From: Acidiphilium multivorum AIU301
GTDB lineage: Bacteria > Pseudomonadota > Alphaproteobacteria > Acetobacterales > Acetobacteraceae
Direction: 5' to 3'
NCBI RefSeq assembly: GCF_000202835.1
Contig: NC_015188.1
Coordinates: 1-40,588 of the forward strand
DNA: 40,588 nucleotides
In this document: in pieces, positions 1-40,588 of the stretch
How the letters are laid out: each line of letters starts with the position of its first letter
Position numbering within the stretch: the stretch's first letter is position 1
The notes under the pieces: model-generated
The model's input: only the letters and a program-made list of their open reading frames with translations
Databases searched by the model: none
Told to the model about the DNA's origin: nothing
Program-made: the position numbers and the translations under genes

Positions 1-1404
1 ATGGAGACGGAAAGTCCCGGTTTCGGGCGAAATACCAATATAAATCAGAGGCCTGGCGGACTTCGCCGGTTGAGCCTGGCGATGATTGCGACGGACCGGA
101 CCGCGGAAGGTTTCACCGGACTGTCAGACGGGGCAGGGGGGCCGGGCGCGGTTCTGGCGGCCTTCAAGGCGGCGGCGCCCTATCTCGGCCTGCCGCCGCG
201 GGTGGTGCATGCGGTGGACTGGCTGTTCCGCTTTACCCAGCGGCAGGACTGGGAGCCGGGGGCGCGTCCGGTGGTCTGGCCGTCCGCTACGGTCCAGCAG
301 GCGGATCTTGATCTGGGGGTATCGCAGACCAAGGCGCTGAACCGGCTTCTGGTCGAGCTGGGCCTGGTGGTGATGCGGGACAGTCCGAATGGCAAGCGTT
401 ACGGGCGGCGTGATCGTAGTGGGCGGATTGTCGAGGCGTATGGGTTCGACCTGTCACCGCTTGGGGTGCGGCTCGAGGAATTCCGGGCTGTGGCGGAGAA
501 GGGGCGGGCGGAGCGTGAGGCGGTTCGCCAGTTGCGCCGGCGGGTGACGATTGCCCGCAAGGCGATCGAGCAGATCGTGGAAACGGCGGTCGAGGTCGGG
601 CTGGAGCCGGTGGCTTTTGTGCGGGAGGCGGAGGAGGCGCGTCGGCTGTGCTGGCGTCTGGGCAAGGAGGAGAGATCCGATGTCCTCGCCTTTGGCGTAA
701 CCCGGCTCGAGGACCGTCATGGCGAGCTGCGCCAGCGGCTTGAGAGCCTGATCGCCGATAGGCGGGGAATGGCACAGAAAGATGTGGAAACCGACCCCAA
801 GGGGCCGGAAAACCGGCCCCACCAATACAAATACAAATCAAACCCTGATCCTGAACAGGATACGGTATCTGGCATTGAGAAAAGTAGTCCGACCCCGGTG
901 AGGTCGGTGGCCGCGGTCGGCAAGCCGGGACTGCGGGACGGATCGTCGGGACCACAGACGGGGAGGGGGGCGCAAAAACCCGCCCGGCAGGACGATGGAA
1001 CGGTGCTGCGGATCACACCGGACGAGCTAGTGCGGCTGGCACCGCGGCTGCGGCCGTATCTCGGGCGGTCATCGCCGGCCTGGCCGGATATTGTGGAGGC
1101 GGCGGACTGGCTGCGGCATGATCTCGGAGTGTCGAAGCCGCTCTGGGGTGAGGCATGCCTTGCCATGGGCCGGGAGCAGGCGGCGATTGCGCTGGCTATT
1201 GTCTCGGCACGCCCGGCGGGGCATTTCCGGAGCACGCCCGGGGGGTATTTCCACGGCATGGTCACCAAGGCCCGGGCCGGCGAGCTCAACCTCGGCAAGT
1301 CCATCTGGGGCCTGCGCGCCCAGGACAGAAGTTCAGGGCCGGGAAAAGCCGCACCGCGACACTGTGGACCGGAGGGGCTTGCCATTCCGCGGATTTCGAC
1401 CTGA
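1..1404 (+). CDS. repC: Plasmid replication initiator RepC
   Basis: RepC-family initiators bind and open the origin of repABC-type alphaproteobacterial replicons. The 467-residue product has the family's winged-helix N-terminal region (about residues 60-160) with the motif RDSPNGKRYGRRD followed by a GFDLSPL segment, then a basic coiled region, a low-complexity linker (about 260-340) and a conserved C-terminal block ending near GELNLGKSIWGLR (about residue 436). The start is the first ATG; its ribosome binding site is at the far end of the window, implying circularity. The last ~28 residues are not RepC-like and come from a recombination junction with a nucleotidyltransferase relic. No repA or repB adjoins it; the parA system lies on the other strand about 0.85 kb upstream across the joined ends. 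Confidence 0.92.
   Translation: METESPGFGRNTNINQRPGGLRRLSLAMIATDRTAEGFTGLSDGAGGPGAVLAAFKAAAPYLGLPPRVVHAVDWLFRFTQRQDWEPGARPVVWPSATVQQADLDLGVSQTKALNRLLVELGLVVMRDSPNGKRYGRRDRSGRIVEAYGFDLSPLGVRLEEFRAVAEKGRAEREAVRQLRRRVTIARKAIEQIVETAVEVGLEPVAFVREAEEARRLCWRLGKEERSDVLAFGVTRLEDRHGELRQRLESLIADRRGMAQKDVETDPKGPENRPHQYKYKSNPDPEQDTVSGIEKSSPTPVRSVAAVGKPGLRDGSSGPQTGRGAQKPARQDDGTVLRITPDELVRLAPRLRPYLGRSSPAWPDIVEAADWLRHDLGVSKPLWGEACLAMGREQAAIALAIVSARPAGHFRSTPGGYFHGMVTKARAGELNLGKSIWGLRAQDRSSGPGKAAPRHCGPEGLAIPRIST
770..900. other. Candidate origin of replication inside repC
   Basis: A perfect 8-bp inverted repeat, GGGGCCGG (801-808) and CCGGCCCC (813-820) around AAAA, is directly followed by an A-rich, C-rich tract poor in G/T pairs (821-845) that stands out from the GC-rich gene. 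In repABC plasmids the origin is known to lie in an AT-rich patch in the middle of repC, so this is the best origin candidate here. The assignment rests on position and composition only. Confidence 0.5.
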
Positions 1405-1823
1405 TTGTTGCAGCAGAGGAGTGGTTTCACGAGATCCTGCTGCAGCGCGGGTTTTGTCCCGAGGATCGGGCAGGGAAGCTCAAGGTCAGGTATTATCACC
1501 CTGACTATCCGCAGTTCGGCTGGCAACTGGTCACAGGTCCCATGTTTGACGGTCGCGCGGATCTGATGCGTGTTGCGCAGTTCCAGATTAATGCGGGGAG
1601 TGTTGTTGTCTTGCCGGCGATCGAAGACCTTATTGGTGACCGTCTGGGGCAGTATGCGGGGGACAAGCCGCCGGATGTATCACGCCTGATACCAGGCACG
1701 GGTTCTTTTCGAGATGGCGGACAAGATCGATTCCGCCTATCCGCCTATTTGAAGAAGCGGGTAGAAGAGGAAGGCGGGGATATCTCGCTCCTGGACGGCC
1801 TGGATTCGGAATCGGAGCCATGA
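1353..1823 (+). pseudogene. 5'-truncated nucleotidyltransferase (AbiEii-like)
   Basis: The frame from about 1353 encodes WTGGACHSADFDLIV, resembling the GG...S-D-(D/F)-D nucleotidyl-transfer motif of AbiEii/MNT-like proteins, followed about 70 residues later by LPAIEDLIGDRLGQY, similar to the conserved helix of that family. The start codon and N-terminus are missing. The frame is open upstream only because it overlaps the 3' end of repC in another frame, so the join with repC looks like an illegitimate recombination point at roughly 1320-1350. The 3' end appears intact and overlaps the next small gene by ATGA. Family assignment is moderate; truncation is clear from the lack of any sensible start. 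Confidence 0.6.
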
Positions 1824-2020
1824 GGACGATCAAGCTCGAGACACACCTGAAAAGGACTGCCGCGAAAGCGCGTGAACTCGACGCTGCCGGCCGGAACGTG
1901 CCGACTGACGCTCTGCGGAACGCTGGAAAGACGCGGACCACTGCGAAAAGGGTCCTATTGGATCGGGTTGAAAAGCGGGCACGTGCCGCAGGAAAAAAGC
2001 CTGTCCTCAGCCACTATTGA
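1820..2020 (+). CDS. Small basic hypothetical protein
   Basis: This 66-residue, Lys/Arg-rich protein starts with ATG overlapping the stop of the truncated nucleotidyltransferase (ATGA), the usual sign of translational coupling. No recognised domain, signal peptide or membrane segment is visible. It was probably the second gene of a two-gene unit with the nucleotidyltransferase and may now depend on transcription from repC. It could be a DNA-binding accessory because of its charge, but nothing in the sequence proves that. Confidence 0.5.
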   Translation: MRTIKLETHLKRTAAKARELDAAGRNVPTDALRNAGKTRTTAKRVLLDRVEKRARAAGKKPVLSHY

Positions 2021-2150
2021 TTGTTCCGAAGCTTCGCGAGCCACGATTCAATCCGGAATCTTCCGAGTGCTCGGACCCGTCCCGTGCAGTCGCCATGGAC
2101 GGGGTGCATGCTACCCTGGCATCCGAACATGCGAAAGCCACCGGTTCGCG

Positions 2151-2469
2151 GTGAAGCGCTATCCGGTTGTTTTCACGCCGGAGGCGCGTGACTAGCTGGT
2201 TGCGCTGTATCGACGGATCGCGACCGCGGCTTCGCCGGACATCGCGTTGCGCTACACCGACACGATCATGTCCCGCTGTGAGGCCTTGAACTTGTTTCCC
2301 GGACGCGGGATCGCCTGCGACGATATCCGGGTGGGTCTGAGGATTAACAGTTTCCGAAAACTGCACGGTGATTGCCTTTACCGTTGGTGCCGACCGCGTG
2401 GCGATCCTCGGAATATTTCATGGCGGGCAGGATTATGAGGCCGCGCTCGAGGCCAGAGACATGGACTGA
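2151..2469 (+). pseudogene. RelE/ParE-family toxin pseudogene
   Basis: From a GTG at 2151 the frame reads KRYPVVFTPEARD, then a TAG (2193-2195) where the family has a codon such as Gln, and continues LVALYRRIATAASPDIALRY, a typical ParE second helix. A frameshift near 2355 moves the rest into another frame, which ends VIAFTVGADRVAILGIFHGG plus the usual QDYEAAL tail and a TGA at 2467-2469. One nonsense codon and one frameshift therefore kill an otherwise full-length (~105 residue) toxin. No ParD/RHH antitoxin partner is visible just upstream, which is consistent with the toxin being dead. Confidence 0.75.
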
Positions 2470-2594
2470 AGGCGCGCGGGGCCGGTCATTCCGCACCCTG
2501 CCTTCTCCAGGCCCGTCCTCTTCTCCGCATGCCAATCCGGTTTGCTCCGCTTTGAACTGCCGGCGGGCAGAACTCTGTCCAGCGGCAAGAATGA

Positions 2595-2612
2595 CACTTG
2601 TAGCCACAAGTG
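2595..2612. repeat. Inverted repeat upstream of mobC, oriT candidate
   Basis: CACTTGT (2595-2601) and ACAAGTG (2606-2612) form a perfect 7-bp stem with an AGCC loop, followed by CGGTGGGG. It lies 90 bp upstream of mobC, the usual position of a mobilization origin, and the stem edge plus CGG looks like a nic-adjacent sequence. With the linked relaxase broken, this oriT may be vestigial. Confidence 0.4.
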
Positions 2613-2702
2613 CGGTGGGGTAGGGCCTGCTCGCCTGCGGCTCGACGCGCGTATGAGGGCCGGCGGCGATCCGGCCAGAAGCGGAGAAGAAGAAACACGA
2701 CG

Positions 2703-3065
2703 ATGGACACAGCCTACCCCCGACAGATCCGCTCTGCGCGCGAGACCCGGACAGAGATAGTCCGGGTGCGCTGCACGCCTTCCGAGCGCAAGGCGATCGA
2801 GGAGCTAGCCAACGTTACCGGGCAGTCGCTGAGCGACTTTGTACGGGCGGGTGCGCTGTCAGTGGACATCCGGGGGCGGGTGGAGCAGCGGGCGATCTAC
2901 GCGTTGGCCGATGCGGTGGGCCACATGAACGTGCTGGGCGCGCAACTGAAACAGTGGCAGACGGCACGGGACGGGGATGACGCCTCGGCGGCCTCGGCCG
3001 AGCGGGTACTGGCGGATATCGAGGCGGCTGTCCGAGATGTTCACGAGAAGGTGGCGGCGCTGTGA
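2703..3065 (+). CDS. mobC: MobC-type relaxosome accessory protein
   Basis: MobC proteins help the relaxase melt and nick oriT during plasmid mobilization. The 120-residue product carries the family pattern: an RTEIVRVRCTPSERKAIEELA ribbon-helix-helix start (split here across residues ~15-35), then TGQSLSDFVRAGAL, and a C-terminal helical region with VEQRAIYALADAVGHMNVLG. The ATG at 2703 is preferred over an upstream frame-open ATG at 2610 because the family begins there and an AGAAGAAGAAA purine tract precedes it. Its stop overlaps a GTG (GTGA) that opens the relaxase stub. The gene looks intact although its relaxase does not. Confidence 0.8.
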   Translation: MDTAYPRQIRSARETRTEIVRVRCTPSERKAIEELANVTGQSLSDFVRAGALSVDIRGRVEQRAIYALADAVGHMNVLGAQLKQWQTARDGDDASAASAERVLADIEAAVRDVHEKVAAL

Positions 3066-3196
3066 TCGTGCGCCGGATCTAGGCGCAGAAGACCAGCGTG
3101 CTGATCAACCGGCTGCAGGGTGGGCTCGACAAGGAGCGCGTCCATGAGGTCGTGGCGTTGATTGACGAGGTTGCAGGCAGGATCGAACGGCTCTGA
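3062..3196 (+). pseudogene. Relaxase remnant after mobC
   Basis: A GTG overlapping the mobC stop opens the frame VIVRRI, which then meets a TAG at 3080-3082. The same frame continues for 37 codons to a TGA at 3194-3196. MobC genes are normally followed, with just this overlap, by a relaxase that begins with a short hydrophobic-basic stretch like this. The interpretation is a relaxase deleted internally and closed by a nonsense codon. The downstream codons are not recognisable as any specific relaxase, so this remains a positional inference. Confidence 0.4.
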
Positions 3197-3321
3197 CCGG
3201 TAGAACCGGCTTGAACGGAATGTCGCGGGCACGGAACCTGCCCGCGACAGGGAAAACCACCTGAGGAATATGGAGCGGAGAAAATAGCAGAGGCAAAGTC
3301 TTGTGTCCGGGCCTGGATGAT

Positions 3322-3350
3322 ATAAACTAAGTCCTGTAAACTAAACTAGT
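3322..3350. promoter_or_regulatory. TAAACTA repeats ahead of vapB
   Basis: Three copies of TAAACTA or a close variant occur in about 28 bp immediately upstream of the antitoxin start. Such iterated AT-rich sites commonly serve as the autoregulatory operator of Phd/VapB antitoxins. No footprint evidence; assignment by position. Confidence 0.35.
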
Positions 3351-3360
3351 GTGTGCCGTA

Positions 3361-3606
3361 ATGCGGACCTATAACATTCACGAGGCAAAGACCCATCTGT
3401 CCCGGCTGATCGAGCAGGCTCTGAAGGGGGAGGGGTTCCTGATCGCCAAGGCGGGCAAGCCGCTGGTGAAAGTCACTGCCCTGGGCAAACCGGAAGCATC
3501 CAGCACCCGGCGGCTCGGGTTCATGGCCGGGCGGATGAGGGTGCCGGACGATTTCAACAGGATCGGGGCTGACGAGGTCCGGAAGCTGTTCGAGGACGAT
3601 GCGTGA
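3361..3606 (+). CDS. vapB: Phd/YefM-family antitoxin
   Basis: Antitoxin that neutralises the PIN toxin encoded next and usually represses its own promoter. The start MRTYNIHEAKTHLSRLIEQA is the classic Phd/YefM N-terminus, and IAKAGKPLVKVTAL is the conserved second strand. ATG 3361 is chosen because the family begins there; the frame is open slightly further upstream. Length is 81 residues. The stop overlaps the toxin start by GTGA. The flexible C-terminus (about residues 50-81), rich in acidic and aromatic residues, is the expected toxin-binding part. Confidence 0.9.
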   Translation: MRTYNIHEAKTHLSRLIEQALKGEGFLIAKAGKPLVKVTALGKPEASSTRRLGFMAGRMRVPDDFNRIGADEVRKLFEDDA

Positions 3607-3989
3607 AGCTGCTGCTGGATACGCATCTGCTGCTTTGGGCCGCAGAGAATGCGCCGCGGATGCCGGAAGCCGCCCGGGAACTGATCGCCGATCCGGGGAA
3701 CGAACTGTATTTCAGCGCGGCCAGCCTGTGGGAGATTGCGATCAAGCAAGGGCTTGGCCGGCCGGATTTCGAAGTTGACGCACGGGTATTGCGGCGCGGA
3801 CTGATCGACAATGGTTATCTGGAACTTCCGATCCTGAGCGAACATGCGGTGGCGATCGAGGGTTTGCCCGCGATCCACAAGGATCCGTTCGACCGGCTTC
3901 TGATTGTCCAGGCGATGGTCGAGGGAATCACGCTTTTGACCAATGATGCGGTCGTTGCACGGTATCCCGGCCCGGTCCGATTTGTTTAG
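3603..3989 (+). CDS. vapC: PIN-domain toxin VapC
   Basis: PIN-domain ribonuclease toxins cut tRNA or rRNA when the antitoxin is lost, stabilising the plasmid. The 128-residue protein has the acidic active site in order: D6 (LLLDTHLLLW), E44 (SLWEIAIK), D94/D97 (HKDPFDRLL) and D115 (TNDAV). All are present, so the toxin should be active. It starts with GTG overlapping the antitoxin stop, arguing for coupled translation with the antitoxin made first. Belongs to the type II VapBC class with a Phd-type partner. Confidence 0.92.
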   Translation: MKLLLDTHLLLWAAENAPRMPEAARELIADPGNELYFSAASLWEIAIKQGLGRPDFEVDARVLRRGLIDNGYLELPILSEHAVAIEGLPAIHKDPFDRLLIVQAMVEGITLLTNDAVVARYPGPVRFV

Positions 3990-4160
3990 GTTTCCTCCGC
4001 CCGGTGCCGGTCGCAAACATGAAGAGGATGCTGTTGTTTGCCTGCCTCGACCGGTACGGGAACAGTGTGGGCACAGAAACCGTTCCGCTAGAGGGTGCAG
4101 ACACGAAAGTGAATTTTACGTACGCCTAACGTGAACGAGTGGTGAACGCAGGCGACTAGA

Positions 4161-4208
4161 AGGCCTGAAGTAACGAAACGGCCTGCGCTGTAGCATAAGC
4201 GGACAAAG
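4161..4208 (+). repeat. Left terminal inverted repeat, outer transposon
   Basis: Matches the reverse complement of 11810-11857 at 47 of 48 positions (G at 4181 against C expected). It ends in CATAAG plus eight bases, similar to the inner TAAG end of Tn3-family repeats but without the common outer GGGG. Confidence 0.85.
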
Positions 4209-4216
4209 CAGGAACA

Positions 4217-4448
4217 TCAGGCGGCCTTTATGGTCGTGTCGGGGATTGGCCTGAGAGGTCGCAATCCGGCATGGTTTTCCGTCGATTTCTGATTGGCGCT
4301 CCAGATGTAGTCGCCGGTCAGGTTCACATGCTCCCAGCCGATCGGCGAGAGATGCGTGAGGAGGGTTCCGGGCACATCCTCGACCTGGCGTAGGGCCTGT
4401 ATGGCTTGCGCGAGATAGCGTGTGTTCCAGAGGATGATGGCGGTGACC
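4217..4448 (-). pseudogene. tnpA: C-terminal piece of outer tnpA
   Basis: Reading leftward, this encodes VTAIILWNTRYLAQAIQAL and then GWEHVNLTGDYIW, the standard last ~75 residues of Tn3-family transposases, ending at the stop 9 bp from the outer left repeat. It is the missing tail of the gene whose front part ends at 8242. Joining 10997-8242 to 4448-4217 gives 996 codons in frame, so nothing but the inner transposon and its target duplication separates them. Confidence 0.85.
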
Positions 4449-4453
4449 AGGGG

Positions 4454-4491
4454 GGGGTCACCGCACGATCTGTTCAAAATCGTACGCTAAG
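4454..4491 (+). repeat. Left 38-bp inverted repeat, inner transposon
   Basis: Perfect reverse complement of 8204-8241. It contains the stop codon of the inner tnpA (4487-4489). Confidence 0.92.
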
Positions 4492-7453
4492 CGGCGCGGG
4501 GTATGAACGGAGCGCGAACATCGCGTAGCGGCCTGAAGCTGGCATTGGGATTGGCGGGATTCCAGACATAATCGCCGGTCAGAGCGATGTGTTCCCATCC
4601 GAGCGGCGCGACATGCGCCAGGAGATCATCGGGCACTGCCGTACCCTGGGCCCGCAGGTGCTGGACGGCCTGGTCGAGATAGATGGTATTCCAGTGGACG
4701 ATGGCGGCGGTGATGAGACTGAGCCCGGAGGCCCGGAAGCTCTGATTTTCGAAGGTGCGGTCGCGGATTTCACCCTGGCGATGGAAGAATACGGCGCGGC
4801 GCAGGGCATTGCTGGCCTCGCCCTTATTGAGCCCGGCATGACTGCGCTGGCGCAGAGCGGGATCGGACAGCCATTGCAGGGTGAACAGGGTGCGCTCGAT
4901 CCGCCCCACAGCCCGTAACGCCCTGGACAGAGTGTTTCCTCCACCGGCGGCGGCCAGCTTCCGCAAGATGACGGAAGGCAGAACAGTGCCGGCATTGATG
5001 GATGCCTTTAACCGCATCAACTCCGGCCATTGCCCGAGGATGGCGGTGGTTTCGACGGCGTCGCCGATGAGCGGCACCAGCAGCGGCCAGGTGCCTGGCT
5101 TTTCTATCGTGTAGAGCTTGCGGTCCCGGAGATCCTTGATCCTGGGGGCAAACCTGTAACCCAGCAGATGGCAGAGACCGAAGACATGATCGGTCGCGCC
5201 GGCGGTATCGGTATAATGCTCGGCGATGCGCAGATCGGTCTGGTGGACATGATGCAGCAGCCCGTCGAGCACATAAGGCGCCTCGCTCATCGTCGCGGAG
5301 ATGACGCGCGTGTGGAACGGTCCGTATTGACCGGAAACATGGGTGTAGATCACCGCGCCCGGCTCGATGCCGTATTTGGCGTTTACCGAGCCGCCGGCTC
5401 CGGCGCGGCCTGCGGCCCGGAAATATTGCCCGTCCGAAGACGAGCTTGTCCCATCATCCCAGATTGCCGCCATGGGGTGTGCATGGTGCGCATTGATGAT
5501 GGCGGCGCGGGCGGCGACATAATTGTCATCGCTGATGTGCCATTGGGCCACATTGACCAGGTGGTGATAGCTGAGACCGCGCGAGGCGTCCGCCATGCGG
5601 GCAAGGCCAAGATTGGTGCCGTCAGCGAGCACCGCTGCCAGCAGGGCCGCTTTGTCGGTGACGGGGTTACCGGTGCGCAGATGCACGAACCTGTCCGTGA
5701 ACCCGGTCCAGGCATCGACCTCGCTCAAAACCTCGGTGATCCGCACCCGCGGCAGCATACTGTTCAGCCGCAGCGCCAGATCGCGAGCCGCGTCGGGCAC
5801 GGTGGGCGGCGTGCGGGCGATAAAAAGTTTGCCGTCCTCAATCTCCACCCCGTCGAGGTCGCCCTGCGCGGCCCGGGCGGCCACGAAGGTCAGACGCTCG
5901 CGCAGCATCTCTGCCCGGCTTGCGACGTAACGATCGGGATCGGCCTCACCATCGATGCCGGTGGCCGCACCCGCCCCGGCCGGAAGCAGATAGGTCTCGA
6001 ACGCCTGGTAATCGCGGCTGCCAGCGACCCAGATATTACTGCCCCGCAGCTTGTCGCGCAGCACGGCCAGCACCGCTGTTTCATAGAGCCGCCGGTCGGC
6101 TGTGCCGCCGGCAAAAATCAATTTCCGCCACTGCGGCGGCAGGAACGTGGAGGGCGGCCGCTTGGGCAAGCTGCGGATCGCGCCACGGTTCAGGGCGCGG
6201 AGAAGTTCGATCGCGGCCAGAACGGGATCGTTCGGCATATTCGACCGGAAATCGAAGGCGGCCAGGAAGCGGGGGCTGAACCGGCGGAGCACCGTATATC
6301 GCTCGGCCGCCGTGACCAAAATATCCTGATCCGCCACATCGGCGACGGCGCCGATGATCGGCAGCACATCTTCGAGCTGGTTCATGCCGATCTCGCGCTC
6401 GATGGCGGTGATCCCATCTTCTCCGGCCTCCTTCGCCTGGCGAAGGGCGGCGATCGTCCGGCGGAACAGCAGTAGCGCCTTGGCGACATCGCGCCGCGTG
6501 GCCTGAAACCGACGCTCATCGCGGTTGCGCGCCCGGCTGAACAAAGTGCCGACATATTTCTCGAACATGGCAAGCGTCGCGTCCGTCAGACGGGTTTCCA
6601 GGCTTGCGATCTGGGCAATGAGAATGGCTGTGCGCCGCGCCGGCTCCAGATCGGCGATGTGCTGCACGGTCATGAGCGCCCCCTCGTCGGTCAGCCGGAC
6701 CAGGCGGGCAGCATGGATACGACCAGCCCGTGCGGGATCAATGCCCATGGCGCGGACATATTCGAGGCGATCGAGCAGGGAGACGATGTTGGAGGGAGCT
6801 GGTGATTCCGAATAATCCCGCAGCCAGGCAAAACGGGAGCGACGCAACTCGGGATCGACCGTCAGCAGCTCGGTCAGAGCACTGCGCTCCGCATCGGCCA
6901 TCCCGGCTGCCAGCACCTCGAATGTTTTCTTGCGTGCTCGGACACGGGCGGCCAGTCCAATTCGCTCCAACACTGTCGCCGAGGGAAGCAATACCCGGCT
7001 TTCTCTCAGATGAACGAGCATAGCCTGGATGATGGGTTCGCCGCGATCTGTGGCCCAAGCCGTATCCGCACCAGCATGTAGGCAGGCGCGCCAGTCATCG
7101 AGGCCAAAACTACGCAGACCAGTGAACTTTTGGAGCTCGACCAAATGCTCCCGACGGGTTTCAGCACGGCGCGCGTATTCCGCAAACAACAAAGGATCGA
7201 CACCGATCTGTTCAGCAACAAAAGCCAGCGCCGGCGCCGGTGGATATTCCGATGGATCCAGAGTGCGGCCTGGGAAGCGGAGAACACAGAGTTGCACGGC
7301 AAAGCCGAGCCGGTTGCTTGCCCGGCGTCTGACCCTGACCATAGCGAGGTCAGCAGCATCCAGTACGTAATGCCGGCTCATGGAGGCCATGTCCGTTGGA
7401 ATTGAAAACAAACGGGCTCGTTGTTCAGCGGATAAAAGAACGCGGAGTGGCAT
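4487..7453 (-). CDS. tnpA: Tn3-family transposase, inner element
   Basis: Catalyses replicative transposition by cutting at the 38-bp ends and forming cointegrates. At 988 residues it has the normal family length. The N-terminal DUF4158-like region (about 1-160) with DAADLAMVRVRRRASNRLG is followed by the long helical middle and the C-terminal DDE domain. Visible catalytic context: the first Asp in DDGTSSSSDGQYF, the second in HYTDTAGATDHVFG, and the Glu in GEIRDRTFENQ, followed by HWNTIYLDQAV and GWEHIALTGDYVW. No disruption is seen, so the element could be active. It is transcribed away from tnpR; the shared 173-bp gap should hold both promoters and the res site. Confidence 0.95.
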   Translation of the reverse strand: MPLRVLLSAEQRARLFSIPTDMASMSRHYVLDAADLAMVRVRRRASNRLGFAVQLCVLRFPGRTLDPSEYPPAPALAFVAEQIGVDPLLFAEYARRAETRREHLVELQKFTGLRSFGLDDWRACLHAGADTAWATDRGEPIIQAMLVHLRESRVLLPSATVLERIGLAARVRARKKTFEVLAAGMADAERSALTELLTVDPELRRSRFAWLRDYSESPAPSNIVSLLDRLEYVRAMGIDPARAGRIHAARLVRLTDEGALMTVQHIADLEPARRTAILIAQIASLETRLTDATLAMFEKYVGTLFSRARNRDERRFQATRRDVAKALLLFRRTIAALRQAKEAGEDGITAIEREIGMNQLEDVLPIIGAVADVADQDILVTAAERYTVLRRFSPRFLAAFDFRSNMPNDPVLAAIELLRALNRGAIRSLPKRPPSTFLPPQWRKLIFAGGTADRRLYETAVLAVLRDKLRGSNIWVAGSRDYQAFETYLLPAGAGAATGIDGEADPDRYVASRAEMLRERLTFVAARAAQGDLDGVEIEDGKLFIARTPPTVPDAARDLALRLNSMLPRVRITEVLSEVDAWTGFTDRFVHLRTGNPVTDKAALLAAVLADGTNLGLARMADASRGLSYHHLVNVAQWHISDDNYVAARAAIINAHHAHPMAAIWDDGTSSSSDGQYFRAAGRAGAGGSVNAKYGIEPGAVIYTHVSGQYGPFHTRVISATMSEAPYVLDGLLHHVHQTDLRIAEHYTDTAGATDHVFGLCHLLGYRFAPRIKDLRDRKLYTIEKPGTWPLLVPLIGDAVETTAILGQWPELMRLKASINAGTVLPSVILRKLAAAGGGNTLSRALRAVGRIERTLFTLQWLSDPALRQRSHAGLNKGEASNALRRAVFFHRQGEIRDRTFENQSFRASGLSLITAAIVHWNTIYLDQAVQHLRAQGTAVPDDLLAHVAPLGWEHIALTGDYVWNPANPNASFRPLRDVRAPFIPRAA

Positions 7454-7626
7454 ATCGGGTTCCGGTTGATGAGAAAATTAGCGCCCACCGTGCGTCCGCA
7501 AGAGGATCGTTCAACGGACAGATGTAACGGCCTGGCACTGGTGGCTGTTTCCCTCGGCAACGGATGGATCATTTAACTGGTACGATATCTTTTGCAATGA
7601 AGGGGGGTCATACGTTACAATTCCGC
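7454..7626. promoter_or_regulatory. Divergent promoter and res region, inner transposon
   Basis: The gap between divergent tnpA and tnpR is where Tn3-type elements keep their resolution site and overlapping promoters. The stretch contains AT-rich patches (for example around 7570-7600, TTAACTGG and TACGATATCTTTTG) but I cannot assign the three resolvase subsites confidently. Confidence 0.5.
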
Positions 7627-8208
7627 ATGGCCCACACCCTGATCGGTTACGCCCGCTGTTCAACCGACCGGCAAGATCTCGCCGCGCAACGCGCCGAACT
7701 CGAACAGCTCGGGGTAAAGCCGGACCGCATCTATACGGACCATGGCCTCACAGGCACCAATCGTGCCCGCCCCGGGCTTGCTCAAGCCTTGGCGGCGGTG
7801 CGTAAAGGCGACACCCTGGTCGTGCCAAAACTCGACCGCCTTGCACGCTCCGTTCCAGATGCCCGTGCGATCGCCGATGAACTCATTACCCGCGGTGTCA
7901 AACTCGCGCTCGGCGCGGCCGTCTATGACCCAACCGACCCAATGGGGAAGATGTTCTTCAACATTCTCGCCACCTTCGCAGAGTTTGAGGCCGACCTGAT
8001 CCGGTTACGTACCAGAGAAGGCATGGCCATCGCTCGCGCCAAAGGAAAATTACGCGGCAAAAGGCCGACGCTATCCGAAAGACAACAAAAAGAACTGCGC
8101 CGCATGTACGACACTGGCAATTATTCCATCACTGATCTCGCAGACCTATTCTCCGTCTCCCGCCCAACCATCTATCGTACCCTCGCCAGGCAGCCCGCCA
8201 ACGCTTAG
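7627..8208 (+). CDS. tnpR: Serine resolvase, inner transposon
   Basis: Resolves cointegrates by serine recombination at res. The 193-residue protein begins MAHTLIGYARCSTDRQDL with the nucleophile at Ser12, followed by the catalytic arginine region PKLDRLARSVPDA and the E-helix FFNILATFAEFEADLIRLRT. The C-terminal helix-turn-helix (YSITDLADLFSVSRPTIYR) is intact. ATG 7627 is used rather than the in-frame 7564 ATG because resolvases begin just before the GYARCST motif. The stop lies in the right terminal repeat. Confidence 0.94.
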   Translation: MAHTLIGYARCSTDRQDLAAQRAELEQLGVKPDRIYTDHGLTGTNRARPGLAQALAAVRKGDTLVVPKLDRLARSVPDARAIADELITRGVKLALGAAVYDPTDPMGKMFFNILATFAEFEADLIRLRTREGMAIARAKGKLRGKRPTLSERQQKELRRMYDTGNYSITDLADLFSVSRPTIYRTLARQPANA

Positions 8209-8241
8209 CGTACGATTTTGAACAGATCGTGCGGTGACCCC
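8204..8241 (-). repeat. Right 38-bp inverted repeat, inner transposon
   Basis: Perfect complement of the left end. The truncated outer tnpA reads through this repeat and acquires about 11 foreign residues before stopping at 8205. Confidence 0.92.
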
Positions 8242-10997
8242 AGGTTCAGGCCGGAGGCTCGATGTTTCTGGTTTTCAAAGGTCCGGTCGCGGATTTCGCC
8301 GAGCCGGTGAATGAAGACGGCGCGGGCCAGGCTATTGCGGGCCTCGCCCTTGTTGAGTTCGTGACTGCTTTCACGGCGCAGTCCCGGATCTTCCAGCCAG
8401 TCGAGGGTGAACAGTGTGCGCTCGAGACGTCCGAGCTCGCGCAGCGCCGCGGCAACGGCGTTCTGCCGTGGATAGGCGGCGAGTTGCCGCAGGATCACCG
8501 ACGCAGACACTGTGCCGGTGCGGATTGAGGTGGCAATTCTCAGGAGATCGGGCCAATGGGCGCGGATCAGGTCGACGTTGATGCGGCCGGCGATCATCGG
8601 CGCAAGCGTCGGATAGGCTGCCGGCCGGGCAAAACTGTAGAGGCGCCGGTCCTTGAGATCGGGAATTCTCGGCGCGAACACGTATCCGAGCAGGGCGCAC
8701 AGGGCAAAGACATGATCCGACACCCCGCCGCCATCGGTATGGTGCCGGTGCTGACGTGGCGGCGCTTCGCCGTGATGATCGAGCAGGCCATCGAGGACAT
8801 GCACGGCCTCGCTCGCGGTCGCGGCGATCACCCTGGTGTGGAACGGTGCATAGCGATCGGAGAGATGGGTGTAGAATTTCAGGTCCGGTTCAGGGCCGTA
8901 GTGCGCATTGATCCGGCTCGCATCACGGCCGGAGCCGCCGGCGCGGAAGAACTGCCCGTCCGAGGATGAGGCGGTTCCAGACCCGAAGAGGGCGGCGAGC
9001 GGCTCGCGGTTCTGATGCTCGACCAGGCGGCGCAGCGCCAGGGCGTAGGTCTCGTCGCGGATGTGCCAGTCAGCGGTCCAGGCGAGCTGGCCCAGACTGG
9101 CGATGCTGCAGGCTTCCGCCATCCGGGTCAGGCCGAGATTGAGGCCATCGGCCAGCAGCCCCGCCATCAGCACCCGGGGATCAGCAGCGGTTTCGCCGGT
9201 GCGCAGATGGGTGAAGCAGTCCGGGAAGCCGGTCCAGCCGGCCACTTCCGTCAGCAGGTCGGTGATCCGGATGCGGGGCAGCGTGGCATAGAGCTTCGCT
9301 GCCAGCGTTTCGGCCTCGGGCGGAGTCGATTTTTCGATCGGCGTGATTCTCAGCACGCCCTTCTCGATCGTCACATCGGGAAGCAGCCCGCCCCGGGCAC
9401 GGGCGTCGACCTCGGCCAGCCGCGCATCCAGCCAGGTGCGCCTGGTCGCGATGAAGCGCTCGAAGTCGGTCTCGACGGCGACCGGAATGCCGGACTCTTT
9501 CTGCAGGACCTGCAATGTCTCTCTGGAGATCAGCCGCTCCTCGAAGGCCCGATATTGCCGACTGCCGGTAACCCAGACATCGCCCGCAGCAAGGCGCTGA
9601 CGCAATTCCGCCAGGACGCAGAGTTCGTAGTAACGCCGGTCGATGCCACGTGCCGTGAGGACATGACGCGCCCAGCGCGGCCGGACAAAGGCGGTCGGCG
9701 CTGACTTGGGCAGCGTCGACGCTCCCGCGCTGTTCATGGCGCGCAGCATGGCGATCGCGCGCATCAACGACGCCGCGGCGGGAACACCCTGAAACTCGAA
9801 AGCGGCCAGAAACGCCGGCGCCCAGCGCCGAATGCCAGCATAATGGTCGCTCAGCACCTCGTAAGGATCGAAATCCTCAGAACGAACCAGAGTTTCGGCT
9901 TCAACAACGGTCGAGCAGAACCGCTCCCAGGGTATCACCTTGTCGATCGCCGCGAAGGGATCGCCCTGGCCGGCGCGCGCGGCCATCAGGGCGGCGCCAA
10001 TCCTCGCATAAAGCCGGACCTTCTCGTTGATCGCCCGGCCTTCGGCCTGGAACGCCCGGGCATGTCGGCCTTCCGCCTTGCGGAACATCGCGCCGATCAG
10101 CCGCTCGAACAGATTGATCGCCTGATCCGTCAGGCGGGCCGACAGGTCGAGAGCGATCGCGGTGAGCACGGCATGCCGGCGCCGGCGCTCGTAGCCGGCA
10201 ACATGCTGCACTGTGGTTCGGCCGGCCTCGCGAACGAGCTGGGCGAGCCGGGCCTGATTGATCCGGTAACCGCGCTCTGGATCGATGCCGATTGCCCGGA
10301 TATGCTCCAACCTCTCGATCAACCCGAGCATGGATGCCGGTTTTGCCGATTCCGGAATCTGGCGGAGCCATGCCAGCCAGCTCTGGCTGGTGTCCAGACG
10401 CCGTTCCGTCAGCGTATCCAGCCCATGCCGCTGATCGGCGGACAGACCCTCGGTCAGCCGGCGCTCGATTTCCCGGCGCGCGCGGTATCGAACCTCGATG
10501 CAGAGCCGCTCGAGCCGCGCCGGGGGAGGTAGAAGGATCCCGCGACCGCGGCACTCGTCCAGGACCAAAGCCGCAAGATCGACCAGCCGGTCGGTTTCCA
10601 GCGCATGCGCCAGCAGCCAGTCGGCAAGGTCCGCCGCCACCCGCGGCCCCCATGGCCGCAACCCAAGACGATCCTGCAAAGCCGCCGAATGCCGGCGCCG
10701 GTTTTGATCCACCCCCAGATAAGCACCGAGATACTCCGGCAAGACGTCGACCTGTGCGGCGACGAACGCGACCAGGGCAGGATCGGGTGTCTCGCCGGCA
10801 TGGAGCGGCCGGCCGGGATATCGTAGGTAACAGAGCATCAGAGCCAGACCGAGACGGTGATGATCGCCGCGGCCGCGCCGGATCACCGCAAGATCAGCAG
10901 CGGACAGCGTGTAATGGCGGATCATCCCGCGGCGATCAGTCGGCGGGTCAAACAGCTGCGCGATCTGTTCCCCGGTCAATATCCGTCGATGACCCAC
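8242..10997 (-). pseudogene. tnpA: Outer Tn3 transposase, 5' part, interrupted
   Basis: Encodes about 919 native residues of a Tn3-family transposase: N-terminal region with LSAADLAVIRRGRGDHHRLG, middle helical region, and DDE domain with SGTASSSDGQFFRAGG, HHTDGGGVSDHVFALC and GEIRDRTFENQKHRASGLNL. All three catalytic residues remain, but the last ~75 residues were displaced by the inner transposon and replaced by an 11-residue tail from its end repeat. It is divergent in sequence from the inner transposase, so this is not a duplicated element. Its start overlaps the resolvase gene by 50 bp. Activity is doubtful because the tail is a conserved part of the family. Confidence 0.88.
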
Positions 10998-11595
10998 TGG
11001 TCCCTCCCTCCTGTTTGTTCAGGCCGGGAGACCAGCCGATCCGGGCCAGAGAGTCGACCAGCGTGCTCCGCGAAATGCCGAAAGTACGGCAGGCCGACGA
11101 TTTCGTGGCGCCGGTGTCGAGCGCGGTGATCACTGCCGCCAGCTTCTCGGCGTCGATCGCCACCGGCCGGCCGCCCCGCCGACCCCGGCGACGGGCGGCC
11201 GCCAGACCTGCCTGCACCCGCTCCTGGATCAGCGAACGCTCGAACTGTGCCAGAGCGCCAAAGACATGAAACAGGAATTCCCCCTGCGGCGTCGTAGTGT
11301 CCATCTGCTCGGTCAGGGACCGGAAGCCGACGCCACGAGTCCTGAGGCTGTTCACCGTCTCCAGAAGATGCGGCAGCGACCGGCCGAGCCGGTCCAGCTT
11401 CCAGACCACGAGGCAATCGTCCGATTTCAGATAGGCCAGTGCCGCGGCGAGACCCGGCCGATCGCGCCGGCTGCCGCCGGCACGGTCCTCGAACAGATGC
11501 CGCTCATCGACCCCGGCTCCGAGCAGGGCATCGCGCTGCAGGTCGAGCACCTGTCGGTCATTGTCGGTCGAGACGCGCATGTAACCGATCAGCAT
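10948..11595 (-). CDS. tnpR: Serine resolvase, outer transposon
   Basis: The 215-residue protein starts MLIGYMRVSTDNDRQVLDLQ (nucleophile Ser9), then VWKLDRLGRSLPHLLE and FHVFGALAQFERSLIQERV, all hallmarks of Tn3-type resolvases. A basic linker RRRGRRGGRP leads to a C-terminal helix-turn-helix ending GISRSTLVDSLARIGW. It lies upstream of, and overlaps, the outer tnpA on the same strand, the usual Tn21/Tn501-like order. The C-terminal ~25 residues beyond the HTH are unusual and are encoded within the overlap. The ATG abuts the resolution-site repeats, so the protein probably represses its own transcription. Confidence 0.93.
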   Translation of the reverse strand: MLIGYMRVSTDNDRQVLDLQRDALLGAGVDERHLFEDRAGGSRRDRPGLAAALAYLKSDDCLVVWKLDRLGRSLPHLLETVNSLRTRGVGFRSLTEQMDTTTPQGEFLFHVFGALAQFERSLIQERVQAGLAAARRRGRRGGRPVAIDAEKLAAVITALDTGATKSSACRTFGISRSTLVDSLARIGWSPGLNKQEGGTSGSSTDIDRGTDRAAV

Positions 11596-11729
11596 GTACG
11601 GAAATCCCCTTCGAGACGGTTTCCGTACATCATGCCATTCCGACGGTGTTTTCCGTAGATGATTCGGCGCAAAATTCGGGATTTTGCGGCAGGTCTCGGA
11701 CCACCGACGGAAAACAGGTGTTTTCCGTC
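11596..11729. promoter_or_regulatory. res site of outer transposon
   Basis: Several inverted repeats share the half-site (T/G)ACGGAAA. GTACGGAAA (11596-11604) pairs with TTTCCGTAC (11620-11628), abutting the resolvase start. A middle half-site GTTTTCCGTAG is at about 11648-11658. GACGGAAAAC (11706-11715) pairs perfectly with GTTTTCCGTC (11720-11729). Three such dyads beside a resolvase gene fit res subsites I-III, which would also control tnpR and tnpA transcription. Confidence 0.65.
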
Positions 11730-11809
11730 ATCGCGCGATCCCGGCCTCAAAACCGCGCTCTCCGCTCAAACCCGCAGAAAACCTCCATCCCAACCAGTCA
11801 ACGTTCCCA

Positions 11810-11857
11810 CTTTGTCCGCTTATGCTACAGCGCAGGGCGTTTCGTTACTTCAGGCCT
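11810..11857 (-). repeat. Right terminal inverted repeat, outer transposon
   Basis: Partner of 4161-4208, 47 of 48 positions complementary. It marks the outer limit of the transposon about 215 bp beyond the resolvase start. Confidence 0.85.
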
Positions 11858-11866
11858 ATCTGCCCA

Positions 11867-12078
11867 ACGCAGAGGCGCTGCCCCTGCACCCCGTTCTCGC
11901 CGAAGGGCAGGGGTGCAGGAGGACAAGGGCGAAGCCCGCTGGGCTGTGCCCCCCATCCGATAGGCTCAGGGCCGCTCCAGGGCGTCAAGGACCGGCTCCG
12001 CCTGCCGTCCTCTCCCGTTCGGTGCTCGCCTACAGGCTGCGCTCCGCTGCGGCCTCCGGGCGGCTCCTTGACGCCTCT
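11867..12078. repeat. GC-rich noncoding block with two inverted repeats
   Basis: Just outside the outer transposon, CCTGCACCCC (11883-11892) pairs with GGGGTGCAGG (11910-11919), and GGCGTCAAGGA (11981-11991) pairs with TCCTTGACGCC (12065-12075) across 73 nt. The latter could fold into a long arm enclosing much of the block. No convincing gene is present. Possible roles are a structured RNA, a transposon-capture target or a recombination site; none is shown by the sequence. Confidence 0.5.
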
Positions 12079-12123
12079 CCACAGCCAGAAAAGCAAAGTG
12101 GCATTGACAAAAGAAAGATTGTT

Positions 12124-12139
12124 GTAGTAACGTTTATAC
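12124..12139. promoter_or_regulatory. Imperfect palindrome ahead of antitoxin, operator candidate
   Basis: GTAGTAACGTTTATAC is a near-palindrome with an AACGTT core, 36 bp before the antitoxin ATG. It overlaps a -10-like TATACT (12135-12140). Phd/FitA-type antitoxins typically bind such a dyad over their own promoter. Confidence 0.4.
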
Positions 12140-12175
12140 TCAATCTGATTGCCCCTGACAGCAGGAGTGCCACCC

Positions 12176-12430
12176 ATGACCATCACCACCCTATCCAGCA
12201 GGGAGTTCAATCAGGACACCAGCCGGGCCAAGAAAGCCGCTTCAGAAGGTCCGGTTTTCATCACTGACCGGGGCAAACCCGCACACGTCCTACTCAGCAT
12301 CGAGGAATACCACCGCATCACGGGAAAGCGCCGCAGCATTGCTGACGCACTGGCCATGCCTGGCCTTACCGATATCGAATTTGACCCGCCTCGCGTCAGC
12401 ATTGGCCTTCGCCCCGCCGATTTCTCCTGA
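12176..12430 (+). CDS. Phd/YefM-family antitoxin (second pair)
   Basis: The 84-residue protein starts MTITTLSSREFNQDTSRAKK and contains PVFITDRGKPAHVLLSIEEY, the Phd fold signature, followed by a C-terminal toxin-binding segment with acidic and hydrophobic residues. ATG 12176 fits the family start better than the in-frame ATG at 12149. It overlaps the toxin by TGATG, giving coupled translation. Not closely similar to the antitoxin at 3361, so the two modules should not cross-neutralise by simple homology, though this is inference. Confidence 0.9.
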   Translation: MTITTLSSREFNQDTSRAKKAASEGPVFITDRGKPAHVLLSIEEYHRITGKRRSIADALAMPGLTDIEFDPPRVSIGLRPADFS

Positions 12431-12855
12431 TGTTCATCCTCGATACCAATGTCGTCTCTGAACTCCGCAAGGTGCGCCTGGGTAAGGCGCACCCTCAGGT
12501 GGCCATCTGGGCCGACAGCGTAGACGCCGAAACCCTCTACATCTCGGCGATCACTATCCTCGAAATCGAGATCGGCATCCTGCAAATCGAGCGGAAAGAC
12601 CCCGATCAAGGGGATTTGCTGCGCGCCTGGCTGGAAAAGCAGGTGTTGCCCGAGTTCGAAGGGCGCATTTTCCCAGTGGATACAGCCGTCGCCCGGCGCT
12701 GCGCGACTTTGCATGTTCCTGATCCTCACGCCGAACGGGATGCACTCATCGCCGCAACAGCGTTGGCCCATGGCATGACCATCGTGACCCGCAACGTCGC
12801 GGACTTTCACACAACCGGCGTACCGCTCCTCAATCCATGGGAGCCGGAGCACTGA
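12430..12855 (+). CDS. PIN-domain toxin (FitB/VapC-like)
   Basis: A 141-residue PIN nuclease. Conserved acids are D5 (MFILDTNVVSEL), E45/E47 (ITILEIEIGI), D104 (ERDALIAATA) and D125 (TRNVADF). The layout DTNVVSEL and RNVADFHTTGVPLLNPW are typical of the FitB subgroup of VapC toxins. Intact and complete. It immediately follows its antitoxin and lies directly between the transposon block and the mobilization genes, where it may act as an addiction module for the plasmid. Confidence 0.92.
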   Translation: MFILDTNVVSELRKVRLGKAHPQVAIWADSVDAETLYISAITILEIEIGILQIERKDPDQGDLLRAWLEKQVLPEFEGRIFPVDTAVARRCATLHVPDPHAERDALIAATALAHGMTIVTRNVADFHTTGVPLLNPWEPEH

Positions 12856-12927
12856 AATCCAAACCCACATCCCCCGCATGAGGGGGACAAAATGTCGGAA
12901 GCAAGAACAGATCACCGTTGAGTGACA

Positions 12928-13236
12928 TTACGCTTCGGCTTTCCTCGGTTCTGGAATTGTTGCCGGAGCGTCGGCTTTACCGTTCAGCAGATCAGCGAAG
13001 AGAGCCTTGTCGTCTTCGCGGGTGAGGAAGCCTGGGAGCTCGCGTCGGAGCCAGTTGGCGAGACGTTCGGAGAATTCGGCATCGGCGTTGTGTTCGAGAC
13101 GATCAAGCACCAGTGCGCCGATGAGGATTTTACGGCGGGTGTCTCTGGCACGATCCTGCTTTGCCAGCCGTGCCTTGAGAGTCTTGGCACGGGCTTCAAG
13201 CTGGGCGATCTGCTGTTCAATGGGTTTGCGAGCCAT
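12928..13236 (-). CDS. traD: TraD-like mobilization accessory protein
   Basis: The 102-residue product starts MARKPIEQQIAQLEARAKTL, a coiled-coil N-terminus, followed by RRKILIGALVLDRLEH, LANWLRRELPGFLTREDDKALF. This resembles the small TraD/TraC-type proteins encoded divergently from the traA relaxase in Ti-type and related MOBQ systems, which act as relaxosome accessory factors at oriT. The ATG at 13236 is chosen because the conserved part begins there; upstream codons overlap the cysteine-rich gene. Function is inferred from family and location opposite traA. Confidence 0.8.
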   Translation of the reverse strand: MARKPIEQQIAQLEARAKTLKARLAKQDRARDTRRKILIGALVLDRLEHNADAEFSERLANWLRRELPGFLTREDDKALFADLLNGKADAPATIPEPRKAEA

Positions 13237-13495
13237 GGGTTTCCTCGGTTCTGTCGTGATCGACGGCAGCGACGGTTCGACGTGCCTTGTCCTGCATCTC
13301 CCACAGGCAATTCGGGCAGAGGCAATGTGCTGCGTCATCTGCGGGCATCGGTGTGACGGTCGGCAGTTTTGCGCACCAGCAACCGCCTTCAGGCTGGCAG
13401 ATCATCGGCGCTCGGCAACGTGGACAAATCGATTGCATTGATCGGAATATCACCGGTTCTTGCTCAAACTTCCAGTATCCTGTCTGATCGGCCAT
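13217..13495 (-). CDS. Cysteine-rich CWC-type small protein
   Basis: The 92-residue protein has the pattern CPRCRAPMIC, then GGCWCAKLP, then CLCPNCLW, i.e. eight cysteines arranged as in the cysteine-rich CWC family, presumably binding zinc. Such proteins are of unknown function. It is the first gene of a minus-strand pair with traD, overlapping it by 20 bp, and is divergent from traA with the oriT candidate between them. Linkage suggests a role in mobilization, but the family is also found elsewhere, so it could be a bystander. Confidence 0.7.
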   Translation of the reverse strand: MADQTGYWKFEQEPVIFRSMQSICPRCRAPMICQPEGGCWCAKLPTVTPMPADDAAHCLCPNCLWEMQDKARRTVAAVDHDRTEETHGSQTH

Positions 13496-13597
13496 TCATA
13501 TCGAACTGTAAAGTGCTGAAATCCTCGACATATCAGGCACGGAACATCCCGCCAGCATGACGCCATCGATCACGAAGAGCGAAACGTAGTATAGCTC

Positions 13598-13629
13598 TAA
13601 GTGCGCACTTACGAGTTGCTGCGCAACTC
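13598..13629. other. oriT: Candidate oriT with nic-like palindrome and hairpin
   Basis: TAAGTGCGCACTTA (13598-13611) is a perfect 14-bp palindrome whose left half, TAAGTGCGC, matches the start of the RSF1010/MOBQ nic region. It is followed at once by GAGTTG and CAACTC around CTGCG (13613-13629), a perfect 6-bp hairpin. The pair lies 24 bp before the traA start and between traA and the divergent accessory genes, exactly where Ti-type and Q-type plasmids have oriT. Confidence 0.65.
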
Positions 13630-13653
13630 AGTGCGGGGTAAGGTGGGTGTGGA

Positions 13654-16497
13654 ATGGCGATCTACCATCTGAGCATGAAGCCTGTGGCCCGTGGCTCCGG
13701 TCGCAGTGCAGTCGCGGCGGCAGCGTATCGCGCGGCCGATCGTCTTGAGAATGCACGCGATGGGATGGTGCATGACTTCAGTCGGCGTCATGGGGTGGAG
13801 CATGCAGAGATTATTCTCCCCAATGACACCGTAGCGGCAGACGGTACCGTTGTTCATGGCGTAGGTCCTGAATGGGCGCGTGACCGATCAGCGTTGTGGA
13901 ATGCTGCGGAATTGGCGGAGAGACGCAAGGATGCGCGGGTCGCTCGCGAAATCGAGGTTGCGCTCCCGCACGAGCTGTCGGCGGAGCAGCGGCTGGCACT
14001 GACGCGGGATTTTGCTCAGGCTCTGGCCAGGCAGTACGGGGTTGCGGTGGATTTTGCGATCCATGCGCCCCACGGTCATACCGATGTCCGCAACCACCAT
14101 GCCCATATCCTGCTGACCACGCGACGGATGATGATCGGGCGTGGCGAGGCGGGGCGCTGGATCGGGGCCATGCCGGCCGGTTTCCTGGGCGAGAAATCCG
14201 AACTCGAGCTTGAGAACAAGAAGCTGCAGGCGCTTGGTCTGCCGACCTCGCATGAGCAGCTTCGGGATATTCGCTCCGGCTGGGAGCAGCGGACGAACGA
14301 ACATCTGGTGCGTGCAGGGCTGGATGTGCGGATCGATCACCGTTCGCATCAGGAGCGCGGGCTGGAGATCGAGCCGACGCAGCACATGGGCGTGAATGCG
14401 ACGCAGATGGAGCGGCGTGGCAAGGTCGTATCGCGGGTTCGGATCGATGAGGACGCCGCGAAGCGTAACGCCGCGCTGATCCGGGAGCGGCCGGATCAGG
14501 TGCTGACGCTCATCACAGGCGAGAAGAGCGTATTCGATCGTCACGATGTGGCGCGGGCGCTGCACCGCTATATCGGCGATGCCGATGCGTTCCAGGCGGC
14601 GTTTGCAACAGTGATGGCGTCGCCTGCCCTGGTGGAATTGCGGGCCGAGCAGCGCGACGAGCGCGGGCGGGTGATCGAGCAAGCCCGGTATTCAACCAGG
14701 GAAATGGTTGGCATCGAACGCGATATGGCGATTAGCGCCGATCGCATGGCCCAAGGTCGCGGGTTCGGTGTCGCTGGCCGGCGTGTGGAAGCGGCGATTG
14801 AGACGCGGCCATTCCTGGCCGACGAGCAGCGGGCCGCCATCGAGCATGTGTGCGGGCCAGAGCGTATCTCTGCGGTGGTGGGGTTGGCCGGGGCGGGGAA
14901 GAGCACGATGCTGGCGGCGGCCCGCGAGGCGTGGGTTGCGCAAGGCTACCGGGTGCATGGGGCGGCGCTGGCGGGCAAGGCGGCCGAAGGGCTGGAGGAG
15001 TCGGCTGGCATTGCCTCGCGCACGCTGGCCTCATGGGAGCGGGGCTGGGAACGAGGGTTCGACCGGCTCGGGCCGCGCGATGTGCTGGTGATCGACGAGG
15101 CCGGCATGGTCGGCTCGAAGCAGCTTTCCCGGTTTATCACCGAGGCGGACCGGGCTGGTGCGAAAATCGTGCTGGTGGGCGATCCCGAGCAGCTGCAGCC
15201 GATCGGGCCGGGGGCGGCGTTCCGTGCGGTGGCTGAGCGGGTCGGTTTTGTTGACCTGGCGGAAATCCGCCGGCAGCGCGAGGTCTGGCAGCGGGCGGCG
15301 TCGGTGGCGTTCGGGCGGCACCAGACAGAGGAGGGTTTGCGCGCCTATGCCGAGCGCGATGCTGTCCGGTTTGAGGCAACCGCGGCGGATGCGCGGGCGG
15401 CGATTGTGCGGGATGTGCTGGCCGATATGGAGGCGCGGCCAGATGGCTCTCGCCTGGTGCTGGCGCACCGCAACGCGGACGTGCGGGACCTCAACGAGGC
15501 GATCCGGACGGTTCGGCGCGAGCGGGGCGCGCTGACGGACGAGCGGGTTTATCGCACGACCGAGGGCGAGCGGGCCTTTGCGCCGGGGGATCGGCTGCTG
15601 TTCCGGGAGAACAACCGCGAGCTGGGCGTGAAGAACGGGATGCTGGGCACGGTGGAGTTGGCCGAGGACGACCGCCTTCTGGTGTGGCTGGATTCTCCCT
15701 CCGGGCCTGGGCGGGGTCGGTCGGTGTCGGTCTCGATGGCGGATTATGCTGCCGTGGATCACGGCTATGCCACCACCATTCACAAGGCGCAGGGGGCGAC
15801 GGTGGACCGGGCCTATGTGCTGGCCTCGGGCACGATGGACCGGCATCTGACCTATGTGGCGATGACGCGGCACCGGGACGGGGTGACGCTCTACGCCGAT
15901 CGGGAGGAATTCAGCACCGTGGCTGCCCTGTCGGCGCGGCTGTCCCGATCCCAGGCCAAGGAAACCACGCTGGACTATGATCGGGCGGACTATGCCCATC
16001 GGCGGGGGCTCGATGTCCGGCCACGGGAGGCGGTGGTAGCGCACGAGATCGCGGCGGGACGCGCTGGGTTCCGGGAGCGGTACGAGGCGCATCGGCAGCA
16101 GCAGGCGGCCGAGGCGGCGCGCAACAAGGGAGCGCATGGGCTGGTGCGGGAGTGGGCGCGGCGATCGGAGGCATACAACAAGGCGCTGCCGGGGCTGGCG
16201 GCTGATCCGACTCTGGTCGGTGGGGCGCGGGCGGAGCTGCTGGGGTTTGAGCAGTTGCTGGATCGTCATTCCGAAGCGGCACAGTGGCTGCGGGCGCGTG
16301 GCCATGACTTCGGGGTGAAGGATGGATCTGCACTGGCGCAGGTGCTGGCATCGCCGGATGCCGGGCGGGCCATCGGCCGGCTGATTGAAGGCGCGGAAGA
16401 GCGGATGCGTGGCCAGCTGGCGCGTGAAGCCGAGCGGGTGGCCGCTCGAAAGCAGCAGGAAAGATCCGTGTCGCGGGATCGGGGGATGTCGATGTGA
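13654..16497 (+). CDS. traA: MOBQ relaxase-helicase TraA
   Basis: Nicks oriT, remains covalently bound to the 5' end and unwinds the strand for transfer. The MobA/MobL domain (residues 1 to about 230) starts MAIYHLSMKPVARGSGRSAV, with the likely catalytic Tyr25 in AAYRAADRL and the metal-binding histidines in HGHTDVRNHHAHILL (about 138-152). A RecD-like helicase follows: Walker A GLAGAGKST (about 411-419), Walker B VIDEAGMVG (about 480) and the late motif GYATTIHKAQGATVDRAY. The C-terminus is helical and charged. At 947 residues it is shorter than Ti TraA (about 1,100) but no domain appears lost. The stop overlaps the next gene by GTGA. No coupling protein or pilus genes are present, so transfer needs a helper. 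Confidence 0.93.
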   Translation: MAIYHLSMKPVARGSGRSAVAAAAYRAADRLENARDGMVHDFSRRHGVEHAEIILPNDTVAADGTVVHGVGPEWARDRSALWNAAELAERRKDARVAREIEVALPHELSAEQRLALTRDFAQALARQYGVAVDFAIHAPHGHTDVRNHHAHILLTTRRMMIGRGEAGRWIGAMPAGFLGEKSELELENKKLQALGLPTSHEQLRDIRSGWEQRTNEHLVRAGLDVRIDHRSHQERGLEIEPTQHMGVNATQMERRGKVVSRVRIDEDAAKRNAALIRERPDQVLTLITGEKSVFDRHDVARALHRYIGDADAFQAAFATVMASPALVELRAEQRDERGRVIEQARYSTREMVGIERDMAISADRMAQGRGFGVAGRRVEAAIETRPFLADEQRAAIEHVCGPERISAVVGLAGAGKSTMLAAAREAWVAQGYRVHGAALAGKAAEGLEESAGIASRTLASWERGWERGFDRLGPRDVLVIDEAGMVGSKQLSRFITEADRAGAKIVLVGDPEQLQPIGPGAAFRAVAERVGFVDLAEIRRQREVWQRAASVAFGRHQTEEGLRAYAERDAVRFEATAADARAAIVRDVLADMEARPDGSRLVLAHRNADVRDLNEAIRTVRRERGALTDERVYRTTEGERAFAPGDRLLFRENNRELGVKNGMLGTVELAEDDRLLVWLDSPSGPGRGRSVSVSMADYAAVDHGYATTIHKAQGATVDRAYVLASGTMDRHLTYVAMTRHRDGVTLYADREEFSTVAALSARLSRSQAKETTLDYDRADYAHRRGLDVRPREAVVAHEIAAGRAGFRERYEAHRQQQAAEAARNKGAHGLVREWARRSEAYNKALPGLAADPTLVGGARAELLGFEQLLDRHSEAAQWLRARGHDFGVKDGSALAQVLASPDAGRAIGRLIEGAEERMRGQLAREAERVAARKQQERSVSRDRGMSM

Positions 16498-17099
16498 GTA
16501 GTGCTGAGGAACATCTCTACGGGCTGATGGAGATCGCCGAGCAGCAGCAGGCGGCTGTGCAGCGGGCGCTGAACGGCCTTGCTGAGGAGCGGGCGGCGCT
16601 AGCGCAGGAGCGGCAGAAACTGGCGGAGGAAGCCTCGAGCCTCGAAGAGCGGGTGCGTGAGGCGGTCAGCGCCGCGGTGACAACGGCGCTGGAGCAGGTG
16701 GGCAAGGAAGGTGTGGCGACGGTCCGAGCGGCAACCAAACCGATGCTGGAGGATCTGGCCGGGCTGGCAGGGGGCATGGCGGTTGCCGAGGAGGCGTTGC
16801 GCCGGATCGTGGCCTGGGCGAGCTGGCGGCTGCTGGGGTGGATCGTGGCCCTGACCGTCGGGTTGATGCTGTTCGGCTGGCTGAGCAGCACGGCCGTTGT
16901 CTGGTGGGATCGCACCACGGTCAGTCAGCTACGGGGCGAAATCGCCATGTTGCAGGCCAATCACGCCGCCTGGGTGAAGGCGGGAATGCTCGACAAGATC
17001 ACCCGATGCGGGGCAAACAGCCGCCCCTGCGTCGCCATCAACCAAAGCGCCGGGGCATACGGGAACAGCGGCGAGTATCGCGTCCTCAAGGGATATTAG
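16494..17099 (+). CDS. Coiled-coil membrane protein coupled to traA
   Basis: This 201-residue protein is translationally coupled to traA (GTGA). Residues 1-70 are a heptad-rich helical region (EEHLYGLMEIAEQQQAAVQR...), residues about 115-140 form a hydrophobic hairpin with ALTVGLMLFGWLSSTAVVWW, and the C-terminus has two cysteines (TRCGANSRPC). The layout recalls MobB-type proteins of mobilizable plasmids, which anchor the relaxase at the membrane and help engage a secretion channel. No specific family is recognised beyond that. The predicted job is to link TraA to the inner membrane. Confidence 0.65.
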   Translation: MSSAEEHLYGLMEIAEQQQAAVQRALNGLAEERAALAQERQKLAEEASSLEERVREAVSAAVTTALEQVGKEGVATVRAATKPMLEDLAGLAGGMAVAEEALRRIVAWASWRLLGWIVALTVGLMLFGWLSSTAVVWWDRTTVSQLRGEIAMLQANHAAWVKAGMLDKITRCGANSRPCVAINQSAGAYGNSGEYRVLKGY

Positions 17100-17272
17100 G
17101 TCATCATGTCCGCTGAGGTGGTTATTCTTGACGTTAAGTCGCGATTGCGTGTGCAGACGGGGTGTAACCAGTGGTAGAAATGCCACGATTTCACCTTATT
17201 TGGCAGGTGTTTTAAGGAGGGGCGCACGCGGGCTATGACTGCCGAAGATCTTGTTTAGAGCAAAGGTGGGAC

Positions 17273-18154
17273 ATGACAGAACTATCTGAACCGGGCTCGA
17301 CGATTCGAGAGTTCCGGCAGCCGGTGCATTTCTCGCTGTCGGCAGACCGTGGCTGGGGGCAGCGGTTTCAGCTAATTGCAACAGATATGAAAGATGGCGT
17401 CCGACTCTGGCGGTTGATTTGGACGCTCGGCCTGTCGGATATCAAGCTCCGTTATCGTGGATCGGCTCTAGGGCCGTTCTGGCTGACGATTTCCATGGGC
17501 GTTCAGATTGGGGCGATGGCGTTTCTCTATGCCGATCTGTTTCATACTGATATTCACACCTATCTGCCGTATCTGTCGATCTCGATTGTCCTCTGGGGTT
17601 ATCTCAATTCCCTCATTTCGGATGGGTGTGTCTGCTTTTCGAGCGCGGATACTCTTATTAAGGGCACTCGCATGCCTTTTACCGTTCATGCGGCGCGCAG
17701 TGTCGTTCGTAATACAATCGTGCTCGGGCATAACCTCGTCGTAGTTGTGGTCGTTTTCGCGATTATGGGTGTTGATCAGAGTCTATATTCCCTGCTGGCG
17801 ATACCGGCCTTCTTGCTCTGGCTCATTGATGCGTTCGCGATCTCTCTACTTTTTGGAGCGTTTTGTGCCCGGTTCAGAGACGTGCCGCAGATCATCATGG
17901 CGTTGATGCAGATTGCGTTCTTCGTGACACCAATCATGTGGTACGCCAAGATTCTTGAAACTCATCCGAGAGCCGTTCTTTTGGTCAAGCTCAATCCGTT
18001 TTTCTATATTTTGGAAATTCTACGCGCGCCGTTACTTGGTTCACCAATGAGCGTCGACATGGTGCTGAAAGCACTAATCATCTCCGCTGGGATCATTATC
18101 ATCAGTATCATTGGCTTTGCCCGGACGCGTGGGCGCATTGCGTACTGGGTTTGA
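17273..18154 (+). CDS. wzm: Polysaccharide ABC exporter permease (Wzm/KpsM type)
   Basis: Inner-membrane half of an ABC-2 type exporter that moves undecaprenyl-linked O-antigen or capsule-type glycan across the inner membrane. The 293-residue protein has a polar N-terminus, the family motif DIKLRYRGSALGPFWLTISM (about 59-78), and about six hydrophobic segments, with FVTPIMWYAKI and LVKLNPFFYILEILRAPLLG near the end, both characteristic of Wzm/TagG. RBS AGGTGGG precedes ATG 17273. It ends 4 bp before the ATPase gene start. Base composition is clearly less GC-rich than the rfb genes downstream, suggesting separate ancestry. Confidence 0.92.
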   Translation: MTELSEPGSTIREFRQPVHFSLSADRGWGQRFQLIATDMKDGVRLWRLIWTLGLSDIKLRYRGSALGPFWLTISMGVQIGAMAFLYADLFHTDIHTYLPYLSISIVLWGYLNSLISDGCVCFSSADTLIKGTRMPFTVHAARSVVRNTIVLGHNLVVVVVVFAIMGVDQSLYSLLAIPAFLLWLIDAFAISLLFGAFCARFRDVPQIIMALMQIAFFVTPIMWYAKILETHPRAVLLVKLNPFFYILEILRAPLLGSPMSVDMVLKALIISAGIIIISIIGFARTRGRIAYWV

Positions 18155-18158
18155 CAGC

Positions 18159-18986
18159 ATGGCACATCTTACTGCCTTCAATATTTCAGTCGATTTCCCA
18201 CTTTATCATAGTGATAGTCGGTCGCTGAAAAAGACGATCATGGGCAGGGCGGCGAGCCGCTTCGGACAGGATCAAAAGCATCGTCCGGTTGTTCAGGCCC
18301 TGCGGAATATCTCGTTTTCGCTCCGCTCGGGTGATCGGCTTGGATTGATTGGTTCGAACGGTTCGGGAAAGACAACGCTTCTGCGGGCGCTCTCGGGGAT
18401 CTACCAGCCGACGGTAGGTTCACTTTCGATGGAAGGTCGGCTGACCTCCTTGCTCGATCCCGGACAGGGGATGAACACGGATCTCACTGGCCGGGAAAAT
18501 ATCCAGCTCCGGGGCCAATTCCTTGGCTTACCTCGTGCTGAGATTGATCGGCTTGAGGCCGACGTCGAGGATTTCTCCGAACTTGCACAGTTCCTCGATT
18601 TGCCAGTGAGGAGCTATTCGTCGGGCATGGTTGTGCGACTTGCTTTTGCAATGGCTACAGCTTTTCCACCTGAGCTACTTTTAATGGATGAATGGATTCT
18701 GGCCGGTGATGCTGCCTTTATGGAAAAAGCCAAGAATAGAATAGAAGGTATGGTACGGCACGCAGATATTCTTATACTAGCAAGTCATTCTCCTGTTATT
18801 TTAGCAGAATGGTGTAATCGTCTGGTTTTGTTAGATAATGGCCAGATAAAAGCGGATGGAGAACCCATGGATATTCTTGAAGAATATCTCCCATCTACCG
18901 CAATTGAAGAAGTAAGGCTTACGGTTTCTCAAAAGCGAATGAGAAAGCAAAGGGTTGTTGAGGAAGAATCGAAGGATCTCCCGTGA
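18159..18986 (+). CDS. wzt: Polysaccharide ABC exporter ATPase (Wzt/KpsT type)
   Basis: Powers the Wzm permease. The 275-residue protein carries Walker A GSNGSGKTT (about 65-73), Q-loop region, signature YSSGMVVRLAFA (about 153), Walker B LLLMDEW (about 173) and the H-loop ASHS. After the ATPase core only about 45 residues remain, so the C-terminal carbohydrate-binding domain found in long Wzt proteins is absent and chain-length control by that route is not expected. ATG 18159 is chosen as the family start. The last ~300 bp are conspicuously AT-rich, then composition jumps to very GC-rich at rfbB, whose ATG-side overlap (GTGA) still keeps the genes coupled. Confidence 0.92.
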   Translation: MAHLTAFNISVDFPLYHSDSRSLKKTIMGRAASRFGQDQKHRPVVQALRNISFSLRSGDRLGLIGSNGSGKTTLLRALSGIYQPTVGSLSMEGRLTSLLDPGQGMNTDLTGRENIQLRGQFLGLPRAEIDRLEADVEDFSELAQFLDLPVRSYSSGMVVRLAFAMATAFPPELLLMDEWILAGDAAFMEKAKNRIEGMVRHADILILASHSPVILAEWCNRLVLLDNGQIKADGEPMDILEEYLPSTAIEEVRLTVSQKRMRKQRVVEEESKDLP

Positions 18987-20041
18987 CGAAATTTCTGATC
19001 ACCGGGGGCTGCGGCTTCATTGGTTCTGCCGTTGTCCGGCGGCTGCTGGCGAGCGCGGCGCATGAGGTCGTCACTGTCGACAAGATGACCTATGCCGCCT
19101 CGGAGGACGCGCTGGGCGCTGCGCTGGGGCATCCGCGCCATCGTCTGATCCGCGCCGACATCGCCGATGCCGCGGCGATGCGCGCCGTCTTCGAGGCCCA
19201 CCGGCCCGACATCGTCATGCATCTCGCCGCCGAATCCCATGTCGACCGCTCGATCGACGGGCCGCGCGATTTCATCGACACCAACATCACCGGCACCTTC
19301 GTCCTGCTCGAGGCCGCCCGCGCCTGGTTCGCCACCCTGGACGAGCCCGCCCGCCGCCGCTTCCGCTTCCACCACATCTCCACCGACGAGGTGTTCGGCG
19401 CGCTCGAACCCGGCGATCCCCCCTTCACCGAAACCACCCCCTACGACCCGCGCAGCCCCTATGCCGCCAGCAAGGCCGCGTCGGACCATCTCGTCCGCGC
19501 CTGGCAGCACACCTACGGCCTGCCCACCATCGTCTCCAACACCACCAACAATTACGGCCCCTGGCAGTTCCCCGAGAAGCTCATCCCGCTGGTGCTGATC
19601 AACGCGCTCGAGGGGCGGCCCCTGCCCGTCTATGGCGACGGCTCCAACCTGCGCGACTGGCTGTTCGTCGAGGATCACGCCGAGGCGCTCGTCACCATCG
19701 CCCTCACCGGCACGCCGGGCGAGACCTACGCCATCGGCGCCCGCCAGCCCCGCTCCAATCTCGACGTCGTCCGCGCCATCTGCCGCCTGCTCGATGACCG
19801 CCGTCCCGATCCCGCCGGCCCGCGCGAGCGGCTGATCACCTTCGTCGCCGACCGCCCCGGCCACGATTTCCGCTACGAGATCGACCCCGCCCGCAGCGAG
19901 GCCGCCCTCGGCTGGCGCGCCGCCCACGATTTCGAGGCCGGCCTCGCCCGCACCGTCGACTGGTATCTCGCCAACGAGACCTGGTGGCGCGCCATCCGCG
20001 CCCGCCGCTATGCCGGCCAGCGGCTCGGTACCGCCGCATGA
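18983..20041 (+). CDS. rfbB: dTDP-glucose 4,6-dehydratase
   Basis: Second step of dTDP-L-rhamnose synthesis: NAD-dependent conversion of dTDP-glucose to the 4-keto-6-deoxy sugar. The 352-residue SDR protein has [11 protein letters not shown] near the start, [19 protein letters not shown], the catalytic region [13 protein letters not shown], and the YxxxK pair in [14 protein letters not shown], followed by [16 protein letters not shown]. All active-site elements are present. It starts with GTG at 18983 overlapping the wzt stop and ends overlapping rfbA by ATGA. Very high GC, matching rfbA, rfbC and rfbD. Confidence 0.96.
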
Positions 20042-20919
20042 TCCGCAAGGGAATCATCCTCGCCGGCGGCTCCGGCACCCGCCTGCACCCCTCCACCCTC
20101 GCCGCCTCGAAGCAGCTCCTCCCCGTCTACGACAAGCCGATGGTCTACTATCCGCTGTCGACCCTGCTGCTCGCCGGCATCCGCGACCTGCTGCTGATCT
20201 CCACCCCGCAGGACCTGCCCCAGTTCCGCCGCCTGCTCGGCGACGGCGGCCAATACGGCATCCATATCGACTATGCCGCCCAGCCCTCGCCCGACGGTCT
20301 CGCCCAGGCCTTCCTGATCGGCGAGGACTGGCTCGCCGGCGAGGCCTGCGCCCTCGCCCTCGGCGACAACCTCATCCACGCCGATCATCTCTCGCTCGCG
20401 CTGCGCCAGGCCGCCGGCCGGGAGGCCGGCGCCACCGTCTTCGCCTACCAGGTGCGCGATCCCGAGCGCTACGGCGTCGTCACCTTCGACGATGCCGGCC
20501 GCCCCATCGACATCGTCGAGAAACCCACCGCCCCCGCCTCCAGCTGGGCGGTCACCGGCCTCTATTTCTACGATCGCCGGGTCAGCGAATTCGCCCACCG
20601 CATCCGCCCCTCCGCACGCGGCGAGCTCGAGATCACCGATCTCAACCGCCTCTATCTCGACGACGGCTCCCTCACCGTCGAGCGCCTCGGCCGCGGCACC
20701 GCCTGGCTCGACGCCGGAACCCCCGACTCCCTGCTCCAGGCCGCCACCTTCGTGCAGACCATCCAGGCTCGCCAGGGACAGCTCGTCGGCTGCCCCGAGG
20801 AAGTCGCCTTCCGCATGGGCTTCATCGACGCCGAAACCCTCCGCCGCCACGCCACACGCCTCGGCAAGACCGATCTCGGCCGCCTCCTGCACGAACTCGC
20901 CGACGGTGACACTCCATGA
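20038..20919 (+). CDS. rfbA: Glucose-1-phosphate thymidylyltransferase
   Basis: First step of the dTDP-rhamnose pathway: joins dTTP and glucose-1-phosphate. The 293-residue protein starts [20 protein letters not shown] with the nucleotide-binding GGSGTRL motif, followed by [24 protein letters not shown] with the metal-binding Asp, and [22 protein letters not shown] 20038 is the family start and overlaps the rfbB stop by ATGA; the open frame further upstream is ignored. Length is normal. Confidence 0.96.
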
Positions 20920-21470
20920 TCGAAACACTCGTACTGCCCGACGTGAAACTCATAACCCCGCCGCGCTTCGCCGATTCGCGCGGCTGGTTCAGCGAAACCT
21001 GGAACCAGGCGAAGCTCGCCGCCCTCGGCTTCACCGAAACCTTCGTGCAGGACAACCACTCCTGCTCCACCCGGCCCGGCACCATCCGCGGCCTGCACTG
21101 CCAGATCGCCCCCTTCGCCCAGGGCAAGCTCGTCCGCTGCATCCGCGGCGCGATCTGGGACGTCGCCGTCGATATCCGCCACGGCTCGCCCGGCTTCGGC
21201 CGCTTCGCCGCCGCCGAACTCTCCGCCGCCAACGGCGCCCAGCTCTGGATTCCGCCCGGCTTCCTGCACGGCTTCTGCACGCTCGAACCCGATACCGAGG
21301 TCGTCTACAAGGTCACCGCCCCTTACGACAAAGCCTCCGAGCGCGGCGTCATCTGGAACGATCCCGATCTCGCCCTGCCCTGGCCCGTTCCCGGCGATGG
21401 CGCCCTGCTCTCGGACAAGGACAATCTCCTGCCCCGCCTCGCCGAGGCCGAACCCTGGTTCACGCTCTGA
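20916..21470 (+). CDS. rfbC: dTDP-4-dehydrorhamnose 3,5-epimerase
   Basis: Third enzyme of the pathway, a cupin-fold epimerase. The 184-residue protein shows [26 protein letters not shown], the catalytic RGLHCQ motif, [18 protein letters not shown] and [14 protein letters not shown] with its conserved His, ending [14 protein letters not shown]. Complete. Overlaps rfbA by ATGA and is followed by rfbD after 1 bp. Confidence 0.96.
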
Positions 21471-21471
21471 C

Positions 21472-22377
21472 ATGCCGGCGCGCCCGATCCTGATCACCGG
21501 GGCGAGCGGCCAGCTCGGCCACGCCCTCGCCGCCCGCGCGCCCGCCGCCGGCCTTCCCGCCCGCGCCGTCGGCCGTCCCGGCTTCGACTTCGACGCCCCG
21601 GAGACGATCGCCGCCACCCTCGCCGCCACCGATCCCGCCCTCGTCGTCAACGCCGCCGCCTGGACCGCCGTCGACGCCGCCGAGGCCAACGCCGACGCCG
21701 CATACCGCGCCAATCGCGACGGCCCCGCAACCCTCGCCACCCTTTGCCGCGCCCGCGGAAACCCCCTCATCCACGTCTCGACCGACTATGTGTTCGACGG
21801 CACCAAGGGCGCGCCCTACACCGAAGCCGACCCGATCGCCCCGCTCGGCGTCTATGGCGAAAGCAAGGCCGCCGGCGAGGAAGCCGTGCTCGCCTCGGGC
21901 GCGGATGCCATCATCCTGCGCACCGCCTGGGTGTTCTCCGCCACCGGCAAGAATTTCGCCCGCACCATGATCGCCGCCGCGCACCGCCTGCCGACGCTGC
22001 GCGTGGTTGCCGACCAGCGCGGCGCCCCCACCGCCGCCGAGGACCTCGCCGAGGCCATCCTCGCCATCGCCGCTCGCATCCTCGCCGAAGGCTGGCAGCC
22101 CGGCTTCGCCGGCATCTTCCACGCCACCAGCGCCGGCGACACCTCATGGCACGGCTTCGCCACCGAAATCCTCGCCCTCGCCGCTCGCCACGGCACGCCC
22201 CTCCCCGACATCGTCCCCATCGCCACCGCGGACTGGCCCACCCCAGCCCGCCGCCCCGCCGACTCCCGCCTCGATACCACGAAACTCAAGGACAGCTTCG
22301 GCCTCGCGCTGCCCCACTGGCGGGACGCCACCGCCCGCATCGTCCCTGCAATCCTGGCGCAGGACGAAACATCGTGA
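21472..22377 (+). CDS. rfbD: dTDP-4-dehydrorhamnose reductase
   Basis: Last step, NAD(P)H reduction to dTDP-L-rhamnose. The 301-residue SDR enzyme has TGASGQLGHAL at the N-terminus, VNAAAWTAVDAAE, HVSTDYVFDG, and the catalytic YGESKAAGEEAV, with a normal C-terminus containing TPARRPADSRLDT. The ATG at 21472 comes 1 bp after the rfbC stop. Its final codons overlap a GTG that opens the truncated GT2 gene. With this the rfbBACD operon is complete, so the plasmid can supply the rhamnose donor if the host provides dTTP and glucose-1-phosphate. Confidence 0.95.
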   Translation: MPARPILITGASGQLGHALAARAPAAGLPARAVGRPGFDFDAPETIAATLAATDPALVVNAAAWTAVDAAEANADAAYRANRDGPATLATLCRARGNPLIHVSTDYVFDGTKGAPYTEADPIAPLGVYGESKAAGEEAVLASGADAIILRTAWVFSATGKNFARTMIAAAHRLPTLRVVADQRGAPTAAEDLAEAILAIAARILAEGWQPGFAGIFHATSAGDTSWHGFATEILALAARHGTPLPDIVPIATADWPTPARRPADSRLDTTKLKDSFGLALPHWRDATARIVPAILAQDETS

Positions 22378-22523
22378 CCACCATCCTCCTCTCCACCTTC
22401 AACGGAACTCGCTTCCTCCCCGAACAGCTTGCAAGCTTCGCAGCGCAGACCGATCAGGACTGGCGCCTCCTCTGGCGCAATGACGGCTCGTCCGACTCCA
22501 CCCACGAAATCACTTCCAGGCTC
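22374..22523 (+). pseudogene. N-terminal fragment of a GT2 glycosyltransferase
   Basis: The GTG at 22374 overlaps the rfbD stop. About 49 residues match the start of family 2 glycosyltransferases: VTTILLSTFNGTRFLPEQLA, then TDQDWRLLWRNDGSSDSTHE, the nucleotide-binding strand and loop. The frame then runs directly into rfbD-like sequence, so the rest of the transferase is lost. This gene was evidently the fifth of the rhamnose operon and probably added rhamnose or another sugar. Confidence 0.75.
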
Positions 22524-22685
22524 GTCGCTGGCATCTTTCACGCTACCCACACAGGTGACATCACATGGGACGGCTACGCTACCTAAATTCCCGCCAGAGC
22601 TGGGAGGCATGGCATATTCAATCCCGAAACTATTCCGAACGCGATTGGCGCCTTCCCAAGGCCAATATGCATACTGGAAAAATAA
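22524..22685 (+). pseudogene. Second rfbD relic (3' fragment)
   Basis: In the same frame as the GT2 fragment, VAGIFHATHTGDITWDGYAT, a TAA (22584-22586), then IPARAGRHGIFNPETIPNAI follow the C-terminal part of rfbD (compare AGIFHATSAGDTSWHGFATE in the intact gene). It then fades and stops at 22683-22685. It is diverged from the adjacent rfbD, so it derives from another copy rather than a simple tandem duplication. It is out of action: no start, one in-frame stop, truncated end. Confidence 0.7.
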
Positions 22686-22712
22686 AGTTAAATTTCCATG
22701 AAGGATAGAATA

Positions 22713-22824
22713 ATGGATAATTATTATGAAAAATATAATGTGTTAAATATGATAAAAGATGAAAGTAATGATTTTATTTTTAAATCAGCTCCGCTCAGCG
22801 GGGTATTAAGTGCTTGGTATGGTC
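22713..22824 (+). pseudogene. Giant methyltransferase-glycosyltransferase gene, 5' segment
   Basis: ATG 22713 follows an AAGGA ribosome binding site by 7 nt and opens MDNYYEKYNVLNMIKDESND. After 37 codons the frame is cut by IS1595 copy 1 at the duplicated target GTATGGTC (22817-22824). Removing the IS and one target copy joins SAWYG to HVPFAYWIVSALRPRRFVEL in the next segment with no frame loss. An alternative ATG lies 15 bp upstream. Confidence 0.75.
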
Positions 22825-23904
22825 CTTGCCTATCCGGTTGTTACCCACACCCACTAAATGTAGGGTGTGTCCATTCCCCGGAATAAAGCTCGTCAAAGGT
22901 TGGTGCGGCTGCCCTACCCGCGATTCCGAGCAGCGAGCGGAACGCGTTGAAGGGATAGAGGCGCCGGTTGAACCGAAACGTGAATTCATTGAGGTAGGCT
23001 TGTAGATGTTTGGCGCTGACCCCGTGATGGATGCCGTTGATCCAGGTCTTCAGGTTGGTAAAGACCAAGTGGACGATCGGCAGGAATTCTTCTGCCACCT
23101 CCGGGTCGCCGCATTCGGCGATTGCATGGTGGTCGAACCCGCGCCTTCCGAGACCGGCATAGCCGCTCCAGTCGTCGGTAACGATCAGCGATCCGGGAGC
23201 AACGGCGTTTTCGACGAATCCGCAGAGCGAATTGGCGCTACGGTCGGGGACAACAGCGAGACGAACGCGTCCCGCGTAGCGACCGTCTTTCCGATTGTCG
23301 AGCTTGGTTCCCGGTTTCCGGTGGCGCACCTCCACGGCACAGGCGACGAGAACCTTGTGATGGACACCCCGTCCATCGCCTCGGGTTCGTCCTCCAACCC
23401 ACGTTTCATCCACTTCGACGTGTTCTTGCGGCGTGTCGCCAATCTTGTCGCGCTCGGGGCGCACCATCCCGGCGCGCAGCTTATGAAGGATGCCGAAGGC
23501 GGTCTCGTAGCGCGACAGGCCGAGTTGCCGCTGAAATTGGACGGCCGACATTCCGGGCGTCTGGCTGGCGATCAAGTAAGCCGCCCAGAACCAAGTCGAC
23601 AGCGGCGTGTGACTGCGTTCCATAACGGTCCCAGCCATCAGGCTTACGTCTTTGCGACAGGCCCGGCAGCGCAGAACGCCCGGGCGCGCCTCGAAACGGA
23701 ACGGCTCGCCAACGACGCCGCACCTTGGGCAGGCGAACCCTCCATTCCAGCGGGCGCTTTCGAGATAGGCGGCACAGGCCGCGTCGTTCGGGAAAATACG
23801 CTGGAATTCCGGCAGAGACTGCGGGAACGGCAGGTCTTCACGGGCCAGGACATCCATGCCCAACACTAGATCTAGTAGGTATGGGAGTCAACCGGATAGG
23901 CAAG
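22825..23904 (-). mobile_element. IS1595-family element, copy 1
   Basis: 1,080 bp, ends CTTGCCTATCCGGTTG inverted at both termini (16 bp perfect, imperfect beyond), 8-bp target duplication GTATGGTC at 22817-22824 and 23905-23912. It splits the giant glycosyltransferase gene. By eye it is identical to copies 2 and 3. Confidence 0.95.
22841..23866 (-). CDS. IS1595-family transposase (copy 1)
   Basis: A 341-residue (338 from the internal ATG) ISXO2-type transposase. An N-terminal zinc ribbon (CPRCG ... CRAC, about 48-75) is followed by the catalytic core: VEVDETWVGG (first acid), IVTDDWSGYAG (second), HHAIAECGDPEV, and the late NGIHHGVSAKHLQAYLNEF motif that supplies the third residue in this family. 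The frame opens at GTG 23866 beside the palindrome ACTAGATCTAGT; the ATG three codons in is the likelier start. Intact, so it could drive further transposition. Confidence 0.93.
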   Translation of the reverse strand: MLGMDVLAREDLPFPQSLPEFQRIFPNDAACAAYLESARWNGGFACPRCGVVGEPFRFEARPGVLRCRACRKDVSLMAGTVMERSHTPLSTWFWAAYLIASQTPGMSAVQFQRQLGLSRYETAFGILHKLRAGMVRPERDKIGDTPQEHVEVDETWVGGRTRGDGRGVHHKVLVACAVEVRHRKPGTKLDNRKDGRYAGRVRLAVVPDRSANSLCGFVENAVAPGSLIVTDDWSGYAGLGRRGFDHHAIAECGDPEVAEEFLPIVHLVFTNLKTWINGIHHGVSAKHLQAYLNEFTFRFNRRLYPFNAFRSLLGIAGRAAAPTFDELYSGEWTHPTFSGCG

Positions 23905-26581
23905 GTATGGTCATGTTCCATTTGCTTATTGGATTGTATCAGCACTAAGGCCTCGTCGCTTTGTGGAGTTGGGAACACACAATGGTGTGTCCTATGCTGC
24001 ATTCTGCGACGCAGTATTACGTGCAGATCTTGATACGCAATGCTTTGCAATAGACACATGGCAGGGGGACGCTCATGCTGGTTATTATGGAGAAGACGTC
24101 TATAACGATCTTCGGACCTTTCATGACCCCCGATATGCGGCTTTCTCAGAACTGATAAGGTCGACATTTGATCAGGCGTTAGATTATTTTCAAGATGGTT
24201 CTATTGATCTTCTTCACATAGATGGTTGTCACTCTTATGAGGCTGTTTGTCATGATTTTAATAATTGGCGCGCAAAACTTTCTACGAGAGCAGTTGTATT
24301 ATTTCATGACACTAATGTGCGTGAGCGGAATTTTGGTGTTTGGAAATTATGGTCAGAATTAAAGATGAAATATCCAAATTTCGAATTTATGCATGAACAT
24401 GGACTTGGTGTTCTTGCCTTCGGCAGTGAAGTACCTGAGGTAGTGCTTAAACTCTGCAATCTATCTAGCCCCAGCGATATCGCCGTAATCCGCAATCGGT
24501 TCGCGTTCAGTGGACGGTCATGTATCCTTGAGGCAATGCATGTACAGGCTCAACGGGATATCTCCGCGGCTGAATTGCGCGTGACTAGGACGGAATCAGA
24601 GCGCCGACATCTCGAAGAGCGGTTTGCTGCGGCTGAATTGCGCGTGACTAGGACGGAAGCAGAGCGTCGACATCTCGAAGAGCGGCTTGCTGCGGCTGAA
24701 TTGCGCGTGACTAGGACGGAATCAGAGCGTCGGCATCTCGAAGAGCGGCTTGCTGCGTTTGAATCACACATGACTAGGATGGAAACAGAGCGCAGAGATC
24801 TCGCAGAAAAGCTAGGTAGTGTTCTTTCCTCCGAGTCTTGGAGGATGACGGCACCACTCCGGTTCTTAGTGCGGCTCATTCGCCGGCTTACTGGACGTAA
24901 CCTTCGGCGAGGGAGGATCATACTCCGCGCGCTTAAGCCGGCGAATATCGAGCATCGCCGAGAAGTGATTCAGGTGCTGCGTCGCCGTGTCGTCTTAGCC
25001 AGCCGTTTTGTCCCGGGGCTAAACAATGCTGTCATTCACGCTTCGCGTATAACGCTCCCGAGCATTTCTGATGACTCTAATCTAAAATCTTTGAAGTATA
25101 TTCCGCCGCATCATGCTGCGGTCGTATCCTATCCAATATGGTCGCTTCGCTTTGACACGCCGTCGGCGACTGACCTATTGCACCTTGAGGAGACTGAAAT
25201 CAAAATGCCAGAGATCCTCGTCATAGCGAGGTTCTCTAGCGAAACTTTTCATCTCATCCAGCAAACTGCCAATGCTCTCAAGGCCACAGTGGGAGTGCGA
25301 TGGCGTTCCGTTTTCATCACTAAGAACCCCGACGATACGACCTTCGCTGTCACTTGTATGCAAGCCTTCCGGGGTGACGTGCGTTTTCTAACGCGATCGT
25401 TTCCCGAGGAACTCAATGGTAAGATTATCGTTCTTCTGGAAGCGGGAGCAATTCCTCGTAGCCATGGCCTACGCCTCTTAGTCGAAGCTATGGTGCATAA
25501 TCCTGATTTGGCTCTCACCTACTCCGACGAGGACCGATTATCCTCCAAGGGCTTGCCGGAATTCCCGTGGTTCAAGCCAAAATACTCTCCCTTACTCGCG
25601 GCACAAGGAATGCTATTCGGCCGGATGTTTGCCATCAGACCATGTGGGCAGTTAGCATCTGATAGTCTTTTTGATCCAATCCAGTCAGTGCTGCAACTGG
25701 CGCTCAAAGCTACACATGGGTTGGCGAGTGAACGTATTAGACATATCGCTCACGTTCTGTTCCATGATATCCTACCATCGGCACCCTTTCAGCCGGTATC
25801 GCTTCCATCTCTCGAAATTCTTCCATTCGTAAGCATCTTCATCCCTACGCGCGATCATTGGCATCTACTTCGCCAATGTCTCGACAGTCTACGGCGCACA
25901 GACTGGCCTATCGATAGAATTGAAATTATCGTCATTGATAATGGGTCAACCGAAACGGAGACCCTTGAAGGCATGGCTATCGAAGAAGCAAGTGGTCGGA
26001 TACGTATTATCCGAGATAGTCGGAAATTCAACTACGCCGCCCTTAACAATGTTGCCGCTAGGGCAGCGCGTGGTGACGTCTTTGTCCTGCTTAACAACGA
26101 CACCGAAATTATCGATCCGACTTGGCTCCGTAAGCTCTGTGCCTACGCTATTCAGCCGGATGTTGGCGCAGTCGGCGCCAAACTTCTTTATGAAGATCGT
26201 ACCATCCAACACGGTGGAGTAATTCTCGGTATCCAAGGCACAGCCGGACATGCGCATCTCCTCCTCAGGGAATCGGAAGGTGGCTACCAGCAGCTCGCCA
26301 ATATCACACGTGAGGTCGCAGCTGTTACAGGAGCTTGTATTGCCGTCTCGCGTACGGCATTTGAAGAGGTTGGTGGCTTACGCGAAGAATTCGAGGTTGC
26401 GTTCAACGATGTTGTATTTTGCCTAGATCTTTTGGCCGCTGGTCGGCGTAATATATATGTCCATGACTGTGTGTTGATCCATCACGAGAGCAAGACCCGT
26501 GGTTTCGACACTACGCCGCAGAAGATTGCTGTCGCTCGTTCTGAAGCGATCCGCGCCTGGCTACATCACCCTAGGTTGCTA
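23905..26581 (+). pseudogene. Giant gene, middle: methyltransferase, coiled coil, GT2
   Basis: Directly after the target duplication the frame gives a Rossmann methyltransferase-like domain (FVELGTHNGVSYAAF motif I, IDLLHIDGCHSYEAV, VVLFHDTNVRE). A tandem-repeat coiled coil follows (24566-24817), then a linker, and a GT2 domain with VSIFIPTRDHWHLLRQCLDS, VIDNGSTE, the DxD-like LLNNDTEIIDPTW, VTGACIAVSRTAFEEVGG and FNDVVFCLDL. It ends at LHHPRLL, where the IS5-type element interrupts. An internal ATG (23963) leaves an 884-residue open frame ending in 12 IS-encoded residues, so a truncated protein with GT2 might still be made. Domain order resembles large rhamnan-type glycosyltransferases. Confidence 0.85.
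24566..24817 (+). repeat. Four 63-bp tandem repeats encoding a coiled coil
   Basis: Units start at 24566, 24629, 24692 and 24755, each exactly 63 bp (21 residues, three heptads). The core is AAELRVTRTESERRHLEERL; the fourth unit is diverged (AFESHMTRMETERRDLAEKL). The first three are almost identical at the DNA level, so copy number could change by slippage, altering the spacer between the methyltransferase and GT2 domains. Confidence 0.92.
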
Positions 26582-28151
26582 GTCGTCTGTGAATTAAGCG
26601 ATGTGGTAGTTCGGTAGGCGAAGGTCTGGAGAGGGTCTTGCGGCCGAGAGCCATGTGAAGATGGCGCAAAGAAGCCTGATCAGCCATCTGCGGAGCAGCC
26701 GGAGGTTGTGGCCGGCGCCGGCAAGGATGGCGTTGATGGCATCACCGTCGAAGCCGAGCAGGAAGTTTCGCCCCAGATGGCCATCGGTCTTCATGTGGCC
26801 GATGACGGGTTCGATGGCTGTGCGTCGGCGCAACTCGCGGCGGATGGTGGGGGTGATGCCGCGTTTCTGGCGGGAGATGAAGATCCTTCTGCCCTCGGCT
26901 TCGACGCCGTGGCCGCGATAGCCGCGGTCGACATAGGCGCGGGCGACGGCAACGCCGGTGATCCGCTCGACCTGCTCGATCTGGCCGGCCAGGGTGTGGC
27001 CGTCATAGGGATTTCCCGGCTGGCTCTGCATGCCGAGAACGAACTGACCGCCGGGTGCGGCGGCGTTGGTGGTGGCGATGGAGACCTTCACGCCGAATTC
27101 GAATCGCGTCCTGGCCTTGCCCTTGCCGATGCACTCCACCTCAGGCGCGTGCAGGGAATAGAGCTTGTCGGCACCGCGGTCGGAGCGCTTCTGGCGAAGC
27201 AGGCGATTGATCAGGCCCAGCGTTTCGGCGAAAGTGGCCTTCGCTTCAGCGTTGCCTGCGATCTTGCGGGTGATGTCACGAGCCAGCCGGCCCAGCCAGG
27301 TTCGCAGCTTGCGCACGCGAGCCTCGGCCTCGCGGCGTTTGCCACCATGGTGCAGGCGCGCCGCCTCCTGCCTGGCGTAGCGCGCGACCCGGCGATACGA
27401 CTGGCGTAGCGTGATACCGTGCTTGCGTGCCATCCGCGCCAGTGTCTCGATGCCGCTGTGCAGGAGCTTGCTGTCGGTCGGATGCGTCACGGCCTTTGGC
27501 TGGACCGTGGTATCGATGGTGACCCGCTTGTAGTGCTTCTCCGCCACGGCCCCACCCCGCTCGGCGGCCGCCAGCGTCTCGGCGAGCAGGGCCTCCATCC
27601 GCTCGGGCCCGATCCGTTTGCGCCAGCGCGTCATCGAGGATCGGTCAAGCGGCAGCGTGTGCTGGAAATGCGTCTCGCCGCAGAATGCCTGGACATACGG
27701 ACTGTCGAGATAGCGCGCGCAGATCGCTTCGTCGGACAGCCCATCCATGTGCTTGAGAAGATGCAGCGCCACCATCAGGCGGGTCGGCAGTGCCGGACGT
27801 CCCGCCGCCTCGGCGTAGAGTGAGCCGAAGCGTTCCTCGAAAACCCGCCAGTCGATCAGCCGGGCCAGCCGCACCAGGGGATGCCGCTGGTCGATGATGT
27901 TCTCCAGCCGCGAGCGGAACAGTTCGAGATCATCCTGCGAGGCATTCAGCTTCGGCGGCATTCTTTCCTCCACGCCAAACGCATGATGTTCGACATCAAA
28001 GGGAGAGAATCACGATCGCGACCACCGCGCAACGCTCCAACGGTTTTGCAAGGTTTTTCCCCTCAGCTCGCCCAGACCCTGCAAATCCCAATATTGCCAG
28101 CCACCAAAACATCGCCCCCAGATCAGCAAAGTTCGATTTTTCACGGGTGAC
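26582..28151 (-). mobile_element. IS5-type insertion sequence
   Basis: About 1,570 bp with one transposase. The target TTGCTA is duplicated at 26576-26581 and 28152-28157. Ends are weak inverted repeats (GTCGTCTGTGAA against GTCACCCGTGAA). Removing it and one target copy fuses HHPRLL to RDDPYYSPNLSLES in frame. The 6-bp duplication is longer than the 3-4 bp usual for most IS5 subgroups, so the family label is provisional. Confidence 0.85.
26594..27973 (-). CDS. IS5-type DDE transposase
   Basis: The 459-residue protein starts near MPPKLNASQDDLELFRSRLE and contains NIIDQRHPLVRLARLIDW, LPTRLMVALHLLKHMDGLSD and LPLDRSSMTRWRKRIGPE, typical of the long transposases annotated as IS5-like in proteobacteria. 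Probable DDE residues are Asp in VTIDTTVQPKAV, Asp in AYVDRGYRGHG and Glu in RTAIEPVIGHMKTDGHLG. Complete. It lies antisense to the gene it interrupts and may block residual transcription through it. Confidence 0.88.
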   Translation of the reverse strand: MEERMPPKLNASQDDLELFRSRLENIIDQRHPLVRLARLIDWRVFEERFGSLYAEAAGRPALPTRLMVALHLLKHMDGLSDEAICARYLDSPYVQAFCGETHFQHTLPLDRSSMTRWRKRIGPERMEALLAETLAAAERGGAVAEKHYKRVTIDTTVQPKAVTHPTDSKLLHSGIETLARMARKHGITLRQSYRRVARYARQEAARLHHGGKRREAEARVRKLRTWLGRLARDITRKIAGNAEAKATFAETLGLINRLLRQKRSDRGADKLYSLHAPEVECIGKGKARTRFEFGVKVSIATTNAAAPGGQFVLGMQSQPGNPYDGHTLAGQIEQVERITGVAVARAYVDRGYRGHGVEAEGRRIFISRQKRGITPTIRRELRRRTAIEPVIGHMKTDGHLGRNFLLGFDGDAINAILAGAGHNLRLLRRWLIRLLCAIFTWLSAARPSPDLRLPNYHIA

Positions 28152-29351
28152 TTGCTACGCGACGATCCATATTATTCGCCCAATCTCTCGCTCGAGTCTC
28201 CATATAAGCTTGCTTTCGCGCCACGGCGCCGCGAGCTTTGGCGCAAGACCGTCGGTACTACGCTGAAAATTTTAATGCTTTCTTCCACCTACGCACGTGG
28301 TCATGGCGTGGCAGTGGTTATCGATTTGATGGTAACTACGCTGCGCAAGCGCGGCCATGTAGTATTCCTCGCTGGGACAAAGAGCGACCGCGATTTCTCT
28401 TATGGAGGGACCGAGGTCATCGATGTACAAGACCCCCGATCGGCTGCAACGATGGCTACAGATTTGCAGATTGATGTGATTATCGCGCATACACCACCAT
28501 TTTTTGGTGTTGCACGCTGGACCGGTGCATACCCGCCAGTGATTGCTTATGATTACGGTGAGCCGCCTCCAAATTTCTTCCCCGACGAGGAGGCGCGGCG
28601 TGAGAGCCTGGCTGACAAGAACGCTAGCCTGCGGATGTGTACGAAGGTTTTCGCGATATCCCAGGCGATCGCAGATGAGTCATTGATCCCTCCAGACAAG
28701 GTAATCCCACTCGGCAATAGCCATCTTGGCGTATGGACGTCTGAACTCTTGGAGCGGCGTGAAGCAATTCGTCGTAAGCACGGATGGACTTCACACTACG
28801 TTATTCTCAACGTTTGCCGTTTTCATGTAGGCGAGCGCAAATACAAGGGGGTCGATCAGTACGCCGATATGCTTGCTGCCTTGAAGTCGGTCGATCCAGA
28901 TTTCGCGGCGCGTTGTATCTTTGTTCTCTGTGGAAAAGCGCACGATGAGGATATAGCCGCGGTTCGTGCCCAAGGGATTACAGCTATCGCAAACATTTCT
29001 GATGAAGAAATGTTGGATCTCTACGTGGCAGCAGACCTCTATGTGAACTTTTCGCGTTGGGAAGGATACAATCTGGGTATTGGCCAAGCTCTTGCGATGG
29101 GACTGAAGGTAATTGCTTCAGATATACCCGCTCATCGCGCCTTTGGCGTAAGGGTTGTGGGCAATGCAATCGATGCTGCCTTTGCACTACTCGATCTAAC
29201 TCGCGAATCGACGGAGCGTGTTCCCCTGCTGTGGAGTTGGGACGAACCGCTCCACCTATTCGCTGAAGAAATTGAGAGCTTAGCTTTTACCAGCACCAAC
29301 CCCCAAATAGGTTGGAGCCATGACAAGTCTGAGGATCAAGGAGTTGCGTAA
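28152..29351 (+). pseudogene. Giant gene, 3' segment: GT4 glycosyltransferase domain
   Basis: It begins in the target duplication with RDDPYYSPNLSLESPYKLAF, which normally closes a GT2 domain, so the N-terminus belongs to the previous segment. The rest is a GT-B fold (about 350 residues) with KILMLSSTYARGHGVAVVID, the acceptor-domain VFAISQAIADESLIPPDKV, VILNVCRFHVGERKYKGVDQ and the donor-site FSRWEGYNLGIGQALAMG, where the Glu pair position of GT4 enzymes reads WEGYNLG. It has no ribosome binding site of its own; TTG 28152 is in frame but is only the duplicated target. Ends at 29351. Confidence 0.85.
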
Positions 29352-29362
29352 CTTGTAAAACC

Positions 29363-29456
29363 TGCGACACATAGGCAACCGCCCGGTCTGCCAGGCTTTT
29401 TCTTGTCGCATATCATTGTCGCATGTTATATTAATTGTGCGACATAACATGCGACA
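29363..29456. repeat. TGTCGCA array ahead of serine recombinase, res-site candidate
   Basis: The heptamer TGTCGCA or its complement occurs five times: 29363 (reverse), 29404 and 29417 (forward), 29438 and 29450 (reverse). The inner part contains a perfect 13-bp dyad, TGTCGCATGTTAT (29417-29429) and ATAACATGCGACA (29444-29456), ending 9 bp before the recombinase ATG. This is the expected layout of a recombinase-binding crossover site that also serves as its operator. Confidence 0.65.
29381..29401 (+). terminator. Probable intrinsic terminator
   Basis: GCCCGG, a TCTG loop and CCAGGC (one mismatch in the stem) followed by TTTTTCTTG, 30 bp after the stop of the glycosyltransferase gene. Position and U-rich tail fit termination of the polysaccharide operon. 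Confidence 0.5.
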
Positions 29457-29465
29457 GGAAAGTTC

Positions 29466-30044
29466 ATGAACGAGTCTGCAACCGGCCCCTTGATCGGCTA
29501 CGCCCGCGTCTCCACTCAGGGCCAGGATCTCGCCCAGCAGCGCGCGACGCTGCGGGAGGCTGGCTGCACCCGCATTTTCGAGGAAAAGGTCAGCGGGGCA
29601 AAGCGTGACCGGCCAGAATTAGCACGCCTGCTCGATCACCTGCGTGCCGGTGACGTGGTGACGGTCACGCGCCTGGACCGGCTTGCCCGCTCCACCCGCG
29701 ATCTGCTGGATATTGCCGAGCGGATCAAAGAGGCTGGCGCCGGCTTGCGCTCACTGGCCGAGCCGTGGGCCGATACCACGACGCCGGCCGGCCGCATGGT
29801 GCTCACCGTGTTCGCCGGCATGGCCGATTTCGAGCGGTCCCTTATTGTCGAACGTACCAGCACTGGCAGGATAGCAGCCAAGGCGCGCGGTGTGCGCTTT
29901 GGGCCGCGGCCTGCTCTCGCGGCCGAGCAGATCGCTCATGCCCGTCAGCTCATCGAGGTGGACGGCAAACCCGTGGCCGAGGTTGCCCGCTTGCTGGGCG
30001 TCCACCGCGCCACCCTCTACCGGACCTTGGAGAAACACCAATAG
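29466..30044 (+). CDS. Orphan serine recombinase (resolvase/invertase)
   Basis: The 192-residue protein has Ser16 in LIGYARVSTQGQDLAQQ, TVTRLDRLARSTRDLLDIAE, FAGMADFERSLIVERTSTGR and a C-terminal helix-turn-helix EVARLLGVHRATLYRTLEKH. It is complete, with RBS AGGAAAG just upstream of ATG 29466. It is not accompanied by a transposase or transposon ends, so it may be the plasmid's multimer-resolution enzyme or a leftover from a lost Tn3 element. It differs clearly from the two transposon resolvases. Expression is probably controlled by its binding to the adjacent TGTCGCA array. Confidence 0.92.
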   Translation: MNESATGPLIGYARVSTQGQDLAQQRATLREAGCTRIFEEKVSGAKRDRPELARLLDHLRAGDVVTVTRLDRLARSTRDLLDIAERIKEAGAGLRSLAEPWADTTTPAGRMVLTVFAGMADFERSLIVERTSTGRIAAKARGVRFGPRPALAAEQIAHARQLIEVDGKPVAEVARLLGVHRATLYRTLEKHQ

Positions 30045-30112
30045 CGCGGTCCGGGAGGGGCGTTCGATTTCCGAAAATCTTCAATTACGGAACGTCGCGG
30101 ATTGAATGTCGC

Positions 30113-30136
30113 GCATGATAAAGGACGTTATCATGC
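30113..30136. repeat. 9-bp perfect hairpin downstream of recombinase
   Basis: GCATGATAA (30113-30121) and TTATCATGC (30128-30136) around AGGACG. There is no T-run, so it is not a standard terminator; it might be an operator or RNA stem. Confidence 0.4.
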
Positions 30137-30395
30137 TCAAGAAGCGTGGTTTAAGGGATCATCGGACGCATCTGCTCGATACCGGGTCCGTCCATGCGAC
30201 CAGTGAGTTGAATTGAAAAACGAAGGTGTCTGCAGCATCTGGATTGATGCTCAGGCGGTGTTCTGGTGGTGCATCGAGCAGCGGGCATCCGAGACTGCAA
30301 CCCTGTAAGATAGAGAATGCTTCGTGTGCCTTGGCGCTGTGCAACTCGCTTGGGAAATATGCTACATGCCGAGCGAGAAAGGAAAGCTGCTCGTA

Positions 30396-30662
30396 ATGCT
30401 GGACCTGCCGATTCCAAACGACGCGACAAAGCTCTGGTTACGATCCAGCTGGTCGCGGTTTAATCGTACTGATGGCTGCGAGATCACTCTCAATTGGACC
30501 AAAGTTGGCTTTCGCTGGCGGGCGATGGTGCCGAATTTCCATTACAATAAAAGAAGTGGATGGATCATATTAAAGGATGAAAACGGCATTGTAGACTTCA
30601 AAAAATACTCACACGCAATGAGACTTGTAGAGTTATATATTTCAGAAAATGAGAAAAAATAA
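30396..30662 (+). CDS. AT-rich hypothetical protein
   Basis: From ATG 30396, with a GAAAGGAAA purine tract about 12 nt ahead, 88 residues begin MLDLPIPNDATKLWLRSSWS and include aromatic-rich strands (WRAMVPNFHYNK, SGWIILKDENG) and a charged C-terminus. An earlier in-frame ATG at 30366 is possible. No domain is recognised. The 3' half is far more AT-rich than the plasmid average, like the other orphan at 34152, suggesting foreign origin. Confidence 0.4.
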   Translation: MLDLPIPNDATKLWLRSSWSRFNRTDGCEITLNWTKVGFRWRAMVPNFHYNKRSGWIILKDENGIVDFKKYSHAMRLVELYISENEKK

Positions 30663-30827
30663 ATTTATATTACGAAATATATAAATTAGGTGGAATTATA
30701 GAGATCAAAAGAATCGTGTGATCAGGTCAATTTTTCTTACGCAAACGACGCCTGGCTAAAGAAACCGGTTTTCTGGCTATATTTGGTCTATTTTCGATGA
30801 TATTTGCGAGACCATCGATTATCAAAC

Positions 30828-31907
30828 CTTGCCTATCCGGTTGACTCCCATACCTACTAGATCTAGTGTTGGGCATGGATGTCCTGGCCCGTGAAGACCT
30901 GCCGTTCCCGCAGTCTCTGCCGGAATTCCAGCGTATTTTCCCGAACGACGCGGCCTGTGCCGCCTATCTCGAAAGCGCCCGCTGGAATGGAGGGTTCGCC
31001 TGCCCAAGGTGCGGCGTCGTTGGCGAGCCGTTCCGTTTCGAGGCGCGCCCGGGCGTTCTGCGCTGCCGGGCCTGTCGCAAAGACGTAAGCCTGATGGCTG
31101 GGACCGTTATGGAACGCAGTCACACGCCGCTGTCGACTTGGTTCTGGGCGGCTTACTTGATCGCCAGCCAGACGCCCGGAATGTCGGCCGTCCAATTTCA
31201 GCGGCAACTCGGCCTGTCGCGCTACGAGACCGCCTTCGGCATCCTTCATAAGCTGCGCGCCGGGATGGTGCGCCCCGAGCGCGACAAGATTGGCGACACG
31301 CCGCAAGAACACGTCGAAGTGGATGAAACGTGGGTTGGAGGACGAACCCGAGGCGATGGACGGGGTGTCCATCACAAGGTTCTCGTCGCCTGTGCCGTGG
31401 AGGTGCGCCACCGGAAACCGGGAACCAAGCTCGACAATCGGAAAGACGGTCGCTACGCGGGACGCGTTCGTCTCGCTGTTGTCCCCGACCGTAGCGCCAA
31501 TTCGCTCTGCGGATTCGTCGAAAACGCCGTTGCTCCCGGATCGCTGATCGTTACCGACGACTGGAGCGGCTATGCCGGTCTCGGAAGGCGCGGGTTCGAC
31601 CACCATGCAATCGCCGAATGCGGCGACCCGGAGGTGGCAGAAGAATTCCTGCCGATCGTCCACTTGGTCTTTACCAACCTGAAGACCTGGATCAACGGCA
31701 TCCATCACGGGGTCAGCGCCAAACATCTACAAGCCTACCTCAATGAATTCACGTTTCGGTTCAACCGGCGCCTCTATCCCTTCAACGCGTTCCGCTCGCT
31801 GCTCGGAATCGCGGGTAGGGCAGCCGCACCAACCTTTGACGAGCTTTATTCCGGGGAATGGACACACCCTACATTTAGTGGGTGTGGGTAACAACCGGAT
31901 AGGCAAG
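30828..31907 (+). mobile_element. IS1595-family element, copy 2
   Basis: Opposite orientation to copies 1 and 3. Same 1,080-bp length and ends; target duplication TATCAAAC at 30820-30827 and 31908-31915. It interrupts a small minus-strand gene. Confidence 0.95.
30866..31891 (+). CDS. IS1595-family transposase (copy 2)
   Basis: Translation identical to copy 1 over all 341 residues, including the zinc ribbon and the DETWVGG and HHGVSAKH motifs. No substitutions are visible, so the copies arose very recently or are kept identical by gene conversion. The likely initiator is ATG 30875. Confidence 0.93.
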   Translation: MLGMDVLAREDLPFPQSLPEFQRIFPNDAACAAYLESARWNGGFACPRCGVVGEPFRFEARPGVLRCRACRKDVSLMAGTVMERSHTPLSTWFWAAYLIASQTPGMSAVQFQRQLGLSRYETAFGILHKLRAGMVRPERDKIGDTPQEHVEVDETWVGGRTRGDGRGVHHKVLVACAVEVRHRKPGTKLDNRKDGRYAGRVRLAVVPDRSANSLCGFVENAVAPGSLIVTDDWSGYAGLGRRGFDHHAIAECGDPEVAEEFLPIVHLVFTNLKTWINGIHHGVSAKHLQAYLNEFTFRFNRRLYPFNAFRSLLGIAGRAAAPTFDELYSGEWTHPTFSGCG

Positions 31908-32057
31908 TATCAAACTATCTTTTGATTGATTTATGCTTACCAGAAGCGCCGCTGCTTGCCTCAAATATTCAACAGCAGCAAGATATATACGCTTTTCATC
32001 GTGGCCGAACTCGGACATCGACTTGCCTTCTGTTTGTGAATCTGCCGGATTAATCAT

Positions 32058-32629
32058 TTTAGATTATCCCTATTAGAAATGACAAACTTCACGCTTAGCC
32101 ACGATATTGCTAAATATCTAAAATCTTTCACTTACGCAACCCATAGTAGCAAATTCGTAGTTGGGATGCATTTTGCGAAGATCTGCAGATCGTAACAAAA
32201 CATTACGATCTTCCATATTCATCGTATTTATCTGGAGAGTTTCGATTCAGATAGTGGGACTTGGATGAAGTTACACAACCATTGGCTGCAGTCGCTACTC
32301 CGGCTGTTCCTGGGTTTGAGCGAGACCATCTGCGTAGTCGCGGCAGCTACGTCAGCAACGGCAGTAGCCTTGCTCCCGGTGACACGTTCGACAGAATCGA
32401 AGGCCCGTGCCCGGTAGACGGTCATCGTTTTGGCCAGAAGACCCGGCATATGATGAAACAGGACGATCCGTACCTATAAGCTCGGCCGCGCCGGCGTCTC
32501 ATATGCCTCGATGATGATCGTCACGGGTTTGATCGCGCCGACGAAGCTGTCGTGATGAAGGCTGCAGGTCGACTGCCAACCCCGATTTCTCACGGGGCTA
32601 GGTGCATCGGGGCCAAGGATGTCGACGAA
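32058..32629. other. Intergenic, no supported gene
   Basis: The left half (32058-32260) is AT-rich; the right half is plasmid-like in GC. A 50-codon frame at 32265-32417 (MKLHNHWLQSLLRLFLGLSE..., hydrophobic middle) has no ribosome binding site or homologue that I recognise. The stretch 32471-32629 looks like degraded coding DNA but no family can be named. Confidence 0.5.
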
Positions 32630-33175
32630 TTAGTGGGGCGACGCGCGCCACATCTGGCGCAGGAGGAGGCGGCCTCGGCGGTGGTGGCGGATCGCTTGCA
32701 GCGCGTGGCCAACAGCGAGAGCGATCAGGATGATTGCCGACCAGCGATGGATGGGCGCCAGAAGGTCGAAAAGATGCGGGTCAGGGCCGATCACCGAGGG
32801 AATCGGGATCACGCCGAGGAACAGGGTCGGGAAGCCCGATGGCGCGGAGCAGGCGGTCAGGTAGCCGAGGATCGGGACCTCCAGTAGCAAGCCATAGAGC
32901 AGGGCCTGCCCCGCTGCGGCGGCGCGACGCTCGGCGATGGACAGCCCGTCCGCGTCGGCTGGGCGGCCGTGGCGGTTGCGCAAGCCCAGGCGCCACACAA
33001 CCAGGGCGAAGACGGTCAAGCCGATCGTCTTGTGCAACTGGAAGAGGAGGAACTTCACCAGCAAATCGCGCAGTGGTACGGCGACCATGATCCACGCAAT
33101 GGCGAAGCCGGTGGCGACGAGGCCGGCGGTCCACCAGTGCAGCCGGCGCTGCGCGGGACGCCAGGCTTCAGCCAT
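32630..33175 (-). CDS. Cytochrome b561-type membrane haem protein
   Basis: A 181-residue integral membrane protein of the bacterial cytochrome b561 (CybB) family, which passes electrons between the quinone pool and periplasmic partners. Four hydrophobic segments carry the expected haem-ligand histidines: H13 (RRLHWWTAGLV), H48 (FQLHKTIGLTV), H143 (APIHRWSAIIL) and H157 (LAVGHALQAI). ATG 33175 is the family start and overlaps the yceI stop by 8 bp, so the two are co-translated. YceI-plus-b561 pairs are common in proteobacteria. Its substrate is not evident. Confidence 0.88.
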   Translation of the reverse strand: MAEAWRPAQRRLHWWTAGLVATGFAIAWIMVAVPLRDLLVKFLLFQLHKTIGLTVFALVVWRLGLRNRHGRPADADGLSIAERRAAAAGQALLYGLLLEVPILGYLTACSAPSGFPTLFLGVIPIPSVIGPDPHLFDLLAPIHRWSAIILIALAVGHALQAIRHHRRGRLLLRQMWRASPH

Positions 33176-33761
33176 CCCCGGACGCCAGGACGAGGATGCG
33201 GGCGTGGATGACGATGTCGACCCTGTTATCGATGAAAACCGGATCGGCGACGATGCCGAACGCCTTGCGGCGGACGGTGCCGGTAATCGTGAAATCATCG
33301 ATCGTATCACCGGTCGTGGGGTCCGTTGCGGTTTTGACGAGGTGAGCCGCGAGGATCACGGGTCGCGTTACGTCCCGCAGCGTGAGCTGCCCATGGACCG
33401 CGTAGTGGCCCGGTGCCGTGGCCGTGACGTTTCCGCTGGTAAACCGGATCTTGCCGTAGCGCGCGACATCGAAGAAATCCGGAGACCGGATCATCGCACT
33501 TTCCTGCGCCCAAGGTGTCACGACAGATGCTGTGGGGATGGTGACGCTCACCCTCGTGCTGGTCGGGTGTGCGGGATCGATTAGCAAGGTTGCATTGAAC
33601 TGCGCGAAATGGCCACGGGCACGGAAGAAGCCGAGCGTGCCGACGCTGAAGCGGATGGTGCTGTTGCTCTGGTTGAGGTGATAGAGTTCGGCGGCTCTGG
33701 CCGGTGTGAAGGCGCTGAGAGCGAGCAGCGTGACGGCGGTGAGTGAAGGCGCGCGATGCAT
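33168..33761 (-). CDS. YceI-family periplasmic protein
   Basis: The 197-residue protein begins MHRAPSLTAVTLLALSAFTP and has a likely signal-peptide cleavage after ARAA. The mature part is a YceI lipocalin-like barrel that binds isoprenoid lipids such as quinones in known members: YHLNQSNSTIRFSVGTLGFF, FNATLLIDPAHPTSTRVSVT, FFDVARYGKIRFTSGNV, HGQLTLRDVTRPVILAAHLV and a C-terminal VDIVIHARILVL. The start at 33761 is preferred because the signal peptide begins there. First gene of a two-gene operon with cytochrome b561; together they suggest quinone-linked periplasmic electron transfer. Confidence 0.9.
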   Translation of the reverse strand: MHRAPSLTAVTLLALSAFTPARAAELYHLNQSNSTIRFSVGTLGFFRARGHFAQFNATLLIDPAHPTSTRVSVTIPTASVVTPWAQESAMIRSPDFFDVARYGKIRFTSGNVTATAPGHYAVHGQLTLRDVTRPVILAAHLVKTATDPTTGDTIDDFTITGTVRRKAFGIVADPVFIDNRVDIVIHARILVLASGDG

Positions 33762-34151
33762 TCGGCGTGGGCTTCCGTCAACAAATACACCTCTCAAATG
33801 AGCCGGATACGGCGCCTGTAAAGATGCGTGGCGGGACGCGCGGGCAAATCCGTCCGTCACGCGACACTCTGTCGGCAGGGGGGGGTATCGAAATAATTAT
33901 AGACAATAGCAAAGGATATTGACGACAAATGACCGACTAATATAATAACAGCGGCAACAACAATTGAAATATCATAATATGAGACATTTATAAGATTATG
34001 AGAACGGCGGAAAATGCAATAATAGCATTCTGACAGTTTATGTTGAAATCTTCTTGATTTATGATAAAAAATTGGGAAATGGAATTTTAATTATGCAAAA
34101 ATAATAAAATATAAAATGTCAATATTTTTAAATAATTTAGGAATTTTTTCG
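33762..34151. other. AT-rich intergenic region
   Basis: From about 33890 the sequence becomes strongly AT-rich with no coding frame of note. It probably includes the promoter of the AT-rich orphan gene that follows and, on the other strand, that of yceI. A G-run (GGGGGGG at about 33879) marks the composition boundary. Confidence 0.5.
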
Positions 34152-34541
34152 ATGGAACAAATTGAAGAGTGGCTATTAACGACGTCTATCGTCTATGTTG
34201 TAAATGAAAACTTTTTAAGCAAAAGTCGTATTTTTGAAGTTGTAAATTATTTTTACCGAATTGGAATTCCAGAAATTATTATTATTGATGGATTTGGAGA
34301 TAATCCCGAATTATTTACAAAAAACAAATATTTTAGATATTTCTCTAAAGATAGTTCAATATCTGTAGATGATATAATAAAAGATCCAGAGAAGTATTGT
34401 GATATGAATAATATTGTTATTATTGCGAATGATCGTATATATTATCATTCAGGGTATATAAACAAAGAATATTTAGAAAAAATTATATATAATATGAATA
34501 ATATTTTTCAAAGTGACGATAAATATGTAGGTGTGAACTGA
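34152..34541 (+). CDS. Very AT-rich orphan protein
   Basis: From ATG 34152, preceded by TAGGAA about 10 nt upstream, 129 residues start MEQIEEWLLTTSIVYVVNEN and include IPEIIIIDGFGDNPELFTKN and NIVIIANDRIYYHSGYINKE. The pattern suggests an alpha/beta protein with an acidic loop after a hydrophobic strand (IIIIDGFGD). An in-frame ATG at 34116 lacks a ribosome binding site. Codon use is dominated by A/T-ending codons, unlike every neighbour. No family is recognised; acquisition from a low-GC source is likely. Confidence 0.5.
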   Translation: MEQIEEWLLTTSIVYVVNENFLSKSRIFEVVNYFYRIGIPEIIIIDGFGDNPELFTKNKYFRYFSKDSSISVDDIIKDPEKYCDMNNIVIIANDRIYYHSGYINKEYLEKIIYNMNNIFQSDDKYVGVN

Positions 34542-34545
34542 TATC

Positions 34546-35001
34546 TCACCGACGTAGAGCTTCATGCCGCTGGAAAAGGGATAATTTCGGCTTGGGGCCC
34601 ATACGTACGTCGAGGACCAGGATTCGCTCCCGGTCGAACTCAACCATGCCGCCAAGGACGGTCAGCATCAGCCGGCCGTGCGGGGCGGTGGCGTTGGCCC
34701 CGCCGTCCCCGAGGGATCTGAACTCGGCGCCCTTCTCGGCGATGGTCGCGAGGGTATTCAGCAGATCACAGGTTGAGCGGGCGGGACGGTTGAACCGGGT
34801 GATCAACAGGATATCGTCGGCCTCGAGCCTGTCGATCGTCTTCCGAAGCTGGATCCGGTCAGTGCTTCGCCGCGGGCCTCTCCTGGAAGACACTTCCAGC
34901 AGCCGGCGGCTTTCAGCTGGGCGATCTAAGCGGCCACGCTCTGCCGGTCGGTGGCCCTCTCGGAGCAACTGCTGCGCCCGGTCATGGCACATGTTCACTC
35001 C
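34546..35001 (-). pseudogene. Serine recombinase relic
   Basis: Minus-strand reading gives LEADDILLITRFNRPARSTC followed by DLLNTLATIAEKGAEFRSLG and HGRLMLTVLGGMVEFDRERI, the central part of a Tn3-type resolvase. The N-terminal portion lies in another frame with a TAG (TDRQSVAA, stop, IAQLKAAGC), and after RERI a stretch is deleted before VRMGPKPKLSLFQRHEALRR, where the HTH is lost. At least one frameshift, one nonsense codon and a 3' truncation are present. The ISAs1 element lies at its 5' side. Confidence 0.8.
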
Positions 35002-35153
35002 CCTCGATTCCCAGGGCTGTTCAATGCTGATTTCTGAGTTGGGGTGAGTCCGATGTGCAACATCGGGGAGAGAATTGATTTTTCGGGGAGCGCGGGGATT
35101 CCCGACCGGCGGGATTTGGGATTCTTGGGAAGGCAACCGATTCGGAGGTTGTC

Positions 35154-36292
35154 ATGGCCGCGTTCAGCTCGTTGCTCGATATACTGGCAGAGGTCCCCGA
35201 TCCGCGGCGCGCGGAAGGCAAGCTCTACAAGCTGCCGCATGTCCTGCTGTTCTCGATCCTGGCGATCATCAGCGGCTGCAATTCGTATCGCGGCATCGTC
35301 ACCTTCATCGACGTCCATCGCCGCCGGCTGAACCGCAGCTTCGGCCTGAAATGGCGCCGGGCGCCCTCGCACACGGCGATCCGCTACATCCTCCAGGGGC
35401 TCGACCCGGGCGCGGTGGAGGCCGCGTTCCGACGCCACGCGGCACTGCTGCAGGCGGCCAGGACCAAGCCCGGCACGGCCAGCATTGCGCTCGACGGCAA
35501 GACCCTGCGCGGCAGTTTCGACAGGTTCCATGACCGCACCGCGGCTCATGTGCTCAGCGCCTTCACCACCGACACCAAGCTGGTGCTCGCTCATGTCGAG
35601 ATCGGCGAGAAATCCAGCGAGATCCCCGCCGCCCAGGCGCTGCTCGCCGAACTGGGCATCGCCAAGGACACAATCGTCACCCTGGATGCCCTGCACTGCC
35701 AAAAAAAGCCTTCAACGTCGCCCAGGCGGGCAACATCAACCTCATCGTCCAGGTCAAGGACAATCAACCGACGCTGAAGCAGGCGATCCACCATATCGCC
35801 ACATCGAGCGCCCCATACGACGTCTTCCGGACCCGCGACCGCGGCCGCAATCGTGACGAAACCCGCACCGTCTCCGTCTTCGATCCCGCCAGCGCGCTCG
35901 CCGGCACCGAATGGCATCCCCTTGTCGCCGCCATCATTCAGGTCGAGCGCGCAATCGCCACCCGCAATCCCGAAACCGGCCTGCTCAAGCTGACATACGA
36001 CATTGCCTTCTACGTCGCCAACACATCGCTCACCGCCGCCATCGCCGCCAAGGCCATCCGCGCACATTGGGGCATCGAAAATTCCTCCCACTATGTCCGA
36101 GACGTCACCTTCGCCGAGGATCGATCCCGGATCCGAACCAACCCTGGCGTCATCGCCCGATTGCGCAGCTTCGCCTTCAACATCCTCATGAACAGCAAAG
36201 CCACCGCCAGCACCCTCAGCCAAGACCGCTACCGCGCAGCTCTCGCCGGACTCAAACACCTCCTCGCACTCATTACTATCCCAAAGCGTTGA
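35154..36292 (+). pseudogene. ISAs1-family transposase with frameshift at A7 run
   Basis: The first frame (35154-35777) encodes the family N-terminus (SLLDILAEVPDPRRAEGK, FSILAIISGCNSYRGI) and the first catalytic region IALDGKTLRGS, ending after TLDALHCQKK. The remainder is in the -1 frame: AFNVAQAGNINLIVQVKDNQ, a second catalytic part, RAHWGIENSSHYVRDVTFAE with the Glu, and a stop at 36290-36292. Reading across the run would restore a normal protein of about 380 residues. The break falls at CAA AAA AAG, a canonical -1 slippery heptamer (A AAA AAG), so this is either a one-base deletion or programmed frameshifting; the latter has not, to my knowledge, been typical of ISAs1. Confidence 0.8.
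35701..35708 (+). other. A AAA AAG slippery heptamer in transposase
   Basis: Seven As then G, phased so that codons read CAA AAA AAG in frame 0. Slipping back one base gives the frame of the transposase C-terminus. I did not identify a clear upstream Shine-Dalgarno-like stimulator or downstream stem. Confidence 0.5.
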
Positions 36293-36311
36293 ACAGCCCT
36301 GCCTCGATTCC

Positions 36312-36593
36312 TGAGCTTACGTTTTGCGAGCGTGCAATGATTTGCGCCGGCGCGATAGTCTGACAGGGTAGACTATTCAACTACTACTTAAGAATGAGGT
36401 ATGTATCGATGCTTTTCTGACTATTTTGATATCAGATGAACGAACGTCTAGCGACGCAACATATACAACCTAACATTTATTATGAAATAAATTACAATCC
36501 CGAGTATATAGCGAAATATTATTTTGTCGGAATCTCTTACGTCTCATAGGGCGAGATGGGATATCCGTTTGATTCTATTAATATTGCAAATAC
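36312..36593. other. AT-rich intergenic region, no gene seen
   Basis: Between the ISAs1 target duplication and the promoter candidate for the PEP-CTERM gene. No coding frame with support; it may hold upstream activator sites. Confidence 0.45.
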
Positions 36594-36607
36594 GGCACGA
36601 CTTTTGC
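36594..36607 (+). promoter_or_regulatory. Candidate sigma-54 promoter of the PEP-CTERM gene
   Basis: GGCACGACTTTTGC matches the -24/-12 consensus GGCACG-N4-TTGC exactly, with correct GG-to-GC spacing. Without IS1595 copy 3, transcription starting about 12 nt downstream would give a leader of about 70 nt before ATG 37776. PEP-CTERM genes are known to be controlled by the PrsK/PrsR two-component system with sigma-54. Confidence 0.6.
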
Positions 36608-36680
36608 CTGATTATTGAACGCACTTCACTGGATGAAGTGTCCGTGGTCATTCATGGCATGATTTCTCAAACGTTTGGAG

Positions 36681-37760
36681 CTTGCCTATCCGGTTGTTAC
36701 CCACACCCACTAAATGTAGGGTGTGTCCATTCCCCGGAATAAAGCTCGTCAAAGGTTGGTGCGGCTGCCCTACCCGCGATTCCGAGCAGCGAGCGGAACG
36801 CGTTGAAGGGATAGAGGCGCCGGTTGAACCGAAACGTGAATTCATTGAGGTAGGCTTGTAGATGTTTGGCGCTGACCCCGTGATGGATGCCGTTGATCCA
36901 GGTCTTCAGGTTGGTAAAGACCAAGTGGACGATCGGCAGGAATTCTTCTGCCACCTCCGGGTCGCCGCATTCGGCGATTGCATGGTGGTCGAACCCGCGC
37001 CTTCCGAGACCGGCATAGCCGCTCCAGTCGTCGGTAACGATCAGCGATCCGGGAGCAACGGCGTTTTCGACGAATCCGCAGAGCGAATTGGCGCTACGGT
37101 CGGGGACAACAGCGAGACGAACGCGTCCCGCGTAGCGACCGTCTTTCCGATTGTCGAGCTTGGTTCCCGGTTTCCGGTGGCGCACCTCCACGGCACAGGC
37201 GACGAGAACCTTGTGATGGACACCCCGTCCATCGCCTCGGGTTCGTCCTCCAACCCACGTTTCATCCACTTCGACGTGTTCTTGCGGCGTGTCGCCAATC
37301 TTGTCGCGCTCGGGGCGCACCATCCCGGCGCGCAGCTTATGAAGGATGCCGAAGGCGGTCTCGTAGCGCGACAGGCCGAGTTGCCGCTGAAATTGGACGG
37401 CCGACATTCCGGGCGTCTGGCTGGCGATCAAGTAAGCCGCCCAGAACCAAGTCGACAGCGGCGTGTGACTGCGTTCCATAACGGTCCCAGCCATCAGGCT
37501 TACGTCTTTGCGACAGGCCCGGCAGCGCAGAACGCCCGGGCGCGCCTCGAAACGGAACGGCTCGCCAACGACGCCGCACCTTGGGCAGGCGAACCCTCCA
37601 TTCCAGCGGGCGCTTTCGAGATAGGCGGCACAGGCCGCGTCGTTCGGGAAAATACGCTGGAATTCCGGCAGAGACTGCGGGAACGGCAGGTCTTCACGGG
37701 CCAGGACATCCATGCCCAACACTAGATCTAGTAGGTATGGGAGTCAACCGGATAGGCAAG
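36681..37760 (-). mobile_element. IS1595-family element, copy 3
   Basis: Same orientation and length as copy 1. Target duplication GTTTGGAG at 36673-36680 and 37761-37768. The duplicated target contains the GGAG ribosome binding site of the PEP-CTERM gene, so the gene keeps its RBS but is cut off from its promoter region. Confidence 0.95.
36697..37722 (-). CDS. IS1595-family transposase (copy 3)
   Basis: Translation identical to copies 1 and 2. Here it is transcribed away from the PEP-CTERM gene, so downstream expression would need an outward promoter in the element's 5' end. Confidence 0.93.
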   Translation of the reverse strand: MLGMDVLAREDLPFPQSLPEFQRIFPNDAACAAYLESARWNGGFACPRCGVVGEPFRFEARPGVLRCRACRKDVSLMAGTVMERSHTPLSTWFWAAYLIASQTPGMSAVQFQRQLGLSRYETAFGILHKLRAGMVRPERDKIGDTPQEHVEVDETWVGGRTRGDGRGVHHKVLVACAVEVRHRKPGTKLDNRKDGRYAGRVRLAVVPDRSANSLCGFVENAVAPGSLIVTDDWSGYAGLGRRGFDHHAIAECGDPEVAEEFLPIVHLVFTNLKTWINGIHHGVSAKHLQAYLNEFTFRFNRRLYPFNAFRSLLGIAGRAAAPTFDELYSGEWTHPTFSGCG

Positions 37761-37775
37761 GTTTGGAGATTGAAC

Positions 37776-38465
37776 ATGTCTAGCGTCCGCAAATATCTGT
37801 TACACGGAGCCGTAGTGCTCCTCGGCCTCACGGGAATAGCGCGGGCGGATATTTATAATCCGACCTGGCTAGTCACAGCCTGGACCACAACGAACGGTAA
37901 GATTGGCGGCACCAACTTTATAGGCGCTGCAAGCCAGCCTGTGCCACCAGCCGCAGATGCACTGGCTTCCTTCACATACTCAGGGCAGTTGAATTTCGAC
38001 AACACCAATAAACAGGGGCAGTCGAATACGTACGGCGACTTCTTTACGAATACCGGCAATATCTCAAATTTCAGCAGTCTGAGTAACCAGACCGAGTCTG
38101 CGTTCCTTAAAACCACGATGAGTGCGCCGGGAAGCTCGAATTATTCATATCTGGAGTTCTCGCTCCAAGGTCCCGCTACGAATATAGCTGCTGGCACATA
38201 CATCACGATCACCCACGACGATGGCGCCAGCAGCTATGCAAACGGTAAATCGGTAACGCTCTCGCCTGGCGAAACTCAAGCCGTCAGCGATACCGGCACA
38301 TTACCGGTGGGATCGATGACAAGTTTTGCTGTTGACTACGTTGAGGCGAACGGCGCGCCGGCAGTTCTCAAAGTGGACGTACCGGAACCGGGCAGTGTTC
38401 TGCTCCTCGGAACGGGATTGCTCGTTCTCGGTCTCGTCGTTCGGAGGCGGCAGAAAGCCCTCTGA
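37776..38465 (+). CDS. PEP-CTERM sorting-domain exported protein
   Basis: The 229-residue protein has an N-terminal signal peptide (MSSVRKYLLHGAVVLLGLTG, cleavage near ARA), a Ser/Thr/Asn-rich middle with many small polar residues, and the C-terminal tripartite signal VPEPGSVLLLGTGLLVLG followed by RRRQK, i.e. PEP motif, hydrophobic helix and basic tail. Such proteins are recognised by exosortase (XrtA/EpsH), cleaved, and usually associated with exopolysaccharide. No exosortase gene lies in this window, so the host must supply it. The start is fixed by the signal peptide and the GGAG 5-8 nt upstream. Likely silenced or misregulated by IS1595 copy 3. Confidence 0.9.
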   Translation: MSSVRKYLLHGAVVLLGLTGIARADIYNPTWLVTAWTTTNGKIGGTNFIGAASQPVPPAADALASFTYSGQLNFDNTNKQGQSNTYGDFFTNTGNISNFSSLSNQTESAFLKTTMSAPGSSNYSYLEFSLQGPATNIAAGTYITITHDDGASSYANGKSVTLSPGETQAVSDTGTLPVGSMTSFAVDYVEANGAPAVLKVDVPEPGSVLLLGTGLLVLGLVVRRRQKAL

Positions 38466-38490
38466 GACCCGCTGGTCGATCTTAACTGAT

Positions 38491-38514
38491 GCGGTCCCGC
38501 TCACCCGGGACCGC
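38491..38514 (+). terminator. Terminator hairpin after PEP-CTERM gene
   Basis: GCGGTCCCG (38491-38499) and CGGGACCGC (38506-38514) form a perfect 9-bp GC-rich stem, followed by CTTTC. It lies 25 bp after the stop. Confidence 0.65.
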
Positions 38515-38701
38515 CTTTCAATTGAAAAAAGCTATCAGCAGGAGGTTGCTTGACCTGGCCACGTCGGACCTCCGACGGTGAATCGGCTTCAACGTGGAGC
38601 CCTGGCTGGCAGGTGGCGCTCAATGATCCAAACAGCGTTTCCCCCTCCCCTCCCCCGCTGAGCGGCGTAGGTTTCCGTGATGGGGCTACTCGAATGAATT
38701 C
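38515..38701. other. Short intergenic, no gene
   Basis: C-rich tract (about 38640-38660) and no supported frame; it separates convergent PEP-CTERM and partition genes. Confidence 0.4.
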
Positions 38702-39061
38702 TTACTTGGCCAGTTCACGCTTGAGCGCGGCAATGGCCTTTTCAAACGTTTCTGCGGCCTTCCAACCGTTTTCCTGGGCGATGGCATAAAATGCATCGGC
38801 CGTTGCCGGGTCTGTCTTCACGCTGAAAACCTTGTTTCGGCCAGTACGGTATACCATGGGTCGACGCTTAGTAGACGATTGGTCGTCGGTAGCCTGTGTT
38901 GGCGCTACAGGTTCCGGCTCGCGACTCTGAAACCTGCCTTTGCTACTGACCTCGTCAATGGCGGCCGGAGCGGGACGCCTTTGCTTGCCGACCGCCGGCT
39001 TGAAGTCACTCACATCCAAGGGCGAGCGTGGGTCGTCGAATATGCTGGATCTCTGTCTCAC
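38702..39061 (-). CDS. Small partition partner of ParA
   Basis: The 119-residue protein starts at a GTG overlapping the parA stop (GTGA), so the two are co-translated. The N-terminal half is basic and unstructured (residues 1-70), and the C-terminal half (KVFSVKTDPATADAFYAIAQ, then ENGWKAAETFEKAIAALKRE) resembles the short DNA-binding stability/partitioning determinants that replace ParB beside ParA in many alphaproteobacterial plasmids. It should bind the repeats upstream of parA and stimulate the ParA ATPase. Exact family uncertain. Confidence 0.75.
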   Translation of the reverse strand: MRQRSSIFDDPRSPLDVSDFKPAVGKQRRPAPAAIDEVSSKGRFQSREPEPVAPTQATDDQSSTKRRPMVYRTGRNKVFSVKTDPATADAFYAIAQENGWKAAETFEKAIAALKRELAK

Positions 39062-39741
39062 GCGTTAACCTCCCCTCGATTTCGGCGAAGAAGACCAACG
39101 ACCTCTCTTGCGAAGGCCTGGGCGTTTTCTATCGCTGCCGGAATATTGCGGACATTTGCTGGGTCAAGAGCTTCCAGTGTTCCCCCGAAAGAAAACAGAG
39201 CACGATAGGCTTCCCTTTCATGAAGACGTGTCTTGAGAACGTGAACGCCGTTCTCAGCGAACTCGGCTTCTATGGCTGAAAGTGTACGCGGCCTGATTGC
39301 GGCGGAGGTGTTTGTAAAAATGACTGCTGCGGGAATGTGTAACCTGAAAGCTTCCTCTTGCTGTTTCACCTCCCGGATCGCGGCAACAGCCTCAACGGCA
39401 TCAAGTACGGATCCGCGCGTTGGAATGAGTACCAAGTCTGCGCGGCTCATTGCATAGGGCACCATCCGGGATGCCGTCCCCTCCAGATCAACCACGACAA
39501 AAGCTGCGCGCTCTGCCTCGCTGTCGATCACGCGGATGATAGTTTTTTCAGTCACATCATCGATTACACGCAAGGATTGCGGCTTGCCCGGCAAGCGGCT
39601 CCACCTGGCCACAGGCTTGTTCGGATCAGCATCTATGATCGTGATTTCTGCCCCTGCTGCGGCCAGCTCAGTGGCAAGGATGACGGCGGATGTGCTCTTT
39701 CCGGCGCCACCTTTTGGTGATGCAAAGACAATGGTTGGCAT
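39058..39741 (-). CDS. parA: ParA-family partition ATPase
   Basis: Moves plasmid copies apart by ATP-driven nucleoid binding. The 227-residue protein has the deviant Walker A SPKGGAGKST (Lys10 and Lys15), TIIDADPNKPVARW, VVVDLEGTASRMVPYA as Walker B and PTRGSVLDAVEAVAAI. It lacks the N-terminal HTH of type Ia ParA, so it is type Ib and autoregulation is expected to fall to the partner protein. Start ATG 39741, just downstream of the dyad repeats. Complete, with normal length. Confidence 0.93.
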   Translation of the reverse strand: MPTIVFASPKGGAGKSTSAVILATELAAAGAEITIIDADPNKPVARWSRLPGKPQSLRVIDDVTEKTIIRVIDSEAERAAFVVVDLEGTASRMVPYAMSRADLVLIPTRGSVLDAVEAVAAIREVKQQEEAFRLHIPAAVIFTNTSAAIRPRTLSAIEAEFAENGVHVLKTRLHEREAYRALFSFGGTLEALDPANVRNIPAAIENAQAFAREVVGLLRRNRGEVNA

Positions 39742-39753
39742 AAACGACCCCAG

Positions 39754-39871
39754 AAAATCTACGGAAAGTAGACGGTAAGTCTACGGTATACCTTAGGTAG
39801 ACGGTAGACTTACCGTCTATGACCGTCAATGGTAGACCGAAAGGTGACATTTAGTTGACCTAAGGTAGACT
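39754..39871. promoter_or_regulatory. TAGACGGTA repeats: putative parS and par operator
   Basis: TAGACGGTA occurs at 39769-39777 and 39798-39806, and inverted as TACCGTCTA at 39811-39819; the last two make a perfect 9-bp dyad with a 4-bp spacer. Partial copies (GGTAGAC, CTACGGTA) fill the space and extend to about 39870. Position directly before parA fits a centromere and operator bound by the small partner. Confidence 0.75.
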
Positions 39872-40162
39872 TTTTGGCGCTGCAGTTGTGATCCTCATGC
39901 TGTGCTCCTTTGATTCTCGAAGGACCTTGAACTTTGCCGTCGTTTGGATTCCAGACGCTACAACTGCGATTTGATCCCAGCGAGCCTTGATCTATGCGCC
40001 ACCTGATTCTCGCCCGTCCGAATCGCCGGGGAGGGGGGCGGCAAGTCTCTGGCCGACATTTCTTCACCCGAAAGAGTCGGCTGGCGGCAAAGATTTCAGC
40101 GCCTAAGACCGGAAATTTCTCACGAATCGCTGGACAAGACCGCTCATCAGAGCGAGAGTCCG
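39872..40162. other. Intergenic between par and RHH gene
   Basis: Contains scattered TGATTCTCG/GGATTC-like motifs (for example 39911, 40003) that might be weak iterons, but no clear array. A frame open from 39994 into the RHH gene lacks coding character upstream of 40192. Promoters for both flanking genes should lie here. Confidence 0.4.
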
Positions 40163-40176
40163 AGTCTCTAGAGACT
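40163..40176. promoter_or_regulatory. Palindromic operator before RHH regulator
   Basis: AGTCTCTAGAGACT is a perfect 14-bp palindrome, flanked by TCCGA on the left and TCGGA on the right as an outer inverted repeat. It lies 15 bp before the ATG of a ribbon-helix-helix gene, the expected site for autoregulation. Confidence 0.6.
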
Positions 40177-40191
40177 GATTCGGATTCGCCG

Positions 40192-40404
40192 ATGAATCAC
40201 GCTGACACCAAGACCGACGATCGCAACGCCCGCCACCGCCAGCGCATTCGCGCTTCCGGTGCCCGCGAGGTGTTGTTCCAGTTGCCGGAAGAGACACTTG
40301 CACTCATCGACGACATCAAGAAACGCCAGCGCCTGCCAAGCCGCAGTCAGGCGCTCCTGCAACTCATTGAACGCGGAAAGGAGGCTATCCAGAAATCCGC
40401 CTAG
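40192..40404 (+). CDS. Ribbon-helix-helix regulator, possible copy control
   Basis: The 70-residue protein from ATG 40192 has a basic N-terminus and an RHH core: the strand REVLFQLPEETLALIDDIKK followed by RQRLPSRSQALLQLIERGKE. Such CopG/Arc-like proteins repress plasmid replication or partition genes. It is encoded directly upstream of repC (across the joined ends), with a terminator in between. The position suggests copy-number or partition control; the target operon is not shown by the sequence. Confidence 0.75.
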   Translation: MNHADTKTDDRNARHRQRIRASGAREVLFQLPEETLALIDDIKKRQRLPSRSQALLQLIERGKEAIQKSA

Positions 40405-40411
40405 ACATGCA

Positions 40412-40437
40412 AAAGCCCGCCTTGCCGGGCGGGCTTT
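40412..40437 (+). terminator. Strong intrinsic terminator after RHH gene
   Basis: AAAGCCCGCC (40412-40421), loop TTGCCG, GGCGGGCTTT (40428-40437): a 10-bp perfect stem with A/T flanks, usable in both directions. It insulates repC from the RHH gene. Confidence 0.85.
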
Positions 40438-40577
40438 GCGTAAACTCGTGACGGGCCTCATCGGCGACCGTTCGTGAAGGGCTGTTCCCGAACATAGTCG
40501 TTGAGAGCTTTTTTGCCAAGCGGAAATTGCCGTTTCTGCTGAGGGGAGAGCTTTGCCTGTCGCGATCCAGCCACAAC
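40438..40577. other. repC leader, possible countertranscribed RNA locus
   Basis: Directly upstream of repC on the circle. GAGAGCTTT occurs twice (40503-40511 and 40546-40554), one followed by a T-run, and a GAAA/TTTC dyad lies between. RepC genes are typically controlled by a small antisense RNA encoded in this position, but I cannot delimit one. Confidence 0.35.
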
Positions 40578-40588
40578 GGAGGATCACG
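40578..40588 (+). promoter_or_regulatory. Ribosome binding site for repC across the window ends
   Basis: GGAGGA followed by TCACG and the window end. Joined to position 1 this gives GGAGGA, 5 nt, ATG, which is nearly ideal and supports a circular molecule cut at the repC start. Confidence 0.8.

Follow-up and report, generated by a model that had tools for sequence, protein, structure and literature searches.

Our analysis confirms that a single gene, lying in a 40,588-nucleotide stretch of plasmid DNA from Acidiphilium multivorum AIU301 (hereafter the window), has been interrupted by two insertions, and its intact product, a methyltransferase joined through a candidate coiled coil to several glycosyltransferase domains, may both have built and capped a surface sugar chain. 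One gene hit by two unrelated insertion sequences is what the original prediction had proposed from the letters of the DNA, and the reading frame, the flanking repeats and unbroken homologues in other bacteria all support it.

Two insertion sequences within one reading frame

Once both elements and one copy of each repeat are removed, the three pieces (Table 1) add up to 112 + 2,669 + 1,194 = 3,975 nucleotides; our recount of this predicted figure found one frame without a break at either join, whose single stop is the last codon, that is 1,325 codons including the stop, or 1,324 residues. The ATG start at 22713 has AAGGA just 5' of it. The joins also rebuild family sequence, as had been claimed: at the first, SAWYG/HVPFAYW has SAWYGHVPFAHW, SAWTGHVPFAHW and SAWHGHVPFAHW as its counterparts in homologues, and the alignment over the second is gapless in five homologues, with piece 2 running to column 1246 and piece 3 starting from 1247. 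Among 43 relatives, 56 columns are at least 95% conserved; all 54 of those falling inside piece 2 are kept, and the remaining two, a W and an H, come before its first whole codon. On our reading of the sequence, the W belongs to SAW in piece 1, and the insertion divides the codon of the H, leaving C as the last base of piece 1 and AT as the first two of piece 2.

Table 1. Features of the broken gene and its surroundings (positions in the window).
Feature	Position	Strand	Evidence and remarks
Wzm-type ABC permease	17273..18154	+	PF01061
Wzt-type ATP-binding protein without Wzt_C domain	18111..18986	+	PF00005, no PF14524
RmlB	18983..20041	+	
RmlA	20038..20919	+	PF00483
RmlC	20916..21470	+	PF00908
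RmlD ORF (probably starts a few codons inward)	21397..22377	+	PF04321
GT2 gene 5' fragment, truncated	22374..22586	+	PF00535 residues 3-52
Broken gene, piece 1	22713..22824	+	37 codons + 1 base; 8-base repeat (one copy) inside; N-terminal motif similar in relatives
Target duplication GTATGGTC, left copy	22817..22824	.	sequence
IS1595-family element (ISAcr1 type), 1,080 bases	22825..23904	-	transposase ORF on - strand, 22841-23866; PF12762, NF033547
Target duplication GTATGGTC, right copy	23905..23912	.	sequence
Broken gene, piece 2 (methyltransferase, coil, degenerate GT-A, GT2)	23913..26581	+	
Methyltransf_24 domain	23963..24313	+	PF13578, E 1.4e-24; 54/54 conserved columns inside piece 2 kept
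Predicted long helices, candidate coiled coil	24470..24823	+	piece-2 residues 186-242, 248-303; AlphaFold2
63-nt (21-residue) tandem repeat	24566..24807	+	3.8 copies, 89% matches
Degenerate GT-A-like domain	25202..25774	+	piece-2 residues about 430-620; limits approximate
GT2 domain	25832..26371	+	PF00535, E 5e-20; motifs NNDTEI, FNDVVFCL
Target duplication TTGCTA, left copy	26576..26581	.	sequence
IS5-family element, 1,570 bases	26582..28151	-	transposase ORF on - strand, 26594-27973; NF033578, E 5.9e-151
Target duplication TTGCTA, right copy	28152..28157	.	sequence
Broken gene, piece 3 (GT4-type glycosyltransferase + stop codon)	28158..29351	+	PF13692 E 2.8e-10, PF13439 E 5.6e-7
Serine recombinase bordering variable slot	29466..30044	+	PF00239; conserved in sister plasmid

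The first element, named ISAcr1 in the records that match it, displays the features of the IS1595 family, namely a DDE_Tnp_IS1595 transposase, inverted ends (16 bases, identical, CTTGCCTATCCGGTTG) and an 8-base duplication, and GTATGGTC occurs on the plus strand of the window only at the two flanking positions. IS5 family features are likewise present in the second, with its IS5-type transposase, imperfect inverted ends and short duplication; TTGCTA is also found at two unrelated places in the window. The left end of the IS1595 element has 23 genome copies at 99% identity or more, including the window's three, which are identical over 1,080 bases. As for the IS5 element, at least four full-length copies, the window's included, are 100% identical (40 of 181 candidates scored), and their duplications measure six bases in three cases (TTGCTA, TATCTC, GAGGTA) and seven in one (TATGCTA), so that a 6-base repeat is normal for it. 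Recent insertion of both elements, which the original prediction took as certain, is plausible in view of the otherwise intact frame and the identical copies, but plasmids of A. cryptum JF-5 carry 100%-identical copies of both elements, which makes IS identity a weak clock.

One may wonder whether the pieces were always three adjacent genes, or are the product of a faulty assembly, and join in frame by chance. The AT-rich first piece, with 28.6% G+C over 112 bases against 50-52% in pieces 2 and 3, would fit such an origin, which we nevertheless rate as extremely improbable: the target duplications match, both elements have further copies in the genome, the inspected IS5 copies carry duplications of their own, and the homologues continuing through both joins already refute it in practice.

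Unbroken homologues

The uninterrupted homologue of the same domain order that the original prediction proposed to search for exists: plasmid proteins of Aureimonas AU20 (1,288 aa) and Rhizobium CB3171 (1,297 aa), at loci L013 and L153, hold the whole order in one ORF, so homologues do not always encode the three segments separately. Four more loci (L016, L017, L050 and L051) also cross the second join in a single ORF. These proteins bear on another reading, in which the function survives both insertions: pieces 2 and 3 would be made as separate proteins and, the second insertion falling between domains, would still cooperate. GT2 and GT4 are each whole by Pfam and ORFs 23963-26617 and 28152-29351 are open, in keeping with this reading, yet we judge it improbable: all eight proteins found to combine the GT2 part with a matching GT4 (identity of the latter at least 43% in six, about 40% in two) do so in one ORF, translation from the listed piece-2 start, GTG at 23963, would begin exactly where the methyltransferase match does and lose the conserved residues preceding it, and on our reading of the sequence no clear ribosome-binding site is seen for the new starts.

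Among 43 distinct relatives, picked for matching the methyltransferase, Pfam finds Methyltransf_24 in all 43, Glycos_transf_2 in 40, Glyco_trans_1_4 in 36 and RgpF in 11. In four homologues a weak N-terminal match to Glyco_tranf_2_4, below the cut-off, replaces the methyltransferase and the GT2-GT4 part is kept, as if the distal N-terminal domain were exchangeable. The plasmid gene NGR_RS31785 of NGR234 resembles the window gene by its Methyltransf_24 followed by two GT2 stretches, with rfbB-D-A (rml) directly upstream, and differs by its 902 aa and the lack of a GT4 tail; its older name is y4gI, which does not occur in the 12 papers searched for it. Thirteen genomes of the genus, the strain's own included, yielded no unbroken copy: in one of them (G304) the methyltransferase part matches at 48% over residues 3-195 with one internal TGA and a separate GT2 part matches at 45%, and the remaining clear matches within the genus are GT2 parts. 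No paper on this particular gene was found among open-licence papers.

Domains and candidate ruler

The predicted order of methyltransferase, 21-residue-repeat coil, GT2 and GT4 is correct but incomplete, as it missed a degenerate GT-A-like domain before GT2, where LLEAGA stands in place of a DXD-type site, YSDED is kept and no Pfam family matches. The methyltransferase (piece-2 residues 17-133) is N-terminal to the helices (186-303) and by its position a putative terminator; GT2, GT4 and the GT-A-like domain all lie C-terminal to the candidate coil and are candidate polymerising modules. The AlphaFold2 model reaches a mean pLDDT of 65.8 and a pTM of 0.51, which is middling; its helix region scores 38-76 pLDDT per block, mostly 57-76. 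A PDB sequence search gave GT2 relatives for piece 2, e.g., chondroitin synthase, one match for piece 3 and no relative of the methyltransferase; in PHROGs, phage methyltransferase and glycosyltransferase families matched at E 1e-4 to 5e-12.

From the GLG to the SW motif, the linker measures 82-236 residues across 28 non-redundant sequences, window included (from 46, after dropping 2 duplicates and 16 lacking the motif). Its length shows a heptad phase (period 7, R=0.39, p=0.0135) that is only suggestive, period 7 being the best of nine periods, uncorrected. A faulty anchor had given, over 27 sequences and 13 periods, p=0.19 at period 7 and p=0.06 at period 9; the figures above replace these. 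A 3.5-residue hydrophobic periodicity reaches p of about 0.13 in the window linker and p<0.01 in just 3 of the 28. Tandem arrays with a TRF score of at least 100 occur in the linkers of 6 of 44 non-redundant sequences, five of them with periods that are multiples of 21 nt (63 in the window, 42 in L093 and in L105, 63 and 21 in L109, 21-84 in L110, the last two from the same genus); the exception is L014, with a period of 72. Weaker arrays are many and have other periods.

Export and precursor genes

The Wzm-Wzt-RmlBACD cassette lies directly upstream of the broken gene. A sister plasmid has kept both this cassette and the downstream recombinase, and the glycosyltransferases between them differ. 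The transporter and precursor genes have chromosomal counterparts, and the truncated GT2 fragment has a whole one after the chromosomal rml genes. Elsewhere, rml genes adjoin the homologues in Azospirillum and NGR234, an RmlB-like gene stands 3' of the L153 homologue, and in Pantoea a Methyltransf_24 gene annotated rhamnan synthesis F follows immediately after that of a Wzt with Wzt_C. The Wzt_C sugar-binding domain is absent from the window Wzt, and a genome search found no instance of it either; among 299 family genomes it occurs in 1 of the 86 matching piece 2 at 1e-60, GT2-only matches counted in, versus 13 of the 213 others. As a Wzm of this kind is present in 237 of the 299, its presence is not specific; among the matches listed, a methyltransferase-type match and a Wzm lie within about 10 kb of each other only in the window and in G179, and a GT2-only match lies less than 3 kb from a Wzm in G277. 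The strain's own genome has three Wzy_C matches, which gave no further clue.

Discussion

In our judgement there is an even chance that the 1,324-residue protein was a polysaccharide synthase with a built-in ruler, now inactivated. Its C-terminal glycosyltransferases would extend a chain containing rhamnose from the neighbouring RmlBACD, the coil would act as a spacer between them and the N-terminal methyltransferase, which would then methylate, and thus cap, only sufficiently long chains, and the neighbouring Wzm/Wzt would export the product. One cut lies ahead of the methyltransferase and the other separates GT2 from GT4, so this polymer is most likely no longer produced by the plasmid, though the transporter and precursor genes remain. 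Gene inactivation by insertion is in itself ordinary.

The same broken gene may be read with no ruler at all: the methyltransferase would decorate each repeat unit, the coil would just hold subunits together and chain length would reflect the balance of synthesis and export. The failure to find Wzt_C in the locus or genome, the weak heptad periodicity and the position of the relatives, mostly away from a Wzm gene among the matches listed, all fit this second reading, which we regard as possible but the less probable of the two, for the distal methyltransferase-coil-glycosyltransferase order is common to the characterised length-controlling proteins described in an excerpt of PMC11231755, and in Pantoea a gene of this sort stands beside that of a Wzt_C transporter.

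That a single-chain polymerase carries a coiled-coil ruler is a fair guess, but such a design is in the literature already. Two K. pneumoniae proteins, O7 ORF6 and O12 WbbB, are characterised polymerase/terminator cases in one chain and, compared by their descriptions, are closer to the window protein than WbdA/WbdD, the analogy originally drawn (excerpt of PMC11231755). According to the same excerpt, O7 ORF6 shares the single chain, N-terminal methyltransferase, central coil and C-terminal glycosyltransferase modules, and O7 has rhamnose in its polymer and rmlD, rmlC, wzm and wzt in its cluster; ORF6 differs in that a 223-residue kinase domain and one resembling a CBM separate its methyltransferase from its coil, and in a tail of two GT2 instead of GT-A, GT2 and GT4. 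WbbB likewise unites polymerisation and termination in one polypeptide, with an N-terminal terminator and the coil as ruler, its terminator being a Kdo transferase and not a methyltransferase (PMC11231755, excerpt). The window shares with this kind an ABC transporter in the locus (Wzm and Wzt, 17273-18986) and lacks the C-terminal sugar-binding domain of Wzt that reads the cap and accompanies this design in the enteric systems; here, moreover, the Pfam match of the methyltransferase stops at residue 133 and the helix begins with residue 186, which leaves no room for a kinase. The missing Wzt_C, the lack of kinase room and the weak heptad periodicity speak against a strict match to the published design.

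WsaE of Geobacillus stearothermophilus also joins a methyltransferase and two rhamnosyltransferase domains in one protein, in a cluster with rml and wzm/wzt and with a methyl cap proposed to terminate the chain; in the excerpt of PMC2943079 that we compared, it is described without a coil. In E. coli O9a, the coil holds the methyltransferase off and sets chain length as proposed here, but WbdA/WbdD are two proteins, with a kinase and with the polymerase glycosyltransferases not on the coil protein (excerpt of PMC5082667). The WbdD layout of methyltransferase and kinase without glycosyltransferase modules thus differs from the window protein, which has such modules and no kinase room.

The Acetobacteraceae include Gluconacetobacter diazotrophicus. 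Homologues of O7 ORF6 are reported in this species (PMC11231755, excerpt). It is tempting to speculate, although we consider it unlikely, that Methyltransf_24 and coil make up a movable capping-and-ruler cassette fused to many different polymerases in Acetobacteraceae and relatives, that coil length, and with it polymer length, drifts through in-frame tandem duplications measuring whole multiples of a heptad, as in the 63-nt repeat, and that the plasmid swaps coat types by exchanging the glycosyltransferases in the slot next to its Wzm-Wzt-Rml core, insertion sequences switching the slot off. The gene adds a natural family of single-chain synthases, mostly from environmental bacteria, of which the 43 distinct relatives examined here, with very different linker lengths, are a ready set for testing coil length against polymer length outside enteric bacteria. 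The plasmid coat locus itself displays a conserved export and precursor core next to a slot in which the glycosyltransferases have been exchanged.

One gene, twice interrupted

The original prediction held that a single gene had been broken by two insertion sequences, and its arithmetic was confirmed: removing both elements with one repeat each leaves exactly one frame across piece 1 (22713-22824), piece 2 (23913-26581) and piece 3 (28158-29351). The three pieces once formed one gene, a claim borne out by unbroken homologues that span both joins. Pieces 2 and 3 align without a break to five homologous proteins, none of which has residues between the two parts. Rejoining pieces 1 and 2 restores the family motif SAW-x-GHVPFAHW, including the conserved H, whose codon is split by the first insertion. 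The search for an uninterrupted homologue of the same domain order found single open reading frames running Methyltransf_24, GT2 and Glyco_trans_1_4 in Aureimonas AU20 (1,288 aa; piece 2 residues 1-870, then piece 3 residues 2-372) and Rhizobium CB3171 (1,297 aa; piece 2 residues 1-878, then piece 3 residues 1-366).

The first insertion, an IS1595-family element, interrupts the gene before the methyltransferase and the second, of the IS5 family, between GT2 and GT4; the intended product has likely been lost through them. Whichever of the two insertions came second may have been neutral. Inactivation of a surface-polysaccharide gene by insertion is in itself ordinary. The IS1595 element has 23 genome copies at ≥99% identity over its left end (40 of 65 candidates scored), counting the window's three, which are identical across 1,080 bases; the other two lie at 30827-31915 and 36673-37761. 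Among 15 genome matches to the IS5-family element, four are identical full-length copies, flanked by a duplication of 6 bases at three of them and 7 at the fourth.

Predicted architecture and function of the intact protein

Domains of the broken gene and separate matches in a congeneric genome
Feature	Location	Source
Methyltransf_24	piece 2, residues 17-133	Pfam
Predicted helices	piece 2, residues 186-242 and 248-303	AlphaFold2 model
Alpha/beta domain	piece 2, residues ~430-620	AlphaFold2 model
GT2	piece 2, residues 640-819	Pfam
GT4-type protein	piece 3	Pfam
G304 matches	C5:11184-11759 and C5:21156-21875	

The AlphaFold2 model of piece 2 (13 sequences, mean pLDDT 65.8, pTM 0.51) places a confident GT-A region after the alpha/beta domain. 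Foldseek ranked chains of K4CP, a chondroitin polymerase with two domains, highest in the PDB, with other entries and heparosan synthase 2 further down. The K4CP alignments cover 533-637 columns, a span that fits two predicted GT-A domains in piece 2; their low TM-scores (0.16-0.30) and high rmsd (17-24 A) are expected if the arrangement of domains differs. In alignment with homologues, a DXD-type site is absent from the window's first GT-A-like domain, and we infer that this domain would be inactive.

Published analogues put polymerising glycosyltransferases and a terminator or methyltransferase in one chain: K. pneumoniae O12 WbbB and O7 ORF6, described with a coil between (PMC11231755), and Geobacillus WsaE, a methyltransferase joined to two rhamnosyltransferases (PMC2943079). 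The synthase adds a new member to an already known kind of protein. From the published analogues, the intact protein would be expected to assemble a chain containing rhamnose and to methylate its end; rhamnose is proposed because rml genes adjoin homologues, in Azospirillum and NGR234, and an RmlB-like gene lies downstream of the Rhizobium homologue. For E. coli O9 (the same as K. pneumoniae O3) and for K. pneumoniae O12, the coil's role as a ruler is reported to be established (PMC11231755). Whether the intact protein worked in this ruler-plus-cap manner we hold at about one half, because heptad periodicity is weak (p<0.01 in 3 of 28 linkers) and Wzt_C is absent or rare. In the enteric O3, O5 and O12 systems Wzt is described as recognising the cap through a domain that binds sugar (PMC11231755), whereas the window's Wzt lacks Wzt_C, and none was found in the own genome; it was found in 1 of 86 family genomes with a piece-2 match versus 13 of 213 without, Pantoea being an example in the opposite direction. 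To the alternative, in which the methyltransferase decorates the chain and the coil is not a ruler, we give about one third.

An exchangeable slot on a plasmid

The window, part of a 4.21 Mb genome in 9 contigs (C8:1-40588), encodes RepC, a MobA/MobL relaxase and a serine recombinase, and the nearest named plasmid records to 19000-32000 are from Acidiphilium and an Acidithiobacillus ferrooxidans assembly; on that comparison the probable host is an Acidiphilium-type acidophile from the environment. It also carries two Tn3-type transposase genes (PF01526; 4487-7453 and 8205-10997, - strand) and a partial ISAs1-type transposase (35154-35777; model positions 1-151 of 314).

Upstream of the broken gene stand Wzm, Wzt, RmlB, RmlA, RmlC, RmlD and a 70-residue GT2 fragment. 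Window 18991-22512 is 94.8% identical to a chromosomal rmlBACD-GT2 locus; the truncated 5' GT2 end (22374-22586) has a whole chromosomal counterpart of ~300 residues (L150, from 7814). A second chromosomal rml copy is equally close (the two copies lie at G000 C6:1416430-1419974 and C6:778001-781398, both ~95% identical to the plasmid's), and a chromosomal Wzm shares 69% identity. In roseobacters, plasmid-borne rhamnose operons have been linked to attachment (Michael 2016, as cited in PMC10090131).

The sister plasmid CP084176 (L134) matches window 12875-13811, 13868-14123, 14185-17050 and 17312-22371 at 76-88%, and similarity resumes at 29343-30023 (83%). Transporter, Rml genes and recombinase are shared, but the genes opposite 22371-29343 differ, namely RgpF and a protein of the WsaF type that weakly matches a methyltransferase; L134 gives no match to either of pieces 2 and 3. 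Since the flanks are kept around other genes, the broken gene, on this sequence comparison, sits in an exchangeable slot. G+C is 64% in wzm-rmlD, drops at the left end of the slot to 44% and 29%, and is 50-52% over the rest of the gene. CP084176.1 is catalogued as Acidithiobacillus ferrooxidans, yet its backbone is common with this Acidiphilium-type plasmid, from which we infer either transfer or a mixed culture.

Spread of the module among relatives

Piece 2 is matched at E 1e-60 or better in 86 of 299 family genomes, and piece 3 at 1e-40 in only five, the window's own counted. Our sample of relatives comprised 40 of the piece-2-matching regions, those with long open frames, and 8 other loci; a methyltransferase-matching ORF is present in 45 of these 48 (43 distinct). 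All 43 distinct relatives carry Methyltransf_24 by Pfam, followed by glycosyltransferase tails of several kinds, and four proteins (L016, L017, L050 and L051) retain the GT2-GT4 part behind an N-terminus with only a weak Glyco_tranf_2_4 match, so that distal domain and polymerase part seem to have been exchanged independently of each other. Burkholderia puraquae has, close to its homologue of pieces 2-3, a second gene (L050 102-3365) that reads Methyltransf_24-GT2-Glyco_trans_1_4, so both N-terminal types are present in one cluster. In G304, of the same genus as our strain, the methyltransferase part is matched by a stretch with a TGA inside it, and at a distance of ~10 kb a long frame matches the GT2 part. 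The linkers that separate the methyltransferase from the glycosyltransferase domains in L109 and L110, from two genomes of one genus, contain long 21/63-nt repeat arrays, with 13-14 copies of 21 nt.
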